From: Sulfitobacter sp. DFL-14
GTDB taxonomy: Bacteria > Pseudomonadota > Alphaproteobacteria > Rhodobacterales > Rhodobacteraceae
NCBI RefSeq assembly: GCF_003335585.1
Contig: NZ_QBFD01000046.1
Span: 397,345 to 461,344 of the forward strand
DNA length: 64,000 nt
Reading direction: 5' to 3'
Positions 1 through 64,000 of the stretch are shown here, piece by piece (position 1 is the first letter of the stretch; every line of letters begins with the position of its first letter). The position numbers were made by a program, and so were the translations under genes. Under the pieces are notes generated by a model. That model saw only the letters and a list, made by a program, of their open reading frames with translations, was not told the DNA's origin and ran no database searches.

Positions 1-990
1 TGGAAACTCGTCACCTCCGTGCCGCGCGGCCTGCCCGGGCCCGGCGTCTCCGCCCTTCGCTGGGCCGAGCGTGTCACCGCGATCACCGAGGGCGCGATCA
101 ACGTGCAAGTGTTCGGCGCCGGTGAACTGGTGGCGCCCTTTGCCACCCAGGAAGCCGTCGAAAGCGGGACCGCCGAGGTTTACCACGGCTCCGGCACCTG
201 GTTTTCCGGCCGGGACATCGCGCATGCCTTCTTCACGGCCGCACCTTACGGGCTGACCTTCGATGAGATGCACGCCTGGATGTACTACGGCGGCGGCCAG
301 GAGCTGCTGGACGAATTCACCAATCCGCGAAACCTCAAAGTGTTCATCGGTGGCGGCTCCGGCCTGCAGACCGCCGGCTGGTTCAAGAAACCGATCACCT
401 CGCTTGACGACCTGCAGGGGCTGAACTTCCGCGCCGCCGGTCTTTATGGCGAAGTGCTGCGCAAGCTCGGCGTCAATCCGACCTCGATTCCACCTGGCGA
501 CATCTTTGCTGCGCTTCAATCCGGCGCGCTGGACGGGGCCGAATGGGTTGGCCCGTCCAACGACCTGGCCTTCGGCCTGCAGAACGTCGCAAAGTACATG
601 TATGCGCCCTCGCCGGTCGAGATTTACGGCGGCATCGAGTTCGGCATCGGCATGGACGCCTGGAATGCGCTGACTGACGGCCAGCGCGTCATGGTCGAAG
701 CGGTGACCGAGGCCGAGGCCAACCGGTCCTCCGCCGATACGCTGCATGCGCATCTGCAGGCCTATGAAAAGCTGAGAGCCATGTCGGACCTGACCATCGA
801 CACATTCCCCGATGAGGTCTGGACCGCGATCCAGGACGCCTCCCGCGAGGTGATCGAAGAGGTGAAGGAGACGAGCGATTTCCACCGTCGCTTCGTCGAC
901 GCCTATTATGCCTATGTAGGTCAGGCGACGCAGTACAAACGCTTCTATGACACGGGCTTCCTGCAGGCACGGCAGAACTTCATCCTTTGA
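1..990 (+). CDS. TRAP transporter substrate-binding protein, DctP family (5' end outside window)
   Basis: Periplasmic solute-binding component of a tripartite ATP-independent periplasmic transporter, which captures an organic acid for a DctQM-type permease. The frame is open from base 1, where the visible protein begins WKLVTSVPRGLPGPG. This is the usual start of a mature DctP protein, so only the signal peptide and a few residues are missing. A GTG at position 19 is not a credible start because homology begins before it. The remaining 329 residues run to the normal C-terminus, and the central GLNFRAAGLYGEVLRKLG and LQSGALDGAEW stretches are typical of the family. The permease genes must lie upstream or elsewhere. 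The amidase 130 bases downstream on the same strand may share its transcript. The ligand cannot be read from sequence. Confidence 0.87.
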   Translation, partial: WKLVTSVPRGLPGPGVSALRWAERVTAITEGAINVQVFGAGELVAPFATQEAVESGTAEVYHGSGTWFSGRDIAHAFFTAAPYGLTFDEMHAWMYYGGGQELLDEFTNPRNLKVFIGGGSGLQTAGWFKKPITSLDDLQGLNFRAAGLYGEVLRKLGVNPTSIPPGDIFAALQSGALDGAEWVGPSNDLAFGLQNVAKYMYAPSPVEIYGGIEFGIGMDAWNALTDGQRVMVEAVTEAEANRSSADTLHAHLQAYEKLRAMSDLTIDTFPDEVWTAIQDASREVIEEVKETSDFHRRFVDAYYAYVGQATQYKRFYDTGFLQARQNFIL

Positions 991-1119
991 AGCTCCGGGC
1001 GATCTTCCCGCCGCTGATCGGGCTCCTGTCGGTGCCCATGGGATCGGCGGCGGGATGTTCAGGGTGATCCGGTCATGAACCAGCGCCAGGCCACCCCAAC
1101 CGTCACAAGGAGATAAGCT

Positions 1120-2565
1120 ATGACCCGCGAAACCCCCTTCTATTCTGGTCCCGAGCTCTGCGCGCTCGGCGCGGTCGAAGCGGTCGATCTTCTGCGCCGG
1201 GGCGAAGTGTCGGCCCTTGAGCTGATCGAGGCGGCCCAGACCCGGCACGCCCAGACAGATCCGGCGATCAACGCCATGCCGACACCCTGTTTCGACCGGG
1301 CGCGGGCGGCGGCAGGGGCGCTGCAAACACCCGGCGAAGACCGGGGCGCTCTGTATGGCCTGCCTGTCGGGATCAAGGATCTGACTGCGGTGGCCGGGGT
1401 GCGGACCACTTTCGGCACGCCGGGTCTGGCCGATTATGTGCCCGAAGCCTCCGACCCACTGGTCGATCTGATCGAGAACCGGGGCGGGGTGGTGCTGGGC
1501 AAGACGAACACGCCTGAATTCGGGGCCGGGGCCAATACGTTCAACGCAATCTTCGGCGCCACGCGGAACCCCTGGGACACCCGCCTGAACCCCGCCGGGT
1601 CCTCCGGCGGCGCGGCGGCACAACTGGCTGTCGGGCAGGCATGGCTCAGCCAGGGTTCGGATCATGGCGGAAGCCTGCGAACCCCCGCGGCCTATTGCGG
1701 TGTGGTGGGCCTGCGGCCCAGTCCCGGGCTTGTCGCGGGCGGACCGGCCCAGGCGGGTTATATCACCGAAGGCGTGCAGGGGCCGATGGCGCGCTCCGTC
1801 GCGGATTGCGCGCTCTTCCTCGACACGATGACCGGGTTCGATGCGCGCTACCCGCTGTCCTACCCCCGCGAGTCCGCGCCCTATCTTGCGGCGACAGACC
1901 GGGCCGAGGTGACCAAATTGCGCATCGGCTACCTGCCGGACCTGTCCGGTGAAAGCGCCGTCGACACCGACATGCGCAGCCATATCGACGCGGCGATGCA
2001 GAAGATGGCGCGGGCGGGCGCTTCGGTCGAGGAGGTTGCGCCGGATCTGTCGGGCATGCGGCGGGCCTACTACATACAGCGCGGCCTGCTTTGGGCCAGC
2101 CTGATGCGCGACATCGACCCGGCGGTCCGCAGCGGGTTCAAGCAGACGCTGGAGGACAACCTGCAATTCGGCCTGAGCCTGCAGATGGATGATATCATCG
2201 ACGCGCAACTCATCCGCTCCCGCCTCTACGACGAAACCCGGGCGGTCTTTGCGCAGGTCGACGTGCTCGCGGCGCCGGTCGTCGGCTGCATGCCCCATCC
2301 GGTCGAAGAGGAATGGGTGCGCCGGGTCGGTGGCCGGGACCTGGAATTCTACATGGACTGGCTGGATTGCGGCTTTCTCGCGACGGCTGTCGGCCTGCCC
2401 GCGATGTCGGTGCCGGTCGGGCTCAATGCGCAGGGCGTGCCGGTCGGGCTGCAATTGATCGGCAAGCCGAGGGGCGAGGCGGACCTGCTGGCGGCGGCCC
2501 GCTGCGTCGAACTGGTTTTCGGCGGGCCGATGCCGGTCTTTGACCCCAGGGTGACCCACAGTTGA
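1120..2565 (+). CDS. Amidase, amidase-signature family
   Basis: Cytoplasmic hydrolase of carboxamides to acid and ammonia, 481 aa, a normal family length. The Ser-cisSer-Lys triad is intact: Lys86 in GLPVGIKD, Ser161 in the glycine-serine motif AGSSGG, and Ser185 in GSDHGGS. The spacing of 75 and 24 residues equals that of the classical family members. The ATG is preceded by AAGGAGATAAGCT, a strong ribosome-binding site. The gene follows a TRAP binding protein, so the imported compound could be an amide or give one. It is distinct from the second amidase of the window (50728-52218). The substrate is unknown. The Gat-type transamidation role is unlikely, since no GatB or GatC is nearby. Confidence 0.88.
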   Translation: MTRETPFYSGPELCALGAVEAVDLLRRGEVSALELIEAAQTRHAQTDPAINAMPTPCFDRARAAAGALQTPGEDRGALYGLPVGIKDLTAVAGVRTTFGTPGLADYVPEASDPLVDLIENRGGVVLGKTNTPEFGAGANTFNAIFGATRNPWDTRLNPAGSSGGAAAQLAVGQAWLSQGSDHGGSLRTPAAYCGVVGLRPSPGLVAGGPAQAGYITEGVQGPMARSVADCALFLDTMTGFDARYPLSYPRESAPYLAATDRAEVTKLRIGYLPDLSGESAVDTDMRSHIDAAMQKMARAGASVEEVAPDLSGMRRAYYIQRGLLWASLMRDIDPAVRSGFKQTLEDNLQFGLSLQMDDIIDAQLIRSRLYDETRAVFAQVDVLAAPVVGCMPHPVEEEWVRRVGGRDLEFYMDWLDCGFLATAVGLPAMSVPVGLNAQGVPVGLQLIGKPRGEADLLAAARCVELVFGGPMPVFDPRVTHS

Positions 2566-2790
2566 GCGGAAGGGCAGCAGCGGGCGGTCGATCAACACGA
2601 TGGCCGCAAGCTGGCCGCATCCGAAGAATTCGTTTCACGCCATATCGCCGGTGTTCGACCCCGATGAATACCGTCCGCGCTTCGGCCTTTCGGCGGCGCA
2701 GGAGGTGGGGCTTTGCCATCAATTTGATAGAGGACACGATCACCAGGGCCGCGGCCGAGGTAAGCCGACGCGGGCCGATGGGCCGCGAAT

Positions 2791-3678
2791 TCAACGGTTC
2801 GCGTTACGGTCCGTGACCCATTTCCAAAGGGCATTTGCGACCGGACCCGGGGAAGACTCCCGGCGGCGCATGGCAAAGATTTCTGAACGCCGCGGGGAGA
2901 AGCCATCGACCGCTATCGGAAGTAACGAACCCTCGGCGATTTCCTGACGGATCAGATGATCCGGCATGCCGCCCCAGCCCAGCCCTGAGAGGATGACCTG
3001 TTTCTTGGCGGCAAAGTCCGAAACCGTCCATCGGCGGGCACCGGGCAGAAGGTCGCGGCTCTGGCTGTCGTCCGGTCCCGCGGTGCCCGAGACAACAATC
3101 TGTGGGACCGCCTGCAACACCGACAAAGGCAGGGTGCCGGGCCCGAGCCGTTCGGCCAGTGCGCGGCAGGCCACGGGCCGGATCCGGACCACGGCCATGG
3201 GGCGTGTCTCGACCTCCTCCATCGGCACACCGTCCAGTGTTGCTATCGCGACATCGGCCCGGCCTTCCATCAGGCGCGCAATCGGGCCGCCCATCATTTC
3301 CGTGGACAGCCGCAGGTGCGTGGCCGGGAAGCTTTTGCCGAGGTCGGCCAGCACCGGCAGAAGCAGGTCCAGCGGCAGCGTTGCGCTGACGGCGAGGCGC
3401 AGCTCCGGCTCTTCATGTGCGCGGAGCCGGGCGGCGGTCGCATTCAGTTCCCGCATCTCGGTCAGGACGCGAATGGCTTCGCGGTAGAACACCCGCCCCT
3501 CGGCAGTCAGGGTCGGGCGATAGGTGTCGCGCGACAGAAGCTTCAGCTCCAGTTCGTCTTCAAGCTGGCGGATCGTGTGGCTGATGGCGCTTTGGGATTT
3601 GTTCAGCCGTTCTGCGGCCCCGCGAAAGGTGCCGGTGGCGACGACGGCGTCCAGAGCGAGCAGTTGATGATGTTTCAT
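2791..3678 (-). CDS. LysR-family transcriptional regulator
   Basis: DNA-binding activator or repressor of 295 aa. The N-terminal winged helix-turn-helix is at about residues 1-60 (LDAVVATGTFRGAAERLNKSQSAISHTIRQLE), followed by the two-lobed effector domain. It is divergent from the GST/NTF2-like/tautomerase operon with 97 bases between start codons, the usual layout for a LysR regulator and its target. Its start codon lies inside a 10-base inverted repeat whose other arm is in the GST leader, which suggests autoregulation. The effector is unknown. About 225 bases between the amidase stop and this gene's stop hold no gene I can support. Confidence 0.86.
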   Translation of the reverse strand: MKHHQLLALDAVVATGTFRGAAERLNKSQSAISHTIRQLEDELELKLLSRDTYRPTLTAEGRVFYREAIRVLTEMRELNATAARLRAHEEPELRLAVSATLPLDLLLPVLADLGKSFPATHLRLSTEMMGGPIARLMEGRADVAIATLDGVPMEEVETRPMAVVRIRPVACRALAERLGPGTLPLSVLQAVPQIVVSGTAGPDDSQSRDLLPGARRWTVSDFAAKKQVILSGLGWGGMPDHLIRQEIAEGSLLPIAVDGFSPRRSEIFAMRRRESSPGPVANALWKWVTDRNANR

Positions 3679-3737
3679 GATGATTAGGATTATTGATCAT
3701 TTATGTGAAAACTCGATATTATCTATAAATCATCATG
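3676..3737. promoter_or_regulatory. Divergent promoter region with a 10-bp inverted repeat
   Basis: CATGATGATT at 3676-3685 and AATCATCATG at 3728-3737 are perfect inverted repeats, 42 bases apart in an AT-rich spacer. One arm includes the LysR start codon; the other ends 38 bases before the GST start. LysR regulators commonly bind such divergent regions, but binding here is inference. Confidence 0.45.
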
Positions 3738-3775
3738 CGAGCTAGAGACAGGGTATTCCCAGACCAGGAGACCCC

Positions 3776-4390
3776 ATGATGAAACTCTACTACAAACCCG
3801 GCGCCTGCCCCCTTGCCAGCCACATCGCGCTTTACGAGACCGGTGCGGCCTTTGAGATCGAGGCCGTCGATACCGATACCGGTCGCACGGAATCCGGCGA
3901 GGATTTTCGGGCGATCAACCCCAATGGCTACGTGCCGGCCCTCCGGCTTCCTGACGGGGCCGTTCTGACCGAAGGTGCTGCAGTGCTGCAGCTGATCGCT
4001 GATCGCCATCCAGAGGCCGGGCTGGCACCAGCCCCGGGGAGTTTCGACCGGGCCCGCTTGCACGAGGCGCTGAACTGGATTTCCGCCGAGTTGCACAAGG
4101 CCTTTGGCCCTTTGTTCCGCGCGGGCACCACCGAAGATGAACAGGCCGCCGCACGTATCGCGGTCGGAACGAAATTCGATCGGGTAGAGGCCCAGCTCTC
4201 GGATGGCCGCATCTGGCTCGTGGCCAACCAATTCTCGGTCGCCGACGCCTACCTCTTTGCCGTGGCGAACTGGGCAAATTTCACCGGAATTGAACTGTCG
4301 AGCTGGCCGAACCTTGCTGCGCTGGTCGATCGCGTGGCGGCCCGGCCTTCCGCCCAAAAGGCGATGAAAGCCGAAGGATTAATCCAGTGA
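3776..4390 (+). CDS. Glutathione S-transferase family protein
   Basis: Cytosolic GST-like enzyme of 204 aa. The N-terminal thioredoxin-fold begins MKLYYKPGACPLASHIAL, a beta-class-like start with the Tyr/Ser-Cys region, followed by an NPNGYVPAL proline loop and a DGAVLTEGAAVLQLIAD glutathione-binding segment with the Glu/Ala motif. The helical C-terminal domain includes NQFSVADAYLFAV. The ATG at 3776 is not the only option; an ATG two codons earlier is out of frame. It is the first gene of a three-gene operon: its stop overlaps the next start (GTGA), and the divergent LysR gene probably controls it. With a tautomerase and an NTF2-like protein beside it, a role in xenobiotic or aromatic breakdown (isomerisation or thiol addition) is plausible but not shown. 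Confidence 0.88.
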   Translation: MMKLYYKPGACPLASHIALYETGAAFEIEAVDTDTGRTESGEDFRAINPNGYVPALRLPDGAVLTEGAAVLQLIADRHPEAGLAPAPGSFDRARLHEALNWISAELHKAFGPLFRAGTTEDEQAAARIAVGTKFDRVEAQLSDGRIWLVANQFSVADAYLFAVANWANFTGIELSSWPNLAALVDRVAARPSAQKAMKAEGLIQ

Positions 4391-4767
4391 ACGCCGCAGA
4401 ACACCACCGCATTGCAGAGCTGATGGAGATCTATTTCGAAGGTCTGTATCAGGCGGACAGCAGAATGTTGCGCCGTGTCTTTCATCCACGCCTGGCCTAT
4501 GTCTGCGCCACCGAGGGCGACGAGCTGTATCTCGACCTTGAAACCTACATGTCCCGCATCGACGGGCGCGAACCGCCCGCCCGGCGCGGTGATCCGCGCG
4601 ACGAGGCGATCCTCGAAATTGCCTTTGGCAGCCCCCGCCTGGCCCGCGTTACCGCGCGCATGAGCATGATGGGGCGCAGCTATCTCGACTACCTGACACT
4701 TGTTCCGCATGACGGTGCATGGCGCATCGTGACCAAGGCCTTCACTTACCTGCCGCGAGAGGACTGA
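4387..4767 (+). CDS. NTF2-like / lumazine-binding-like protein
   Basis: Small cone-fold protein of 126 aa in the nuclear transport factor 2-like superfamily, closest in feel to the 'putative lumazine-binding' group: an N-terminal helix pair (YFEGLYQADSRMLRRVFHPRLAYV), then strands ending DGAWRIVTKAFTYL. The start is a GTG overlapping the GST stop, so translation is coupled. Proteins of this group may be small-molecule isomerases, hydratases or binding proteins; the activity cannot be read here. It sits between a GST and a tautomerase in a tight operon, which fits a step in degradation of an unsaturated or aromatic acid. An alternative reading, an unrelated stress protein, is less likely given the gene overlap. 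Confidence 0.75.
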   Translation: MNAAEHHRIAELMEIYFEGLYQADSRMLRRVFHPRLAYVCATEGDELYLDLETYMSRIDGREPPARRGDPRDEAILEIAFGSPRLARVTARMSMMGRSYLDYLTLVPHDGAWRIVTKAFTYLPRED

Positions 4768-4770
4768 CCC

Positions 4771-5001
4771 ATGCCCTATGTCAACATCAAGATCACCCGC
4801 GAAGGCGGCCCTGAAGGAACCGGCCCTTCGACCGAAGAGAAAGGCCGCCTCATCAAGGGCGTCACCGATCTGTTGCAGGAGGTCCTTGGCAAGGACCCCG
4901 CGACGACATTTGTCGTGATCGATGAGGTCGCGCTGGATGACTGGGGGATCGGCGGGTTGCCGGTGCCGGATTACCGGCGGCAGCAGGGAAAACCCGCCTG
5001 A
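4771..5001 (+). CDS. 4-oxalocrotonate tautomerase family protein
   Basis: Small keto-enol tautomerase, 76 aa. After removal of the initiator Met, Pro1 of PYVNIKITREG would be the catalytic base, as in the whole superfamily. The core ATTFVVIDEVALDDWGIGG matches the family, and the length is only slightly longer than the usual 60-70 residues because of an insert GGPEGTGPSTEEK near residue 12. GAGAGGAC just upstream, overlapping the end of the preceding gene, serves as ribosome-binding site. It is the last gene of the GST operon; the next gene has its own 125-base leader. The family member (4-OT, malonate semialdehyde decarboxylase-like or other) is undetermined. Confidence 0.87.
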   Translation: MPYVNIKITREGGPEGTGPSTEEKGRLIKGVTDLLQEVLGKDPATTFVVIDEVALDDWGIGGLPVPDYRRQQGKPA

Positions 5002-5126
5002 CCGCAGTCTTTGACCTGTCGGCGGTCGGCTGTGGGCATTCATGATATAAAAACCACTAGGCGGTTAATAATTGCGCTTGTCGGAATTAAGTGGCCGGAC
5101 TAGGGTGCGGGGGGAGAGGGGACCCC

Positions 5127-6839
5127 ATGAAAACCAACGAAGGCGTTATCAACACATTCATCGAGGCCGGGATCACACGCGGATTCACGCTGCCCGGCCT
5201 TGGCATCACCTGGTCGCTGCCGGCCTTTTACGACCGCCAGGAGGAGTTCGAGCTTGTGCTCGCGCGCTCGGAGCAAAGCGCCTCGGTCATGGCCCAGGTG
5301 GCGGGCAAGCTGACGGGAAAGCCGGGGGTGCTGATGGCGCAGGGGCCCTTTGCCACCAGCACGGGGGCCTTCGGGATACTGGAGGGGTATTTTTCATCCT
5401 CGCCGATGGTCGTGATCACGGATACCTCATGCTACGACGGCTTCGCGCAGCATGGTGTCTATCAGACCATGACGGGTGATTACGGCGCCGGTGATGCCTT
5501 TGCCGTGCTCAAGACCATGACGAAATACGCCACCTATGCGACCACGCCGACCGAGGCGGTCTATGGCACGCAGCTTGCGATCAAACATGCGATGACGCCC
5601 CGGCAGGGACCGGCGGCGATGATCATGCGGACCAACATCATCCGCGAGGAGGTGCCGGAAGACGCCCGTGCGCGGCTTTATCCGACTGAAGGCTATCTGC
5701 GGCGCACGCCGATGGTGCCGGACCGCAAGGCATTGCAGGCCATTGCCGAGGCGCTTGCGGGGGCGAAGGCACCGGTGATCATCGCGGGCAACGGGGTCTA
5801 TATGAGCCGTTCGGGCGAGAAGCTGCAGCGCTTTGCGGAAGCGCAGGGTGTTGCTGTCGCGTCGAGCTATCATGGCAAGGGTGTGATCGACGAAACCTGC
5901 CCGATTGCTGTCGGGATGATGGGCAACTGGGCCTCGGCCTCGGCCAACCGGATGGTGCAGGCGGCGGATGTGATCCTTGTTCTGGGGTGCAGCCTGGGGC
6001 CGGAATATACGCGGTTCCGCGATGCGCAGATGATGCGGCCCGGAGATCAGACGATCATTCAGGTCGACACAGATCCGCATAACGCGGGCTGGGTCGTGCC
6101 GGTGGATATGGCGGTGACGGCGGATGTGGCCGATGTGCTGGATTTCCTGCTGGGGGCCGAGAGGCCAAAGGCGGGCGTTGTTGACGGGCGTCTTCGCCAG
6201 ATTGCGGCGATCCGGGAGCAGAACGATTACGGCGTGCTGCCGGAGTACAAGACCGCGCCGGGGACGGTGCATTATGCCGACATCATGCGCGGTCTGGGAG
6301 GATTCCTGGAGGCGCAGGATCTGCTGACGCTGGACGCCGGGACAAACCGGATCTGGGCGACCTCGCGCCTGCCGCTGCGCCATCCGCATCAGCTGGTCGC
6401 GCCCGGTGGGATCGGCGGCATGGGGTGGAGCACGCCCGCCGCAACCGGGGCCAAGATCACCTGCCCGGAAAAGCGGGTGACCGGGCTGATCGGGGACGGC
6501 GGTTTTGTGATGACGATGGACGCCGTCGCCACGGCGGCGGAGCAGGGGATCGACGTGGTCTATGTTGTAGCGAACAACGCCGGGCTTGGGATGGTGCGTG
6601 ACAATCTGGGCAACAAGCGGATCGGTGTCGATTTCATGGATCATGACTTTGCCAAGGTTGCCGAAGGGCTGGGCGGTTCGGGGCTGACGGTGACGGAAGC
6701 CGACCAGATGGGCGATGCCCTGCGCGAGGCGCATGGCCGGTCCGGGCCGGTTGTGATCGACGTCAAGGTCGACCCGGCAGCCAGCCACCGCGATTGTTCG
6801 GACTATGGCGATCTGATGGATCCGGCGGCGCTGAAGTGA
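5127..6839 (+). CDS. Thiamine-diphosphate-dependent enzyme, acetolactate synthase-like
   Basis: Homologue of the acetohydroxyacid synthase/benzoylformate decarboxylase family, 570 aa: N-terminal pyrimidine-binding domain with the conserved Glu in RSEQSAS, a central domain from about residue 190, and a C-terminal diphosphate-binding domain with the GDGG...NN magnesium motif (GLIGDGG then VVANNAGLGM). The start at 5127 is preferred over an in-frame start 12 codons earlier because GGGGAGAGGGG lies 6 bases upstream and the family begins near MKTNEGVINTF. No small regulatory subunit is adjacent, so it is probably not biosynthetic IlvB. The next gene is an IclR regulator, suggesting catabolic 2-keto acid decarboxylation or carboligation. 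The exact reaction is undetermined. Confidence 0.85.
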   Translation: MKTNEGVINTFIEAGITRGFTLPGLGITWSLPAFYDRQEEFELVLARSEQSASVMAQVAGKLTGKPGVLMAQGPFATSTGAFGILEGYFSSSPMVVITDTSCYDGFAQHGVYQTMTGDYGAGDAFAVLKTMTKYATYATTPTEAVYGTQLAIKHAMTPRQGPAAMIMRTNIIREEVPEDARARLYPTEGYLRRTPMVPDRKALQAIAEALAGAKAPVIIAGNGVYMSRSGEKLQRFAEAQGVAVASSYHGKGVIDETCPIAVGMMGNWASASANRMVQAADVILVLGCSLGPEYTRFRDAQMMRPGDQTIIQVDTDPHNAGWVVPVDMAVTADVADVLDFLLGAERPKAGVVDGRLRQIAAIREQNDYGVLPEYKTAPGTVHYADIMRGLGGFLEAQDLLTLDAGTNRIWATSRLPLRHPHQLVAPGGIGGMGWSTPAATGAKITCPEKRVTGLIGDGGFVMTMDAVATAAEQGIDVVYVVANNAGLGMVRDNLGNKRIGVDFMDHDFAKVAEGLGGSGLTVTEADQMGDALREAHGRSGPVVIDVKVDPAASHRDCSDYGDLMDPAALK

Positions 6840-6907
6840 CCTTTGGCCGGGGTTGATGCACACCTTCGCACAAGACACGCGAATTCATATGGGGTAATGC
6901 AGGCCCC

Positions 6908-7756
6908 ATGACAGATGCAAAGAAACCCAAACTCACCGCCAACCGGCGGGGCAGACCGCGGCAGGACATGGGTGCTGCGGCCCTGAACGACGACCGGCCC
7001 TTTGTCACCTCGCTGGCGCGGGGCCTGTCGATTCTGCGTGCCTTCCAGGCCGAGGACATGGTGCTTGGCACCCAGGTCATCGCGGAACGGACGGGGCTTC
7101 ACAAAACAACCGTGTCGCGGTTGCTGGGAACGCTGACCAAGCTGGGGTACCTGCGGTATCTGCCGGAATATGGCAAATACGCCGTTTCAAACCAGGTGCT
7201 GACGCTGGGCTTTGCCGCCATCGGGCGGTTCGGCTTTGCCGAGATGGTGCGGGGCCATATGGAGAAGATCGCCAGTGGTGGCGATTGCGCGGTGGCGCTG
7301 AGCGTTCGGGACGAGCGCGATATGATGTTTGTCGAGCTGATCCGCAAGCCGACGGCGGTGGCGCTGAACCTGAATGTGGGGTCACGTATTCCGCTGGCGC
7401 TGTCTGCGCCGGGACGTGCCTATCTGGCCTTTGCGGACGGGCAGGAGCGTGAACGCGCTTTTGCCGATCTGGCAAAGCTCTATGGCGACAGCTGGGAGGA
7501 GCGGGTGCGACCGGATTTGCAGGCCGCGCTCGACCGTTTTGTGACGCAGGGCTATGCCGACAGTTTTGGCGACTGGAACGCCCAGCACAACGCCATCGCG
7601 GTGCCGGTGCGCGAGCCTTTGACCGGTGACATCTATACCATCAGCGTCGGTGGCAATGCCGCGCTGCTGCCGCCGGAAACTCTGCGCGCACAGCATCTGC
7701 CGCAATTGCTGAGCGCCGCACAGGCGATTTCCACCCTGGGCGGTCGGGTGCATTGA
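6908..7756 (+). CDS. IclR-family transcriptional regulator
   Basis: Regulator of 282 aa with an N-terminal helix-turn-helix (VIAERTGLHKTTVSRLLGTLTKLGYL, about residues 58-85) and the GAF-like IclR effector domain, including LNVGSRIPLALSAPGRAYLAF. An unusually polar, positively charged N-terminal extension (KKPKLTANRRGRPRQD) precedes the DNA-binding domain. The upstream signal for the ATG is weak. It stands 68 bases after the ThDP enzyme and ends only 6 bases before the convergent tctA stop. It could control either neighbour or both. The effector is probably a carboxylic or aromatic acid, judging from the family. Confidence 0.88.
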   Translation: MTDAKKPKLTANRRGRPRQDMGAAALNDDRPFVTSLARGLSILRAFQAEDMVLGTQVIAERTGLHKTTVSRLLGTLTKLGYLRYLPEYGKYAVSNQVLTLGFAAIGRFGFAEMVRGHMEKIASGGDCAVALSVRDERDMMFVELIRKPTAVALNLNVGSRIPLALSAPGRAYLAFADGQERERAFADLAKLYGDSWEERVRPDLQAALDRFVTQGYADSFGDWNAQHNAIAVPVREPLTGDIYTISVGGNAALLPPETLRAQHLPQLLSAAQAISTLGGRVH

Positions 7757-7762
7757 GGCGGG

Positions 7763-9244
7763 TCAGCCGGACCGCCTGAGGCGGGACCGAAGCAGCGGCC
7801 AGAGCAGGATTGCCGCTGTCACCGCAAAGAGCGCCAGTGCGATGGGACGCTCCAGGAAGGCCAGGACATTACCGTCCGTCAGGATCAGCCCCTGCCGCAA
7901 TGACATCTCGATCGTTGGTCCCAGGACCATGCCGATCACGATGGGGGCCAATGGGTAGGAGAGGTAGCGCAGGAGGGCACCGCCGACCCCGGCGGCGAAG
8001 GCCACCCAGATGTCGAAGGTGCTGCCATTCACGCCATAGGCGCCGACCGTCGAGATGATCAGGATCAGGCCGATCAGGATCGGTTCCGGGATTCGCAGGA
8101 TGCGGGTGAACAGCGATGCGCCCAGGGCACCGGTGGCGAACATCACCAGGTTAACCAGGATCAGGCAGAGGAAGATCGCATAGATCAGATCGAGGTGGTT
8201 GGCGAAAAGCTGCGGGCCGGGGGCGATGCCCTGCACCACCAGGGCACCCAGCATCACAGCGGTGACGGGGTCGCCCGGAATGCCGAGGGCGAGGGTCGGC
8301 ACCAGCGCGCTGCCGGTCACCGCGTTGTTTGCGGATTCGCAGGCGACCAGCCCGTCGGGCTCGCCCTTGCCGAAATTCTCCTGCCGCTTCGAGGTGCGCC
8401 GCGCTTCGGAATAGGCGATGAAGGCAGCGGTGGCGGCCCCGGTGCCGGGCAGGGCGCCGACGAAAGAGCCGATCATCGAGCCGCGCAACAGCATGCCCAG
8501 CCGGATGCGCCATTCCCGCCAGGGCGGCACCCGGAAGCCGACGCGCATCTCGGCGGGATCGGGCTTGTCGCCGTCAAGGTCGAGGACCCTGAGGAACATC
8601 TCTGAATAGGCGAAGATACCGACGATGACGGGGATCAGCGCAATCCCGGCGCTGAGTTGGAAGCTGCCGAAGGTATAGCGCATGTCGCCGGTCACCGGGT
8701 CGACGCCGATGGCGGCCAGCATCAGCCCGATGCCGCCCGACACCAGCCCCTTGGCCATCTGCCCGGAGGAGACACCGGCGATGCAGGTCATCGCGAAAAG
8801 GCCGAGGGCGAAGTATTCGATCGGGGTGAATTGCAGGGACAGGGCCGCGAGCGACGGGCCCGCGATGATGAAGATCGCGACGGAGAACAATCCGCCCAGG
8901 GTCGAGGCCACGGTGACCCAGCCGAGCGCCAGATCGGCGTCTCCGCGCCGCGCCATCGGGTATCCTTCGAGCGCGGTGGCCGCCGCCTGGGGCGTGCCCG
9001 GCGTGTTGAGGATGATTGCGGTGATGGAGCCGCCATAGACCGAGCCGCAATAGACCCCCAGCATCAGCGCGATGGAGGGGATCTGCGGCAGGGAGAAGGT
9101 AAAGGGCAGGGCCATGGTCAGCCCGATGACGGAACCAAGCCCCGGCAGCACGCCCACGACGACGCCGACGATGGTGCCGCAGATGATGCAGACCATGGTC
9201 AGCGGGGTGGCGATCTGGGCCGCGGCGGTTATCAGAAGCTCCAT
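7763..9244 (-). CDS. tctA: Tripartite tricarboxylate transporter large permease TctA
   Basis: Inner-membrane permease of 493 aa with about 11-12 hydrophobic segments. Family hallmarks are visible: GVVVGVLPGLGSVIGLTMALPFTF near residue 30, PGTPQAAATALEGYPMA near residue 85, and in the second half PGTGAATAAFIAYSEARR, where the repeated glycine-rich loop recurs. It is the distal gene of a minus-strand tctC-tctB-tctA operon, 21 bases after tctB. Together with the periplasmic binding protein it imports a carboxylate using the ion gradient. Substrate specificity is not readable. Confidence 0.93.
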   Translation of the reverse strand: MELLITAAAQIATPLTMVCIICGTIVGVVVGVLPGLGSVIGLTMALPFTFSLPQIPSIALMLGVYCGSVYGGSITAIILNTPGTPQAAATALEGYPMARRGDADLALGWVTVASTLGGLFSVAIFIIAGPSLAALSLQFTPIEYFALGLFAMTCIAGVSSGQMAKGLVSGGIGLMLAAIGVDPVTGDMRYTFGSFQLSAGIALIPVIVGIFAYSEMFLRVLDLDGDKPDPAEMRVGFRVPPWREWRIRLGMLLRGSMIGSFVGALPGTGAATAAFIAYSEARRTSKRQENFGKGEPDGLVACESANNAVTGSALVPTLALGIPGDPVTAVMLGALVVQGIAPGPQLFANHLDLIYAIFLCLILVNLVMFATGALGASLFTRILRIPEPILIGLILIISTVGAYGVNGSTFDIWVAFAAGVGGALLRYLSYPLAPIVIGMVLGPTIEMSLRQGLILTDGNVLAFLERPIALALFAVTAAILLWPLLRSRLRRSG

Positions 9245-9265
9245 CGTGATCCTATCTCTGGCTGT

Positions 9266-9757
9266 TCAGAAGCCGATGTCGAAGGGGCTGGCAGGAAGGA
9301 TGATCAGGAACACCCGCTCGAACAGGAGCCAGACAGCGATGCTGTAGACCAGCGCGACGGTCACGATCGTGACCCAGGTGCGCCGGCCCAGCAGCAGGGG
9401 CACGGCAATCCCGAAGAGGATACTGGCGATGAGGAACCCCGCGAGCTGGATCAAGGCGCAATAGGCGGCGGTGGCCAGCACCAGCGACGCCACCCGCCAG
9501 GTCGGGCGCGGGCTGTTTTGCACGGTGCCGCGTGGTGAAAAGACTTTGGCCAGCAGGAAAGATTCCGCGATCAGCAGGAAGATCAGCACAAGGCGCGGAA
9601 AAAAGTAGGGGCCGCGCCCGGCGCTGTTGCGGGCAAAGGCGCTGACTTCGCCGAAGGTGAGCATGAGGAAGACCGCGGTGACCGCCACGATGCAGAGTGC
9701 CACGACCCGGTCCGCGATGATCGTGGACCGGAAGGGCGGGCGAGACGTCTTTTCCAT
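9266..9757 (-). CDS. tctB: Tripartite tricarboxylate transporter small permease TctB
   Basis: Small membrane subunit of 163 aa with four predicted membrane segments (starting VVALCIVAVTAVFLMLTF, then FFPRLVLIFLLIAESFLLA, a third around SLVLATAAYCALIQLAGFLIA and a last around VTIVTVALVYSIAVWLLF). TctB is the low-conservation partner of TctA, so the assignment leans on its position between tctC and tctA and on the usual closing motif FERVFLIILP. The start at 9757 is supported by a GGAGGAC sequence upstream. Confidence 0.88.
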   Translation of the reverse strand: MEKTSRPPFRSTIIADRVVALCIVAVTAVFLMLTFGEVSAFARNSAGRGPYFFPRLVLIFLLIAESFLLAKVFSPRGTVQNSPRPTWRVASLVLATAAYCALIQLAGFLIASILFGIAVPLLLGRRTWVTIVTVALVYSIAVWLLFERVFLIILPASPFDIGF

Positions 9758-9779
9758 CAGGTCGGGTCCTCCTGCCCAA

Positions 9780-9807
9780 GGCGCTGCCGGTCGATCCTGG
9801 CAGCGCC
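9780..9807 (-). terminator. Intercistronic hairpin between tctC and tctB
   Basis: GGCGCTGCC (9780-9788) pairs perfectly with GGCAGCGCC (9799-9807) around a 10-base loop. There is no T-run, so it more likely attenuates or protects the abundant binding-protein message than ends transcription. Confidence 0.55.
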
Positions 9808-9813
9808 CCCGGT

Positions 9814-10776
9814 TCAGTTCGAGAGCAGACCGGCCTTCTCAAGCAGGACGCGGTTTGTCTCGTATTTCTCCCGGACGAAAGCGGTGAACTCCGCTGAACC
9901 CATATAGGCCGAGGGCTGTTTGACTGCTTCCATGCGCTCCTGGAACGGTGCGGAATTTACCGCATCTTCACAGGCCCCTTCCAGGCGGGTGACGTCCTCC
10001 TCCGGCAGGCCCTTGGGCGCGACGAGGCCGCCCCAGATCGGGAAGTCGAGGTCATATCCCTGTTCGGCCGCCGTGGCGAGATCGGGTTGTTCCTTCAGCC
10101 GTTCGGATTGCAGCATGGCCAGCGACTTCAACTGTTCGGCGTTGCTGCTGAAGAAGGATACATGCGGGATGAAGACATCGGCGGTGCCGTCCAGCAGCGC
10201 CTTGAGCGCGGGGCCGTCGCCGTTCACCGGCAGATAGGTCATTTCGATGCCCGCCGCTTCCGCCAGCGCCAGCCCCGCAATATGCGGCACGGAGCCGATG
10301 GCCTGTACAGCGAAGGTTACGTCGCCGGGGTTTGCCTTGGCGTGGCTCACCATCTCCTCAAGCGTGGAGAAAGGCGCATCCTTGGCCACGGCGATGACGG
10401 TCGGGGCGGAATAGGCAAGGCAGATATAATCGAAACTGTCGATGTTGTAGGGGAGTGCGCGCAGATGCGGCTGCGTGGTCAGCGGGCCGACCGGCGTCAT
10501 GCCGAGCGTGCGTCCATCCGCACGGGCGCGGGCGACTTCGCCGACACCCAAAGTGCCGCCGGCCCCGGCGGTGTTCTTGACGACGATATTGGCGTCCAGC
10601 GCGTCGGTCAGGCCGGATTGCATGGCGCGGGTGGTGATGTCGGTCCCGCCACCTGCGGCGAAGGGCACGACAACGGTGACCGGGCGATTTGACTGCGCCG
10701 ATGCGCCGGTCGCAGCCACTGTCATGGCGATGGCCGATGCCACCCCTGCCAGAGTTCTAATTGCATTGCGTTTCAT
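9814..10776 (-). CDS. tctC: TTT-family periplasmic binding protein TctC/Bug
   Basis: Extracytoplasmic solute receptor of 320 aa. The start at 10776 (MKRNAIRT) is chosen over one 10 codons upstream because GGGAGGG lies 6 bases before it and the signal peptide then begins normally, with cleavage predicted after TGASA. Family motifs are present: RPVTVVVPFAAGGGTDITTR, the GAGGTLGVGEVARARADG loop and YDLDFPIWGGLVAPKG. First gene of the minus-strand tctCBA operon, divergent from an SDR gene. Ligands in this family are mostly carboxylates, including aromatic acids; which one is unknown. Confidence 0.93.
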   Translation of the reverse strand: MKRNAIRTLAGVASAIAMTVAATGASAQSNRPVTVVVPFAAGGGTDITTRAMQSGLTDALDANIVVKNTAGAGGTLGVGEVARARADGRTLGMTPVGPLTTQPHLRALPYNIDSFDYICLAYSAPTVIAVAKDAPFSTLEEMVSHAKANPGDVTFAVQAIGSVPHIAGLALAEAAGIEMTYLPVNGDGPALKALLDGTADVFIPHVSFFSSNAEQLKSLAMLQSERLKEQPDLATAAEQGYDLDFPIWGGLVAPKGLPEEDVTRLEGACEDAVNSAPFQERMEAVKQPSAYMGSAEFTAFVREKYETNRVLLEKAGLLSN

Positions 10777-10924
10777 ACGGCCCTCCCAGACTCGTCCATT
10801 TCCCATTTCACCGCAGCCTTCTCCTCTTTACTGCGGTAGAATGTTTTGTATAACGGGATTATGTAAGATATAATGAAATATGCAAGAGCCAATTTGAGCG
10901 GCTGTGGGGAGTGAGAAAGATCGC

Positions 10925-11692
10925 ATGAAACGTATGTCGGGACGTACCGCACTGATCACCGGCGCGGCGGAGGGGCTGGGCAAGGCTGTCGCCGCACGCT
11001 TGTCAGAAGAGGGGGCACGGGTGGTCGTGATCGACCGGGACGCAGCGGCAATCAAACGCGCTTCGGCTGAGCTGGATATGGCGGATGTCACCTTCCGCCA
11101 GGTCGACATGATGGATGGCGATGCCCTTGCCGCAACACTGGCGGAGATCGAGAGCGCCGGCTTTGAAGTGGATATTCTGGTGAACAATGCAGGCGGGTCC
11201 CTGCACACGCCGCGCGACTTCTTTGAGGAGACCGATGCCCATTGGGATCAGGTGATGGGCCTGAATGTCACCGCTGCCGTGCGCACCCTGCGGTTGATCT
11301 TGCCGGGCATGAAACGGCGCGGTTATGGGCGGATCGTCAACCTGGGGTCCAAGGCGGGGCGCTATGGCAGCCTGTTCACCGGGGCCAATTATGTGGCCGC
11401 AAAAGGTGCCATCCAGTCCATGACGCTGCAACTGGCGCAGGAATTCGGACCCTATGGGATCACCTGCAACGCGGTCTGCCCAGGCGCCATCCACACCCCC
11501 CGCGTCATCGGCCTGCTGAAGGAGCGGATGACGGATGAGGAACAGCAGGCGGTGCTGGACACCATCCCGGTGCGCCGCGCGGGCCGGGTGGAGGACGTGG
11601 CCGCCGCCGTTGCATTTTTCGCAGCGGACGAGGCCGGGTTTATTACCGGGCAGTTGATGGATGTGAACGGCGGGCAGGGGATGTCGTCGTGA
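10925..11692 (+). CDS. Short-chain dehydrogenase/reductase
   Basis: Classical SDR of 255 aa. The Rossmann motif TGAAEGLG (about residues 13-20), NNAGG, and the catalytic Ser-Tyr-Lys set with YVAAK are all present; the end is typical (GQLMDVNGGQGM). MKRMSGRTALITG starting at 10925 is preferred over a GTG 7 codons upstream, with GGGGAG further upstream. It is divergent from tctC across a 148-base AT-rich promoter region and overlaps the following epimerase by 4 bases, so the two act together. The acid residues after the second strand suggest NAD rather than NADP, as an inference. The substrate is probably a hydroxy- or keto-acid or sugar. Confidence 0.9.
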   Translation: MKRMSGRTALITGAAEGLGKAVAARLSEEGARVVVIDRDAAAIKRASAELDMADVTFRQVDMMDGDALAATLAEIESAGFEVDILVNNAGGSLHTPRDFFEETDAHWDQVMGLNVTAAVRTLRLILPGMKRRGYGRIVNLGSKAGRYGSLFTGANYVAAKGAIQSMTLQLAQEFGPYGITCNAVCPGAIHTPRVIGLLKERMTDEEQQAVLDTIPVRRAGRVEDVAAAVAFFAADEAGFITGQLMDVNGGQGMSS

Positions 11693-12657
11693 GTGGTGCG
11701 ACAGCATTCCGGTTGCCCCTGACGATTGGTCCGATCCTGGTGACCGGGGGTGCCGGATTTATTGGCCGCGCCCTGACACAGGCGCTTGTGGCCGAGGGGC
11801 ATCAGGTTGTTGTCAGCGATTTGCGACTGCCGGACGAAGCGCAGCGCGTGACGGGTGCGACCTATGTCCAGAACGATGTGCGCGACGGCGCCGCGGTGAT
11901 GTCGCTGGTCGAGGCGCAGGGCATTGCCGCCATCGTCCATCTTGCCGCGCTGGTCATTCCGGCCTGCCGGAAGGACCCGATGCTGGGTGCCGAGGTCAAT
12001 GTCCTGGGCCATATCAACCTGCTGGAAGCCGCCCGCCGCGCCGGGATCAGGCGGCTGGTCTATACCAGTTCACTTGCCGCGCGGCCGCGCGGGCCGCTGG
12101 ACAGCCCGGCCAACCTCTATGGTGTCTACAAGGCGGCCTGCGAGGATATCTCGAAGGTCTACCTGATGGACCACGGCTTGCCCTCCGTCGGGTTGCGGCC
12201 CAACGTGGTTTACGGCCCCGGCCGCGTCGAGGGTGAAACGGCGGCCATCAGCCTTGCCATGCGCGCGGCGGCGAGAGGCGAGCGTTTCGAAATCCCCTTT
12301 ACCGGGCGCATGTGCTTTCAGCATGTCGATGAGGTGATCGAGATCTTCAAACGGAGCCTTGCGGCAGAGAATGAAACCGCTGTTGTCAGTGACCTGACAA
12401 CAGAAGTGCATTCCATCGATGATGTGCTTGCCGCGATCCGCGCCTGCGTGCCGGAGGCAGATGTGCACGCAGCGCCCTCCTTGAGGGCCGCGCCCGACGG
12501 GTTGGACAACAACCCGCTGCGCCGACTGCTTGGCAGTTGGAAGAGTGTTTCGCTGGCTGAGGGAACGGCACGGACAATCGCGCGTTGCAGGGAAGCGGTG
12601 GTTGCAGGCCCTCTGCGTAAGGTATTGAAAGATCGGACCGGGATCAGACGGCAGTGA
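11689..12657 (+). CDS. NAD-dependent epimerase/dehydratase family protein
   Basis: Extended SDR of 322 aa: ILVTGGAGFIGRAL carries the GxxGxxG NAD-binding motif, and LYGVYK gives the catalytic YxxxK. A GTG start overlaps the SDR stop (GTGA), implying translational coupling. Members act on nucleotide sugars or, in catabolic clusters, oxidise aldonates and lactones. Beside an SDR and a TTT transporter a role in sugar-acid breakdown is plausible but unproven. Its stop lies 14 bases inside the 3' end of the convergent kinase gene (12644-12657 overlap), an unusual convergent overlap. Confidence 0.86.
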   Translation: MSGATAFRLPLTIGPILVTGGAGFIGRALTQALVAEGHQVVVSDLRLPDEAQRVTGATYVQNDVRDGAAVMSLVEAQGIAAIVHLAALVIPACRKDPMLGAEVNVLGHINLLEAARRAGIRRLVYTSSLAARPRGPLDSPANLYGVYKAACEDISKVYLMDHGLPSVGLRPNVVYGPGRVEGETAAISLAMRAAARGERFEIPFTGRMCFQHVDEVIEIFKRSLAAENETAVVSDLTTEVHSIDDVLAAIRACVPEADVHAAPSLRAAPDGLDNNPLRRLLGSWKSVSLAEGTARTIARCREAVVAGPLRKVLKDRTGIRRQ

Positions 12658-14602
12658 GCCAGACCACAAATTCCGCGCCCTTCGGCTCAAGATTGCGCAC
12701 GGTGATGATTCCGCCTGCGCGCTGCACCAATGTCTGCGAGATCGACAAGCCCAGCCCGGTGCCTTCGCCGCGTTTGGTGGTAAAGAACGGATCAAAGACC
12801 GATGCCAACAGATCCTCGGGTACGCCGGAACCTGTGTCCCGCACGGCCAGGGCGGCGCCTGCCGCGCCATCGCGGGTTTCCGGGTAGAGTTGCAGGGTAA
12901 TCTGCCCCTGCTGGCCCATGGCCTGGGTGGCATTGACCACCAGATTGACGATCACCTGCTGCACCTCGCCTGAATCCGCGCGGACCAGCGGGATGTCCTC
13001 GAACTCACAGATCACGTCGATGTCGCCGCGCGAAATCTGATGATCGACCAGAACAAGGCAATCCTGAACAATTGGCCGCAGGTCTATCCCCTCGTGATAA
13101 TCCGAAAAATCCGAAGGGGCGGCGAATTTCAACAGCTTGCCGACAATCACTTCGATCCGCGACACCTGTTTGTCGATCAGCGCCAGTTCGGCCTGCACGG
13201 GCTCCGCCGCATCCCCCAGCGTCTGCCGGATCACGTCCACATTCCCCAGGATCACCGCCACGGGATTGTTGATCTCATGGGCCACGCCTGCGGTGATCTC
13301 ACCGATGGAGGCCAGTTTTTCGCTCATCACCAGTTGGCGGAAAGTCTGTTCCAGTTTTTCATTCGCCTCGCGCAGTTCGGCGGTGCGTTGATCGACCCGC
13401 TGGTTCAGCTCCTCGTTCCAGCTGCGCAACCGGCGGTCGCGGTCCTGTACCTGTTCCAGCAGGCTGTCGAGGTGATGCGCCACTTCGCCAATCTCGCCCT
13501 TTGCGCCAACAGGGCCGATGCGGGCGGAAAGCTCGCCTTTGCCGACCCGGCTCATGATCTGGGTCATGCGTTCCAGCGGCGAAAAGATCCCGCGTGCCAT
13601 CCACAGGAAAACCGGCACAGACAGGGCCAGCACCGCCACAAAGGCGGCCATCATCCACAGAAAGGCCTCCCGCTTGGCCAGTTCGAAAGGCGCTTCGAGA
13701 AAGCCGACATAGAGCATGCCGACACGGTCACCGAAACTGTCGGTGATCGGCAGGTAGCCGGAGATGTACCAGTCGTTCACGACAAAGGCGCGGCCCAGCC
13801 AGGTGCGCCCTTCGGTCAGCACCCCGGCGCGGACCTCGGCAGAGACCCTTGTGCCAAGGGCGCGCACGTCCTCGAACAGGCGCACGTTGGTCGAGATGCG
13901 CACATCGTCGAGAAACAATGTGGCCGTGCCCTGTCGGTCCCCGCCTGTTGTGGCGTTGAGATAGACCAGATCGTTTATGGTATCGATGAAATCGAGATTC
14001 CGGTTCAGCAGCGTGCCGCCGACAAGAATGCCGCGATGGCCCGGGATGGTCACGGGGCTGGCGGCATGAACAACCATGCCCCGGTTCTCGACCGCGCGGG
14101 TGGTCGGCACCGCGGCGGGGGTTTCGATCAGGGGGACAACCGCCCGTTTTGCCATGTCGGGCGACAATCGGGTCAGGGTGTCCTGGGCAAAGACATCAAT
14201 CTGCGTCGCGCTTTGCCCGGCGGCGGCCCGGGCGATGACCGGCCAGGCCTCTTCCTGCTCTGCGATCCGGTCATCGGGCAGGTAATACAGAAAATCGAGC
14301 CCCAGCCGGACCCGGGTCTGGTCAAAATAGCTTTCCCGGTCCGCTGCCGAGCTGTTCATCAAGCTGTTGAACTCAACCGAGGCGACCACGGCATCCAGCT
14401 CGTCTCCGGTCTTGGCCAGCAGCCGTGCGAGGTATTGGCTGGCGATCTTCAGGTCGCTTCCGACATTGGCGTTCAAGACCTTGTCGTAATCGGCAGTCCA
14501 GCGGGTCATGCCCAGCAGCAGCAGGAGCGGCATCAGCACGATCAGCGGCGTCAGGGCAAGAATGAGAAGGCGGAGGCGAACGGATGTCATCGATCTTTCC
14601 AT
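12644..14602 (-). CDS. Cache-domain sensor histidine kinase of the NtrC-partner type
   Basis: Membrane kinase of 652 aa. TM1 at about 10-32, a large periplasmic Cache-like sensor (about 40-305), TM2 about 314-336, a HAMP segment, a coiled coil (390-425), HisKA with phospho-acceptor His442 in AHEINNPVAV, and an ATPase domain with the N box (NLVVNATQAMG), DTGSGVP and GEGTGLGLSIS. No response regulator is adjacent. The only one in the window is the NtrC-type protein at 29279-30634, at the far end of the formate dehydrogenase island. Divergent from tupB across a 343-base region, so a role in sensing formate, oxyanion or respiratory state for the island is likely. ATG at 14602 is used; a second ATG four codons in is possible. 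Confidence 0.87.
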   Translation of the reverse strand: MERSMTSVRLRLLILALTPLIVLMPLLLLLGMTRWTADYDKVLNANVGSDLKIASQYLARLLAKTGDELDAVVASVEFNSLMNSSAADRESYFDQTRVRLGLDFLYYLPDDRIAEQEEAWPVIARAAAGQSATQIDVFAQDTLTRLSPDMAKRAVVPLIETPAAVPTTRAVENRGMVVHAASPVTIPGHRGILVGGTLLNRNLDFIDTINDLVYLNATTGGDRQGTATLFLDDVRISTNVRLFEDVRALGTRVSAEVRAGVLTEGRTWLGRAFVVNDWYISGYLPITDSFGDRVGMLYVGFLEAPFELAKREAFLWMMAAFVAVLALSVPVFLWMARGIFSPLERMTQIMSRVGKGELSARIGPVGAKGEIGEVAHHLDSLLEQVQDRDRRLRSWNEELNQRVDQRTAELREANEKLEQTFRQLVMSEKLASIGEITAGVAHEINNPVAVILGNVDVIRQTLGDAAEPVQAELALIDKQVSRIEVIVGKLLKFAAPSDFSDYHEGIDLRPIVQDCLVLVDHQISRGDIDVICEFEDIPLVRADSGEVQQVIVNLVVNATQAMGQQGQITLQLYPETRDGAAGAALAVRDTGSGVPEDLLASVFDPFFTTKRGEGTGLGLSISQTLVQRAGGIITVRNLEPKGAEFVVWLTAV

Positions 14603-14945
14603 AGGGTTCCCGCCTGTCCCGGCATCACTGTCAGGTAACGAAGATCACAACATCATGATCTTGCGCAAGGTTTTGCAAGGGCGTGACCCGCCGCGCGGCA
14701 GGTGGCAGAGCCTGAAACCCCTTTATCAGAGACCAGTATAGGCCCGAAAAGGGCAGGGCGGCACGGTTTCTTGCGGGGGTCTTGTTTCAGATGCGTGATC
14801 CTGGCCATTTTGTCTACCCATGCGGGCGGGATCGAATTTCCTGTGGTCACTCTGTCCTGCGGGCTTTTTTCCCCTCGCGCGGGGGTGGAAACGGGTGACA
14901 TGACCTGACAAGGTTGCGCGAAGAAGTCGGGGGGGCCATCACCAT
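14603..14945. other. Divergent kinase/tupB intergenic region, no gene seen
   Basis: 343 bases between divergent genes. Both promoters should lie here. I see no open frame with family features, no confident riboswitch and no perfect sigma-54 site. A CCCC-TCGCGC-GGGG hairpin follows a T-run near 14865-14885. GGGGGGG just before the tupB ATG can serve as its ribosome-binding site. Confidence 0.6.
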
Positions 14946-15650
14946 ATGGTCGATTTATGGAGCGGTCTGGCGCAAGCCTTCTGGCTGGTCGTGACGCTGG
15001 ATGGCGAATTGGTCGAGATCGCGCTGCGGTCACTGCGGGTGACGCTGAGTGCGCTGGCCGTGGCCTGTGTGATTGCGCTGCCGCTGGCGGCCTTTGTTGC
15101 CGTCAAACGGTTTCGCGCGCGGCGGTTCGTGATTGCCATCCTGAACGCGCTGATGGGGCTGCCGCCGGTGGTGGTGGGGCTGATCGTCTATGTGTTTCTG
15201 TCGCGGTCCGGCCCGTTCGGGGTGATGGGGCTGTTGTTCACGCCCACTGCAATGATTATTGCGCAGACCATCATCATCGTGCCGCTGATTGCCTCGATTG
15301 CCCATCAGTCGATCCGCGACCTCTGGCAGGAATACCATGACCTGCTGATCTCGATGAATGTCACCCAAGGGCAGAAGATCCGCACGCTGCTGTGGGATTG
15401 CCGCCGCGCCCTGCTGACCGCCGCGCTGGCCGGATTTGGCCGCGCGATTGGCGAGGTCGGCGCGATCATGATCGTCGGCGGCAACATCGACCATGCGACA
15501 CGGGTGCTGACCACAGCGATTGCGCTGGAGACCGGCAAGGGCGAATTCGCGCTGGCGCTGGCCCTGGGGTTTGTGCTGATCGGTCTGGCGGTGGCGGTCA
15601 ATCTGGCGATCCACTGGCTGGGCCGGACCGAACGTGAGGGGGCATGGTGA
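14946..15650 (+). CDS. tupB: Tungstate ABC transporter permease TupB
   Basis: Integral membrane subunit of 234 aa with about five membrane segments. The first is around SALAVACVIALPLAAFVAV, and the cytoplasmic EAA-like loop reads FGRAIGEVGAIMIVGGNI. TupB permeases are this short and have this GEVGAIMIVGGNIDHATRVLTTAIALET ending style. It opens a three-gene tupBCA operon with a 7-base overlap into tupC. Tungstate import fits the cysteine-type formate dehydrogenase downstream, which uses a tungsto- or molybdo-bis-pterin cofactor. ModB is excluded by the adjacent TupA. Confidence 0.9.
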   Translation: MVDLWSGLAQAFWLVVTLDGELVEIALRSLRVTLSALAVACVIALPLAAFVAVKRFRARRFVIAILNALMGLPPVVVGLIVYVFLSRSGPFGVMGLLFTPTAMIIAQTIIIVPLIASIAHQSIRDLWQEYHDLLISMNVTQGQKIRTLLWDCRRALLTAALAGFGRAIGEVGAIMIVGGNIDHATRVLTTAIALETGKGEFALALALGFVLIGLAVAVNLAIHWLGRTEREGAW

Positions 15651-16360
15651 TGGAATTGTTCCCGATGCAGGCCAGAGGAATTGAAAGCCGCAGGCACGGG
15701 CAGGTCCTTGTCGGGCCGGTTGATCTGAGGCTTGAGGGGCAGGGGGCCTGCGTGGTGATCGGGCCGAATGGTTCCGGCAAGACGACCCTGTTGCGCCTGT
15801 TGCACGGCACGGCGCGGTTGTCGGCGGGGCAGATCGACTGGGCCTGCTCGACCGAGGAAGCGCGCCACCATCAGGGCTTTGTCTTTCAGCGTCCGGTGAT
15901 GCTGCGCCGCACGGTGATGGAAAATCTGGCCTTTCCGCTGCGTCTGCGCAAGGTCCCGGCGGGTGAGGCCCGCGCGCGTGCCCGCGACTGGGCCGCGCGG
16001 GTGGGGTTGGAGCAGATGCTGGAGCGTCCCGCGCCGGTTCTGTCAGGGGGAGAGCAGCAAAAGCTGGCCCTGGCGCGGGCGCTGATATCAGAGCCTAAAG
16101 TGCTGTTTCTTGACGAACCCTGTGCCGCGCTGGACGGCCGCGCCACCCGCGAGATCGAAGAGATCCTGACAGCTGCGAAATCCACCGGCACGCGGCTGAT
16201 CCTGTCCACCCATGACATGGGGCAGGCGCGGCGGCTGGCAGACGATGTGCTGTTCCTGCTGGGCGGGCGCATCCATGAAAGCGGCCCGGCAGAGACATTT
16301 TTCAACCGGCCCGAAACGCCACAGGCACGGGCTTTTCTAAGAGGAGACATAGTCGAATGA
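15644..16360 (+). CDS. tupC: Tungstate ABC transporter ATPase TupC
   Basis: ABC ATPase of 238 aa: Walker A GPNGSGKTT near residue 45, signature LSGGEQQKLALARAL, Walker B VLFLDEPCAALD, and a switch His (STHDMGQARRL). It overlaps tupB by 7 bases and tupA by 4, so all three are made from one message. The N-terminal region reads ARGIESRRHGQVLVGPVDLRL, with a shortened A-loop zone compared with typical oxyanion ATPases. No C-terminal MOP/TOBE regulatory domain is present, in contrast to many ModC proteins. Confidence 0.88.
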   Translation: MVMELFPMQARGIESRRHGQVLVGPVDLRLEGQGACVVIGPNGSGKTTLLRLLHGTARLSAGQIDWACSTEEARHHQGFVFQRPVMLRRTVMENLAFPLRLRKVPAGEARARARDWAARVGLEQMLERPAPVLSGGEQQKLALARALISEPKVLFLDEPCAALDGRATREIEEILTAAKSTGTRLILSTHDMGQARRLADDVLFLLGGRIHESGPAETFFNRPETPQARAFLRGDIVE

Positions 16361-17169
16361 TGAAACACTTTGCAGTGACGCTGGCCGCGCTGGCCATCGG
16401 CACCGCCGCGCAGGCGGCGGATGTGATGAAAATGGCGGTGACCACGTCGTTCAACAACTCGGGGCTGGCGGAAGTTCTGCTGCCCGAGATCATGAAGGAT
16501 CTGGACCTCGAGGTGCAGTTGCTGGTCGTGGGCACCGGTCAGGCGATCAAGCTGGGAGAGGCGGGCGATGTGGACGCCATTCTGGTGCATTCGCGCAAGG
16601 CCGAAGAGGCCTTTGTCGAGGGTGGCTATGGCACCCATCGCACCGAGATCATGTATAATGATTTTGTGTTCATTGGCCCCGCCGAAGATCCGGCTGGCAT
16701 CAAGGATGCAGATTCAGCGGCAATGGCGTTGAAGGAAATTGCCGGGGCCGAGGCGCCCTTTGTCAGCCGTGGCGATGACAGCGGCACGCACAAGAAAGAG
16801 CTGTCGCTGTGGAAAGCGGCGGATCTGGACCCTGCGGGCTTTGGCGAATGGTACAAGGCCGTGGGGGCCGGCATGGGTGCCGCGCTGAACACTGCGTCGG
16901 GCATTCCGGCCTATATCATGTCGGACCGCGCAAGCTGGCTGAATTTCGGCAACAAGGGCGATCTTGCGTTGCTTTATGCAGGTGACCCGGTGCTGTTCAA
17001 CCAATACGCCTATCTGCCCGTGAACCCTGAAAAGCAGGCCCATGTGAAAACCGAACTGGCGGGCAAGCTGGAAACCTGGCTGACATCGGAACGCGCGGCA
17101 GAGTTGATCAACGATTACAAGATCAACGGCGAGACCCTGTTCGTGTTCAACGCCAAAGCGGCGGAATAA
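16357..17169 (+). CDS. tupA: Tungstate-binding periplasmic protein TupA
   Basis: Substrate-binding protein of 270 aa with a signal peptide (MMKHFAVTLAALAIGTAAQA, cleavage after AQA). VTTSFNNSGLAEVLLP carries the TTS-type oxyanion-contact motif characteristic of TupA, and VSRGDDSGTHKKELSLW supplies the second Ser/Asp/Thr set. Last gene of tupBCA; a perfect bidirectional hairpin terminator follows 16 bases after the stop. Binding proteins of this family prefer tungstate over molybdate; selectivity here is inferred from motif only. Confidence 0.91.
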   Translation: MMKHFAVTLAALAIGTAAQAADVMKMAVTTSFNNSGLAEVLLPEIMKDLDLEVQLLVVGTGQAIKLGEAGDVDAILVHSRKAEEAFVEGGYGTHRTEIMYNDFVFIGPAEDPAGIKDADSAAMALKEIAGAEAPFVSRGDDSGTHKKELSLWKAADLDPAGFGEWYKAVGAGMGAALNTASGIPAYIMSDRASWLNFGNKGDLALLYAGDPVLFNQYAYLPVNPEKQAHVKTELAGKLETWLTSERAAELINDYKINGETLFVFNAKAAE

Positions 17170-17185
17170 GCCCGTATCAGAGACA

Positions 17186-17214
17186 CATCGCGCCCCTGTG
17201 ACAGGGGCGCGATG
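17186..17214. terminator. Bidirectional hairpin terminator between tupA and the minus-strand FDH genes
   Basis: CATCGCGCCCCTG (17186-17198) and CAGGGGCGCGATG (17202-17214) form a perfect 13-bp stem with a TGA loop, exactly filling the gap between convergent genes. There is no long T-run on either side. Confidence 0.75.
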
Positions 17215-17712
17215 CTATTCCGGCAGGTCGCCGTGAATGGCGAATTGTTCCAGCCCCGCGTCCTGCGGCTGGATCACGCGAAAGCTTTCGCGCACCCCTG
17301 CGTCAGTCAGTTCGCGCGCCACGGTCAGCAGGGTGTTGGCGTCGTGGTCGGCGCACATGTCCATCATCTGCGACAGTTCCTCGGCGGCGACGGGGCGGGC
17401 GGCGTCCACGTCCGGCGCGCCATAGTAGGTGACGAAATGCTGCGCCAGCATCTCGGTCAGGGTGGCAACCTCGGACGGCTCCACCTGCGTCACCGCGACA
17501 AAGGTGACGCGGCCGAATGTCTCCAGACCCAGCCAGCCGTTGGCAAAGGCTTGTCGCGCCTTGCCGGTCAGGTCGCCCTCGGTCCAGTCCGAAAATTCGA
17601 AGCCGCCGGACACGCACCATTCGCCGGTGCGCGCGGGGCTGGAAAACACGTTCATGTCGCTTTCGTCAAAATGGATCGCGCGGGCAAGTTTGCGCAGGTC
17701 GGGCTGTGTCAC
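17215..17712 (-). CDS. DUF6505-type protein of formate dehydrogenase clusters
   Basis: 165-aa soluble protein with no signal peptide. I recognise it as the DUF6505 type: LARAIHFDESDMNVF near the N-terminus, and an acidic, Trp-containing middle FEFSDWTEGDLTGKARQAFANGWLG. The open frame extends further upstream, but the real start is the GTG at 17710-17712, which overlaps the stop of the ligase-like gene (GTGA) as the other genes of this operon do. Last gene of a minus-strand operon with Mrp and a multi-cluster ferredoxin inside a formate dehydrogenase island. Function is unknown; a role in cofactor or enzyme maturation is a guess from position. Confidence 0.72.
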   Translation of the reverse strand: MTQPDLRKLARAIHFDESDMNVFSSPARTGEWCVSGGFEFSDWTEGDLTGKARQAFANGWLGLETFGRVTFVAVTQVEPSEVATLTEMLAQHFVTYYGAPDVDAARPVAAEELSQMMDMCADHDANTLLTVARELTDAGVRESFRVIQPQDAGLEQFAIHGDLPE

Positions 17713-18425
17713 GGGCTGGGCTCCAATATGGCGGTCAGCGGGATCAGATGGGTGGTGTCGGCGCCGCGCAAGAGCAGGCCAAAGCGTTCGTCGACGCCAA
17801 GGTAGGTGCCGGTCTTGCCGCCCTGGGTTGTTTCCTCCCCGATGCCAAAGGCCAACCCGCGCCATGTGCTGTGCAGAGGCGCCACGCCTTCGCCGTCCCA
17901 GCGGCTGATCCAGTGCAGGCAGTGGCGGGCCCATGCCTCGACCAATGCGGGCGGGGAGACCTCCGCACATCCTTCGGCATAAAGCGCGGTCTGATCGGGG
18001 CGCAGGCCGGTTTCGGCAAGGTCGGGATCGTCCACCGGGTAAAGCGGCAGGGTGAAGCCCACCACCAGCCAGTCGGGCACCGCGTAGGGGTCGGTGGTGG
18101 AGGCCATGCAGCGAAACCGCCCGCAGGAAGCGTTGTTGATGCGAATGCCGCCGTCCCAGTCCAGATGCACCGCGATTTCCGGCGGTGCCAATGCGCCCAA
18201 TGCGTTCTGAAAGCCGATGCCACAGAGCGGCAGCATCGCCATCGCGTCCTGCAAGGGCACCTCGGGGGCAAAGACCAGCGCCGCCTCGACCGTGTGACCG
18301 GCCAGCGCATAGACCACCAGCCCCGCGTCACAACCCGCCGCCGCACGTCTGGCGGCGTGTTCGAACGCATCCGCCGCCACGGGTTCACCCCACATCAGTG
18401 GGGGGAAGCGCAGCGCCTCGCTCAT
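17709..18425 (-). CDS. Biotin/lipoate ligase-like protein (DUF4444 end), probably lacking ligase chemistry
   Basis: 238 aa. The protein has the fold-type layout of biotin/lipoate protein ligases with a C-terminal DUF4444-like segment (WRGLAFGIGEE then LGVDERFGLLLRG). The usual GRGRxGR lipoyl/biotin-AMP loop is not visible, and where KWPND should be the sequence reads HLDWDGGIRINN, with no lysine. That argues against normal ligase activity. Start and stop overlap both neighbours by 4 bases (Mrp upstream, DUF6505 downstream). It likely belongs to the formate dehydrogenase accessory set rather than to lipoate metabolism. Alternative: a genuine ligase with a divergent active site. Confidence 0.7.
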   Translation of the reverse strand: MSEALRFPPLMWGEPVAADAFEHAARRAAAGCDAGLVVYALAGHTVEAALVFAPEVPLQDAMAMLPLCGIGFQNALGALAPPEIAVHLDWDGGIRINNASCGRFRCMASTTDPYAVPDWLVVGFTLPLYPVDDPDLAETGLRPDQTALYAEGCAEVSPPALVEAWARHCLHWISRWDGEGVAPLHSTWRGLAFGIGEETTQGGKTGTYLGVDERFGLLLRGADTTHLIPLTAILEPSP

Positions 18426-19492
18426 GCGGCGCCGCTTTCGATCAGCTGCTTTGCGATGGCCTGAAAGCTGGCCGCCTGTGCGCTGTCGGGCTGGCTGACG
18501 GTGATCGGCGCGCCGCCGTCCGACGCCAGCCGGATTTGCAGATCCAGCGGCACCTCGGCCAGCAGGGGCACGCCCATTTTCGCGGCTTCGGTTGCGACAC
18601 CGCCGTGGCCGAACACATGTTCCTCGTGACCGCAGTTGGTGCAGATATGGGTCGACATATTCTCGATCATACCAATGATCGGCACCTTGAGCTGGTTGAA
18701 CATGTCAATCCCCTTGCGGGCATCCAGCAGGGCGACATCCTGCGGTGTAGAGACGATAATCGCCCCGTCCACCTGCGCCTTTTGCGCCAGTGTCATTTGC
18801 ACGTCGCCGGTGCCCGGGGGCAGATCCACGATCAGCACATCCAGCGCGCCCCATTGCACCTGTGTCATCATCTGTTGCAACGCGCCCATCAGCATGGGGC
18901 CGCGCCAGACAACCGCCTGATCCTCGTTGGTCATCAACCCGATGGACATCATCGTCACACCATGGTTGCGCATCGGCAGGATCGTCTTGCCATCGGGCGA
19001 GGCGGGTCGGCCGGACACACCCAACATGCGCGGCTGGCTGGGGCCGTAGACATCCGCATCCAGCAAGCCCACGCGCCGCCCCTGTTGCGCCAAGGCGCAG
19101 GCGAGGTTGGCGGACACGGTGGATTTGCCCACGCCACCCTTGCCCGAGGCGATGGCGATGATCCGGTCGATGCCGGGGATTTTCTGCGGGCCTTTCGGTT
19201 CTGCGGCGCGCTGCGGTTTCAGGTCGGGCGGCGGGGCCTTTTCGCTGTGGCCAGTCAACACGATGGAGACTTTGCCGATGCCTTCCACCTGGGCCAGCGC
19301 AGCCTCGGCCTGCGCCTTGGCTTCGGCATAGGCGGCGGCCTGGGCGGGCGGGATCTCCATGACAAAGCGCACCGCGCCCGTGGCATCCACATTCAGCGCG
19401 CGCATCACGCCGCTGGCGACGATGTCGGTATCGGTCGCCGGATCATTGACGGACTTGAGCGCGGTCAGAACCGCCTCCCTGCTGGCTGGCAC
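18422..19492 (-). CDS. mrp: Mrp/NBP35-type iron-sulfur cluster carrier ATPase
   Basis: 356 aa. An N-terminal DUF59/FSCA-like domain (about 1-90) precedes a P-loop domain with GKGGVGKSTVSANLA, the deviant Walker A of the Mrp/MinD family, and the C-terminal ICTNCGHEEHVFG motif, whose CxxC bridges a [4Fe-4S] cluster between subunits. It delivers Fe-S clusters to target proteins. The start is a GTG three bases after the stop of the upstream DUF6494 gene. Its location among multi-cluster proteins suggests a dedicated carrier for this formate dehydrogenase, possibly in addition to a housekeeping copy elsewhere. Confidence 0.92.
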   Translation of the reverse strand: MPASREAVLTALKSVNDPATDTDIVASGVMRALNVDATGAVRFVMEIPPAQAAAYAEAKAQAEAALAQVEGIGKVSIVLTGHSEKAPPPDLKPQRAAEPKGPQKIPGIDRIIAIASGKGGVGKSTVSANLACALAQQGRRVGLLDADVYGPSQPRMLGVSGRPASPDGKTILPMRNHGVTMMSIGLMTNEDQAVVWRGPMLMGALQQMMTQVQWGALDVLIVDLPPGTGDVQMTLAQKAQVDGAIIVSTPQDVALLDARKGIDMFNQLKVPIIGMIENMSTHICTNCGHEEHVFGHGGVATEAAKMGVPLLAEVPLDLQIRLASDGGAPITVSQPDSAQAASFQAIAKQLIESGAA

Positions 19493-19495
19493 TTT

Positions 19496-19699
19496 TTATT
19501 CCTGCTCTGCTTCTGGGGCGGTGATGGTGCCGCTGACCTCATGGGTCAGGCCCAGTTCGGGGATGGTGATCACGGCCTTGACCGGCACGGACTGGCCGGC
19601 GACGGCCCCCTCGCGCATGGCCTTTTCGATGGCCTGCTGAGAGGTCACGCCGACCTGTTTGAGAAACTTGCGCATCGACATGTTGAAATCATCGCTCAT
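19496..19699 (-). CDS. DUF6494 small protein
   Basis: 67-aa protein, MSDDFNMSMRKFLKQVGVTSQQ..., followed by a beta-rich half ending in a charged tail. I recognise this as the DUF6494 type, found with formate dehydrogenase genes. AAAGGAG lies at the right distance before the ATG at 19699. No cysteines, no signal peptide and no membrane segment. The conserved helix FLKQVGVTSQQAIEKAMREG suggests an interaction partner of another cluster protein. It is the second gene of the minus-strand accessory operon. Function unknown. Confidence 0.78.
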   Translation of the reverse strand: MSDDFNMSMRKFLKQVGVTSQQAIEKAMREGAVAGQSVPVKAVITIPELGLTHEVSGTITAPEAEQE

Positions 19700-19731
19700 G
19701 GGGGCTCCTTTGGTTCTGGGAGGGGGGCGGA

Positions 19732-21684
19732 TCAGTGATCGCGCCGTTTGGAAAGGTAATCATCGGTGGTGCGGGGCCGGGGGCGCTCACCACCCGCCAG
19801 CGGGTTGTCGGTGGCGTGATACTGCGCGTTGATGCGGCAATCATCACACATCTGGATCATGCGCAATTTGCCTTCGTCAGCAAACATCGAATGGTTGCGC
19901 AGTTTGTCGGTGATCCGGTCGATGGTGGATTTGACGCCAAACAGCGTGCCGCATTCGACGCAAGGAAAGGGCTCCTCCTCGTGCAGCACGCGCTGTTCCA
20001 GCGCAGCACCTGTCAGGTTCATCTGCGGGGCCAGGGTGATCGCATCTTCGGGGCAGATGTTGGCGCAGAGGCCGCATTGCAGACAGGCGTCTTCCTGAAA
20101 GCGCAACTGCGGCAGGTCCGGGTTGTCGCCCAATGCGCCCGAGGGGCAGAGCGAGACGCAGGACAGGCACAGGGTGCAGGCCGCGCTGTCAACCACGACG
20201 GCGCCATAGGGTGCGCCTGCGGGCAGGGGCAGCACCTCGGCCTCCGGGTGCAGGGCACGGGCGGCCTGGCGCGTGATCTGGCGGCGGGTGCCCATGGGTC
20301 GGACCGGTGTGGCGACGGGGGCAGGGGCCGCGCCGTCGTACAGGGTGTCGGACATGGTGTCCGGGTCGGGCGTGTCGATCAGCAGCACGCGGGTGTCACC
20401 CGCAATGGCGCGGGCCAGCTCGATTTGCGTATCAATCGCGTCGCGGTCGGATTTTGGCCCCAGCAGCAGGCTGACCTCTGCAAAACCGGCGGCCAGCGCC
20501 GCTAAAGCCTCGGCATGGCCGAAGGCCGCCAGTGCGGGCAGGGCCATGGGCACCACATCGGCGGGCAAGCCGCGCCCGTGCCGGGCCGACAGGCGGATCA
20601 TCTCGGCACCGTGGCTGTCGTCATGCACCATCAGGCGCGGGGATGTGCCGCCCGCTTCCAGATAGGCGCGGGCCAGCGTCTGCACCCGCAGCATGGTGAA
20701 ATCGACCGGCGGCGCATCATAGCTGATGGCACCAGAGGGGCAGGCGGCGGAACAGGCGCCGCAGCCTGCACAGATCATCGGGTCGATGCTCACATGGTCG
20801 CCGTCAGGCGTGATCGCCCCTGTCGGGCAGAGGTCCAGACAATTGGTGCAGGCGGTCTGCCCGGCGCGGCTGTGGGCGCAAAGCAGGGGCTCGGTGCGCA
20901 CATAGAGCGGCTTTTCAAAGGTGCCGACCATATGTGATGCGGCGAGTGTCGCGGCGGCCACTGCCGGGGGATGCGCAGGATCGGCGCGCAGGTAGCCTTC
21001 GCGTTTCTCGGGGGCGGGAAACAGCGGCTGGCCGCCGCGCAGATCGAGGATCAGATCACATTGGCTGACAGCCCCGTCCCGGGGCGCGCTCAGCCGCAGG
21101 GGCCCGCGGCCGGTGGGTTCAACCTGTTGCAATGCGTCGATCACCACTTCGAATTGCCCCAAAGCGCCTTTGGCGCGGCGCAGCCTGCCGGTGATGACGT
21201 CGTAATCGCGGGTGTCCGGCATCTCAGCCGCATCCTCAAGCAGCAGGGTAACGCCCAGAAAATCCTTGAGCTGTTCTGCCGCTGCAAGGGCCACCTCACC
21301 CTGCCCAAGGATCAGGCATAACCCCTGTGAGGCGACATCAAGCGACTTTTCCACCGGGGCGGCCAGCAAAGCCTCGGCGGCGAGGGCGGACATTTTGGGC
21401 AGTTTCGACGCGGGGTCATCGGACCATCCGGCCCGGTCGCGCAGGTCCAGCAGGGGGGCAGGGGGCAGGCCCAGCTCGTCTGCCAGTTCGGCAAATACCC
21501 GTGCTTCCTGGGTGCAGCATAAAATTGCATCCCCCTCCTTCAGGGCCTTGGCCGCGACATCAATCTGGCGGGTACACAGGGCGGAACAGGCAGCGGGGAC
21601 CACCAGACCGGTGGCTTTGGCAAGTGCGGGGGAATCGATGGTCTGAGAGCCTTCGCAATCACATGTTATCAATGCCTTGGCCAT
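19732..21684 (-). CDS. Multi-cluster 4Fe-4S ferredoxin-type protein of the FDH island
   Basis: 650-aa cytoplasmic Fe-S protein. Cys-rich N-terminus (C8, C10, C33, C37, C56, C57) somewhat like heterodisulfide reductase HdrA/delta-type segments; first ferredoxin pair at C279-C286 and C305-C315; second pair at C503-C513 and C534-C544; a C-terminal CxxC...CxxC knuckle (C575, C578, C613, C616), perhaps zinc. The first motif lacks the leading cysteine and may borrow C269. The middle (about 340-460) is free of cysteines and HdrD-like. First gene of the minus-strand accessory operon, divergent from DUF3305. It probably carries electrons or serves in maturation, but neither is shown. Confidence 0.8.
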   Translation of the reverse strand: MAKALITCDCEGSQTIDSPALAKATGLVVPAACSALCTRQIDVAAKALKEGDAILCCTQEARVFAELADELGLPPAPLLDLRDRAGWSDDPASKLPKMSALAAEALLAAPVEKSLDVASQGLCLILGQGEVALAAAEQLKDFLGVTLLLEDAAEMPDTRDYDVITGRLRRAKGALGQFEVVIDALQQVEPTGRGPLRLSAPRDGAVSQCDLILDLRGGQPLFPAPEKREGYLRADPAHPPAVAAATLAASHMVGTFEKPLYVRTEPLLCAHSRAGQTACTNCLDLCPTGAITPDGDHVSIDPMICAGCGACSAACPSGAISYDAPPVDFTMLRVQTLARAYLEAGGTSPRLMVHDDSHGAEMIRLSARHGRGLPADVVPMALPALAAFGHAEALAALAAGFAEVSLLLGPKSDRDAIDTQIELARAIAGDTRVLLIDTPDPDTMSDTLYDGAAPAPVATPVRPMGTRRQITRQAARALHPEAEVLPLPAGAPYGAVVVDSAACTLCLSCVSLCPSGALGDNPDLPQLRFQEDACLQCGLCANICPEDAITLAPQMNLTGAALEQRVLHEEEPFPCVECGTLFGVKSTIDRITDKLRNHSMFADEGKLRMIQMCDDCRINAQYHATDNPLAGGERPRPRTTDDYLSKRRDH

Positions 21685-22034
21685 GGGTTTTCCCTTGTTG
21701 AGTCTGCGATTTCAAGTGCGCTGCTGTCGCTGATCAGGCCCTAGGCTAGACGGCTTTCGGCCACCGCCACAACCGCAATTTTCTAAGCCCGCATCCGCAG
21801 TGGCGGTGCATCGGTAAATGCCGCGCAGCAGCATCGCATCGGGGTGATTCGTTTTCGGTTGCAGCATTATTTTCCTATAAAAACAGTCAGGTTGGACAAT
21901 TCGTCCAAGAGCCACAGCAAGGGCCAGGTTGGCGGGCCAAACTGTCTGGCAGCACAGGTTTTTCCGGCGATCCCCCTGTTTGACCTTCACAGGGGGCGGG
22001 CGCCTGGCGGAGGATGGTGAAAGGGAGGCGCGAC

Positions 22035-22604
22035 TTGATTCACAATCCAGCCATGTACCGGACAATGCCACTGGGTATCGTGCTGCGGCGCGCGCCCGGT
22101 GTGACCCGTTGGGCCAGGTGGAGCTGGAAGGCGACGGCTGTCCTGCCCGGTGCGCCGGATGCATCCTGGCGCGTGCTGCGCGAGAGTGACGGGACCACAG
22201 AATATCACGCGGCCACGGTGCCGCTGGACCTGCATGGCGCGGAGACCGAGGCCTATGTGCATGGGCTGGGGGCAGAGGTGCCTTGCGTCTATGTGGTGAT
22301 GCGCCCGATTGCGGGCGCGCAGGATCACCCCTTTCAGATCTTGCTGGTCACCGCATCGCCCTATGAGGCGCAGGATTACTGCGACAGCGCTGAAGAGGTG
22401 GTTGAAAAGGTTGCCATGCCCGAGGGGCTGGAGGCATGGGTGCGCGAATTTGTGGACCTGTTCCACGAGGAAGAGGCCTTTGTGAAGCGGCGGCGGAACA
22501 AGCAGACCGAAGGCACCCGGCAGGATGGTATCGGCGATCCGCGTATCCATACGGGTGCGGATGTCTATGCTTCGCCGGGGCTGAAACGGGGGCGTGTCCT
22601 ATGA
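22035..22604 (+). CDS. DUF3305 protein of formate dehydrogenase clusters
   Basis: 189 aa in this reading. Family block MPLGIVLRRAPGVTRWARWSWKA followed by EYHAATVPLDLHGAETEAYVHGL is DUF3305. The start is uncertain: a TTG at 22035 has AAGGGAGG six bases upstream and is preferred; ATG codons at 22053 and 22065 lack a signal, and the one at 22014 is too close to its purine run. No signal peptide or metal motif. The last codons overlap DUF3306 (ATGA). This gene, DUF3306, TorD and the Tat protein always travel with the Tat formate dehydrogenase as I recall the clusters; activity is unknown. Confidence 0.78.
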   Translation: MIHNPAMYRTMPLGIVLRRAPGVTRWARWSWKATAVLPGAPDASWRVLRESDGTTEYHAATVPLDLHGAETEAYVHGLGAEVPCVYVVMRPIAGAQDHPFQILLVTASPYEAQDYCDSAEEVVEKVAMPEGLEAWVREFVDLFHEEEAFVKRRRNKQTEGTRQDGIGDPRIHTGADVYASPGLKRGRVL

Positions 22605-23218
22605 GCGGTTTCTGGGATCGTCGCCGTGCTGCCGTTGCCGCCGAGGCGGAGGCCGAAGTTGCGGCCGCGCAGGAACAGGCGGCACAGGCGCAGGAAGCCA
22701 GCCTTGCCGCGCGCGATGACGACGCATTGCTGGCGGAACTTGAGCTGCCGGCACCGGAGGATCTGGTCGATGGCGAACAATTGCGGGCGTTTCTGAGGGC
22801 GCAATTGCCGCAGCGGCTGAAGCGGCGGGCCTTGCGCGCGTTCTGGCGCAGCAATCCGGTTCTGGCCTGTCTGGACGGGCTGAACGACTACGATGATGAT
22901 TACACCGCTGCTGCGACTGCGGGGAAGGCCGTCAATACGCTTTATCAGGTGGGCAAGGGATTTGCCGCGCCGCTGACCGAGGTGCTGGACGGGATCGCAC
23001 TTGAGGAAGAGCCAGAAGTTGAAATGGCATCCGCCGTGCCGGTCGACACGCTGTCGGTGCCGGATGTGGTGCCACCCACCGCCACATCGCCGATCGCGAC
23101 AGAGGTGCAGGCAGTGGGCGATCAGGATGAACCTGACGACACGGTAGACAGCCCTGCACCGGCCTTGCGGCGGATGCGGTTCAGTTTTGCAGCAGATGCG
23201 GAAAGCACAGGCGTATGA
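22601..23218 (+). CDS. DUF3306 protein
   Basis: 205 aa starting at the ATG that overlaps the DUF3305 stop. The N-terminal block SGFWDRRRAAVAAEAEAE is followed by an Ala/Glu-rich coiled-coil-like stretch, then the conserved core QRLKRRALRAFWRSNPVLACLDGLNDYDDDY, and a long acidic, low-complexity tail. No cysteines beyond one, no signal peptide. The stop overlaps the torD start. The core resembles an assembly factor rather than an enzyme. Function is unknown; it is inferred to act in FdhABC maturation because of the operon. Confidence 0.8.
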   Translation: MSGFWDRRRAAVAAEAEAEVAAAQEQAAQAQEASLAARDDDALLAELELPAPEDLVDGEQLRAFLRAQLPQRLKRRALRAFWRSNPVLACLDGLNDYDDDYTAAATAGKAVNTLYQVGKGFAAPLTEVLDGIALEEEPEVEMASAVPVDTLSVPDVVPPTATSPIATEVQAVGDQDEPDDTVDSPAPALRRMRFSFAADAESTGV

Positions 23219-23820
23219 ACCAGATGACATCCTCCCCCCTGCCCGAAGAAGACCGCCTGCGCGCGGATCTGTATAATTTCATCGGTTTGATCCTCTCTGG
23301 CCCACCGGACCAGATGCTGCTGGGTCAATGCAGTGAATTGCAGGGGGATGGCACGGAACTGGGGCAGGGGTTTGTCGCCCTGTCCAAGGTGGCACGGCTG
23401 AGCAAGCCCGCCGCCGTGGAAAGCGAATTCAACCGGCTGTTCATCGGGCTGGGGCGTGGCGAATTGCTGCCCTATGCCAGCTATTATCTGACCGGATTCC
23501 TGAACGAGAAGCCCTTGGCGCTGCTGCGGCAGGACATGGCCGCGCGCGGGTTGGCGCGGGCGGACAATGTGTTCGAGCCGGAAGACAATATCGCATCCCT
23601 GATGGAGATGATGGGCGCGATGATTGTCGGGCGGTTCGGGGTGGCGGCGACGCTGACCCAGCAAAAGACGTTCTTTGGCAAACATATTGCGCCCTGGGCG
23701 GGACATTTCTTTGCCGATCTTGAGGGGGCGAAGAATTCGGTCTTTTTCGCGCCCGTGGGCAAGATCGGGAGGGCCTTTATGGAGATCGAGGCCGAGGCAT
23801 TTCGACTGAGTATCAACTGA
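23215..23820 (+). CDS. TorD/DmsD-family chaperone for the formate dehydrogenase
   Basis: 201-aa all-helical chaperone. Characteristic elements are EDRLRADLYNFIGLILSGPPDQMLLGQ at the N-terminus, EFNRLFIGLGRGELLPYASYYLTGF, and EPEDNIASLMEMMGAMI near the end of the second half. Such proteins bind the Tat signal of a molybdo/tungsto-enzyme and hold it until cofactor insertion. The start overlaps the DUF3306 stop by 4 bases. Its client is presumably FdhA (Tat signal) and perhaps the small Tat protein just downstream. Confidence 0.88.
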   Translation: MNQMTSSPLPEEDRLRADLYNFIGLILSGPPDQMLLGQCSELQGDGTELGQGFVALSKVARLSKPAAVESEFNRLFIGLGRGELLPYASYYLTGFLNEKPLALLRQDMAARGLARADNVFEPEDNIASLMEMMGAMIVGRFGVAATLTQQKTFFGKHIAPWAGHFFADLEGAKNSVFFAPVGKIGRAFMEIEAEAFRLSIN

Positions 23821-23870
23821 CGGCTGGCAACGTACCAGCGCGAAACCGAGACGTAAAAGAGGAGGCATTG

Positions 23871-24083
23871 ATGACACGCAAACCTGACGCGAAGCCCGAA
23901 AAGGCGGTCCGCAAGGACAGGCGCGACTTTTTGAAATTTGCGGGCACCGCCGCGCCATTGGCCGCCGTTGCCGTCGCCACCGGCGGGACCGAGGCCGGGG
24001 CCGCAAGTGTTCCGGATCTGTCATCGGACAAGATGCAGGACACCGAACACACCCGGGCCTATTACACCAGCGCCCGTTTCTGA
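23871..24083 (+). CDS. Small Tat-targeted protein of formate dehydrogenase regions
   Basis: 70-aa protein with a twin-arginine signal: RRDFLKFAG then a hydrophobic Ala-rich stretch and a polar C-terminus (YYTSARF). It matches the 'formate dehydrogenase region TAT target' type. AAGAGGAGG precedes the ATG by about 6 bases; the TTG just before it is not needed. It sits between the chaperone gene and fdhA. Too short to be an enzyme; probably a structural or assembly partner exported with FdhA. Function unproven. Confidence 0.83.
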   Translation: MTRKPDAKPEKAVRKDRRDFLKFAGTAAPLAAVAVATGGTEAGAASVPDLSSDKMQDTEHTRAYYTSARF

Positions 24084-24202
24084 CGGCGCCACCCATCGAT
24101 GGCCCGGCACCGGGCCATGGACACCGGCACGCGCAGCACCCGCGCCCTGCCATCCAATAGCCACCAGATGCGGGTCTGATCCCGCGTTCAGGGAGTGAAG
24201 AT

Positions 24203-27190
24203 ATGTTGAGGAAAAAGACCAACGGTGTTGCACGTAGCGCCCAACGGGGGAGCATCCTGTCGGATGTGGCCCGTTCCAGGATCGACCGCCGTGCGTTTCT
24301 GCGCGGGTCGGGGCTGGCAATTGGCGGGATGACGGCGATTGCCGCCACAGCAGGCAGCGTCAAACCGGCAACGGCGGCTTCGGCTGCGGGGACCGGCGCG
24401 ATCGAGATCAAGAAATCCGTCTGCACCCATTGTTCGGTCGGCTGCACAGTGATTGCCGAAGTTTCGGGTGGTGTCTGGGTCGGGCAGGAGCCGGGATGGG
24501 ACAGCCCGTTCAACCTTGGCGCCCATTGCGCCAAGGGCGCGTCGGTGCGCGAACACGCCCACGGCGAACGTCGCCTGAAGTACCCGATGAAGAAAGTCGG
24601 CAGCGAATGGCAGCGCATTTCCTGGGAACAGGCGATCAACGAGATCGGCGACAAGATGATGTCGATTCGCGACACCTCCGGCCCCGACAGCGTCTATTGG
24701 CTGGGCTCGGCGAAACACTCCAACGAACAGGCCTATCTGTTCCGCAAGTTTGCCGCCTATTGGGGCACCAACAACGTGGATCACCAGGCGCGTATTTGCC
24801 ATTCGACCACGGTTGCGGGTGTTGCGAACACATGGGGCTACGGCGCCATGACCAACAGCTACAACGATATCCACAATTCCAAGGCGATCTTCATCATCGG
24901 CGGCAACCCTGCCGAAGCGCATCCGGTCTCGCTTCAGCACCTGCTGAAGGCCAAGGAACAGAACAATGCGCCGCTGATCGTCTGCGATCCGCGCTTTACC
25001 CGCACGGCGGCCCATGCGGACGAATTCGTGCGCTTCCGGCCCGGTTCGGACGTGGCGCTGGTCTGGGGCATTCTCTACCACATCTTCGACAACGGCTGGG
25101 AGGATCAGGAGTTCATCCGCACCCGTGTCTGGGGCATGGACGAGATCCGCAAGGAGGTGGCCAACTGGACACCCGACGAGGTCGAGCGTGTCACAGGCGT
25201 GCCCGAGGCGCAGCTGAAACGCGTGGCCCGCACATTGGCCAACAACCGCCCCGGCACCGTGATCTGGTGCATGGGCGGCACGCAGCACACCAACGGCAAC
25301 AACAACACCCGCGCCTATTGCATCCTGCAGCTTGCGCTGGGGAACATGGGTGTGGCCGGGGGCGGCACCAACATCTTCCGCGGCCATGACAACGTGCAGG
25401 GGGCAACCGATCTGGGTGTTCTGGCCGATACGCTGCCGGGCTACTACGGATTGTCCGATGGCTCATGGGCGCATTGGGCGCGGGTCTGGGAAGAAGACCT
25501 GGATTGGCTCAAGGGCCGGTTTGCCACGATGAAAGGCGCCGATGGCAAAGACGTGCCGATGATGGGGCTGACGGGCATTCCGGTGTCGCGCTGGATCGAC
25601 GGCGTGCTGGAAGCGCGCGAAAATCTGGAACAGCCCGACAATACCAAGGCGATGGTGCTTTGGGGTCATGCGCCCAACTCGCAGACCCGCCAGAAGGAAA
25701 TGAAAACGGCGATGGAAAAGCTCGACCTGCTGGTCGTGGTGGACCCCTATCCAACCGTCTCCGCCGTTCTGCACGACCGCACCGATGGCACCTATCTGCT
25801 GCCTGCATCGACGCAGTTCGAAACGTCGGGCTCTGTCACCGCATCCAACCGGTCGCTGCAATGGCGCGAAAAGGTCGTCGAGCCGCTGTTTGAATCGCTG
25901 CCGGACCAGACGATCCTGTACAAGTTCGCCGCCAAGTTCGGCTTTGCGGACCGCATGTTCCGCAACATCGAGGTGAACGGAGAGGAACCGCTGGTCGAGG
26001 ATCTGACCCGCGAGTTCAACCGCGGCATGTGGACCATCGGCTATACCGGTCAAAGCCCGGAACGGCTGAAGATGCACATGGCAAACCAGCATACCTTCGA
26101 CAAGACCACGCTGCGGGCCAATGGCGGCCCGGCGGACGGTGACTTCTACGGATTGCCCTGGCCAAGCTGGGGCACGCCGGAGATGAACCACCCCGGCACG
26201 GCGAACCTCTATGACATGTCGCTGCCGGTGGCCGAAGGCGGTTTGACCTTCCGCGCCCGGTTCGGGGTGGAACGCGACGGGGACAACCTGCTGGCCGAAG
26301 GCGTCTATTCCAAAGGGTCCGAAATTCAGGATGGATACCCTGAATTCACCATGCAGATGCTGATCGACCTCGGCTGGGATGGTGATCTGACACCGGAGGA
26401 ACGCAAGTCCATCGAAATGGTCGCGGGCTACGAGCGACCGGAAGACGCCGAAGAAGGCACCGAAGAGGTGGGGGAAACCTCGCAACAGGGTGAAATGCCA
26501 TCTGACTATGTGGAGGCGGTTGGCGGTGTGAACTGGAAGACCGACCTGTCGGGCGGCATCCAGCGCGTCGCGATTGCACATGGTTGTGCCCCCTTCGGCA
26601 ACGCCAAGGCGCGCTGCGTGGTCTGGACCTTCCCCGATCCCGTGCCGCTGCACCGTGAACCGCTTTACAGCAACCGCCGCGACCTGGTGGCGGATTATCC
26701 GACCTATGATGACAAGACATTCTGGCGGGTGCCGACGCTCTATGCCTCCATCCAGAAGAATGACTTTTCGCAGGACTTCCCGATCATCCTCACCTCCGGC
26801 CGGTTGGTCGAATACGAGGGCGGCGGGGATGAAACGCGGTCGAACCCCTGGCTGGCCGAGTTGCAACAGAACATGTTCATCGAGGTCAACACCCGTGATG
26901 CCAACAATCTTGGCGTCCGCGACGGTGCCGACGTCTGGGTCGAAGGCCCGGAAGGCGGGCGGATCAAGGTCATGGCCATGGTCACCGAACGGGTGGGCGA
27001 GGGGGTTGCATTCATGCCCTTCCACTTTGGCGGTCACATGGAAGGGGTCAGCCTGCGGGACAAATATCCCGATGGGGCCGATCCGATCGTGCTGGGGGAA
27101 TCCACCAACACGGTTCAGACCTATGGCTACGATTCAGTCACCCAGATGCAAGAGACCAAAGCGACTCTTTGCAAAATCATGCCAGCGTAA
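24203..27190 (+). CDS. fdhA: Formate dehydrogenase catalytic subunit, Tat-exported, cysteine type
   Basis: 995-aa molybdo/tungsto-bis-pterin oxidoreductase of periplasmic type. Tat signal DRRAFLRG (Arg29-Arg30) with a hydrophobic stretch; [4Fe-4S] ligands C74, C77, C81, C109; the metal ligand is Cys199 in ARICHSTT (selenocysteine in E. coli FdnG), encoded by TGC, so no SECIS is needed. The bis-pterin contacts are recognisable across the central domains. An acidic insert around residues 748-770 (PEDAEEGTEEVGE) is unusual. Oxidises formate to CO2 with electrons passing to FdhB and FdhC. Adjacent tupBCA suggests tungsten use. GGGAG is 7-8 bases before the ATG; fdhB follows after 11 bases. Confidence 0.95.
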   Translation: MLRKKTNGVARSAQRGSILSDVARSRIDRRAFLRGSGLAIGGMTAIAATAGSVKPATAASAAGTGAIEIKKSVCTHCSVGCTVIAEVSGGVWVGQEPGWDSPFNLGAHCAKGASVREHAHGERRLKYPMKKVGSEWQRISWEQAINEIGDKMMSIRDTSGPDSVYWLGSAKHSNEQAYLFRKFAAYWGTNNVDHQARICHSTTVAGVANTWGYGAMTNSYNDIHNSKAIFIIGGNPAEAHPVSLQHLLKAKEQNNAPLIVCDPRFTRTAAHADEFVRFRPGSDVALVWGILYHIFDNGWEDQEFIRTRVWGMDEIRKEVANWTPDEVERVTGVPEAQLKRVARTLANNRPGTVIWCMGGTQHTNGNNNTRAYCILQLALGNMGVAGGGTNIFRGHDNVQGATDLGVLADTLPGYYGLSDGSWAHWARVWEEDLDWLKGRFATMKGADGKDVPMMGLTGIPVSRWIDGVLEARENLEQPDNTKAMVLWGHAPNSQTRQKEMKTAMEKLDLLVVVDPYPTVSAVLHDRTDGTYLLPASTQFETSGSVTASNRSLQWREKVVEPLFESLPDQTILYKFAAKFGFADRMFRNIEVNGEEPLVEDLTREFNRGMWTIGYTGQSPERLKMHMANQHTFDKTTLRANGGPADGDFYGLPWPSWGTPEMNHPGTANLYDMSLPVAEGGLTFRARFGVERDGDNLLAEGVYSKGSEIQDGYPEFTMQMLIDLGWDGDLTPEERKSIEMVAGYERPEDAEEGTEEVGETSQQGEMPSDYVEAVGGVNWKTDLSGGIQRVAIAHGCAPFGNAKARCVVWTFPDPVPLHREPLYSNRRDLVADYPTYDDKTFWRVPTLYASIQKNDFSQDFPIILTSGRLVEYEGGGDETRSNPWLAELQQNMFIEVNTRDANNLGVRDGADVWVEGPEGGRIKVMAMVTERVGEGVAFMPFHFGGHMEGVSLRDKYPDGADPIVLGESTNTVQTYGYDSVTQMQETKATLCKIMPA

Positions 27191-27201
27191 GGAGATAGAC
27201 A

Positions 27202-27795
27202 ATGGCCAGAGCAAAATTTCTCTGCGATGCCGAACGCTGCATCGAATGTAACGCCTGTGTCACGGCCTGCAAGAACGAGCATGAGGTGCCCTGGGGCATC
27301 AACCGCCGTCGGGTGGTGACCATTCAGGACGGCAAGCCGGGCGAACGCTCGATCTCGGTCGCCTGCATGCATTGTTCGGATGCGCCCTGTATGGCGGTTT
27401 GTCCGGTGGATTGCTTTTACCAGACCGACGAAGGTGTGGTGCTGCACTCCAAGGATCTGTGCATTGGTTGCGGCTATTGCTTCTATGCCTGCCCATTCGG
27501 CGCGCCGCAATATCCGCAGGCGGGCAACTTCGGCTCGCGTGGCAAGATGGACAAATGCACCTTCTGCGCCGGTGGTCCGGAGGAAAACAATTCCCAGGCG
27601 GAGTTCCAGAAGTACGGGCGCAACCGGATTGCAGAGGGCAAATTGCCGATCTGCGCCGAGATGTGTTCGACCAAGGCGCTGCTGGCGGGCGATGGCAATG
27701 TGGTCTCTGACATCTACCGCGAACGTGTGGTGGCGCGGGGCTTTGGCTCTGGTGCCTGGGGCTGGGGCACGGCCTACGAACAGAAGGGTCAGTAA
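27202..27795 (+). CDS. fdhB: Formate dehydrogenase iron-sulfur subunit
   Basis: 197-aa electron-transfer subunit with four [4Fe-4S] motifs: CIECNACVTACK, CMHCSDAPCMAVCP, CIGCGYCFYACP and CTFC...CAEMC. The pattern matches the HybA/FdnH-like beta subunits of respiratory formate dehydrogenases. No transmembrane anchor and no signal of its own, so it should leave the cell together with FdhA. TAAGGAG lies 7 bases before the ATG. A hairpin and a short spacer separate it from fdhC. Confidence 0.95.
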   Translation: MARAKFLCDAERCIECNACVTACKNEHEVPWGINRRRVVTIQDGKPGERSISVACMHCSDAPCMAVCPVDCFYQTDEGVVLHSKDLCIGCGYCFYACPFGAPQYPQAGNFGSRGKMDKCTFCAGGPEENNSQAEFQKYGRNRIAEGKLPICAEMCSTKALLAGDGNVVSDIYRERVVARGFGSGAWGWGTAYEQKGQ

Positions 27796-27840
27796 CCCGG
27801 GCGGCACCGGCCAGGTGCCCTTGCCGATGACAGATCTGGT

Positions 27841-27860
27841 GGCCCGCATTGTTGCGGGCC
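27841..27860 (+). terminator. Hairpin between fdhB and fdhC
   Basis: GGCCCGCA-TTGT-TGCGGGCC forms a perfect 8-bp stem. A T-run of five lies 11 bases later, so any termination would be partial; it may set the ratio of soluble to membrane subunit. Confidence 0.5.
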
Positions 27861-27894
27861 GTCGCTTCACCGTTTTTCATGCGGGGGATTTCCC

Positions 27895-29097
27895 ATGCTG
27901 CGCCATCTGATGGCATTGTTTGTTCTTGTACTGCTGGCCTTGCCCGGCGTCGCCTCTGCACAGGACGTGCGTCCGCCCGACAACGCGGTCAATGTCGATG
28001 CGCCCCGCGCCTCGACCGGCGGGGCGCAAACGCTTCAGGACGTGCTGCGCCGACAGCAGGGCCTTGCGGTTGACGACAGCTTCCGCCGCAACAACATCGG
28101 CGGCGATGCAGGCACCGCACCCGGGCTGGGGCCCCTTGGTGGGACCTCGGATTCCGAACAATGGCGCGCGCTGCGCTATAACGAGGCGGACGTGCGCGTG
28201 ACCACCCTGAACACCACCGGCAAGGTGCTGGTGCAGGATGGTGGCATGTGGTGGCTGGATATCCGCCGCGGTGCCTTGCCGACCTATGGCGGCTGGCTGC
28301 TGCTGGGCACGCTGGCCATTCTGGCGATCTTTTTCCTTCTACGCGGCCGCGTGCGGGTCGAGGACGGCATGTCGGGGCGCACTGTCACCCGGTTCAAGGC
28401 GATTGAACGCTTTGCCCACTGGATGCTCGCAGGGTCCTTCATCCTGCTGGCGGTTACCGGGCTGCTGTCCCTGTTCGGACGCAAGGTGTTGATTCCGGTC
28501 TTTGGCCACGGCTTCAACTCGGTCCTGCTGACGGGGACAAAATACATTCACGACAACGTCTCATGGGCGTTCATGATTGCGCTGGTGATGGTGTTCGTGA
28601 TGTGGGTCTGGCACAATCTGCCCGACCGCACCGACCTGACCTGGGTCCGCTATGGCGGCGGTATCATCGGCAAGAAACACCCGCCCGCCAAGAAATTCAA
28701 CGCCGGTCAAAAGCTGATTTTCTGGTCGGTGATCCTGCTGGGCGCATCGGTCTCTGTATCGGGTCTGTCGATGCTGTTCCCCTTCGACATGCCGCTGTTC
28801 GGACATAACTTTGCGGTGCTGAATGACACCGGCCTGCCACAGGCCCTGGGGTATGGCACATTGCCCGTCGATCTGGCGCCGCAGGAAGAAATGCAATATG
28901 CACAGCTGTGGCATGCCATCATCGGTTTCGTCATGATGGCGATCATCTTTGGCCACATCTATATCGGGACGCTGGGCATGGAAGGCGCCTATGATGCGAT
29001 GGGGTCTGGCGAGGTTGACGTGAACTGGGCCGAGCAGCACCATTCGATCTGGCTGGAAAAAGTCAAAGAGACCGAGCATCGGAGCCCTGCGGAATGA
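27895..29097 (+). CDS. fdhC: Formate dehydrogenase cytochrome b subunit
   Basis: 400-aa membrane subunit with a signal-like N-terminus (LMALFVLVLLALPGVASAQ), an extra periplasmic stretch (to about residue 130), and then several membrane segments. FKAIERFAHWMLAGSF and the later LWHAIIGFVMMAIIFGHIYIGTLGMEGAYDAM carry the conserved His residues that ligate two b hemes in FdnI-type subunits. It passes electrons from FdhB to quinone. The long N-terminal region before the four-helix core is larger than in E. coli FdnI (217 aa). The operon continues 34 bases later with a 41-codon membrane ORF. Confidence 0.93.
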   Translation: MLRHLMALFVLVLLALPGVASAQDVRPPDNAVNVDAPRASTGGAQTLQDVLRRQQGLAVDDSFRRNNIGGDAGTAPGLGPLGGTSDSEQWRALRYNEADVRVTTLNTTGKVLVQDGGMWWLDIRRGALPTYGGWLLLGTLAILAIFFLLRGRVRVEDGMSGRTVTRFKAIERFAHWMLAGSFILLAVTGLLSLFGRKVLIPVFGHGFNSVLLTGTKYIHDNVSWAFMIALVMVFVMWVWHNLPDRTDLTWVRYGGGIIGKKHPPAKKFNAGQKLIFWSVILLGASVSVSGLSMLFPFDMPLFGHNFAVLNDTGLPQALGYGTLPVDLAPQEEMQYAQLWHAIIGFVMMAIIFGHIYIGTLGMEGAYDAMGSGEVDVNWAEQHHSIWLEKVKETEHRSPAE

Positions 29098-29131
29098 TTG
29101 CCCCCGGGACCTACGCAAAAGGAAACAGGCG

Positions 29132-29257
29132 ATGAAAGTGATGTTTGCAGGCTTTGCCGGGGTCATGTTGATCGGTGTCGTGGCCTATTTCGGCCTGCAC
29201 GAGATGGGCTTTTCCTCTCAGGATGTTTATTCCAGTGGTAATGTCAGATTGGACTGA
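29132..29257 (+). CDS. Single-pass small membrane protein after fdhC
   Basis: 41-codon ORF: MKVMFAGFAGVMLIGVVAYFG, then HEMGFSSQDVYSSGNVRLD. It has one N-terminal hydrophobic segment (about residues 4-21) and a short polar tail. AAAAGGA lies about 9 bases upstream of the ATG, and the gene sits 34 bases after fdhC and 21 bases before the response-regulator start, on the same strand. Such tiny subunits occur in respiratory complexes. No family recognised; translation is inferred from signal, position and a protein-like composition. Confidence 0.6.
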   Translation: MKVMFAGFAGVMLIGVVAYFGLHEMGFSSQDVYSSGNVRLD

Positions 29258-29278
29258 CCTGCGGGGATAAATTGCGCC

Positions 29279-30634
29279 ATGGCGGTACGGGACGAATACG
29301 GGGGCACGCTTGAGGGCGCGTCGGTTCTGATTATCGACGACGAGCCGGGCATGCGGCATTTCCTGACCAAGATTCTGGAACCGCGGGTGAAACGGGTGGC
29401 GCAGGCGGCCTCGCCGGCCGAGGCGACAAAGCTGCTGGATGCGGCACATTTTGACGTGGTGGTGCTGGACAATGTCATGCCGGGCAAGACCGGGCTGGAG
29501 TGGGTCAACGAACAGCGCCGCATGGGGTTCTATGCTGACACGATCCTGATCACCGCCTATGCGGATCTGGAAACCGCCATCGCCGCGCTGCGGGCGGGCG
29601 TCAGTGACTTTGTGCTCAAACCGTTTCGGACCAATCAGATTCTGGGTGCGGTGTCGCGCACTCTGGACCGCAAGAATCTCCGCCGGGATAACACATTGCT
29701 GCGCCGCGAGCTGCACGCGGGAACGGCGGTGCAGATGCTGGGCAAGTCGCAGGCCCTGGGGGCGGTGCGCCGCATGTTGACCCGTCTGGCGCCGCTGCCG
29801 ACACCGGTTCTGTTCACGGGGGCCAGCGGCACCGGCAAGGAACTGGCGGCGCGGCAATTGCACCAGATGTCAGGCCGGAGCGACAAGCCCTTTGTCGCGG
29901 TGAACTGCGCCGCCATTTCACCGGATCGGATCGTGCCGGAGCTGTTCGGGTCGGTGGAGGGCAATGAGACGTTAAAGCCGGGGCTGTTACTGCTGGCGGA
30001 CGGCGGCACGTTGTTTCTGGACGAGGTCGCGCAGATGCCGGAGGCGTTGCAGGCGGCGCTTTTGCGGGTGCTGGAAGACCAGACCATCCGCCCGCAGGGA
30101 GGCGAGCGGGAGATCCCGCTGGACCTGCGGTTCCTGTTTGCCACCAACGCCAACCTGGAAAAGGCGGTGGCAGAGGGCCGTTTCCGTGCCGATCTCTATC
30201 ACCGGATCAATGTGGTCGAGATCGAGATGCCGCCATTGAAAGACCGGTCCGAAGACATCGTCGAACTGGCGGCATTGTTCATGGAGCAGTTTTCCACGGT
30301 CCTGGGCATGCCCGCGCTGCGGCTTGATGCGGAAACCCTGCTGAAACTGCGGCGCTATGACTGGCCCGGAAATGTGCGCGAGCTGCGCAATCTAATCGAA
30401 CGGTCGGTCATCCTCGGCGCTTTCCCCGAGGGTTTCTCGGGCCATGGTTCCGTCGCCGGGACGCGGGCAATCGAAGACCTGGACCTGGTGATACAGCGGC
30501 ATGTTTTACATGTTCTGGATCTGTGCAAAGGAAACCGCGCAGAAGCCGCTCGGCGGCTGGGGGTGTCGCGCAAGACCATCGACCGCAAGATGGCGGTATG
30601 GGGTGAAGCGGGAATCGATATCGACCTGGCCTGA
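29279..30634 (+). CDS. NtrC-family response regulator lacking the sigma-54 GAFTGA loop
   Basis: 451 aa: receiver domain (phospho-acceptor Asp64 in VVLDNVMPG, Lys114), AAA+ domain with Walker A GASGTGKE (181-188) and Walker B GGTLFLDEV (242-250), and a C-terminal Fis-type HTH (RAEAARRLGVSRKTIDRKM). Where GAFTGA follows ELFG in sigma-54 activators, this protein has ELFGSVEGNETLKPGLLL, so the loop is missing. It should therefore act without sigma-54, as known for R. capsulatus NtrC and HupR. The likely partner is the orphan kinase at 12644-14602. Confidence 0.9.
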   Translation: MAVRDEYGGTLEGASVLIIDDEPGMRHFLTKILEPRVKRVAQAASPAEATKLLDAAHFDVVVLDNVMPGKTGLEWVNEQRRMGFYADTILITAYADLETAIAALRAGVSDFVLKPFRTNQILGAVSRTLDRKNLRRDNTLLRRELHAGTAVQMLGKSQALGAVRRMLTRLAPLPTPVLFTGASGTGKELAARQLHQMSGRSDKPFVAVNCAAISPDRIVPELFGSVEGNETLKPGLLLLADGGTLFLDEVAQMPEALQAALLRVLEDQTIRPQGGEREIPLDLRFLFATNANLEKAVAEGRFRADLYHRINVVEIEMPPLKDRSEDIVELAALFMEQFSTVLGMPALRLDAETLLKLRRYDWPGNVRELRNLIERSVILGAFPEGFSGHGSVAGTRAIEDLDLVIQRHVLHVLDLCKGNRAEAARRLGVSRKTIDRKMAVWGEAGIDIDLA

Positions 30635-30731
30635 ACCGGCATTGCGCGGCGGCCTGCGGATTTGATTCCGGTTTGGGGAAGGTGAAAACGACGTCGTCCG
30701 GACCTCGCCAAGTCGGCCACGAAGCTTCGCG

Positions 30732-31845
30732 TTGTGAACTCACGGTGAAGTGCAGTTCTTGATATCTCGTTTTACTCCAACCGGTTCTTTATTTCCATCA
30801 GGTTGCTTTCAAAGACCTCGGCCGGTGTCCGGTAGCCAAGGCACTTGCGCGGCGTTGCGTTGAGGCGCTGACAAATCGACCTCAAATATCGATTTGTCAG
30901 CGCCGTCGGTGCGGTTGATCTTGGCAGGTACCGGCGCAGCCTATTGTTCGTATTCTCAACAGTGCCTTTTTGATAGGGCGCTTGCGGGTCACAGAACCAG
31001 GCATCCGCACCGATCCCGGCCTTGAGATGTTTCCAGGCCGAGAACTCGGTGCCGCGGTCGAAGGTGATCGACTGGCGCGCGTCGGCGGGCAGGGGAGCCA
31101 ACCCGTTGATCAGCGTCTCCATGATGGGCCTGGACTGACGGTCTTCGTTGCGCATCACGACAGCGTACCGGCTGACGCGCTCGACCAGTGACGTCACGTT
31201 CACCTTCCCATGCTCCTTGCGGAACATCATCAAGTCGCACTCCCAATGGCCGAATTCCAAGCGTTCTGAGACGCGCTCAGGCCTGTGTGACAGGCTTTGA
31301 ACGTCGAATATGTGGGTTCTGTTGTGCCTGCGGTAACCACGCGGCCGGCGGCGGCGGCGATGCTCAGGGAGATAGCGGTAGAACTGTTCCTCGCGACCGT
31401 CTTTGGAATACGCAAAGCGATAGATCGTCTCGTGGCTCACGCGGACCGGGTGCCGTTCGAGCCGCATCCGACCGGCTATCTGTTCGGGCGACCAGCCAGC
31501 CTTCAGGCGGTCTTCGATGGCGGCTTTCAAATCAGGGTGAATGATCATCTTGCGATGGATCGCGCGGCGCTGCGCATATTTGTCCTGAGCGACGAGCGCG
31601 TGATACCCATTTAGCTCAGGCAGTTCGTTGTCCGTGTACCGATTACGCCTAATGTCTCTGTAGATCGTGGACGGGTCGCGACCCAGTCGATCCGCGATCT
31701 CTGAAATCGGCATTTTGGCTTCAAGCCACTTTGCAAGCTTGCGACGTTCGTCCAGCTTCAGGTGACAGTAGTGGGTTCCCATTTTTCAACCTCCGTGCAA
31801 CTCTCTGTTTTAGTAAAGAATTTGCACTTCGTTTGTGAATCCACC
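30732..31845 (-). mobile_element. IS30-family insertion sequence
   Basis: About 1.1 kb with one transposase and imperfect inverted ends: GAAGTGCA...TTCTT at 30747-30759 on the left, and its counterpart (AAGAA...TGCACTTC) at 31817-31830 on the right. A weaker outer match GTG-A-TCAC lies at both ends. Exact borders and target duplication are not certain. The element stands between the response regulator and the P450 block. Confidence 0.75.
30772..31782 (-). CDS. IS30-family transposase
   Basis: 336 aa, a full-length IS30 transposase: N-terminal HTH_38-type helix-turn-helix (LDERRKLAKWLEAKMPISEIADRLGRDPSTIYRDIRRN), the integrase core with first Asp in FGHWECDLM, second Asp in ITFDRGTEF and the Glu in KGTVENTNNRLRRY, and the conserved tail CLGYRTPAEVF. 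No frameshift, so it may be active. On the minus strand inside imperfect inverted repeats. Confidence 0.94.
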   Translation of the reverse strand: MGTHYCHLKLDERRKLAKWLEAKMPISEIADRLGRDPSTIYRDIRRNRYTDNELPELNGYHALVAQDKYAQRRAIHRKMIIHPDLKAAIEDRLKAGWSPEQIAGRMRLERHPVRVSHETIYRFAYSKDGREEQFYRYLPEHRRRRRPRGYRRHNRTHIFDVQSLSHRPERVSERLEFGHWECDLMMFRKEHGKVNVTSLVERVSRYAVVMRNEDRQSRPIMETLINGLAPLPADARQSITFDRGTEFSAWKHLKAGIGADAWFCDPQAPYQKGTVENTNNRLRRYLPRSTAPTALTNRYLRSICQRLNATPRKCLGYRTPAEVFESNLMEIKNRLE

Positions 31846-31894
31846 CGTTGCATACTGTAAAGCTGATAAGCAGAATTATGTAAAATAAATTCCG

Positions 31895-33064
31895 CTACAC
31901 CGCATTTATATCCATACCCGCCGCGACCAGTGACGCGCGGTCAATCGGCGCTCCGGCCAGACGCTTGCGCGCCTGCATATGGGTTTTGGCGTTGTTTACT
32001 GTCTCCACCGCAGAAAGCCTGTCACCGGCAAAGCGCCAGACCGTGCCGTCCGCGCCTGTCAAGGCTTCGTCGTCTGGTCCGGCAAGGCCTGCAATCTGCA
32101 GTTTCGCATCTGCCTGATCGGACCAGAACCACGGCACCGCCGCATAGGGATCACAGGATTTTCCGGTGATCCGGCGCGCGATGAGACGGGCATGATCGGT
32201 CGCGGCCTGAACACTTTCCAGCCGAATGGGCCGCCCGGTGTTCGGGTCCGGAAACACCGCGCAATCCCCAAGCGCCGAGATTGCGGGGTCTTGTGTCAGA
32301 AGACAGGCGTCAACCACAATGCCATTGTCCACAGGCAAGCACGCCGCCTCGGCCAGTTGCGTATTCGGCCTGACACCCGCAGCGACAAGCACGACATCGG
32401 CACTGATCACCGTGCCGTCCTGCAACGTGATGCCGTCTTCGGTTACTTCCGTCACCGGGGCATTGAGGTATGTGGCCGTGCCCAGATCGTGATGCAATGC
32501 GCGAAACTGTTCCGACATCGCCGGGGATACCGCCCGTGCCATCAGACGTGGCGCGGCTTCCGCGATTGTCACCGCATGTCCCAGCAGCGCGGCCACCGCA
32601 GCAAACTCCAGCCCGATGAAACCACCGCCGATCACGGCACAACGTTTTGGCCGTTCCAGTGCCGCCCGCAGCCTGGAGGCATCTTCCAGCGTGCGCAGAT
32701 CCAGCGCCCGGTCTCTTCCGGGGATCGGCGGCCGCAGATTGCGGGTCCCTGTTGCAAGGATCAGGTGATCATAGGGAAAAACCCTGTCGCCCGCCTGCAC
32801 AATCTGCGCCTTCCGGTCGATATGGTCGACCCAAAGGCCATCTATCAGCTCGATATCGGACTTCGCGAAAAACGTGGCAGGACGCAGCCGCAGGGCCGCG
32901 GCGTCACCGGATTTGAGATAGGTCTTGGACAGCGGGGGGCGTTGGTACGGCAGCCCCTTCTCGCCCCCGATCAGCGTGATGCGGCCCGTGAACCCATCCT
33001 GCCGCAAGGATATGGCGGCCTGAAGCCCGCCCTGCCCTGCGCCGGCAATGACGATATTTTCCAC
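31895..33064 (-). CDS. Ferredoxin reductase (FAD/NAD), P450 electron chain
   Basis: 389-aa flavoprotein of the putidaredoxin reductase type. The FAD-binding IVIAGAGQGGLQAA motif opens the protein; the NAD-binding motif VIGGGFIGLEFAAVAALLG is at about residues 143-165; ALGDCAVF gives the FAD Asp. It moves electrons from NADH to the [2Fe-2S] ferredoxin encoded immediately upstream. Last gene of a minus-strand P450-ferredoxin-reductase operon, with a 5-base gap. The C-terminal region is shorter and more variable than in archetypes. Confidence 0.9.
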   Translation of the reverse strand: MENIVIAGAGQGGLQAAISLRQDGFTGRITLIGGEKGLPYQRPPLSKTYLKSGDAAALRLRPATFFAKSDIELIDGLWVDHIDRKAQIVQAGDRVFPYDHLILATGTRNLRPPIPGRDRALDLRTLEDASRLRAALERPKRCAVIGGGFIGLEFAAVAALLGHAVTIAEAAPRLMARAVSPAMSEQFRALHHDLGTATYLNAPVTEVTEDGITLQDGTVISADVVLVAAGVRPNTQLAEAACLPVDNGIVVDACLLTQDPAISALGDCAVFPDPNTGRPIRLESVQAATDHARLIARRITGKSCDPYAAVPWFWSDQADAKLQIAGLAGPDDEALTGADGTVWRFAGDRLSAVETVNNAKTHMQARKRLAGAPIDRASLVAAGMDINAV

Positions 33065-33069
33065 GGAAC

Positions 33070-33393
33070 TCAGACCTGATCCCGGGGCAGATGAACAACC
33101 AGACCGTCAACCGCATGCGTCAGCCTGATCTGGCAGGACAGGCGCGAAGACGGCTTTACCTCGTCGGCGGCGCATTCCAGCATGTCATCTTCGCCCGCCT
33201 GGCGCGCCCCGGTCTGGTCGCGCCAATCCTCATCGACATAGCAGTGACAGGTTGCGCACATCATCGCGCCGCCGCATTCGCCGACGATCCCGTCGACATC
33301 ATTGTCCAGCGCCGTTTGCATCACGTTATCGCCTTCCCGGGCGTCCACGATCGTTTCTGTGCCATCTGCGGCAATATAGGTAACCTTGACCAT
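33070..33393 (-). CDS. [2Fe-2S] ferredoxin, putidaredoxin type
   Basis: 107-aa electron carrier. Cluster ligands C40, C46 and C49 in CGGAMMCATC and the fourth, C87, in RLSC. This is the adrenodoxin/putidaredoxin arrangement. Between the P450 and its reductase in one operon, so a complete three-component class I monooxygenase is encoded. Confidence 0.93.
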   Translation of the reverse strand: MVKVTYIAADGTETIVDAREGDNVMQTALDNDVDGIVGECGGAMMCATCHCYVDEDWRDQTGARQAGEDDMLECAADEVKPSSRLSCQIRLTHAVDGLVVHLPRDQV

Positions 33394-33415
33394 GACAGGT
33401 CCTTTCCCGGTTGGA

Positions 33416-34591
33416 TCAGTTCAGGGTGACGGGCAGATTGACCGGCCCGCGAAAGCCGAAACCGCGCCAGCGGACGGCTTCGGGATCGGGCAGGCTCATG
33501 TTCGGAAAGCGCTCGAACAGGGTCGGGATCATGATCTCTCCCACTGTGCGCCGCGCGATATGGGCCCCTGCGCAGTGATGCGGGCCGCTCCCAAAGGCCT
33601 GGTGTGGGTTCTTGTCGCGGAAAACGACATAGTTCTCGCCATCCTCGAACAGGTCCTCATCGCGGTTCGCAGAGGCCTGGATCGTCATGACCGTATCGCC
33701 CTTGGGGATGTCGAAACCGCCGATTTCGGTGTCTTCAAGCACCAATCGGCTGGAGAGCTGGATCGGCGCAACCCAGCGCACACCCTCTTCGAAGGCCATG
33801 CCCCATGCGTCCTGGCGGCGCACTTCTTCAAGCTGTTCGGGATTGGTCAGCAGACCATAGATAATCGTTGCCATGGCATCGCGCGGCTCGTTGATGCCGC
33901 CGCCGATGGCGATCTTCATGTTGGCATAGATCTGGCTGTCGGGGATCGGGTCTTCGGCATTTACCATCAGTGAAAGGGCCGAAGCATTGGGGTTCGCCTT
34001 GTGGTAGCCTATGAGCCTGCCGAAATGGGCGTCCATCTCGTCATTCGCGCGGTCGGTGATCCTGAAAAGCTCGGGGTCCCAGCCAAAGTTGCCTGCCCCG
34101 TCGATCAATTCCTGCGACCAGCGCATCATCTGTTCGTCCGTTGCACCATCAAGCCCCAGGATATGCACCAGGATGCGGGCCGAAACCGGGCCGCAGATCT
34201 CGCGGAAGAGGTCGACGGTATCGCCTTTCTTCAGGCGAGAGAGGTAATCGTCGGTGATGTCGCGATAAATTTGGGCCCAATTGGTTTTGATCACCTTGGG
34301 CGTATAGGCCATCTGCATCGCCATACGTTCGCGGCGATGTTCGGTGCCATCCTTGCGCATCAGCGTATGGGCACGAAAGGCCGGTTGCATCGGTGTATTT
34401 GGATCATTCGAGCTGAAAAGCTCCGGAGTATCCTTGACGTGTCTGGTATGCGCGGCCTTTGTCAGGAAGGTCCGTTTTACCCCCTCGACCCGCACAACCG
34501 GTGTATCGCGGCGCATCTGCCGGTAGATCGGATATGGATCGCGTGTCAGTTGCTCTATTCCGACATCGGTATTTACAGGTGCCAGGGGCAT
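33416..34591 (-). CDS. Cytochrome P450 with unusual I-helix motif
   Basis: 391-aa soluble bacterial P450. The start at 34591 (MPLAPVNTDVG) has GGAGGAGG just upstream and is better than an in-frame start 45 codons earlier. Heme-binding FGSGPHHCAG puts the thiolate at Cys340; the ExxR pair is E269-R272. In helix I, where most P450s have AGxDT or AGxET, the sequence is GGGINEPRD (230-238), so the acid-alcohol pair for oxygen activation is not present in the usual form. First gene of a three-gene operon, divergent from a LysR regulator. The substrate is unknown. Confidence 0.93.
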   Translation of the reverse strand: MPLAPVNTDVGIEQLTRDPYPIYRQMRRDTPVVRVEGVKRTFLTKAAHTRHVKDTPELFSSNDPNTPMQPAFRAHTLMRKDGTEHRRERMAMQMAYTPKVIKTNWAQIYRDITDDYLSRLKKGDTVDLFREICGPVSARILVHILGLDGATDEQMMRWSQELIDGAGNFGWDPELFRITDRANDEMDAHFGRLIGYHKANPNASALSLMVNAEDPIPDSQIYANMKIAIGGGINEPRDAMATIIYGLLTNPEQLEEVRRQDAWGMAFEEGVRWVAPIQLSSRLVLEDTEIGGFDIPKGDTVMTIQASANRDEDLFEDGENYVVFRDKNPHQAFGSGPHHCAGAHIARRTVGEIMIPTLFERFPNMSLPDPEAVRWRGFGFRGPVNLPVTLN

Positions 34592-34698
34592 TTGATCCTC
34601 CTCCCAAGGTGTTGCTGCGACGGTAACCGAGCACGGATATCGTGAAAACCGCTGGAAATAGATCATTGCCATCTGGAATTCCGATAGTAGGGTGAGAC

Positions 34699-35655
34699 AT
34701 GTCCACTGACGACGAGTTCCACACACTCCATCTGCGCAGCTTCACCTTGCTCGCGGCTGTCGCGCGCGAGGGATCATTTTCCGCCGCCGCTGACCGGCTG
34801 GGGCTCAATCAATCCGTTGTCAGCTATGGGATCGACAAACTCCGGCAGGTTTTTGACGACCCGTTGTTTGTCCGGATCGCCGGACAGACCCAACCGACCG
34901 CGCGGTGTGAAGAACTGATCGTTCTGGCTGACAAGTTCATCGAGGATTTCCAACTGCTCAGGACAAAGGGACGGTTTGATCCGGCCACGACGACCGAGCG
35001 TCTGGTGATCGCCTGCAACTACTATGAACGGATGCTTTTTGTGCCACGCGCCATTGCCGCCCTGTCACGGGCGGCGCCGGGCTTGCAGATCGAGATTATC
35101 GAGGCGTCAGGCATCGGTCACGAAAAACTGCTGAACCGTGATGCGGATTTGCTGATTGGTCCTTTCCAGCGGCAGAATGCTGCTTTTTACACCCGTACCG
35201 TCGCCACCGACCGCTTTGCCTACATGATTGACCCCGCGCATCCGGAGGCCGGAAAAGCTCTGACCTTGGAGCGCTATCTGGCATTGGACCACATCCTTGT
35301 GACCTATGGGGGGCGCTGGCAATCGGGTTACCTGACCGAGCTGGCGCAACTGGGTCACGGCATCGACCCTGCGATCAAAATTCCCAGCCCTGCTGGGATC
35401 GAAGAACTTGTGCGCGGCACCCGGCTGGTCGCGACACTGCCTTTCGCCCTTGCCCGCAAGATCGGCCAGGGGCTGTACACCAGTCCCGGCCCATTTGCCG
35501 CCAATTTGCAGATTCAGCTGATATGGACCGCGGTAAACCATCATTCAGAAATGCTGAAATGGGCCCGCGAAACGATCGCTGCATCCATCAAATCGGCTGA
35601 GGGCGCTACGGCACTTGGATGGCAGCATGATCCAGGCAAGGATCAAGGCCGATGA
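34699..35655 (+). CDS. LysR-family regulator, probably of the P450 operon
   Basis: 318 aa with an N-terminal winged HTH (FTLLAAVAREGSFSAAADRLGLNQSVVSYGIDKLRQVFDDPLFVR, NodD-like) and an effector domain. It is divergent from the P450 gene with a 107-base intergenic region, so it very probably controls that operon. The HTH carries FDDPLFVRIAGQTQPT, a NodD/nahR-subgroup signature. The co-inducer is presumably the P450 substrate or product. Confidence 0.89.
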   Translation: MSTDDEFHTLHLRSFTLLAAVAREGSFSAAADRLGLNQSVVSYGIDKLRQVFDDPLFVRIAGQTQPTARCEELIVLADKFIEDFQLLRTKGRFDPATTTERLVIACNYYERMLFVPRAIAALSRAAPGLQIEIIEASGIGHEKLLNRDADLLIGPFQRQNAAFYTRTVATDRFAYMIDPAHPEAGKALTLERYLALDHILVTYGGRWQSGYLTELAQLGHGIDPAIKIPSPAGIEELVRGTRLVATLPFALARKIGQGLYTSPGPFAANLQIQLIWTAVNHHSEMLKWARETIAASIKSAEGATALGWQHDPGKDQGR

Positions 35656-35694
35656 TCAAGGATGTCGGATTTGGGCCTGCCCGCCGCTGACATT

Positions 35695-36174
35695 TCAAAA
35701 ATCCATCGGCGCATTCGCCTTTACTTCCTTGATCACAAAAAAGGTCCGGGCTTGCCGGACACCGGGAAGCGAGATCAGCTTTTGGGTGTGGAACCGGTTG
35801 AAATCCGCGATGTCCGACACCCTGATCCGCAACAGGTAATCGAAATCCCCGGCCACCAGATCGCAATCCAGGATCGACGCCTCCTTGGTGATCGCAGCCT
35901 CGAAGGCGGCAAAGCTTTCAGGGGTGGAACGATCGAGGACAATGCCGACCATCACCAGCGCCCCCAGACCGACCTTGTGTGGGTCAACCATGGCCCGCAC
36001 GCCGGTGATGTAGCCCTCATCGAACAAGCGCTGGGTCCGGCGGTGGCAGGTTGCGGGGCTGACATTGGTTCGCTGCGCCAGTTCTGCATTGGTCAGCCGC
36101 CCGTCCGCCTGCAGCAGTTGCAAAAGCGCCAGTTCAGTCCGGTCGAGCGCGCGGGATGGGTTATCTTTCAACAT
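35695..36174 (-). CDS. acdR: Lrp/AsnC-family regulator, AcdR type
   Basis: 159 aa: N-terminal HTH (ALLQLLQADGRLTNAELAQRTNVSPATCHRRTQRLFDEGYI) and a C-terminal RAM domain ending LPGVRQARTFFVIKEVK. It is divergent from acdS across 220 bases, the same arrangement as the described Lrp-type acdR-acdS pair. It therefore probably activates ACC deaminase expression, perhaps with its substrate as effector. An Lrp C-terminal remnant of different sequence lies at 53786-53860. Confidence 0.87.
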   Translation of the reverse strand: MLKDNPSRALDRTELALLQLLQADGRLTNAELAQRTNVSPATCHRRTQRLFDEGYITGVRAMVDPHKVGLGALVMVGIVLDRSTPESFAAFEAAITKEASILDCDLVAGDFDYLLRIRVSDIADFNRFHTQKLISLPGVRQARTFFVIKEVKANAPMDF

Positions 36175-36394
36175 GTTACCTCTGAAAGTCGGCGGAACGC
36201 ACAGGGGTGCCGCCGCAGATGATGATTCGCTGGAATCCCTGGATGATGTATTCTTTCAGACTTATTGAGAATTTTGAAGATAAGCGTAGATACAGATGGC
36301 TTCGGGCGCGAAAGTGTAGAAATGAGCCACATACTTTGAAAGGACATTTCACAAATCCGTTGCTATCACGGGGCGACCCAAACTGGAGATAGCC
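36175..36394. promoter_or_regulatory. acdR-acdS divergent promoter region
   Basis: 220 bases, with an AT-rich stretch near 36250-36300 (CAGACTTATTGAG and GAAGATAAG nearby). The acdS start is preceded by GGAGATAGCC. Binding sites for the Lrp-type regulator are expected here but none is sure from sequence alone. Confidence 0.4.
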
Positions 36395-37414
36395 ATGTCA
36401 CTACTTGAAAAATTCGAACGGTATCCGTTGACCTACGGCAAGACCCCGATTGACCACTTGCCGCGACTGACCGCCGCTCTGGGTGGCAAGGTCGAAATCT
36501 ATGCCAAGCGCGACGACTGCAATTCCGGTCTGGCCATGGGCGGCAACAAGCTGCGCAAGCTTGAATATATCGTGCCCGACGCCATCGCATCGGGTGCTGA
36601 TACACTCGTGTCCATCGGCGGCGTCCAGTCGAACCACACCCGGATGGTGGCGGCAACCGCGGCCAAGATCGGCATGAAATGCGTTGTGGTGCAGGAAAAA
36701 TGGGTGCCCCATTTCGACGCCGTTTACGACCGTGTCGGTAACATCCTGATGACCCGTCTGATGGGTGCAGATTCGCGGCTGGTCGAAGATGGTTTCGACA
36801 TCGGCATCCGGGAAAGCTGGGAAAACGCGATGCAGTCGGTCCGCGATGCGGGGGGCAAGCCCTATGGCATTCCGGCGGGCGCCTCCGTGCATAAATACGG
36901 CGCGTTGGGCTATATCGGCTTTGCCGAGGAAGTGGCGGAGCAGGAAGAAGAGCTGGGCTTCAAGTTCGATTACATCGTGGTCTGCGTCGTCACCGGCTCG
37001 ACACAGGCCGGCATGATCGTGGGCTTCAAGAACCAGGGCCGCGCCGACCGCGTGATCGGGATCGACGCCTCGGCCACCGTGGAACAGACCCGCGCCCAGG
37101 TCACGGAAATTTCCCGCAAGACTGCCGAACTGGTCGGACTTGGCCAGGAAATCACCGAGGATGATATCGTGATCAACCCCGATTACGCCTATCCCGCTTA
37201 CGGTGTCCCGTCGGATGAAACCAATGACGCAATCCGGCTTGCAGCACAGACCGAGGCGATGATGACCGACCCGGTTTACGAAGGGAAATCCATGCAAGGC
37301 ATGATCGACCTGACGCGCAAGGGATTCTTTCCCGAAGGATCGCGGGTGCTCTATGCCCACCTTGGCGGCGCACCGGCTCTGAACGGCTACAGCTATTACT
37401 ACAAAGACGGCTGA
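36395..37414 (+). CDS. acdS: 1-aminocyclopropane-1-carboxylate deaminase
   Basis: 339-aa PLP enzyme that opens ACC to 2-oxobutyrate and ammonia. Lys52 (PLP), Ser79, Tyr295, Glu296 and Leu323 match the Lys51/Ser78/Tyr294/Glu295/Leu322 set of the Pseudomonas enzyme, shifted by one. Glu and Leu at the last two sites separate true ACC deaminases from D-cysteine desulfhydrases. Length is typical. Paired with divergent Lrp-type acdR. It could lower plant or algal ethylene if the host lives with photosynthetic organisms; it may also serve D-cysteine. A hairpin follows, before the convergent matB. Confidence 0.95.
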
Positions 37415-37436
37415 ACCGGCCGCGAATGCCCGATGT

Positions 37437-37454
37437 GGGCGGCTCTTGCCGCCC
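37437..37454. terminator. Bidirectional hairpin terminator between acdS and matB
   Basis: GGGCGGC-TCTT-GCCGCCC forms a perfect 7-bp stem in the 51-base gap between convergent genes. Confidence 0.6.
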
Positions 37455-37465
37455 GCGTCACCCCC

Positions 37466-38983
37466 TCATGCGGAGGCGAACATGTCCTTGTAGGTGTCGC
37501 GCAGCAGGTTTTTCTGGACCTTGCCCATGGTATTGCGCGGCAGGCTGTCGATCACGACCAGCCGGCGCGGGTGCTTGAAACGCGCCAGCGGACCCTTGAC
37601 CGCCTCCATGATCGCATCCGTATCGGGTGTCTTGCCCTGCTTTGGGACCAGTATACCAACCACCGTTTCGCCAAAGTCCGGATGTGGCACGCCGATGACC
37701 GCGCTTTCCAGAACGCCGTCCTGCTCATCCAGCACCAGCTCGATTTCCTTGGGATAGATGTTGTAGCCGCCCGAGATGATCAGGTCCTTGCCCCGGCCTA
37801 CGATGCTGACATAGCCGTCGGAGTCGATCATCCCCAGATCACCGGTGATGAAAAAGCCGTTGTCCCGCAGTTCCTCGGCGGTCTTTTCGGGCATGTTCCA
37901 ATAGCCTTTGAACACATTGGCGCCCCTGACCTCGATGACGCCGACCTCACCTTGCGGCAGGGCTTCGCCGCTGGCCGGATCGCAGACCTTCAACTCGACC
38001 CCCGGCAGCGGAAAGCCGACAGTGCCTGCCCGGCGTTCACCCACATAAGGGTTGGAGGTGTTCATATTCGTCTCTGTCATGCCGTATCGTTCAAGAATCC
38101 GCTGGCCAGTGCGGGCCTCGAACTGCACATGTGTCTCGGCCAGCAGGGGCGCAGACCCCGATATGAAGACCCGCATATGATCAGCGGACTGCCGGGTGAA
38201 GCGGGCATCGTCCAGAAGGCGTGTGTAGAAAGTGGGCACACCCATCATCGTTGTGGCGCGGGGCATCAGGGACAGCACCTGATCCACGTCGAAGCGGGGC
38301 ATGAATATCATGCTGCCACCGGCGATCAGGGTCACATTGGTGGCAACGAACAGACCGTGGGTGTGAAAGATCGGCAGGGCATGCAGCAGCACGTCCTGCG
38401 CGGTGAACCGCCATTCCTGTGCCAGGGTCGCGGCATTCGACAGCAGGTTGGTCTGCGTCAGCATCGCCCCTTTCGATCTGCCCGTGGTGCCGGAAGTGTA
38501 GAGAAACGCGGCCAGATCATCTGCGCTGCGCTCAACGGTGTCAAAGCGATCCGGCGCGCTTTCCGCCTTTGTGACCAGCGATCCGGCACCTTCGGCGTCC
38601 AGCGTCTCGACCAGTGCGCCCAGTTCATCTGCGACGGGCGTCAGCGCCGAAACCGCGCTCGGGTCACAGACCACCAGCGCCGCGCCGCTGTCCTTGATGA
38701 AATAGGTCAGTTCAGATGTGGTGTAGGCGGTGTTCAACGGCAGGAACACCAGCCCGGCCTGAGCGCAGGCCGCAAACAGCGCCAATGCCTGGGGTGATTT
38801 ATGCACCTGTGCCGCCACGCGGGCCCCCGGCTGCAACCCCAGTCCGGTCAGCACATGGGCGATCTGCGCGGTCTGTTTCAGGAAATCCGAATAGCTCAGC
38901 GTTGTGCCGTCGATCAGGTGCAGAAAAACTGCGTCGCGCCCCAGATGGGCACCGAACAAAGTATCGTAAAGCGGGTTTGGCAT
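37466..38983 (-). CDS. matB: Malonyl-CoA synthetase
   Basis: 505-aa acyl-CoA synthetase: P-loop AFLYTSGTTGRSKGAM, core motif YGMTETNMNTSNPY, DGYVSIVGRGKDLIISGGYNIYPKEIE, and the catalytic Lys in the PRNTMGKVQKNLLR tail. Malonate-activating members keep a short N-terminus and end near this motif. Start at 38983 (MPNPLYD) rather than a long upstream open frame because the downstream gene of this operon starts normally there. Makes malonyl-CoA from malonate, CoA and ATP, then decarboxylated by the neighbouring MatA. 4 bases separate it from matA. Confidence 0.91.
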   Translation of the reverse strand: MPNPLYDTLFGAHLGRDAVFLHLIDGTTLSYSDFLKQTAQIAHVLTGLGLQPGARVAAQVHKSPQALALFAACAQAGLVFLPLNTAYTTSELTYFIKDSGAALVVCDPSAVSALTPVADELGALVETLDAEGAGSLVTKAESAPDRFDTVERSADDLAAFLYTSGTTGRSKGAMLTQTNLLSNAATLAQEWRFTAQDVLLHALPIFHTHGLFVATNVTLIAGGSMIFMPRFDVDQVLSLMPRATTMMGVPTFYTRLLDDARFTRQSADHMRVFISGSAPLLAETHVQFEARTGQRILERYGMTETNMNTSNPYVGERRAGTVGFPLPGVELKVCDPASGEALPQGEVGVIEVRGANVFKGYWNMPEKTAEELRDNGFFITGDLGMIDSDGYVSIVGRGKDLIISGGYNIYPKEIELVLDEQDGVLESAVIGVPHPDFGETVVGILVPKQGKTPDTDAIMEAVKGPLARFKHPRRLVVIDSLPRNTMGKVQKNLLRDTYKDMFASA

Positions 38984-38987
38984 GGCG

Positions 38988-40241
38988 TTATCTTTCCGCG
39001 GTCGTCGCGTTGACAAATGTCTTCGCCAAGGCGGTGACTTCCGCGCTGGCAACGATCTTGCCCTTGGTGGCAAAGTTTTCGAGGTTCTGTGAGACGGCTG
39101 ACAGGTCATAGAGGTAATTGACCATCACACCGCCCGAATTCGCCTCCCCGTTGGCCGAGGAATCGGCATCGGCATGTACCGCATGGACAAGCGCGCCATT
39201 GCCCAGATGAAAGCGCGCCACCGGATCATAGGGCGCATCCCCCCTGCCCTTTGCATCCAGCAGGTAATGCGCCGCCAGCGCGCGCCGCATTGCGGGCGTC
39301 TCGGGCATCATGATGTTGTTCCGGGCCGCCCATTTGGTCAAAAGCGGGATCGGCGAGAGGGTGGCAAAGGTCTTCAGCCCAGCCTGTTCCGCAGCAAGGT
39401 CCGCCGCCACCTGCTTTATCAGCGAGTTGCCGAAGGAAATGCTGGCCAGCCCGGCCTGGCAGTTCGAGATCGAATAGAAGACGGCCGTGTCGCAAGCCTC
39501 GGGGTTCAGCGCTGCGCGGTCTTCGGCCAGCAGGGCCTGTATGGATCCGGGAATGCCCTTGGTCAGCGCCACCTCGACAAAGATCAACGGCTCATCCGGC
39601 ATGGCGGGATGGAAGAAGGCAAAGCAGCGGCGGTCCTTGGGTTGCAACCGGCGGCGCAGGTCGTCCCAGCTTTGAATGGCATGAACCGCCTCATAGGCGA
39701 TGATCTTTTCCAGGATATGGGCAGGGCTTTCCCAGCTGATCGGGCGCAGCACCAGAAAACCGCGGTTGAACCAGGATGCGAAAAGGTGCCGGAAATCGAG
39801 GTCAAGTGCCGCCAGTTCCGGGTCATCACCGGCCAGCGACAGCAGGTCGGCCCGCATCCTGACCAACGCGCCGGTGGCGCCCGGCGCGCGGTTCAGGCGA
39901 CGGATCAGTTCCTGCCGCTGCGGCTCGGCCGCGTTCAGGAAGGCCCGGTAGGTCGCCTTTGACGGCGCCTGTTCATAGGCATCCAGCGCGGATCGCACGA
40001 CTTCGGGGTCGATGTTCATGTCGCGCGCCAGGTGCTGCAGGAAGGCCAGTTTGCCTGCATCATCAAGACTTGCGAATTTTCCCAGAATATCCTGGGCAAG
40101 CGCCTGTTCCGTCGTTTCGCCGGCACTGCCAAGCAGATCAGCGGTGAGGGCCGCAATCGGGCGGGTCGACGGGCGATCCTGACCAAAGGGGCGGTAGCGC
40201 CTTTCGAACATGGTCGACAGCAAGTCAGCAAGTATCGTCAT
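38988..40241 (-). CDS. matA: Malonyl-CoA decarboxylase
   Basis: 417-aa enzyme that converts malonyl-CoA to acetyl-CoA. Family elements: a helical N-terminal region and the acyltransferase-like C-terminal domain, with ISWESPAHILEKIIAYEAVHAIQSWDDLRRRL and CFAFFHPAMPDEPLIFVEVALTKG, followed by FYSISNCQAGLASISFGNSLIKQV. Start at 40241 (MTILADLL) has AAGGACTTG upstream. A full malonate pathway (activation and decarboxylation) is therefore present without a MatC transporter in the window. Divergent from the GntR regulator and preceded by a palindrome that resembles the MatR operator. Confidence 0.94.
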   Translation of the reverse strand: MTILADLLSTMFERRYRPFGQDRPSTRPIAALTADLLGSAGETTEQALAQDILGKFASLDDAGKLAFLQHLARDMNIDPEVVRSALDAYEQAPSKATYRAFLNAAEPQRQELIRRLNRAPGATGALVRMRADLLSLAGDDPELAALDLDFRHLFASWFNRGFLVLRPISWESPAHILEKIIAYEAVHAIQSWDDLRRRLQPKDRRCFAFFHPAMPDEPLIFVEVALTKGIPGSIQALLAEDRAALNPEACDTAVFYSISNCQAGLASISFGNSLIKQVAADLAAEQAGLKTFATLSPIPLLTKWAARNNIMMPETPAMRRALAAHYLLDAKGRGDAPYDPVARFHLGNGALVHAVHADADSSANGEANSGGVMVNYLYDLSAVSQNLENFATKGKIVASAEVTALAKTFVNATTAER

Positions 40242-40405
40242 GGTGCAAGTCCTTATGGCGGAGTGCCGCAAGCGATGAGGTGCCGCGTGTCAGGGGCGGC
40301 GTGAGAAGTGCCTGTATTTTAGGCGCAATTTCTGCGTCTGACGGGGTAAACCGCCGGAGGTGATGGGTCGATCATAGACGCATCATGTTTTTCAGGTCAA
40401 TTATT

Positions 40406-40415
40406 TTGTATACAA
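40406..40415. promoter_or_regulatory. GntR/FCD palindromic operator upstream of matR and matA
   Basis: TTGTATACAA, a perfect 10-base palindrome 47 bases before the regulator start. It equals the core of the ATTGTATACAAT site reported, as I recall, for rhizobial MatR. An identical site lies at 41322-41331. Confidence 0.7.
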
Positions 40416-40461
40416 GATATTAGTTATTGCGTGCTTCGTAGTGCCAAGCTAGTTTTTCTAC

Positions 40462-41118
40462 ATGGAACAACGCAGTGCGGTGAACATCGCAAACTCTTTG
40501 GAACAAATGATTTTCGACGGTACCTTTGCCGACGGTGATCGTCTGGACGAGGTGCGGCTGGCCGAACAATTCGGCGTGTCACGCACGCCGCTGCGCGAAG
40601 CGCTGCAACGTTTGGAAAGCTCGGGACTGGTCACCCTGATTCCGCGACGTGGTGCTTTCGTACGTCAGCCCGGACCCCTTGAACTGCTGGAGATGTTCGA
40701 GGTGATGGCCGAACTGGAAGCGGTCTGTGCCCGATTGGCCGCGCGGCGCATGTCTGATGATGCATTGGACGAGCTGCGATTGGCCAATACGCGCTGTCAG
40801 GCGGCTTCGGATGCGCAGGACACCGATCTGTATTACATGGAGAACGAAAAGTTCCACGCCACGATCTACCGCGAATCGGGCAACAGTTTTCTTGAGCAGG
40901 AAAGCCTGAAACTGCAAAAACGCCTGCGCCCCTTCCGCCGCCAGCAACTGCGCCTTCGCGGGCGGATGCCGCAATCACTGACCGAACATGAGGCGATTGT
41001 GGAGGCGCTGACGGCAGGCGATTCCAACGCCGCCGCCAATGCGCTGCGGGACCATGTGAACGTTCAGGGCGAGCGGTTTCAAAGCCTGATGGCGGGCCTG
41101 AAAGCGGCTGCATCTTAG
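40462..41118 (+). CDS. matR: GntR/FCD transcriptional regulator, MatR-like
   Basis: 218 aa: N-terminal winged HTH (DRLDEVRLAEQFGVSRTPLREALQRLESSGLVTLIPRRGAFV) and an all-helical FCD effector domain (MFEVMAELEAVCARLAARR...) with likely metal/ligand residues. There is no clear Shine-Dalgarno upstream of the ATG. It is divergent from matA and lies 264 bases before the ABC operon on the same strand. Identical TTGTATACAA palindromes in both upstream regions suggest it represses both transcription units. Malonate or malonyl-CoA is the likely ligand by analogy with MatR. Confidence 0.85.
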   Translation: MEQRSAVNIANSLEQMIFDGTFADGDRLDEVRLAEQFGVSRTPLREALQRLESSGLVTLIPRRGAFVRQPGPLELLEMFEVMAELEAVCARLAARRMSDDALDELRLANTRCQAASDAQDTDLYYMENEKFHATIYRESGNSFLEQESLKLQKRLRPFRRQQLRLRGRMPQSLTEHEAIVEALTAGDSNAAANALRDHVNVQGERFQSLMAGLKAAAS

Positions 41119-41321
41119 GGACCTGTCACGAGAATTTCATCCCGGCCTGCAAGGTCTGCCTGTCTGAAAGGGGTGGCGACACCCTTACCATTGCCCCCCG
41201 GGCAACGGGTGTACCAGCGATGCCTTGCCGACAAAGCTCAAATAAGCATCAGGCGGGTTGTTACCGGGCATGTGTCACATGAAAATGCAGTATTTGCTTG
41301 ACCAATTACAATCAGCCGATG

Positions 41322-41331
41322 TTGTATACAA
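41322..41331. promoter_or_regulatory. Second copy of the GntR operator, upstream of the peptide ABC operon
   Basis: TTGTATACAA, identical to the site at 40406-40415, 52 bases before the binding-protein start. The 264-base intergenic region holds no gene; a site overlapping a TATACA element fits repression. Confidence 0.65.
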
Positions 41332-41382
41332 AAACAAGAATAAAAATACATCATCCCGAACAACGTAACAGCGAGGACTACC

Positions 41383-42897
41383 ATGACATTGAAAAACCTG
41401 ATGACCGGCACTGCGCTGAGCCTGTTGGCCGCCGCACCCGCATTTGCGGACAAGGCCGATGACACGCTGCGTGTGGCCTTCACCAAGGAACTGGAATCGG
41501 TCGACACCTATTACAATTCTGCGCGCGAAGGGATTCTGTTCACCCGCGGCGTCTGGGACGCCCTGTTGTTCCGCGACCCGATCTCGGGCGAAATCTCGGG
41601 CAACCTTGCGACCGAATGGACCTGGATTGACGATGTCACCGTCGAATTCAAACTGCGTGAGGGCGTGACCTTTCACAACGGCGAGGTCTTCAACGCCGAC
41701 GATGTGGTCCACACGGTCAATTTTGTCACCAACCCGGACAACGGCGTCAAGGTGATGACCAACGTCAGCTGGATGAAGAGCGCGGAGAAGGTTGACGATA
41801 ATACCGTCCGCATCATTCTGAATGCGCCCTTCCCGCCGGCCGAAGAATATCTGGCAAGCGTTGTCGTCATGTATCCCGACGAATATTACGCCGAAGTCGG
41901 TCCGACCGGCATGAACACCAATCCCGTGGGCACCGGCCCCTACAAGGTCGACAAGGTCGAAGCAGGCAAACTCTACGAGCTGAGCCTGAACGAAAACTAT
42001 CACGATAGCCCCAAGGGCAAGGGCAAGATCGGCAAGATCGAGGTCAAAACGATCCCCGACATGAACACCCAGGTGGCCGAGCTGTTCAACGGCGGTCTGG
42101 ATTTCCTGTGGAACGTGCCCGCCGATCAGGCAGAGAAACTGGCCGAGATGGATGACCGTTTTGACGTGGTCAACGCGCAGGCGATGCGCATCGGCTATAT
42201 CACGATGGACGCCCAGGGCGCCGTCGATCCCGATGGCCCGATGACCAAGAAAGCGGTACGTCAGGCGATCTATCACGCCATCGACCGTCAGGCGATTGTC
42301 GATGCGCTGGTCAAAGGGTCCTCCGAAATCGTGAATGCAGGCTGCGCACCGATCCAGTTCGGTTGCGACCTTACCGTCAAGTCCTATGACTATGACCCGG
42401 AGAAGGCCAAGGCGCTGCTGGCCGAAGCCGGTTATCCCGATGGTTTCGAGATCGACTTCTACGCCTACCGCGACCGGCCCTATGCCGAAGCGCTCATGGG
42501 CTTTCTGAATGCGGTCGGGATCAAGACCAACTTCAACTACCTGCAATACGCCGCCCTGCGCGAGAAACGTACAAAGGACGAGGTGCCGATTTCCTTCCAG
42601 ACATGGGGATCCTATTCGCTGCCCGACGTCTCGGCGATCACCGGTGAATTCTTTACCGGTGGCGAGCTGGACGATGCGCATGACCCGGAAATCATCGAAT
42701 GGGTGAAAGAAGCAGGTTCCATCACCGACCGTGCCAAGCGTGAAGAGCTCTACAGCAAGGCACATGCCAAGATCGCCGAAGAGGCTTATTGGGTGCCGCT
42801 GTGGACCTACAACGTGAACTATGTGCTCAGCAAAGAGCTGGACTACACACCCACAGACGACGAAGTCATCCGTTTCGCGGACTTCGCCTGGAAATAA
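41383..42897 (+). CDS. Dipeptide-type ABC transporter substrate-binding protein
   Basis: 504-aa periplasmic receptor with a signal peptide (LKNLMTGTALSLLAAAPAFA). SBP_bac_5 features: LRVAFTKELESVDTYYNSAREGILFTR, VEFKLREGVTFHNGEVFNADDVVHTV, NPVGTGPYKVDKVEAGK. First gene of the long operon; GCGAGGA precedes the ATG. Likely ligands are peptides or related N-compounds, since the genes downstream cleave gamma-glutamyl and amide bonds. The exact ligand is unknown. Confidence 0.92.
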   Translation: MTLKNLMTGTALSLLAAAPAFADKADDTLRVAFTKELESVDTYYNSAREGILFTRGVWDALLFRDPISGEISGNLATEWTWIDDVTVEFKLREGVTFHNGEVFNADDVVHTVNFVTNPDNGVKVMTNVSWMKSAEKVDDNTVRIILNAPFPPAEEYLASVVVMYPDEYYAEVGPTGMNTNPVGTGPYKVDKVEAGKLYELSLNENYHDSPKGKGKIGKIEVKTIPDMNTQVAELFNGGLDFLWNVPADQAEKLAEMDDRFDVVNAQAMRIGYITMDAQGAVDPDGPMTKKAVRQAIYHAIDRQAIVDALVKGSSEIVNAGCAPIQFGCDLTVKSYDYDPEKAKALLAEAGYPDGFEIDFYAYRDRPYAEALMGFLNAVGIKTNFNYLQYAALREKRTKDEVPISFQTWGSYSLPDVSAITGEFFTGGELDDAHDPEIIEWVKEAGSITDRAKREELYSKAHAKIAEEAYWVPLWTYNVNYVLSKELDYTPTDDEVIRFADFAWK

Positions 42898-42903
42898 CAT
42901 TTG

Positions 42904-42935
42904 ACGGGCCGCGCGGCATCTGTTGCGCGGCCCGT
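42904..42935 (+). terminator. Hairpin between binding protein and permease genes
   Basis: ACGGGCCGCGC (42904-42914) and GCGCGGCCCGT (42925-42935) pair perfectly over 11 bp. A short T-rich stretch follows, so partial termination or mRNA stabilisation of the binding-protein part is likely, as in many ABC operons. Confidence 0.7.
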
Positions 42936-42966
42936 GCCTGTTTCTTTGCCCGGAAGGTGACGCACG

Positions 42967-43884
42967 ATGGCCGTCTACATACTCAAACGTTTCGGTCTTG
43001 CCCTCTTGGTGGCCCTGACCGTTTCATTCATCAGTTTCAGCCTGTTGTTCATGGCAGGCGATCCGGCTGTTGCCATTGCGGGCGAAAACGCCAGCTCGGA
43101 AGATATCGCGCTGGTCAACGCACGCTACGGCTTTGACCGGCCGATGATCGTGCAATACGGCGACTGGCTGGGCTCGGCCGTGACAGGTGACCTGGGACGT
43201 TCGTGGTACTTTGACATGTCGGTGACCGAGCTGATTGCCGACCGCCTGACCGTCACCATGAAGCTGGGCCTCTTTGCCATCACGCTTGCGCTGGCGGTGG
43301 CGATCCCGCTGGGCGTGGCTGCGGCGGCCAATCCGAATTCGATAATCGACCGCTTTGCATTGTTTCTGTCCGTGGTCGGCCAGGCCATCCCGTCCTTCTG
43401 GTTCGGCCTGATCCTGATTGTCATCTTCTCGATCAAGATGCGCCTCTTGCCTGCTTCGGGCAATGAGACCTGGCAGCATTTTGTCCTGCCCACCATCGTG
43501 CTGGGCTATTACGCCACCCCCGCGATCATGCGTCTGACGCGGGCGGGCATGATGGAAGTGCTGTCCTCCGACTATATCCGTACCGCGCGGGCCAAGGGGC
43601 TGCGCACGCGCAAGGTGATGTTCAAACATGCCCTGCGCAATGCGATCATTCCCGTGGTCAGCCTGGCGGCAGTCCAGATGGGGTTCATGCTGGGCGGCTC
43701 GATCGTGGTCGAAACCGTCTTTGCCCTGCATGGGGCCGGTTATCTGGCCTGGGAATCCATCGCGCGCAACGACCTGCCGACCATGCAGGCGCTGATCCTG
43801 ATCTTTTCGACCTTCTATATTCTGTTCACCTTCCTGGCTGACGTTCTGAACGCATGGCTGGATCCACGGCTGCGCGTGGGTTGA
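42967..43884 (+). CDS. Dipeptide-type ABC permease 1 (DppB type)
   Basis: 305 aa with six predicted membrane segments, an N-terminal TM beginning LKRFGLALLVALTVSFISFSLLFMAGD, and the EAA loop in DYIRTARAKGLRTRKVMFKHALRNAIIPV. Pairs with the next gene to form the channel. Spaced 70 bases from the receptor gene with a hairpin between. Confidence 0.93.
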   Translation: MAVYILKRFGLALLVALTVSFISFSLLFMAGDPAVAIAGENASSEDIALVNARYGFDRPMIVQYGDWLGSAVTGDLGRSWYFDMSVTELIADRLTVTMKLGLFAITLALAVAIPLGVAAAANPNSIIDRFALFLSVVGQAIPSFWFGLILIVIFSIKMRLLPASGNETWQHFVLPTIVLGYYATPAIMRLTRAGMMEVLSSDYIRTARAKGLRTRKVMFKHALRNAIIPVVSLAAVQMGFMLGGSIVVETVFALHGAGYLAWESIARNDLPTMQALILIFSTFYILFTFLADVLNAWLDPRLRVG

Positions 43885-43892
43885 GGATAGAC

Positions 43893-44804
43893 ATGACCGA
43901 TACAACCACACCCACCGACCAGCCCCTGCAGGCACCCCGCGACAAGCCGCTGACACCCGGACAGGCCCTGCGCAAACGCGCGCTGCACCACAAGGGTCTG
44001 ATGTTTGGTGCCGTCGTCATGCTGATCGTCGTGGGCATTGCAATCTTTGCCCCGCTGCTGACCCAATACGACCCTTACCAGCAAAGCCTTTTGGCCCGCA
44101 TGAAACCCCCGGTCTTTCTGGGCGGCACATCCGAACACTGGCTGGGCACCGACGGGCTGGGCCGCGATTTCTGGGCGCGGCTGGCCTATGGCGCGCGTAT
44201 CTCGCTGATGATCGGCATTCTGGCCGCCGTCATTTCGGGCATCATCGGCTCGACGCTGGGCATTCTGGCCGGCTATTTCGGCGGCAAGGTCGATATGGTC
44301 GTGACCTTCCTGATCAACGTGCGGCTGGCCATGCCCGTCGTGCTGGTGGCGCTGGCCGTCGTGGCGCTGTTCGGCGGCTCGCTGGTTGTTGTCGTCTCGG
44401 TTCTGGGTCTGTTGCTGTGGGACCGCTTTGCCGTGGTGCTGCGCTCGGCCACGATGCAGGTGCGCGAACAGGAATATGTCGCCGCAGCCGAAGTGCTGGG
44501 CGCCTCGCTGCCGCGCATCCTGTTCAAGGACATCCTGCCCAATGTGATGAACCACCTGATCGTGATCTTCACGCTGGAAATGGCCCATGCCATTATCCTT
44601 GAGGCGGCGCTGTCCTTCCTCGGGCTTGGCGTGCAACCGCCCACCCCCTCCTGGGGCCTGATGATTTCGGAAGGCAAGGACATGCTGCTGTTCGAACCCT
44701 GGCTGATCACCATTCCCGGCGTGGCGCTGTTCTTTCTTGTTCTCGCCATCAACATGCTGGGCGATGGCCTGCGCGATGTCACCGCACCGGAGGGGCGCAA
44801 CTGA
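43893..44804 (+). CDS. Dipeptide-type ABC permease 2 (DppC type)
   Basis: 303 aa. The ATG at 43893 with GAGGATAG upstream is the natural start; an in-frame upstream extension lies inside the preceding gene. N-terminal cytoplasmic tail with a proline-rich start, TM segments including GLMFGAVVMLIVVGIAIFAPLL, a GTDGLGRDFWARLAYGARISL motif, and the EAA loop EYVAAAEVLGASLPRILFKDILPNVMNHL. The stop overlaps the next start (TGATG). Confidence 0.93.
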   Translation: MTDTTTPTDQPLQAPRDKPLTPGQALRKRALHHKGLMFGAVVMLIVVGIAIFAPLLTQYDPYQQSLLARMKPPVFLGGTSEHWLGTDGLGRDFWARLAYGARISLMIGILAAVISGIIGSTLGILAGYFGGKVDMVVTFLINVRLAMPVVLVALAVVALFGGSLVVVVSVLGLLLWDRFAVVLRSATMQVREQEYVAAAEVLGASLPRILFKDILPNVMNHLIVIFTLEMAHAIILEAALSFLGLGVQPPTPSWGLMISEGKDMLLFEPWLITIPGVALFFLVLAINMLGDGLRDVTAPEGRN

Positions 44805-46441
44805 TGACTGATCCTATCCTGTCCATCCAGAACCTGACCGTTGACCTGCCCAAGGCCGCCGACCGCGACCATGCCGTCGAAAACCTGTCCTTGCAGGTCA
44901 TGCCCAAGGAAATCGTCTGTATCGTGGGCGAAAGCGGCTCGGGCAAGTCGATCACCGCCTTCACCACCATGGGTCTGTTGCCGCAGGCACTAACACCCTC
45001 GCAGGGCGAAATCCGTTTTGATGGACACGACCTGCTGAAACTGTCGAAACGCGCCCACAGCGATCTGCGGGGCCGTCGCATGGCAATGATCTTTCAGGAA
45101 CCGATGTCGGCCCTGAACCCCTGCTATTCCGTGGGCGACCAGATCGAGGAGATGTTCCAGCAGCACACCGATCTGGGTGTCGCCGAACGCAAGGCGCGCA
45201 CGATCAGGCTGCTGGAAGAGGTGCACCTGCCCGACCCGCCGCGTCTCTACAACTCCTACCCGCACCAGCTGTCGGGCGGCCAGCGCCAGCGCATCGTGAT
45301 CGCCATGGCTCTGGCCCTGGACCCTGCGCTGCTGATCGCGGACGAACCGACAACGGCGCTGGACCTGTCGACGCAGCAGCAGATCCTGCACCTGTTCAAG
45401 GAGCTGCGCGAAAAACACGACGCCGGCATCATGTTCGTCACCCACGACTTTGACGTGGTGGCCGAGATTGCCGACCGCGTTGTGGTGATGCAGCACGGCA
45501 AGATTGTCGAACAGGGCAGCGCCGAAGAGGTCCTGAACCGCCCGCAACACCCCTACACCCGCCTGCTGATCGACGCTGTGCCCCGCCGCACCCGCGACGT
45601 CCCCGCGCCGATCACCAGCCACGAAGTGCTGAAGGTGTCGAACCTGAACAAGACCTATCACGTGGCCGGGGGCATGTTCCGTCCCGCGCGTACCGTGCAT
45701 GCCTGCAAGGATGTGAACTTTACCGTCCATCAGGGCGAAACCCTGGGCATCGTGGGCGAAAGTGGCTCGGGCAAGTCGACGCTGGTCAAATGCCTGATCC
45801 GTTTGGAAGACCCCGAAAGCGGTGTTGTCTCGGTCGAAGGCAAGGACATTGCCCTGATGTCGCGCCACGACCTGCACCCCTATCGCAAACACATCCAGAT
45901 CGTGTTTCAGGACCCCTATGGCTCGCTCAACCCGCGCCGTACAATTGGCGACCAGCTGGTCGAGGGGCCGGTGAACTTTGGCGAGAACCGCGCGAAGGCG
46001 ATGGAACGCGCCCGCGAGCTGATGAAGATCGTACGGCTCGATCCCGAGGTGCTGAACCGCTATCCCAACCAGTTCTCGGGTGGCCAACGCCAGCGGATCT
46101 GCATCGCACGCGCCCTGATGGTCGAACCGAAAATCCTGATCGCGGATGAAGCTGTGTCAGCGCTGGACGTTTCAGTGCAAAAAGAGGTGCTGAAGCTGCT
46201 GAACGAAATCCGCGACCGCATGGGGCTGACCGTTCTGTTCATCACCCACGACCTGCGTGTCGCCGCACAGGTTTGTGACACGCTGATCGTCATGCAGCAG
46301 GGCGATGTGGTGGAACGCGGCACCGTGGAAGAGGTCTTTGGCGCGCCGTCTCACCCCTACACCAGGATGCTGCTGGATGCGCAGCCGGGCAAACATTGGG
46401 ATGTGCCCGACATCGCAACCCTGCCCCCGGCGGTCGCATGA
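44804..46441 (+). CDS. Fused dipeptide-type ABC ATPases (DppD-DppF fusion)
   Basis: 545 aa with two ABC domains: Walker A GESGSGKS twice (near residues 45 and 322), signature [15 protein letters not shown] and [15 protein letters not shown], and Walker [13 protein letters not shown] and [12 protein letters not shown]. In many bacteria these are separate proteins; here they are one. The second domain lacks the canonical Glu-Pro after Asp (DEAVSALD). The stop overlaps the next start by 4 bases. Confidence 0.94.
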
Positions 46442-48027
46442 GCGGGTCGTTTTCGCGCAGCCAGCAGACCCGTAAGCCGGGTGTCACCGCCACGTCGGGC
46501 GGCGTCGTTGCGGCCCAGCATGTGCGCGCCGCCGAAGTTGGCGCCGAAGTCCTTGCCGCAGGCGGTGACGCGGTCGACGCCGCCGTCGCCGTCAGCTTTG
46601 CCATCGGTGTTGTCGAACCGTGGATGTCCGGCCCCATGGGCGGCGGTGCCATGATGCTGTGGCGCGCCGACGAAGGCCGCGCCCATGCGCTGAACTATGG
46701 CATGCGGTCATCGGCCACGCTGGACGTGTCGCACTATCCGCTTTCGGGTGCCGGCAAGGCCTCTGACCTGTTCCCATGGGAAGCCGTAGTTGAGGACCGC
46801 AATGTGACTGGTGCCACCTCGGTCGCCGTGCCTGGCACGATGGCGGGCATTTCCGCCGCGCATGGCCGCTTTGGCCGGATGCCCTGGGATACGCTGCTGG
46901 CCCCCGCTGTGGACCTTGCCAAACAGGGCTTGCACGTGGATTGGTACGCGGCCCTCATCATCGCCTCCAGCGCCCGCGATCTGGCGCGCGACCCGGATTC
47001 CGCCGCGCTTTATCTAGATGACGGTATCTGGCCCAAGGGTTCCGGCTGGACCGCGCTGGCCGATCAACGGCTGGATCAGAGCAAGATGGCCGAGACGCTG
47101 GAACAACTCGCCCGCGAAGGCGAAGAGGCGTTCTATCGGGGCGACATCGCCGCCGCCCTCGTGCGCGATGTCACCGACAAGGGCGGTTTTCTGTCCATGG
47201 AGGACATGCGCGATTACCGCGTCACATGGTCCGATCCTCTGGCAATCCCCTTCCGTGATGGCACCCTGCACGCCATGCCCGGCCTGACCGCCGGCCCGAC
47301 GCTGGCCGATACGCTGACCCGCTGGCAGCATGGCTATGACGCCACCGATGCGGACAGCCCCGCCGCCTATGTCTCCCGCGCCAACGGGCTGCGCGCGGCC
47401 TATGCCGAACGGCTGACCAATATGGGCGACCACGAAAGCGCCAAGGCCCCCGGCTGCACCACGCATTTTTCCATCGTCGACAGCGCGGGCAACATGGTGG
47501 CGATGACACAAACCCTGCTGTCGATCTTCGGCTCCAAGGTGGTGTCGCCCTCGACCGGCCTGAACCTGAACAACGGCATCATGTGGTTCGACCCGGAGCC
47601 GGGCAAGCCCAACTCTCTGGCCCCTGACAAAGCCTGTCTGATGAACGTCTGCCCCGTCATCGGTGAAACCCCCACCCGCCGCTTTGCGCTGGGGGCCTCG
47701 GGCGGGCGCAAGATCATGCCCGCCGTGGCCCAGATCAGCGGCCACCTGATGGAACAGGGCATGTCGATGCAGGACGCCATCGAAGCGCCCCGTCTGGACG
47801 CCTCGGGCGGTGCGCAGGTGGTGGCGGATGAACGCCTTGCCGGCCCCGTCGCCGACGCGCTGGCCGACAACTTCCCGCTGGCGCTGGCGCAACGGCTGCC
47901 CTTCCCCTTTGCCTTTGCCTGCCCCGCAGGGGTGATGCGCGAGGGCACCACCAATTCCGGCACCACGGAAACCATGTCCCCCTGGGGCGATGGCGTGGCT
48001 GAACCCGAAACCAAAAAGGCCCCTTGA
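46438..48027 (+). CDS. Gamma-glutamyltransferase family protein
   Basis: 529-aa Ntn-hydrolase precursor. Start at 46438 overlaps the ATPase stop (ATGA); 14 further codons upstream are out-of-operon. The nucleophile Thr341 opens the small subunit in GCTTHFSIVDSAGNMVAMT, and NNGIMWFDPEPG and GASGGRKIMPAVAQ follow as in GGTs. No obvious signal peptide, so the enzyme is probably cytoplasmic and acts on imported gamma-glutamyl or related amides. Hydrolase versus transferase cannot be distinguished here. Confidence 0.9.
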   Translation: MSGSFSRSQQTRKPGVTATSGGVVAAQHVRAAEVGAEVLAAGGDAVDAAVAVSFAIGVVEPWMSGPMGGGAMMLWRADEGRAHALNYGMRSSATLDVSHYPLSGAGKASDLFPWEAVVEDRNVTGATSVAVPGTMAGISAAHGRFGRMPWDTLLAPAVDLAKQGLHVDWYAALIIASSARDLARDPDSAALYLDDGIWPKGSGWTALADQRLDQSKMAETLEQLAREGEEAFYRGDIAAALVRDVTDKGGFLSMEDMRDYRVTWSDPLAIPFRDGTLHAMPGLTAGPTLADTLTRWQHGYDATDADSPAAYVSRANGLRAAYAERLTNMGDHESAKAPGCTTHFSIVDSAGNMVAMTQTLLSIFGSKVVSPSTGLNLNNGIMWFDPEPGKPNSLAPDKACLMNVCPVIGETPTRRFALGASGGRKIMPAVAQISGHLMEQGMSMQDAIEAPRLDASGGAQVVADERLAGPVADALADNFPLALAQRLPFPFAFACPAGVMREGTTNSGTTETMSPWGDGVAEPETKKAP

Positions 48028-49416
48028 ATGACCCTGCAAGACTCTGCCCGCGCCAATATCGAAACCTATTTCGACAGCGGTGATTTCCAACGCGATCTGG
48101 CCACGCTGGTGTCCCGTCCCACAGAAAGCCAGGACCCGCGCGGCAAGCCGCACCTGCACGCCTATCTGCACGACGACATGGCGCCGATGCTGGAAGCGAT
48201 GGGATTTACCTGCCAGTTCCACGACAATCCCACGCCCGACGGCCCGCCGATCCTGACCGCCGAGCGGATCGAGGATGCAAGCCTGCCCACGGTCCTGACC
48301 TATGGCCACGGCGACGTGGTGCGCGCGCAAGAGGGCCAGTGGCGCGAGGGGTTGACGCCCTTTGAACTGATCGAGGAAGGCGACCGCCTGTACGGGCGGG
48401 GTGCGGCAGACAACAAGGTGCAGCACCTGATCAACCTGCGCGCGATGCAGGCGGTGCTGAAGGCGCAGGGACATCTGGGCTTTAACACCAAGGTCATCAT
48501 CGAAATGGGCGAAGAGGCCGGATCGCCGGGGCTGAAGGAATTCTGCACCGCCAATGCCGACCTGCTTAAGGCGGATGTGTTCATCGCCTCTGACGGTCCG
48601 CGCCTGCGCCCTGCCGCGCCCACGATCTTTACCGGATCGCGCGGCGGCGCCAGCTTTGACCTTGAGGTCAACCTGCGCGAGGGGGCCAACCATTCGGGCA
48701 ACTTCGGCGGTCTGCTGGCTGATCCCGCAATGATCCTCTCGCACGCGCTGGCCAGCATCACGGACGCGCGCGGTCAGATCCGGGTGCCGGAATGGCGCCC
48801 CACCAGCCTGACACCCCGCATCCGCGAGGTGCTGGCCGCCCTGCCCGCCCATGACACCGGCATCGACCTTGACGCCGATTGGGGTGAAGAGGATCTGAGC
48901 CCGGCCGAGCGCGTGTTCGGCTGGAACAGCTTTGCCATTCTGGCGATGACCGCAGGCGTGCCCGCCGCTCCCCTGAACGCCATCGCAGGATCAGCCCGCG
49001 CCACTTGCCAGCTGCGCTTTGTGGTCGGGACCGACGTTGACGAAATCCTGCCCGCCCTGCGCCGCCATCTGGACCGCGAAGGGTTCGACAAGGTTAAAGT
49101 CGTGGCACATGAACGCAACAGTTTCCCCGCCACACGTCTGGACCCCGATCACCCGATGGTGCGCTTTGCCACCGCCTCGATCGAAAGAAGCGTGGGCATT
49201 GCCCCCGACATCCTGCCGAACCTTGGCGGCTCGTTGCCCAACGACTGCTTTGCCGAGGTGCTGGGCCTGCCGACGATCTGGGTGCCGCATTCCTACGCGG
49301 GCTGCTCGCAGCACGCGCCCAATGAACACATCCTGAAATCCCTGTCGCGTCAGGCGCTGGTGGCGATGACCGGGTTGTTCGCCGATCTGGCCGAACAGGG
49401 CCTGCCGAAGGATTGA
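48028..49416 (+). CDS. M20-family metallopeptidase
   Basis: 462-aa di-zinc peptidase: TYGHGDVV supplies His and the bridging Asp; EMGEEAGSPG has the catalytic Glu-Glu; a central dimerisation domain follows (RGGASFDLEVNLREGANHSG...) and a C-terminal metal His is in VPHSYAGC. Starts directly after the GGT stop. Members include DapE, carboxypeptidase and dipeptidase types; here a dipeptidase role on imported peptides fits the operon. Cytoplasmic. Confidence 0.92.
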   Translation: MTLQDSARANIETYFDSGDFQRDLATLVSRPTESQDPRGKPHLHAYLHDDMAPMLEAMGFTCQFHDNPTPDGPPILTAERIEDASLPTVLTYGHGDVVRAQEGQWREGLTPFELIEEGDRLYGRGAADNKVQHLINLRAMQAVLKAQGHLGFNTKVIIEMGEEAGSPGLKEFCTANADLLKADVFIASDGPRLRPAAPTIFTGSRGGASFDLEVNLREGANHSGNFGGLLADPAMILSHALASITDARGQIRVPEWRPTSLTPRIREVLAALPAHDTGIDLDADWGEEDLSPAERVFGWNSFAILAMTAGVPAAPLNAIAGSARATCQLRFVVGTDVDEILPALRRHLDREGFDKVKVVAHERNSFPATRLDPDHPMVRFATASIERSVGIAPDILPNLGGSLPNDCFAEVLGLPTIWVPHSYAGCSQHAPNEHILKSLSRQALVAMTGLFADLAEQGLPKD

Positions 49417-49420
49417 TCCG

Positions 49421-50731
49421 GTGCCCGTTGCCCCTCAGGACATGATCGCCCTGCGCGACACCGTGCGTGCGGGGCAGTCGGCTCTGTGGGTCAATCCCAC
49501 CTATGTGCCCGCCGCCGACCCCGTGGCGCGCGCCGACCTGAACCAGGCCCGCGATGACTGGGCCATGCTGGCCCCGTTGCTGGCGCGGCTGTTCCCCGAG
49601 CTGGACGTGACAGACGGGCGCATCGCCTCGGACCTGATCGCGGCACCTGCAGGGGCCTTTGGCGACAACGCAGGCACCCTGCTGATCAAGGGCGACCATG
49701 CCCTGCCCGTGGCCGGTTCGATCAAGGCGCGCGGCGGGCTGTTCGAGGTGTTCATCTGCGCCCTTACCCAGGCCCGCGCTGCCGGTGTGCTTGGCCCTGA
49801 TGATCCCGTAACCGCACTGGCAGACATGCGTGATTTCTTTGCCAGCCGCACGATTGCGGTGGGGTCTACCGGCAATCTGGGGCTGAGCGTCGGCATCGCC
49901 GCGCGCGCGCTGGGGTATGCCTGTGTCGTGCATATGTCGAACGACGCCAAACCGTGGAAGGTGGACCGACTGCGCAATCTGGGTGTCGAGGTGGTGTTGC
50001 ACACGGCGGATTACTCCACCGCCGTCGCCGCCGCGCGCGATGCCACCGCAGATGATCCCGACAGCTATTTTGTCGACGATGAATCCTCGGAACTGCTGTT
50101 TCGCGGCTACAGCGCGGCGGCGGCGGAACTGGCCGCTCAACTGGACGCGATGGGCATCACAATCGGCCCCGACCGCCCGCTGTGCCTCTACCTGCCCTGC
50201 GGCATCGGTGGCGCGCCGGGTGGCATCGCCTATGGCGCGCGGGCGATGTTCGGCCCCCATGCGCACAGCTTCTTTGTCGAGCCGCAGCAATCCGCCTCGG
50301 CCCTGTGCCAGATGGCATTTGATGCGCCCTCGGTCCACGATCTGGGCCTCAGCAACCGGACCGAGGCCGACGGCATGGCCGTCGCCACCCTGTCGCCACT
50401 GGTGCGCGCGCGTATGCAAGACCGACTGGCAGGGGTCTGCACCGTTGGCGATGCCGACATGCTGCGCTGGGTCGCGGCGGGCCATGCCCACGGGCTGCAA
50501 TTCGAACCCTCGGCCACTGCCGGTTTTGCAGGACCACAGCATTTGATGAACAGCGCGGCGGGCAAGGCGTTTCGCGCGCACCACATGGCGCAGGTTCCCG
50601 ACGAAAACATCGTTCACGTCGTTTGGGCCACCGGCGGGTTGTTCGTCCCTGCCGCTGCCCACCGCGCCTTTCTGGATGCTGCTGCCGCATTGCCTGCGGC
50701 CTATGACCTGCCACAGGAGATCGCCCCATGA
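49421..50731 (+). CDS. dsdA: D-serine ammonia-lyase
   Basis: 436-aa fold-type II PLP enzyme. Schiff-base Lys102 in PVAGSIKARGG, the phosphate cradle GSTGNLGLSVG, and YLPCGIGGAPGGIAYG all match DsdA. Converts D-serine to pyruvate and ammonia through the enamine 2-aminoacrylate. Start is GTG at 49421 with an alternative ATG 7 codons later. Its stop overlaps the amidase start (ATGA). With RidA encoded two genes on, disposal of leaked 2-aminoacrylate is provided in the same transcript. Confidence 0.9.
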   Translation: MPVAPQDMIALRDTVRAGQSALWVNPTYVPAADPVARADLNQARDDWAMLAPLLARLFPELDVTDGRIASDLIAAPAGAFGDNAGTLLIKGDHALPVAGSIKARGGLFEVFICALTQARAAGVLGPDDPVTALADMRDFFASRTIAVGSTGNLGLSVGIAARALGYACVVHMSNDAKPWKVDRLRNLGVEVVLHTADYSTAVAAARDATADDPDSYFVDDESSELLFRGYSAAAAELAAQLDAMGITIGPDRPLCLYLPCGIGGAPGGIAYGARAMFGPHAHSFFVEPQQSASALCQMAFDAPSVHDLGLSNRTEADGMAVATLSPLVRARMQDRLAGVCTVGDADMLRWVAAGHAHGLQFEPSATAGFAGPQHLMNSAAGKAFRAHHMAQVPDENIVHVVWATGGLFVPAAAHRAFLDAAAALPAAYDLPQEIAP

Positions 50732-52218
50732 CCAACCCCGCCGCCCTTGGTGCCACCCAGGCCCGCCAGATGATCGCACGCAAACAGCTGTCGCCGGTCG
50801 AACTGGCCGAGGCCTGCATCGCGCGGGTCGAGACGCTGGACCATGCGGTAAACGCGCTGATCGCGCGCGACTTTGACGGGATGCTGGCGGGGGCGAAAAA
50901 GGCGGAAACCGCCGTAATGTCAGGCGCGCCGCTTGGGGCGCTGCACGGGCTGCCCTTTGCGGTGAAGGACATGATCGACGTGGCGGGCCTGCCCACCACC
51001 TTCGGGTCCGAAGCCTTTGCCAACAACATCGCAACCGGTGACGACGCCATCGTCGCGGCGATGCGCGAGGCAGGTGGCCTGCCGATGGGCAAGACCAACA
51101 CGCCGGAATGGAGTGCCGGCGCCAACACCCGCAACCGCGTCAACGGGGTGACCGCGAACCCTTACGACCTGACCCGCACCTGCGCGGGATCTTCGGGCGG
51201 CTCGGCGGTGGCACTGGCCTGCGAATATGCGCCTCTGGCCACCGGATCGGACACCGGCGGCAGCCTGCGCAATCCGGCGGCCTATTGCGGCATCGTCGGC
51301 TACCGGCCCAGCCCCGGCGTGGTGCCGGGCAACACCCGTGCGGCGGGGCTGATCCCCATGCCCACATCCGGCCCGATGGCGCGCAGCGTGGCCGATGCCG
51401 GGCTGATGCTGTCAGTGCTGGCGCGCCCTGACCGCAACGATCCTTTCACCACCGTGATCGATGGACGCACCCCTTGGGATGCGGCTGGCTTTGCCAACCT
51501 GCCGCGCCGGGATCTGACATCCCTGCGCATCGCGGTCACCGAAGATTATGGTTTTGCCCCCACCGAACGCATGATCCGCGACCACTTCCGTGCGATCCTG
51601 CCCAAACTGGCACCCTTCATGGGAGACATGATCGAAGCCACCCCGGATTGCACCGACGCCGACCGCATCTTCTCGGTGCTGCGTGGCGTGCAGTTCCTTG
51701 GCGTCCATGCGAAGCTTTACGACGAAACCCCCGATCAGGTCGGCCCCAACGTCGCTGACAACGTGCGCGAAGGCCGCAGCTATTCCGCCGAGGACGTGGC
51801 CCAGGCGATCTTTGCCCAAGGGCGCTATCACCGCGATTGGCAGGCCTTTTTCGAGTTGCACGACTTTATCATATCGCCCGCCGTCACCATCAGCCCCCGC
51901 CCCTGGCGCGAGCTCTACCCGACCGAAATCGACGGAACGCCAACCAAAAGCTATTATCACTGGCTGGCGATGGCCTATGCCTCCACCATTCCGGGGCACC
52001 CGTCGATCACCATTCCCTGCGGCATGGACGCAAACGGCATGCCCTTTGGTTTGCAAATCGTCGGGCGTCGTCACGACGATCTGGGTGTGCTGGCCGTCGC
52101 CGCCGAGCTGGAGGCGATCATCGCAGGCACCGATATGGCGGTGCCCGCCCCCGACTTTGCTGCCCTGCGCGCCGCCCCGCCGTTGTCGCAGGCGGCTGAA
52201 TTCCTGACCTTCAACTGA
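50728..52218 (+). CDS. Amidase, amidase-signature family
   Basis: 496 aa. Lys80 (LPFAVKD), Ser155 (CAGSSGG) and Ser179 (GSDTGGS) form the catalytic triad with the standard 75/24 spacing. Sequence differs clearly from the amidase at 1120-2565. Overlaps dsdA by 4 bases and lies 12 bases before ridA. It likely frees ammonia or an amine from an amide of the imported compound, perhaps a D-amino-acid amide. Substrate undetermined. Confidence 0.9.
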   Translation: MTNPAALGATQARQMIARKQLSPVELAEACIARVETLDHAVNALIARDFDGMLAGAKKAETAVMSGAPLGALHGLPFAVKDMIDVAGLPTTFGSEAFANNIATGDDAIVAAMREAGGLPMGKTNTPEWSAGANTRNRVNGVTANPYDLTRTCAGSSGGSAVALACEYAPLATGSDTGGSLRNPAAYCGIVGYRPSPGVVPGNTRAAGLIPMPTSGPMARSVADAGLMLSVLARPDRNDPFTTVIDGRTPWDAAGFANLPRRDLTSLRIAVTEDYGFAPTERMIRDHFRAILPKLAPFMGDMIEATPDCTDADRIFSVLRGVQFLGVHAKLYDETPDQVGPNVADNVREGRSYSAEDVAQAIFAQGRYHRDWQAFFELHDFIISPAVTISPRPWRELYPTEIDGTPTKSYYHWLAMAYASTIPGHPSITIPCGMDANGMPFGLQIVGRRHDDLGVLAVAAELEAIIAGTDMAVPAPDFAALRAAPPLSQAAEFLTFN

Positions 52219-52230
52219 AAGAGACCGCCC

Positions 52231-52563
52231 ATGAATATCCCCCTCTCGAAAACACGCCGCATCGACAACACCCTGTATCTGTCGGGCGAACTGGGCTTTG
52301 ACACCAACGGCAAGATCCCCGAAGGCATCACCGCCCAGACCGAAAACTGCATCGCCAATATCAAGGCGACGCTGGCCACCGAAGGGCTGGACCTGTCGCA
52401 TGTGGTTTCGGCCACCTGCTATCTGACCGATCCGGCGGATTTTGTGGATTTCAACGCGGTTTATGCAGCTGCCTTCCCCCAACCCTATCCGGTGCGCACC
52501 ACCCTTGCCGCCGCGCTGATGATCGACGCCAAGGTCGAAATCACCGTGATCGCGCAGGGCTGA
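52231..52563 (+). CDS. ridA: RidA-family enamine/imine deaminase
   Basis: 110-aa protein with the RidA fold and key residues: Arg in YPVRTTL and Glu in VEITVIAQ, matching Arg105 and Glu120 of the archetype. Hydrolyses reactive 2-aminoacrylate and imines. Placed after a PLP dehydratase that makes 2-aminoacrylate and before an amino-acid dehydrogenase that makes imino acids, a logical guard. 12 bases after the amidase, 5 bases before dadA. Confidence 0.93.
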   Translation: MNIPLSKTRRIDNTLYLSGELGFDTNGKIPEGITAQTENCIANIKATLATEGLDLSHVVSATCYLTDPADFVDFNAVYAAAFPQPYPVRTTLAAALMIDAKVEITVIAQG

Positions 52564-52568
52564 CAAAC

Positions 52569-53789
52569 ATGGGGGATTTCATCGTTCTGGGCGCGGGCAG
52601 CGTCGGCATTGGTGCAGCACTGGCCTTGCAGGCACGCGGCCATGCGGTGCGCGTGGTCGATGCGCGCGGCCCCGGCGAGGAAACCAGTCACGGCAACGCC
52701 GGCGTCATCCAGAACGAGGCCCGCGCCCCCTATGCCATGCCCCGCGATTTCCCGACGCTGATCCGCTACGGGCTCGGGCGCAGCAATGACATGCGCCTTG
52801 ACCCGCTGGCCCTGCCCGGATCGGCGCAGGCGCTGCTGGCCTATTACCATCATTCGGCCCCCGCCCGTCATGCGGCGATCACCCGGCATTATGCCGCGCT
52901 CATGGCCCGCGCGACAGAGGACCACGGCCACCTTATCACAGATGCAGGGGCCAAAGCGTTGATCCGCCACAGCGGGTTGGGCGAAATCCATGACACCGCC
53001 AAAGGCTTCGACACCCGCGCACGCACGGCGGAACTTCAGGCCGCGGCCCACGGTCTGAAACTGCGCACGCTCAGCGGTGCTGACCTGCGCGCCGAAGATC
53101 CCGCCCTGACCCGCGCCCCCATCGGCGCAATCATCTGGGACGAAACCTGGAGCACATCAGACCCCGGCGCACTGATCCGCGCCTATGCAGACCTGTTCAC
53201 GGCGCGCGGCGGCACGATCCTGCAAAGCCGGGCACAGACGATCACCCCAACCGCAACCGGCTGGCGGGTCGAGCGCGACGGCGGCCACCTCAGCGCGGAA
53301 CATCTGGTGGTGGCGCTGGGGCCATGGTCGCCCGCGATGCTGAAACAACTGGGCTATCGCATCCCCATGGTGATGAAGCGCGGCTATCACGGGCATTACG
53401 CAATGCAGGGTCAGCTGACTCGGCCCTATCTGCTGGCAGATCACGGTGTTGTTGTGTCGTCGATGGCGCAGGGTTTGCGCATCACCACCGGCGCGCATCT
53501 GACCCGCTCCGATGGCCCGCGCAATCTGGCACAGCTGACCCACGGTGCAGCAGCAGCGGGTGATCTGCTTGCGCTGGACGGCGCGGTGCCCGACAGCCAG
53601 TGGCAAGGCGTGCGCCCCTGCATGCCGCGCATGTTGCCAATGGTGGGCCGCGCCCCGCGCCATGACAAGCTGTGGTTCAATTTTGGCCACGGCCATCAGG
53701 GGCTCAGCCTTGGGCCGACAAGCGGCGCGCTTCTGGCCGACATTGTCGCGGGCCGCAGCGATGATCTGACACAGGCACTTGCCCCCTAA
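52569..53789 (+). CDS. dadA: D-amino-acid dehydrogenase-like FAD oxidoreductase
   Basis: 406-aa flavoprotein of the DadA/glycine oxidase family: FIVLGAGSVGIGAALALQARGH binds FAD, and ETSHGNAGVIQNEARAPYAMP is the DadA-type signature. The C-terminal GHGHQGLSLGPTSGALLADI motif closes the FAD site. It oxidises D-amino acids to 2-oxo acids, passing electrons to the respiratory chain. Final gene of the operon; the stop overlaps an Lrp remnant on the opposite strand, suggesting the operon once had its own Lrp regulator beside it. Confidence 0.9.
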   Translation: MGDFIVLGAGSVGIGAALALQARGHAVRVVDARGPGEETSHGNAGVIQNEARAPYAMPRDFPTLIRYGLGRSNDMRLDPLALPGSAQALLAYYHHSAPARHAAITRHYAALMARATEDHGHLITDAGAKALIRHSGLGEIHDTAKGFDTRARTAELQAAAHGLKLRTLSGADLRAEDPALTRAPIGAIIWDETWSTSDPGALIRAYADLFTARGGTILQSRAQTITPTATGWRVERDGGHLSAEHLVVALGPWSPAMLKQLGYRIPMVMKRGYHGHYAMQGQLTRPYLLADHGVVVSSMAQGLRITTGAHLTRSDGPRNLAQLTHGAAAAGDLLALDGAVPDSQWQGVRPCMPRMLPMVGRAPRHDKLWFNFGHGHQGLSLGPTSGALLADIVAGRSDDLTQALAP

Positions 53790-53860
53790 AACGGCAGGGC
53801 CGCGTTGTCCTTGACCTCTTTCATCACGAAAAAGCTGCTGATCTGGCGCACGCCGGACAT
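53786..53860 (-). pseudogene. C-terminal remnant of an Lrp/AsnC-family regulator
   Basis: On the minus strand the last 24 codons of an Lrp RAM domain (MSGVRQISSFFVMKEVKDN then AALPF, stop) are intact, and everything before them is missing. The stop overlaps the dadA stop. Lrp-type DadR regulators are often next to dadA, so this is probably the ghost of one. The upstream break joins directly to a CoA-transferase fragment. Confidence 0.7.
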
Positions 53861-54244
53861 CTGGATGTCGCGATCCTTGGTGCCTATGAGGTTGCGCAGA
53901 ACGGCGACCTGGCGAACTGGTCCACCGGCAGGGGCGGCATTCCGGCGGTCGGCGGTGCCATGGATCTGGTACAAAGCGCAAAGCGCGTTGCGGTGCTGAC
54001 CGACCATGTGACCAAGGATGGCATGCCCAAGCTGGTGTCTGAATGCACCCTTCCCCTGACCGGCGTTGCCTGCGTGACGCGGATTTACACCTCTCTTGCG
54101 GTGGTGGATGTGGTTGACGGGCGCTTTGTCCTGCGGGAGAAAGTGCTCGCCGTGACCCTGGAAGAGCTGCAGGCCGTCACCGGCGCGCCGCTGCATATCG
54201 ACGGCGCTGTCGCTGATCTGATCTGCCCTGACGAACCAGCCTAG
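53852..54244 (+). pseudogene. C-terminal fragment of a 3-oxoacid CoA-transferase subunit B
   Basis: Reading frame opening at GHLDVAILGAYEVAQNGDLANW, then GGIPAVGGAMDL, LTGVACVTRIYTSLAVVD and a normal end to the TAG at 54242-54244. That is the last roughly 130 residues of ScoB/PcaJ-type subunit B. The N-terminal part with the catalytic Glu and partner subunit A are missing. Abrupt fusion to the Lrp remnant near 53855 shows a deletion or recombination scar. Confidence 0.75.
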
Positions 54245-54273
54245 CGTCGGGAGGAGGCGCGGCATTCAGCCGG

Positions 54274-54609
54274 TTACGCCCCTGACCCCGGCGCCGCCTC
54301 AAAGGTGATCTGGCCATCGCAGTTGGTCATCACCGGCCCGAGGCCACGTATCTCTTTCGGATCTGTTGCCGAGATAACGCCGCCAAGTATCACCAGATCG
54401 GCCAGCATCCCGGTGCAGATCCGCCCGGTGCGATCATCCATGTGACCTGCAAACGCACTGTGCCAGGTAAAACTTTCGAGCACTTGCATAAGCGGTACGC
54501 GCTGATCCGGCACGCCGGGGTGGAAGGGTTCACGCGTGAGTGCCGCCGAAATCCCGACCAGCGGTTCCACGCGCACCACGGGCCAGTCCGAGGAAAAGGC
54601 ATAATCAGT
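54274..54609 (-). pseudogene. C-terminal fragment of an amidohydrolase (family 3)
   Basis: Frame begins after an in-frame stop and reads YAFSSDWPVVRVEPLVGISA then LTREPFHPGVPDQR, LESFTWHSAFAGHMDDRTGRI and MLADLVILGG, the C-terminal fifth of a YtcJ-like amidohydrolase. All N-terminal metal ligands are missing. It abuts the TetR gene end (stop 54621), so its upstream part was removed. Confidence 0.75.
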
Positions 54610-54620
54610 TCACGCCCGGG

Positions 54621-55313
54621 TCATGCGGGGTCACCGATTGTTGTTTTCAAAGTTGGCTCCGCGAGAAAATCAGGTGCAAATATCATTCTGCACAACGGTT
54701 CCAGCCGCTGTGTCAGCGCGATGCGGTGATCCGCGATTGTCATGTCTTCTGATCTGATCAGGTCGAAGTAGGCCCCGCCCCAGATGTCGTAGAGGATCTG
54801 CACAAGATGATCGACATCCGCCGGATTTCCGTCGTGCAGCGTAAGGTCATAAGAGGAGAGCACCTGCCGCAACACGGACATCAGCTCGGTGTTCACGATC
54901 TGGTAGGATTGCGCCAGCTCTGTTGTCGGATAGCGGATCGTGTCAGCCTCGGCATAGCGCCAGATGCGTTTGCTGGCGATGCGCAATGTGCCCTCTGCGA
55001 ACTCGGAAAAGATGGTGACGAGCAGCGTGGCAAAGTCCAGATCCGTGCGCGGCACCATGATCTTGCTGTGCTGACGTTCGCGGGCGGCGCCCTCGTGGAT
55101 CAAGGCAATCAGGATGCCACCCTTGTTGCCGAAATAGTTGAAGACGGTGGGCTGAGACACACCAACGGCCTCGGCGATGTCGGCCATTGTCGTTGCATCG
55201 ACACCCTGGCTTGCGAACAGCCCTTGTGCCGCCTCGAGAATTTCCTCGCGGCGCCTGGCTTTCTTGCGGTCCCGCAGGCCCGGCGCTGCCTCAATACTTG
55301 TCGTTTGGCCCAT
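54621..55313 (-). CDS. TetR-family transcriptional regulator
   Basis: 230 aa. HTH: RREEILEAAQGLFASQGVDATTMADIAEAVGVSQPTVFNYFGNKGGIL at about residues 22-68, then a helical ligand domain. Divergent from the beta-lactamase-fold hydrolase across 333 bases; a perfect 7-bp inverted repeat in that gap is its likely operator. The gene end runs into the gene-fragment scar but the ORF itself appears whole. Ligand unknown. Confidence 0.88.
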   Translation of the reverse strand: MGQTTSIEAAPGLRDRKKARRREEILEAAQGLFASQGVDATTMADIAEAVGVSQPTVFNYFGNKGGILIALIHEGAARERQHSKIMVPRTDLDFATLLVTIFSEFAEGTLRIASKRIWRYAEADTIRYPTTELAQSYQIVNTELMSVLRQVLSSYDLTLHDGNPADVDHLVQILYDIWGGAYFDLIRSEDMTIADHRIALTQRLEPLCRMIFAPDFLAEPTLKTTIGDPA

Positions 55314-55344
55314 GGCATAAAGTCCTTCATGCTATAAAAAATTT

Positions 55345-55370
55345 TATTGACTATAATATTTTTGTCAATA
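55345..55370. promoter_or_regulatory. Palindrome upstream of the TetR gene, candidate operator
   Basis: TATTGAC (55345-55351) and GTCAATA (55364-55370) with a 12-base AT-rich spacer, 32 bases before the TetR start codon. TetR proteins often bind such sites. Confidence 0.5.
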
Positions 55371-55646
55371 CCAATTGGCCCACCTTAATTTGAACGGACG
55401 GAAACCGCGATGATCGATACGCAGTCCTTTTCAGAAACCTGTGCCGTGACTGTGCTTGCACGCATCGCGCTTAATTCTCTTGTCCCGATGGCATCTTGTC
55501 CTTGCCGGATGCGCAACTGGCAACCGCTGCCGCCATTGCCGAGGCACCCAAACTGAACCTGCCCAAAATGCTTGTGGCGGCCGGGCCATCGTTGGCCCCC
55601 GCCCTCCCGCAAAGAAACGAACACCATGTCAAAAGGAATGAAAACC
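55371..55646. other. Leader region with a possible broken reading frame
   Basis: 276 bases before the hydrolase. A frame from ATG 55411 (MIDTQSFSETCAVTVL...) loses sense after about 27 codons, and the next frame then reads LPDAQLATAAAIAEAPKL... to LAPALPQ, a protein-like stretch. Perhaps a frameshifted gene remnant; no family recognised. With the TetR operator zone it makes up a 333-base gene-free gap. Confidence 0.35.
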
Positions 55647-56882
55647 ATGTCCAAACTTCCCCGCCTGACAGCAAGGCTGTCTGTCACAACGGCCTGTGCC
55701 TGCCTTGGCTTTGCATCCTGGGCCCAGGATGCAGCCGATCCGGCGCGCTGGTTTTCGCCCACGATGATCAATGCCCGCGCCAGCATGTTCACGCCCACCC
55801 TGAACTATCTGACCTTTCAGCACATGGACCAGATGTTCGCGACCCGCACGGTTCCGGCAGGGTCCGAAACCTGGGAGCTATCCGAAAACCCGATCTCGCT
55901 GGAAGGCAGCTACACCATCCTTGGCGAGACCTATGACCTTGAAGGCGCGCTTGAACAGACCCGGACCAATGCTTTGGTCGTGCTGAAGGACGGTGAGCTG
56001 GTCTATGAACGCTATCGCAACGGCAGCGGCCCGACGACGCGCTTCCTGACCTTCTCTGTTGCCAAGTCCTATACGTCGACGCTGATCGGCCTGGCCTTGC
56101 AGGATGGGCTGATCGACAATCTTGACGATCCGGTCACCAAGTATCTGCCGGAAATGGAAGGCACCGGCTATGACGGTCCAAGCGTGCGCGATCTGTTGCG
56201 GATGCGGTCGGGTGTCGACTGGGAAGAGCGTTACGAGTTCGGCAGCGATACCCAGCTGACCAAGGTGCACGACAATGCGCTTGTCGCCTACAACTACCGC
56301 TGGTGTGATTACGCAGCGAATGAATCCGTCAAGGGCGCTACTGCACCCGACGAACGCTTCAACTATGCCACGCTTGATACCAGCGTCCTGGGCTGCATCG
56401 TCGAGCGTGTCACCGGGCGGATCGGTGCCGAATTCATGGCCGAAAAACTCTGGCAGCCGATGGGGGCGGAGTCTGACGCCTATTGGATCATGGATGGCCC
56501 TGATGACATCGGACGTGAATTCTATGGGGCTGGCCTTGCTGTCACGGCAAGGGATCATGCGCGTTTCGGCCAGATGTTCCTGCAGGGTGGCATGGCCAAT
56601 GGCACCCGCGTTCTTCCCGAAGCCTGGGTGACCGAGGCGACCGTGCCTGACGCCGGATATTCGCCAATCGAGGAAGGATCGCCACTTGGCTATCAGTACC
56701 AGTGGTGGACGGAAGCCGACAGCGACGTCTACATGGCGATGGGCCTGTTCCATCAATTCATCCGTGTCGATCCGAGCAATAAGATTGTCATCGTCAAGAC
56801 AAGCTATACCGAAGCGCCGATTGGCAATGATGCGGAAAACGCAGAGCTTTTTGCGCAGATCACTGCGAAACTGACACAATAA
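55647..56882 (+). CDS. Beta-lactamase-fold serine hydrolase (class C/EstB/NylB-like)
   Basis: 411 aa from the ATG at 55647, with AAAAGGA at the right distance; an ATG at 55626 adds 7 codons. Signal peptide SVTTACACLGFASWAQD (possibly cleaved after SWA). Catalytic SxxK is FSVAKSYTS; the Tyr region reads RFNYATLDTSVLG. C-terminal GLFHQFIRVDPSNKIVIVKT replaces a KTG box. This resembles 6-aminohexanoate-dimer hydrolase or esterases rather than a true beta-lactamase. Periplasmic by signal. Under the TetR regulator. Confidence 0.83.
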   Translation: MSKLPRLTARLSVTTACACLGFASWAQDAADPARWFSPTMINARASMFTPTLNYLTFQHMDQMFATRTVPAGSETWELSENPISLEGSYTILGETYDLEGALEQTRTNALVVLKDGELVYERYRNGSGPTTRFLTFSVAKSYTSTLIGLALQDGLIDNLDDPVTKYLPEMEGTGYDGPSVRDLLRMRSGVDWEERYEFGSDTQLTKVHDNALVAYNYRWCDYAANESVKGATAPDERFNYATLDTSVLGCIVERVTGRIGAEFMAEKLWQPMGAESDAYWIMDGPDDIGREFYGAGLAVTARDHARFGQMFLQGGMANGTRVLPEAWVTEATVPDAGYSPIEEGSPLGYQYQWWTEADSDVYMAMGLFHQFIRVDPSNKIVIVKTSYTEAPIGNDAENAELFAQITAKLTQ

Positions 56883-56964
56883 GGGGTTCGGGTCGGCCCC
56901 CCTGCCGGCCCTCCCCTCCGTTAGGTATATACGGCGGCGCGTTTCGCCGGGGCGTTGCGCGCCG

Positions 56965-57927
56965 CTACCCTTCGCTGCCCGCGATCCATGCCTTTGCCGC
57001 ATCCAGCATCGCCTCGCGCAGGTCGGCGACTTCGGGCATTTGCCGCAGTTCCGCCGTGGTCGCAAAGCCGATGTGGATCGATGGCAGCGCGAGGTCTGCC
57101 ACCTCCAGCACCTTGAAATCCCGCGCATTGGCATGTTCGTTCAGCGCCACCCGCGGCACGCAGCTCAACATCCCCAGGGCCAGCGCCAAGTTGATCAACC
57201 CGTTCGGGTCCGCCGACACTTCCACCGCCGCAGTCAGATCCGGGGCACCTGTGCTGCGCATCGCCGATTCCAGCACGATCCGGTTGTTCGACTCTCGCGA
57301 GGGCATGGCCCAAGGCCAGCCGACCAGATCCCGCGCCCTGGGCGTGTCCAGCCGGGCAACGGGATGGCCGGTCGGGCAGATCAGGATCAGGTCCGTTTCC
57401 AGCAAGGGATCATAGGTCAGCAGCCGCGCGATCCGGGTCGGCACCTGATCCCAGTCCAGCCGCCCGACATAGCAATCCAGATTGCCCTCGCTCAGCGCCT
57501 CGACCATATCGCCAACCAAGCCGGTCTTGAGCTGGAACCGCGTTTCGGTCTGGCCCACGTTCAACCGGCGCAGCGCTTCGGGGATGATGTTGTACATCAG
57601 GGCCGAATTCGTGCCGATCCGCAGTGAAAGCGTCTGCCCCGCGTCCAGCTCGCGCACAAGCTGGTCCAGCGTCGCCAGCCCCGACCGTGACCGCCGCAGT
57701 GCCAGCAACCCGGTATCGGTCAGCACCACCCCCCGCACGGAACGTTCGACCAGCGGCACGCCCATGGCGAATTCGAGATCCTTCAACATCTGCGAGACTG
57801 CGGGCTGTGTCAGGTTCAGTTCCGCCGCCGCCGACCGCAGCGAACCGTGTTCATCAATCAGCTGCAACAGCCTCAGATGCCGCAAGCGCAGTCTTTCGTA
57901 ATGCAGGGGTGAATGAGCCATCAGCAA
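56965..57927 (-). CDS. LysR-family regulator of the second TTT system
   Basis: 320 aa with HTH LQLIDEHGSLRSAAAELNLTQPAVSQMLKDLEFAMG and an effector domain. Divergent from tctB across 96 bases. It therefore probably controls tctBAC and the CoA-transferase downstream. Effector likely the imported acid or its CoA ester, which cannot be read. Its stop is 82 bases from the hydrolase stop. Confidence 0.88.
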   Translation of the reverse strand: MLMAHSPLHYERLRLRHLRLLQLIDEHGSLRSAAAELNLTQPAVSQMLKDLEFAMGVPLVERSVRGVVLTDTGLLALRRSRSGLATLDQLVRELDAGQTLSLRIGTNSALMYNIIPEALRRLNVGQTETRFQLKTGLVGDMVEALSEGNLDCYVGRLDWDQVPTRIARLLTYDPLLETDLILICPTGHPVARLDTPRARDLVGWPWAMPSRESNNRIVLESAMRSTGAPDLTAAVEVSADPNGLINLALALGMLSCVPRVALNEHANARDFKVLEVADLALPSIHIGFATTAELRQMPEVADLREAMLDAAKAWIAGSEG

Positions 57928-57991
57928 AAGTTATCATATTCCAAGAAAGTTTAGAGTACTTCTTTCATCGGCAAGTGGATAGCCTTTGCGA

Positions 57992-58006
57992 ACATTCGCG
58001 GAATGT
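57992..58006. promoter_or_regulatory. Short palindrome before tctB
   Basis: ACATTC-GCG-GAATGT, 17 bases before the tctB start and about 65 bases upstream of the LysR start. May be part of the regulator's binding region. Confidence 0.35.
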
Positions 58007-58023
58007 GAACTCTGGGAGGGGCC

Positions 58024-58464
58024 ATGAAACGCGCAAACGCCATATCCGGCATCATTCTGTGCGTGTTCTCGCTTGTCATGCTGGCTTTTGTCATTCCGGG
58101 CCAGATCAGCACCGGGCCATCCGGCATGATGTCACCCCGGCTGGTGCCGCAAATGACGATGATCGGCATATTTGGGCTCTCCCTTCTGTTGGTGCTGGGC
58201 AGCCTGCGCGGGGGAGAGGATGACCATCCGCCGCCGTTCTCGCGCAAGGAGTTGCTGGCGCTTTTGCGGATCTCCGCAGTCTTTGCCGTAGCCATCGCAC
58301 TCTATGAAATTTTCGGCGCGCTGATCGGCGCCTCTTCCCTCGTGATCTTCGGGCTTCTTGCATTGGGCGAACGCCGCCCGCTGGTGATCCTGACGCTGAC
58401 CGTGGTGTTGCTGACCGGACTCTGGGCCTTGTTCTACAAGGTCCTCGGCACGGCGATCCTGTGA
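58024..58464 (+). CDS. tctB: TTT transporter small permease TctB
   Basis: 146 aa, four membrane segments: ISGIILCVFSLVMLAFVIP, then MTMIGIFGLSLLLVLG, ISAVFAVAIALYEIFGALIGASSLVIFGLL and VILTLTVVLLTGLWALF. Assigned by topology and by the immediately following tctA (7-base gap). GGGAGGGG before the ATG is a strong ribosome-binding site. Confidence 0.85.
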   Translation: MKRANAISGIILCVFSLVMLAFVIPGQISTGPSGMMSPRLVPQMTMIGIFGLSLLLVLGSLRGGEDDHPPPFSRKELLALLRISAVFAVAIALYEIFGALIGASSLVIFGLLALGERRPLVILTLTVVLLTGLWALFYKVLGTAIL

Positions 58465-58471
58465 GGGTGCA

Positions 58472-59989
58472 ATGGAATATCTGATCCTGGCCATCGGGGA
58501 TGTATTCGGCGGCACCACGCTGCTTTGGGTCGCTGTCGGTGTGACCCTCGGCTATGTGCTGGGTGCCATTCCGGGGCTGGGCAAGGCCATCGGCGTGGCG
58601 GTTTCGATCCCGCTGACCTTCTACCTCGAACCGGTCAGCGCACTGGGCCTGCTGATCGGCATCGCCAAGGGCAGCGCCGCAGGCAGTGCAGTCTCCGCCA
58701 TCCTGCTCAACACGCCGGGCGAGCCTTCTTCCGCACCAACGGCCTTTGACGGCTATCCGCTTGCCCGACAGGGCAAGGCGCAGAAGGCGCTGAAGATGGG
58801 CCTTTTTGCCTCGGTCATCGGTGATTTTGTCTCCACCATCACCCTGATCCTGCTGGCAGCCCCCCTCGCCCGCTACGCCTTGCTGATCGGCCCGGTCGAA
58901 CTTTGCGCCATTCTCGTGTTCTCCCTGGTCTTCATCGGCGGCCTCTCCGGCAATTCGCTCACCAAGGGTCTGATCGCTGCCTGTTTCGGCATCTTCTTTG
59001 CCACTGTGGGGCTGGAAACCGAAACCTTTGTCCCGCGCCTGACCTTCGGCTACCTCGAACTCGAAGACGGCATTTCCCTGGTGCCCATGGCCATCGGCAT
59101 GCTGGCGGTTGCCGAAATGATCGTACAGGCCGGAAACCTCGACACGCTGGACCGCGAAACCGCTGAGTTGCGCGACAGCAGCGATCCCCGCGACCGCAGA
59201 GTGACCCGCGAGGAATGGCGCCGTTGTGCGCCGGTTATCGCGCGCGGCACCTTCATCGGTGCGGCGATCGGTATCCTGCCGGGCCTTGGTGCCAGCGTCG
59301 GCTCCTTCCTGTCTTACGGCGAAACCCGCCGTGTCTCTGCCACGCCGGAAAAATACGGCACCGGCATGATCGAAGGGGTCGCCGCCGCCGAAAGCGCCGA
59401 CAATGCCGTGGTCCCCTCCAGCCTGATCCCGCTCTTTGCCCTGGGCATTCCCGGCAGCGTCATTGCCGCAATCCTGATCGCCGCCTTCATCCTGCACGGG
59501 CTGACCCCAGGCCCCCTGATGTTCCAGCAACAGCCCCGGATGGTCGCAGGGCTTTATGTCTCCATGCTCTGCGCCAGCGCCATCCTTCTGGTGATCGGGC
59601 TGCTGGGCCAGCGGCTGTTCTCGCAGATCGTGCATGTCCCGCTTCGGCTGGTGATCCCCGGTGTCCTGCTGTTCTGCTGTGTCGGATCCTACATGGAAAC
59701 CGGCAGCATCTTCTCGATCTTCATCATGCTCGGCTTTGCCCTGATCGGCTTCGTGGCGCGCAAGCTCGACTTTTCCTTCGTTACATTCCTGATCGGCTTT
59801 GTCATCGGACCCAAGCTGGAACTCAGCTTTCGGCAGTCCCTGCAACTGCTGAAACACGACGCGTCGAACCTGCTGGGCCACCCCATCGCGCTGGTCTTTC
59901 TGTTTGCGGCGCTTGTCTTTGTTGTCATGTCCGGCCGCTCCTCGGTCACGCGCCGGGTGCAAATGCCACCAACAACCCAGCAACACTGA
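58472..59989 (+). CDS. tctA: TTT transporter large permease TctA
   Basis: 505 aa with about 11 membrane segments. GVTLGYVLGAIPGLGKAIGVAVSIPLTFYL, LLNTPGEPSSAPTAFDGYPLARQGKAQ and GAAIGILPGLGASVGSFLSYGETRR are the family landmarks. Distinct in sequence from the TctA at 7763-9244, so two different TTT systems are present. Second of the tctB-tctA-tctC operon. Confidence 0.93.
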   Translation: MEYLILAIGDVFGGTTLLWVAVGVTLGYVLGAIPGLGKAIGVAVSIPLTFYLEPVSALGLLIGIAKGSAAGSAVSAILLNTPGEPSSAPTAFDGYPLARQGKAQKALKMGLFASVIGDFVSTITLILLAAPLARYALLIGPVELCAILVFSLVFIGGLSGNSLTKGLIAACFGIFFATVGLETETFVPRLTFGYLELEDGISLVPMAIGMLAVAEMIVQAGNLDTLDRETAELRDSSDPRDRRVTREEWRRCAPVIARGTFIGAAIGILPGLGASVGSFLSYGETRRVSATPEKYGTGMIEGVAAAESADNAVVPSSLIPLFALGIPGSVIAAILIAAFILHGLTPGPLMFQQQPRMVAGLYVSMLCASAILLVIGLLGQRLFSQIVHVPLRLVIPGVLLFCCVGSYMETGSIFSIFIMLGFALIGFVARKLDFSFVTFLIGFVIGPKLELSFRQSLQLLKHDASNLLGHPIALVFLFAALVFVVMSGRSSVTRRVQMPPTTQQH

Positions 59990-60012
59990 AACTGAAAGGG
60001 AGGAAACCAACC

Positions 60013-60969
60013 ATGAAATGCTTTGAAAGACGCGCGATGCTCGGTCTTGCCGCCAGCATCACAATCGCCTCGGTGGGCCTGCTGCCCGACCTGGCCGCAG
60101 CGCAAGATTATCCGACGAAACCTGTCACCATGCTGGTGGGATACGGTGCGGGCGGCCAGACGGACCTTGTTGCACGCGGCGCGGCGCGGGTCCTGGCGGA
60201 ACAGCTTGGCCAGCCCGTCAACGTGGTGAACAAACCCGGTGCCGGCGGCGCTGTCGCCGCGCGCGAACTGACGCAGGCGGCCCCCGATGGTTACACCATC
60301 CTGTTCCATTCCAACTCCGTCGTGAACTCCGCGCCCTTCATCATGGATCAGGTGAATTTCACACCGGATGACTTTGACTATGCCGGCATGATCACCGCCT
60401 ATCAGACCGGGCTGGTCGCCCATGTCGATGCGCCCTTCGACGATCTGAAGGGCTTCATCGCCTGGGCCAAGGAAAACCCGAACTTCGCCTATGCGGCGCT
60501 CAGCCCCGAAGCGCGGATGTACATGGACACCCTGGCCGAAGCCAACGGGCTGGAACCGAATGCCGTCCCGGTGCAAAGCGGCGGCGAGATGATCACCGCA
60601 TTGCTGGGCAAGCAGGTGATCGCGGCCTTCTCAGGCGGGATCCACTACCGCTATCCTGATGAGCTCAAGACGATTTCGGCCACGACGACCTTCCGCCATC
60701 CTTCCGCACCCGATGTCGCCTCGATCGAGGAGGACGGCTATCCCATCGGCATGGACACGCGCACCACGCTCTTCTTGCCCAAGGGGACGCCGCGCGAGGT
60801 GCTGGAGAGGATTTCCCACGCCCTTTCTGCCGCCGCGGACGATGCCGACTTCAAGAAGGTCACGGATGGGGCAAACATCCCCATCATGTACATGAACCTT
60901 GATGAGGCGCGCGCGGAAATCGAAGCCACCTATGCAAAACACAAGGGCATCCTGACCGACGGTTCCTGA
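60013..60969 (+). CDS. tctC: TTT-family binding protein TctC/Bug
   Basis: 318 aa with a Tat-like/Sec signal (CFERRAMLGLAASITIASVG, then LAAA). Landmarks YPTKPVTMLVGYGAGGQTDLVARGAARVLAEQLGQPVNVVNKPGAGGAVAA and AYQTGLVAHVDAPFDDLKGF. Start at 60013 follows AGGGAGGAAACC. Last of tctBAC; a GC-rich hairpin then precedes the CoA-transferase. Confidence 0.93.
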   Translation: MKCFERRAMLGLAASITIASVGLLPDLAAAQDYPTKPVTMLVGYGAGGQTDLVARGAARVLAEQLGQPVNVVNKPGAGGAVAARELTQAAPDGYTILFHSNSVVNSAPFIMDQVNFTPDDFDYAGMITAYQTGLVAHVDAPFDDLKGFIAWAKENPNFAYAALSPEARMYMDTLAEANGLEPNAVPVQSGGEMITALLGKQVIAAFSGGIHYRYPDELKTISATTTFRHPSAPDVASIEEDGYPIGMDTRTTLFLPKGTPREVLERISHALSAAADDADFKKVTDGANIPIMYMNLDEARAEIEATYAKHKGILTDGS

Positions 60970-60987
60970 ACCCGGTCGCACAGCGCC

Positions 60988-61013
60988 GCCCCGGGCCAAA
61001 GCCCGCCCGGGGC
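60988..61013 (+). terminator. Hairpin after tctC
   Basis: GCCCCGGGC (60988-60996) and GCCCGGGGC (61005-61013) form a perfect 9-bp stem. No T-run; partial termination or transcript protection before the CoA-transferase gene is likely. Confidence 0.55.
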
Positions 61014-61049
61014 ACCCGCAACACCCTCTCAAACAGCATCAGAGGCCTC

Positions 61050-62258
61050 ATGTTTCAGCCACTCAAAGGATTGAAGGTCATCGACCTGAGCCAGGTACTT
61101 GCCGGACCCTATGCCACCTACCAGCTTGCGCTCATGGGTGCCGAAGTCATCAAGATCGAAAAACCCGGCGAAGGTGACTGGACCCGCGTGCTGGGCCCCT
61201 TCCCGGACCTGATCGCGCGGCGCATGGGGCTGGGCTACATGACCCAAAATGCAGACAAGAAATCCGTCGCCATCAATCTCAAGACTTCTGAAGGGATCGA
61301 ATTGATGCGCGGGCTGATTGCGGGTGCTGACATCTTTGTCGAGAATTTCAAACCCGGTGTCGCGGAACGGCTGGGTTTGGGGTTCGAGGCGGTGCGCGAG
61401 ATGCAGGACCAGATCGTCTATTGCTCGATCTCTGCCTATGGTCAGACCGGCCCGCTGAGCGAACGGCCCGCATATGACCACATTATCCAGGGCATGTGCG
61501 GCATCATGAAGACCACCGGCACAAAGGGCAGCGGCCCCACCAAGGTCGGCGCACCCTATATTGATTATGCCACCGGGATGAACGCGGCCCTGGGTATCAT
61601 CGCGGGCCTGCGCGAGGCGGAGCGGTTGAAAAAGGCCGTGCACATCGACGTCGCCATGCTCGACACCGCGCTGATGATGATGGCCTCCCTCGCGACGCAA
61701 CACCTGTCTTCCGGCTGGATGCCGGAGCAGAACGGAAACGAAGCCTGGAGCGCCAGCCCCTCCTCCGGTGCGTTTGAAACATCCGACGGTATGCTGATGC
61801 TTGCCGCGAACAACGACCCGCAGTTCCATTTGTTGTGTGCGGCCCTGAACCGCAAAGATCTTTCATCCGACAGCCGCTATGCCAGCACCGCCGCGCGGGC
61901 AAGGAACAGCGGCCAGCTGCGCCGGGAACTCGACGATATCTTCCTCACCAAACCGGCCGCCGAATGGGAACTGTTGCTTGCCGAATGGAAGGTCCCCGCC
62001 GCCAGAGTCCGTGGCCTTGAAGAGGTTCTGGCCGAGGATCATATCCAGTCACGCGGCATCATCAGCAGCATGAACATCAAGGGCGACACAGATTACGAGG
62101 TCTTTGTGCCGGGGCTCAGCTTTCTGGCCAACGGGGTGGCGCAATCTCCGGTGAACATCCCCAGCGCGCTTGGCGCGGACACCGACGCTGTCCTGTCGGG
62201 CCTGAACCTCAGCCCGGAAAAGCTGACGGAATTGAGAATGAGCGGCATCATCGGGTGA
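61050..62258 (+). CDS. Family III CoA-transferase (CaiB/BaiF type)
   Basis: 402 aa. LKGLKVIDLSQVLAGPYATYQLALMGAEVIKIEKPGEGD at the N-terminus and the catalytic Asp in APYIDYATGMNAALGII (about residue 172) place it in family III, which moves CoA between organic acids such as formate/oxalate, carnitine or succinate/benzylsuccinate acceptors. No partner CoA-ester enzyme is visible in the window, so the reaction is unknown. 80 bases after tctC, same strand: import followed by activation. Confidence 0.91.
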   Translation: MFQPLKGLKVIDLSQVLAGPYATYQLALMGAEVIKIEKPGEGDWTRVLGPFPDLIARRMGLGYMTQNADKKSVAINLKTSEGIELMRGLIAGADIFVENFKPGVAERLGLGFEAVREMQDQIVYCSISAYGQTGPLSERPAYDHIIQGMCGIMKTTGTKGSGPTKVGAPYIDYATGMNAALGIIAGLREAERLKKAVHIDVAMLDTALMMMASLATQHLSSGWMPEQNGNEAWSASPSSGAFETSDGMLMLAANNDPQFHLLCAALNRKDLSSDSRYASTAARARNSGQLRRELDDIFLTKPAAEWELLLAEWKVPAARVRGLEEVLAEDHIQSRGIISSMNIKGDTDYEVFVPGLSFLANGVAQSPVNIPSALGADTDAVLSGLNLSPEKLTELRMSGIIG

Positions 62259-62379
62259 AAGTGGCGACCCTGACCCTGCGCGCTCGGCTTGTTCCGGGCC
62301 TTGGCTGGCATCGACTGACAGCGCTTGATTCCGCTCGCAGACACCCGCGGCATTCGACACATATTCCGAGTTGCCCCGA

Positions 62380-63222
62380 TCAGCTGCCAGAAAACAGCCG
62401 TGACCGGCCCAACTCCTGCGCGACCTGCTGCAACAGGCTGATTGTCTGCAACCGGTCATCCTCACTGCGGATGCCAAGGGTCGACATCGACGTGCCGACC
62501 ACGGCTTTCAACGCATTCACCCCGCCAATGGGCGCTGCAAAACCTGTCACACCCGGTTCGAATTCGTTTTCGACGATGGCATAGCCAACCGCCCTGCAGT
62601 GCTGCACCCGGTTCAGAATCTCGGTGCGGTCCATGGTGGTATCCGGCGCATATTGTTCAAACGGAAGGCTGCGGATCGTCTCCTCCGCCCGGTCCTGCGG
62701 CGCAAAGGCCAGTATCATCCTGCCAATGGCGGTGTGGAGCAATGGCAAGCGGCTGCCGACGGTGAACCCGAAGGAAACCGCATCCTCCTGCGCTGTCGAC
62801 TGGGCAACATAGACCGCCGAATTGCCGTCAGGAATGGCAAGCGAAACCGTTTGCCCGATCCGGGTGGAATAGCGGTTCAACAGCGGCTGGATATGCGTGC
62901 CGAACTGATTGCCGCGCAGAAAACTGCCCGCAAGTATCAGTACCTGCGGCGACAGGGAAAAATGCCGCCCGTCCCGTTCGGCATAGCCCAGATGGACCAG
63001 CGTCAGGGTCAGCCGCCGCACCGACGCGCGGTCAAGCCCGGTCAGCTGCGCGATCTCGGCCAGCGTAAGCCTGGTATGGGTATCGTCAAAGGCTTTCAGG
63101 ACGGCCATGCCCTTCACGAAGGTCGAGGAAATATCCCTGTCCGCAATCTCATGTTTCAATGGGTCTGGACGAAGGGTCACGGGCGGCTCCTGGATTTCGC
63201 TTAGTTCTTTCAGATGACACAT
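62380..63222 (-). CDS. IclR-family transcriptional regulator
   Basis: 280 aa with HTH LAEIAQLTGLDRASVRRLTLTLVHLGY and the effector domain (SRLPLLHTAIGRMILAF). Divergent from the Rieske oxygenase, so it probably controls that gene and its operon. An aromatic acid or its catabolic product is the usual effector for this layout. Resembles the PcaR/PobR-like subgroup in its HTH, as an inference. Confidence 0.88.
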   Translation of the reverse strand: MCHLKELSEIQEPPVTLRPDPLKHEIADRDISSTFVKGMAVLKAFDDTHTRLTLAEIAQLTGLDRASVRRLTLTLVHLGYAERDGRHFSLSPQVLILAGSFLRGNQFGTHIQPLLNRYSTRIGQTVSLAIPDGNSAVYVAQSTAQEDAVSFGFTVGSRLPLLHTAIGRMILAFAPQDRAEETIRSLPFEQYAPDTTMDRTEILNRVQHCRAVGYAIVENEFEPGVTGFAAPIGGVNALKAVVGTSMSTLGIRSEDDRLQTISLLQQVAQELGRSRLFSGS

Positions 63223-63232
63223 CCGTGGGCGC

Positions 63233-63313
63233 TATTAAACCAAAAGCCAAGATATTACCCAGGATGTCGCCATGAAGATTGTTAATGTAACATATGTGCG
63301 TTATTTAACCAAA
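63233..63313. promoter_or_regulatory. Direct repeat between IclR gene and oxygenase, candidate operator
   Basis: TATTAAACCAAA at 63233-63244 and TATTTAACCAAA at 63302-63313 match 11 of 12 bases, 69 bases apart. IclR regulators can bind such repeats; unproven. Confidence 0.4.
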
Positions 63314-63357
63314 TGGAGCAAAGGTACACCCAGCCGCCAATCTGAAGGAGACTTCCC

Positions 63358-64000
63358 ATGATCAGCCAGGAACTGAACGAAACGCTCACAAGAACTGGCC
63401 CCGGGACAGAGGCGGGCGAGGTCATGCGCCACTATTGGCAGCCTGCCGCGCTGACCGACGAACTGGCGGGCAAACGCCCGGTTGTGCCGGTCCGCCTGCT
63501 GGGCGAGGATCTGGTGCTGTTCCGTGACAGCGAAGGCGAACTTGGCCTGATCGCACGGGGCTGTCCGCACCGTGGGGCCGATCTTTGCTATGGTCGGCTG
63601 GAAGACAACGGATTGCGCTGCCCCTTCCACGGCTGGCACTTCAACCGAAATGGCCAATGCGTGGAACAGCCCGGTGAACCCGAAGGGTCGCGGATGCATG
63701 AACAGATCCGGACGACATCATATCCGGTGATCGAAAAGAACGGGATCATCTTTGCCTATCTGGGGCCGGGCACGCCACCGGCCTTCCCGAATTTCGACTG
63801 TTTCCGCGCGCCGGAAAGTCACGTTTTTGCCTTCAAGGGCCTGTGGGAATGCAACTGGCTGCAGGCGATGGAGGTGGGCATCGACCCTGCGCATGCCTCT
63901 TTCCTGCACCGTTTCCTGCAGGACGAAGACCCCGCCGACAGCTATGGCAAGCAGTTCCGCGACATGGCCGCCAACACAGAGATCCCGATGACCAAGCTGC
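63358..64000 (+). CDS. Rieske non-heme iron oxygenase alpha subunit (3' end outside window)
   Basis: The visible 214 codons begin at ATG 63358, with AAGGAG 7-8 bases upstream. Rieske ligands Cys69, His71, Cys88, His91 (CPHRGADLCYG then CPFHGWH). Mononuclear iron His179 and His184 in GIDPAHASFLHRF. The sequence around PHRGADLCYGRLEDNGLRC is of the phthalate 4,5-dioxygenase/VanA-related type, acting on an aromatic acid in the cytoplasm. The third iron ligand and C-terminus are beyond the window. The reductase component is not visible. Confidence 0.92.
   Translation, partial: MISQELNETLTRTGPGTEAGEVMRHYWQPAALTDELAGKRPVVPVRLLGEDLVLFRDSEGELGLIARGCPHRGADLCYGRLEDNGLRCPFHGWHFNRNGQCVEQPGEPEGSRMHEQIRTTSYPVIEKNGIIFAYLGPGTPPAFPNFDCFRAPESHVFAFKGLWECNWLQAMEVGIDPAHASFLHRFLQDEDPADSYGKQFRDMAANTEIPMTKL

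Follow-up and report, generated by a model that had tools for sequence, protein, structure and literature searches.

The protein encoded at 29279–30634 (+) in Sulfitobacter sp. DFL-14 is an NtrC-family response regulator without the GAFTGA loop, and it is likely to be a formate-linked two-component regulator that binds a predicted palindrome and activates the formate dehydrogenase (FDH3) operon with a sigma-70-type polymerase, without sigma-54. The window, that is, the whole stretch of DNA analysed, is 64 000 nucleotides long; the regulator, called REG below, is an ORF of 451 aa with an ATG start and Pfam domains. This reading draws on features seen in the sequences themselves: the absence of the loop, the lack of a sigma-54 match in the genome, an operator that is conserved and depends on the presence of REG, and two promoter contexts. 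Activators without GAFTGA are already known; unusual here is the survival of the sigma-54 form in orthologues that use the same operator. No description of REG was found in open-access papers.

REG consists of a receiver domain (residues 16–125), a Sigma54_activat AAA+ domain (154–316), an AAA lid (321–379) and a Fis-type helix–turn–helix domain (HTH, 409–439). The receiver, AAA+ and HTH domains are those of a bacterial enhancer-binding protein (NtrC family, group 1), and the motifs of this group, Walker A and B, arginine fingers and sensor II, are also present. The two Walker motifs, GASGTGKE and LFLDE, had been described as retained in the first-pass annotation, correctly so. The phosphoacceptor set D20, D21, D64, T92 and K114 shows no variation among 12 aligned orthologues. 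In NCBIfam, REG obtains 336.5 of 600 bits for NtrX and 317.3 of 558.6 bits for NtrC, reaching neither family cut-off, and no HupR model is among the 25 best matches shown. The AlphaFold model (mean pLDDT 75, pTM 0.47) is too loose to judge the loop geometry; Foldseek with this model confirms family membership only, with NtrX (5m7n/o/p) on top. The closest solved structures by sequence include Aquifex NtrC1, in which the loop is present, and Brucella NtrX, which is without GAFTGA.

At the position of GAFTGA, REG reads ELFG-SVEGNETLKP-GLLLLADGGTLFLDE. Alignment of orthologues places the replacement of the L1 loop, SVEGNETLKP, at residues 225–234 (29951–29980, +); the string EGNETLKPG, named earlier as the substitute, is found in REG, and GAFTGA is absent. 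A scan of the contigs of genomes gave 565 relatives, of which the best 80 were fetched and compared. GAFTGA is present in seven of these 80 and GAFTSA in one, all from Rhizobiales, and neither occurs in the other 72. The Rhizobiales orthologues have a segment of 14 residues (e.g. HIKGAFTGAEAARE) where REG has 10, which amounts to a shortening by four residues plus substitution. The segment is 7–14 residues long in REG and the 72 non-Rhizobiales orthologues. Because all of these 72 (among the best 80 of 565) share the loss, a sequencing error concealing a real GAFTGA, an outcome considered at the start, is in practice excluded.

Across 73 rows without GAFTGA, no other 10-residue window of the AAA+ domain varies as much as the loop (2.46 bits, rank 1 of 217 windows); the entropies at Walker A, Walker B, the arginine fingers and sensor II are 0–0.27 bits. 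The recognition helix segment has an entropy of 0.1 bits in the same rows. The strict arginine-finger pattern is missed by four rows: L072, L096 and L126, which retain DLYHR with the first residue changed, and L113. Loss of Walker B, arginine-finger and sensor II residues is seen only in the distant copy L165. As the ATPase motifs are nearly invariant next to a variable loop, ATP handling by the REG family is, judged by conservation, still under selection, though sigma-54 cannot be the partner. A lost loop combined with otherwise retained AAA+ motifs is the pattern of GAFTGA-less activators of the housekeeping polymerase. The L165 copy (L165:9811–11229, −) is of a second type; it too has lost the loop and kept the HTH, and it adjoins its own kinase, antiporter and FDH genes.

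The genome, with the window on contig 46, comprises 5.70 Mb in 47 contigs (99.99% complete, 1.43% contamination). It has no match to the DNA-binding domain (PF04552) or the core-binding domain (PF04963) of sigma-54. The controls of this search were positive in 4 of 14 genomes, namely E. coli, B. subtilis, Caulobacter and Bacteroides, and two Sulfitobacter genomes (G149 and G150) searched for RpoN gave no match. There are 15 stretches matching PF00158, corresponding to nine clear NtrC-type AAA+ proteins. None of the nine has GAFTGA, so the entire NtrC-type set of this genome is without the sigma-54 contact; several of them show greater erosion of the Walker and arginine-finger motifs. A search for a real GAFTGA elsewhere in the genome gave a single exact DNA match, whose reading frame runs opposite a metal-ATPase-like ORF. 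The rpoN-mutant test proposed in the first-pass annotation has no target here, since no sigma-54 match exists.

REG is present in 30 of the 149 genomes of the family (E up to 1e-110), and a match to the sigma-54 DNA-binding domain above the cut-off in 44. Because nine of the 30 genomes having REG retain a strong RpoN match (E < 1e-30), the loss of the loop is not a mere consequence of the loss of rpoN and, as judged from these matches, is the wider of the two. Among the best 80 of the 565 relatives, the search for RpoN covered the genomes of 47 loci; the match is strong in all eight Rhizobiales and in 12 of 39 others, and four others have weak short matches. Counting GAFTGA-encoding DNA patterns (84 of the 149 family genomes) is uninformative, as the reversed control pattern is frequent too.

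The FDH3 operon begins with a DUF3305 protein (22035–22604, +; TTG start predicted by aligning the upstream regions), followed by a DUF3306 protein (22436–23218, +; ORF as listed, the true start being probably further downstream) and a TorD/DmsD-like chaperone (Nitrate_red_del; 23215–23820, +). The formate dehydrogenase subunits come next: alpha (24203–27190, +; best NCBIfam match Fdh-alpha, under the cut-off), FDH3 beta (27202–27795, +; NF038355, over the cut-off) and gamma (27895–29097, +; TIGR01583, over the cut-off). Between fdhC and REG, just upstream of REG, lies the gene for a conserved protein of 41 aa, MKVMFAGFAGVMLIGVVAYFGLHEMGFSSQDVYSSGNVRLD (29132–29257, +), which probably has a single membrane span; it has no match in NCBIfam and is found in 56 of the 72 non-Rhizobiales loci (best 80 of 565). 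A multi-cluster ferredoxin-type protein (19732–21684, −) is encoded divergently and shares the operator region.

This arrangement is common among the same 72 loci (best 80 of 565). These carry Rhodobacterales record titles or belong to unclassified alphaproteobacterial bins, with L089 as one further record. The FDH3 beta gene (at least 80% identical) is present in 71 of them, L080 being the exception, and in those 71 the REG orthologue is the end of the FDH3 operon. The usual order is ferredoxin (−) / DUF3305, DUF3306, TorD-like, fdhA, fdhB, fdhC, [WD40-cytochrome c], [41-aa protein], REG. The WD40-propeller/cytochrome c protein occupies its place between fdhC and REG in 37 of the 72 (e.g. L070:8524–9837) and is not in the window. 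FDH3 beta occurs in 75 of the 149 family genomes: 27 of the 30 with REG versus 48 of the 119 without it (Fisher 8e-7). In the eight Rhizobiales loci of the best 80, REG is followed in every case by a sensor kinase and an oxalate/formate-antiporter-type MFS transporter, and five of the eight have an NAD-type FDH (fdsA, at least 80%). The antiporter type is putative, the top NCBIfam score being that of the L-lactate MFS transporter, just below the cut-off. The query used for an oxalate/formate antiporter gave no match in the DFL-14 genome, in a search without positive control.

The predicted partner histidine kinase (652 aa; sCache_3, HAMP, HisKA and HATPase_c) is encoded at 12644–14602 (−). It is 53% identical to the kinase adjoining the Rhizobiales regulator, and the second-best match in the genome is far weaker. 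The kinase is within the same ±10 kb locus as REG in 42 of the 72 non-Rhizobiales and in 8 of the 8 Rhizobiales loci (best 80 of 565); by this adjacency of orthologues, it and REG are a predicted two-component pair. With its extracytoplasmic sCache sensor, it would probably phosphorylate REG at D64. Directly downstream of REG in the window is an IS30-family transposase (30772–31782, −), at whose place several relatives (e.g. L085 and L099) have the partner kinase. Divergent from the kinase gene are genes of a tungstate-type ABC transporter (14946–17169, +; TupB-, ATPase- and TupA-like, below the NCBIfam cut-offs).

The predicted operator of REG, TTGGACAATTCGTCCAA (21892–21908, unstranded; PWM score 20.1), lies upstream of the FDH3 operon and is a perfect 6-bp inverted repeat, TTGGAC-N5-GTCCAA, with the core GGAC-N5-GTCC. 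A weak second copy 41 bp downstream (21933–21949, unstranded) scores 6.4 and is not significant alone. The start codon of the DUF3305 gene follows the two copies at distances of 94 and 135 bp. Among 52 FDH3 regions, the best-scoring pair is 41 bp apart in 44 (spacings of 40–43 bp were searched), and the second copy scores at least 9 in 25.

The operator matrix was built from 13 Rhizobiales sites. Scores of at least 12 are found in 47 of the 52 FDH3 divergent regions, five scoring lower, versus 3 of 946 control stretches, a test that is partly circular in that the core was first seen in the window and then picked the Rhizobiales training sites. The strict core pattern is present in 26 of 64 FDH3 regions, part of which had wrongly drawn boundaries, and is about 197 times denser inside those regions (39 in 21 kb) than outside (14 in 1.5 Mb). 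It is also present in all eight Rhizobiales kinase–transporter gaps (best 80 of 565).

Comparison by the presence of REG is the cleaner control. It covered 20 of the 27 genomes with REG and FDH3, and 20 of the 48 with FDH3 and without REG. With REG, 16 of 19 loci (L201 is without the region) have a site of at least 12 no more than 320 bp upstream of where DUF3305 starts; without REG, there is no such site anywhere in the 20 FDH3 loci (157 kb). In the region anchored on the polyferredoxin gene, the site is found in 11 of 13 with REG versus 0 of 16 without (Fisher 2e-6). L190, L193 and L197 have REG and no upstream site; the maximum in L190 is 8.3, and the site of L193 is in coding sequence. The genome G055, from the same genus as the window, has FDH3 without REG and without an operator site. 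The predicted operator is thus found to track the presence of REG, specifically in the FDH3 promoter region. There is no genome-wide enrichment of the pattern in DFL-14 (18 versus 27 for the reversed control), and the genome-wide search yielded no wider regulon. Apart from 21892–21908, the window contains four matrix sites of at least 12, three of them within coding sequence. A weaker operator-like site (14801–14817, unstranded; score 12.1) is found in the gap that separates the kinase gene from those of the tungstate transporter. An AT-rich operator candidate at C46:302576 was rejected, being inside a long ORF.

In Rhizobiales, the operator accompanies a −24/−12 element, TGGCAC-N5-TTGC, whose score is 9–10 of 10 in seven loci, with Roseibium at 8 of 10. 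Only 0–5 of 200 shuffles are as good in seven of the eight loci; in Roseibium, 42 of 200 are, and the element is not significant alone. In all eight loci (best 80 of 565), the GG of the element is 59–61 bp from the centre of the proximal operator, with the operator upstream. The spacing between operators is 22–23 bp in most Rhizobiales pairs and 43 bp in Roseibium. Upstream of the Rhizobiales fds genes, no sigma-54 site above 7 of 10 was found in five loci.

The GAFTGA-less FDH3 regions are different. An operator for anchoring is available in 49 of 52, and an element of at least 8 of 10 at 56–64 bp on either side of it occurs in none of the 49, the best being 7 of 10 (L122). In the window, the best scores upstream of FDH3, the ferredoxin gene, the kinase, the tungstate genes and REG are 5–7 of 10, equalled by 92–170 of 200 shuffles. 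A sigma-70 consensus scan of 21640–22080 gave a single site, overlapping the coding start, and no promoter was placed; hexamer profiles of the FDH3 regions show only weak peaks, located +39/40 and +46 relative to the proximal operator. The antiporter-linked Rhodobacterales copies L164 (GAFPGA) and L166 (GVVPGA) have three operators, 42–43 bp apart, upstream of the antiporter gene. No sigma-54 element is found in these upstream regions (L164:13246–13400 and L166:12915–13060); instead of the −24 element, they have a TTGAC hexamer that begins at a distance of 39 bp from the last operator. It appears that the class of promoter changed and that regulator and operator were kept as a pair.

REG therefore lacks the features of a sigma-54-dependent activator: the GAFTGA loop, sigma-54 in the genome and a −24/−12 promoter, the last as judged in the window regions tested and at operator-anchored positions. 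With the contact loop missing, a genome in which no sigma-54 gene was found and no −24/−12 element at the Rhizobiales position, REG would not use sigma-54. According to the first-pass annotation, the lost loop takes away the step that needs sigma-54, and control of the formate island may do without this factor; this is supported by three results, the missing PF04552 and PF04963 matches, the missing −24/−12 element and the operator tracking REG. We infer that REG binds the palindrome GGACA-N3-YGTCC in the gap that separates the divergent ferredoxin gene from the FDH3 operon and that bound REG would switch the operon on via a sigma-70-type RNA polymerase, with a role for ATP that may differ from the original one.

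Repression of FDH3 by REG, or repression by its unphosphorylated form with relief by the kinase, would also dispense with sigma-54. GAFTGA-less relatives may act in this way, since Caulobacter NtrC represses CtrA-activated genes according to passages of PMC10274813, and the palindrome lies between divergent genes. We nevertheless consider repression unlikely: the Rhizobiales operator, 59–61 bp upstream of a sigma-54 promoter, has the arrangement of an activator site, both copies in the window are upstream of the expected core promoter, and a repressor sits poorly with the strongly conserved ATPase residues. It is considerably more doubtful that REG regulates itself or other genes and that FDH3 merely shares its locus. 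An operator upstream of an operon with REG at its 3' end would control REG as well, and the weaker site lies upstream of the kinase and tungstate genes; yet the operator follows REG specifically at the FDH3 promoter region, and the excess of FDH3 in REG genomes speaks against mere sharing of a locus.

A sigma-54 too divergent for Pfam, or outside the 47-contig assembly, might still be the partner of REG. The genome is a draft and the search covered PF04552 and PF04963, but the completeness of the assembly, two negative models and the negative G149 and G150 genomes make this highly improbable, and REG has no contact loop anyway. We give almost no weight to the idea that REG is a functionless, decaying relic. 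The loop is gone, and in the distant L165 copy so are Walker B, arginine-finger and sensor II residues; over 73 rows, nonetheless, conservation extends to receiver, ATPase and HTH, the ORF of REG is intact and the operator is kept only where REG is present.

A tree of REG was built from 45 of the 84 available rows. One group (97/98) unites the Rhizobiales GAFTGA rows and three antiporter-linked Rhodobacterales copies, and the FDH3-linked rows lie outside it. If GAFTGA is ancestral, as in the NtrC family at large, the loop was lost at least twice; more than one loss is probable because the GAFTGA clade takes in the antiporter-linked Rhodobacterales copies. The number of losses is not settled by the 45-row tree, whose root is unsure and in which the outgroup branch is very long and that of L165 long. 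On balance we favour the view that the REG family documents a natural change of sigma factor: the same regulator and operator would have passed from a sigma-54 promoter at a constant distance of 60 bp in Rhizobiales to a promoter of another class in Rhodobacterales. The operator copies would have been re-spaced from 22–23 to about 41–43 bp and the loop lost, probably more than once, with strong selection preserving the ATPase for another task at a promoter of the sigma-70 type.

The precedents cited in the first-pass annotation, R. capsulatus NtrC and HupR acting with the housekeeping sigma factor, are borne out by passages of PMC10274813 and PMC3162934. R. capsulatus NtrC, like REG, is an NtrC-type response regulator without the GAFTGA loop; it is a reported activator of the housekeeping polymerase (as cited in passages of PMC10274813). 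It controls nitrogen genes, whereas REG is found with formate dehydrogenase, a different operator and a genome without a sigma-54 match. Caulobacter NtrC is likewise an alphaproteobacterial NtrC-type protein with a shortened L1; it has an eight-residue deletion, smaller than that of R. capsulatus NtrC, and acts at sigma-70 promoters (passages of PMC10274813). The same passages say that the R. capsulatus protein requires ATP binding and not hydrolysis, and the Caulobacter protein both. Caulobacter NtrC is not an orthologue of REG, and Caulobacter, a control genome above, has sigma-54. HupR of R. capsulatus, listed as sigma-70 dependent in a passage of PMC3162934, resembles REG as a GAFTGA-defective response regulator with an oxidoreductase operon, that of a hydrogenase; target and partner differ. 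NtrX of Brucella abortus (5m7n/o/p) has a segment of the same length, also without GAFTGA, and gives the best NCBIfam score and top Foldseek hit, but REG is only about 32% identical to it and a separate NtrX (L003) exists in the genome.

The nearest system is that of the Rhizobiales orthologues (L130, L136, L139–L142, L144 and L145), which share 57–59% identity with REG, the same operator, an orthologous kinase and 17–21 of 24 residues of the recognition helix. Unlike REG, they keep GAFTGA or GAFTSA, RpoN and the −24/−12 promoter, and their operator is upstream of the oxalate/formate-antiporter-type MFS gene instead of FDH3. One orthologous regulator and one operator with both promoter classes, in hosts with and without sigma-54, would allow direct swaps of loop, spacing and promoter, and bear on how sigma-54 independence arises and why the ATPase persists in NtrC-type proteins. 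REG and its operator would make up a testable formate regulon for marine Rhodobacterales, and in genomes such as that of Sulfitobacter sp. DFL-14 the label 'sigma-54-dependent regulator' would be a wrong annotation for REG.

Beside the ferredoxin gene, the window carries a gene for an ApbC-type Fe–S carrier (18422–19492), adjoined by DUF6505 and biotin/lipoate-ligase-like genes (17215–18425, −). Among the relatives, L089 (JAFKDC010000005.1) is titled Enemella evansiae, an actinobacterial name; its sequence is Rhodobacteraceae-like and includes an FDH3 locus, so the title is doubtful.
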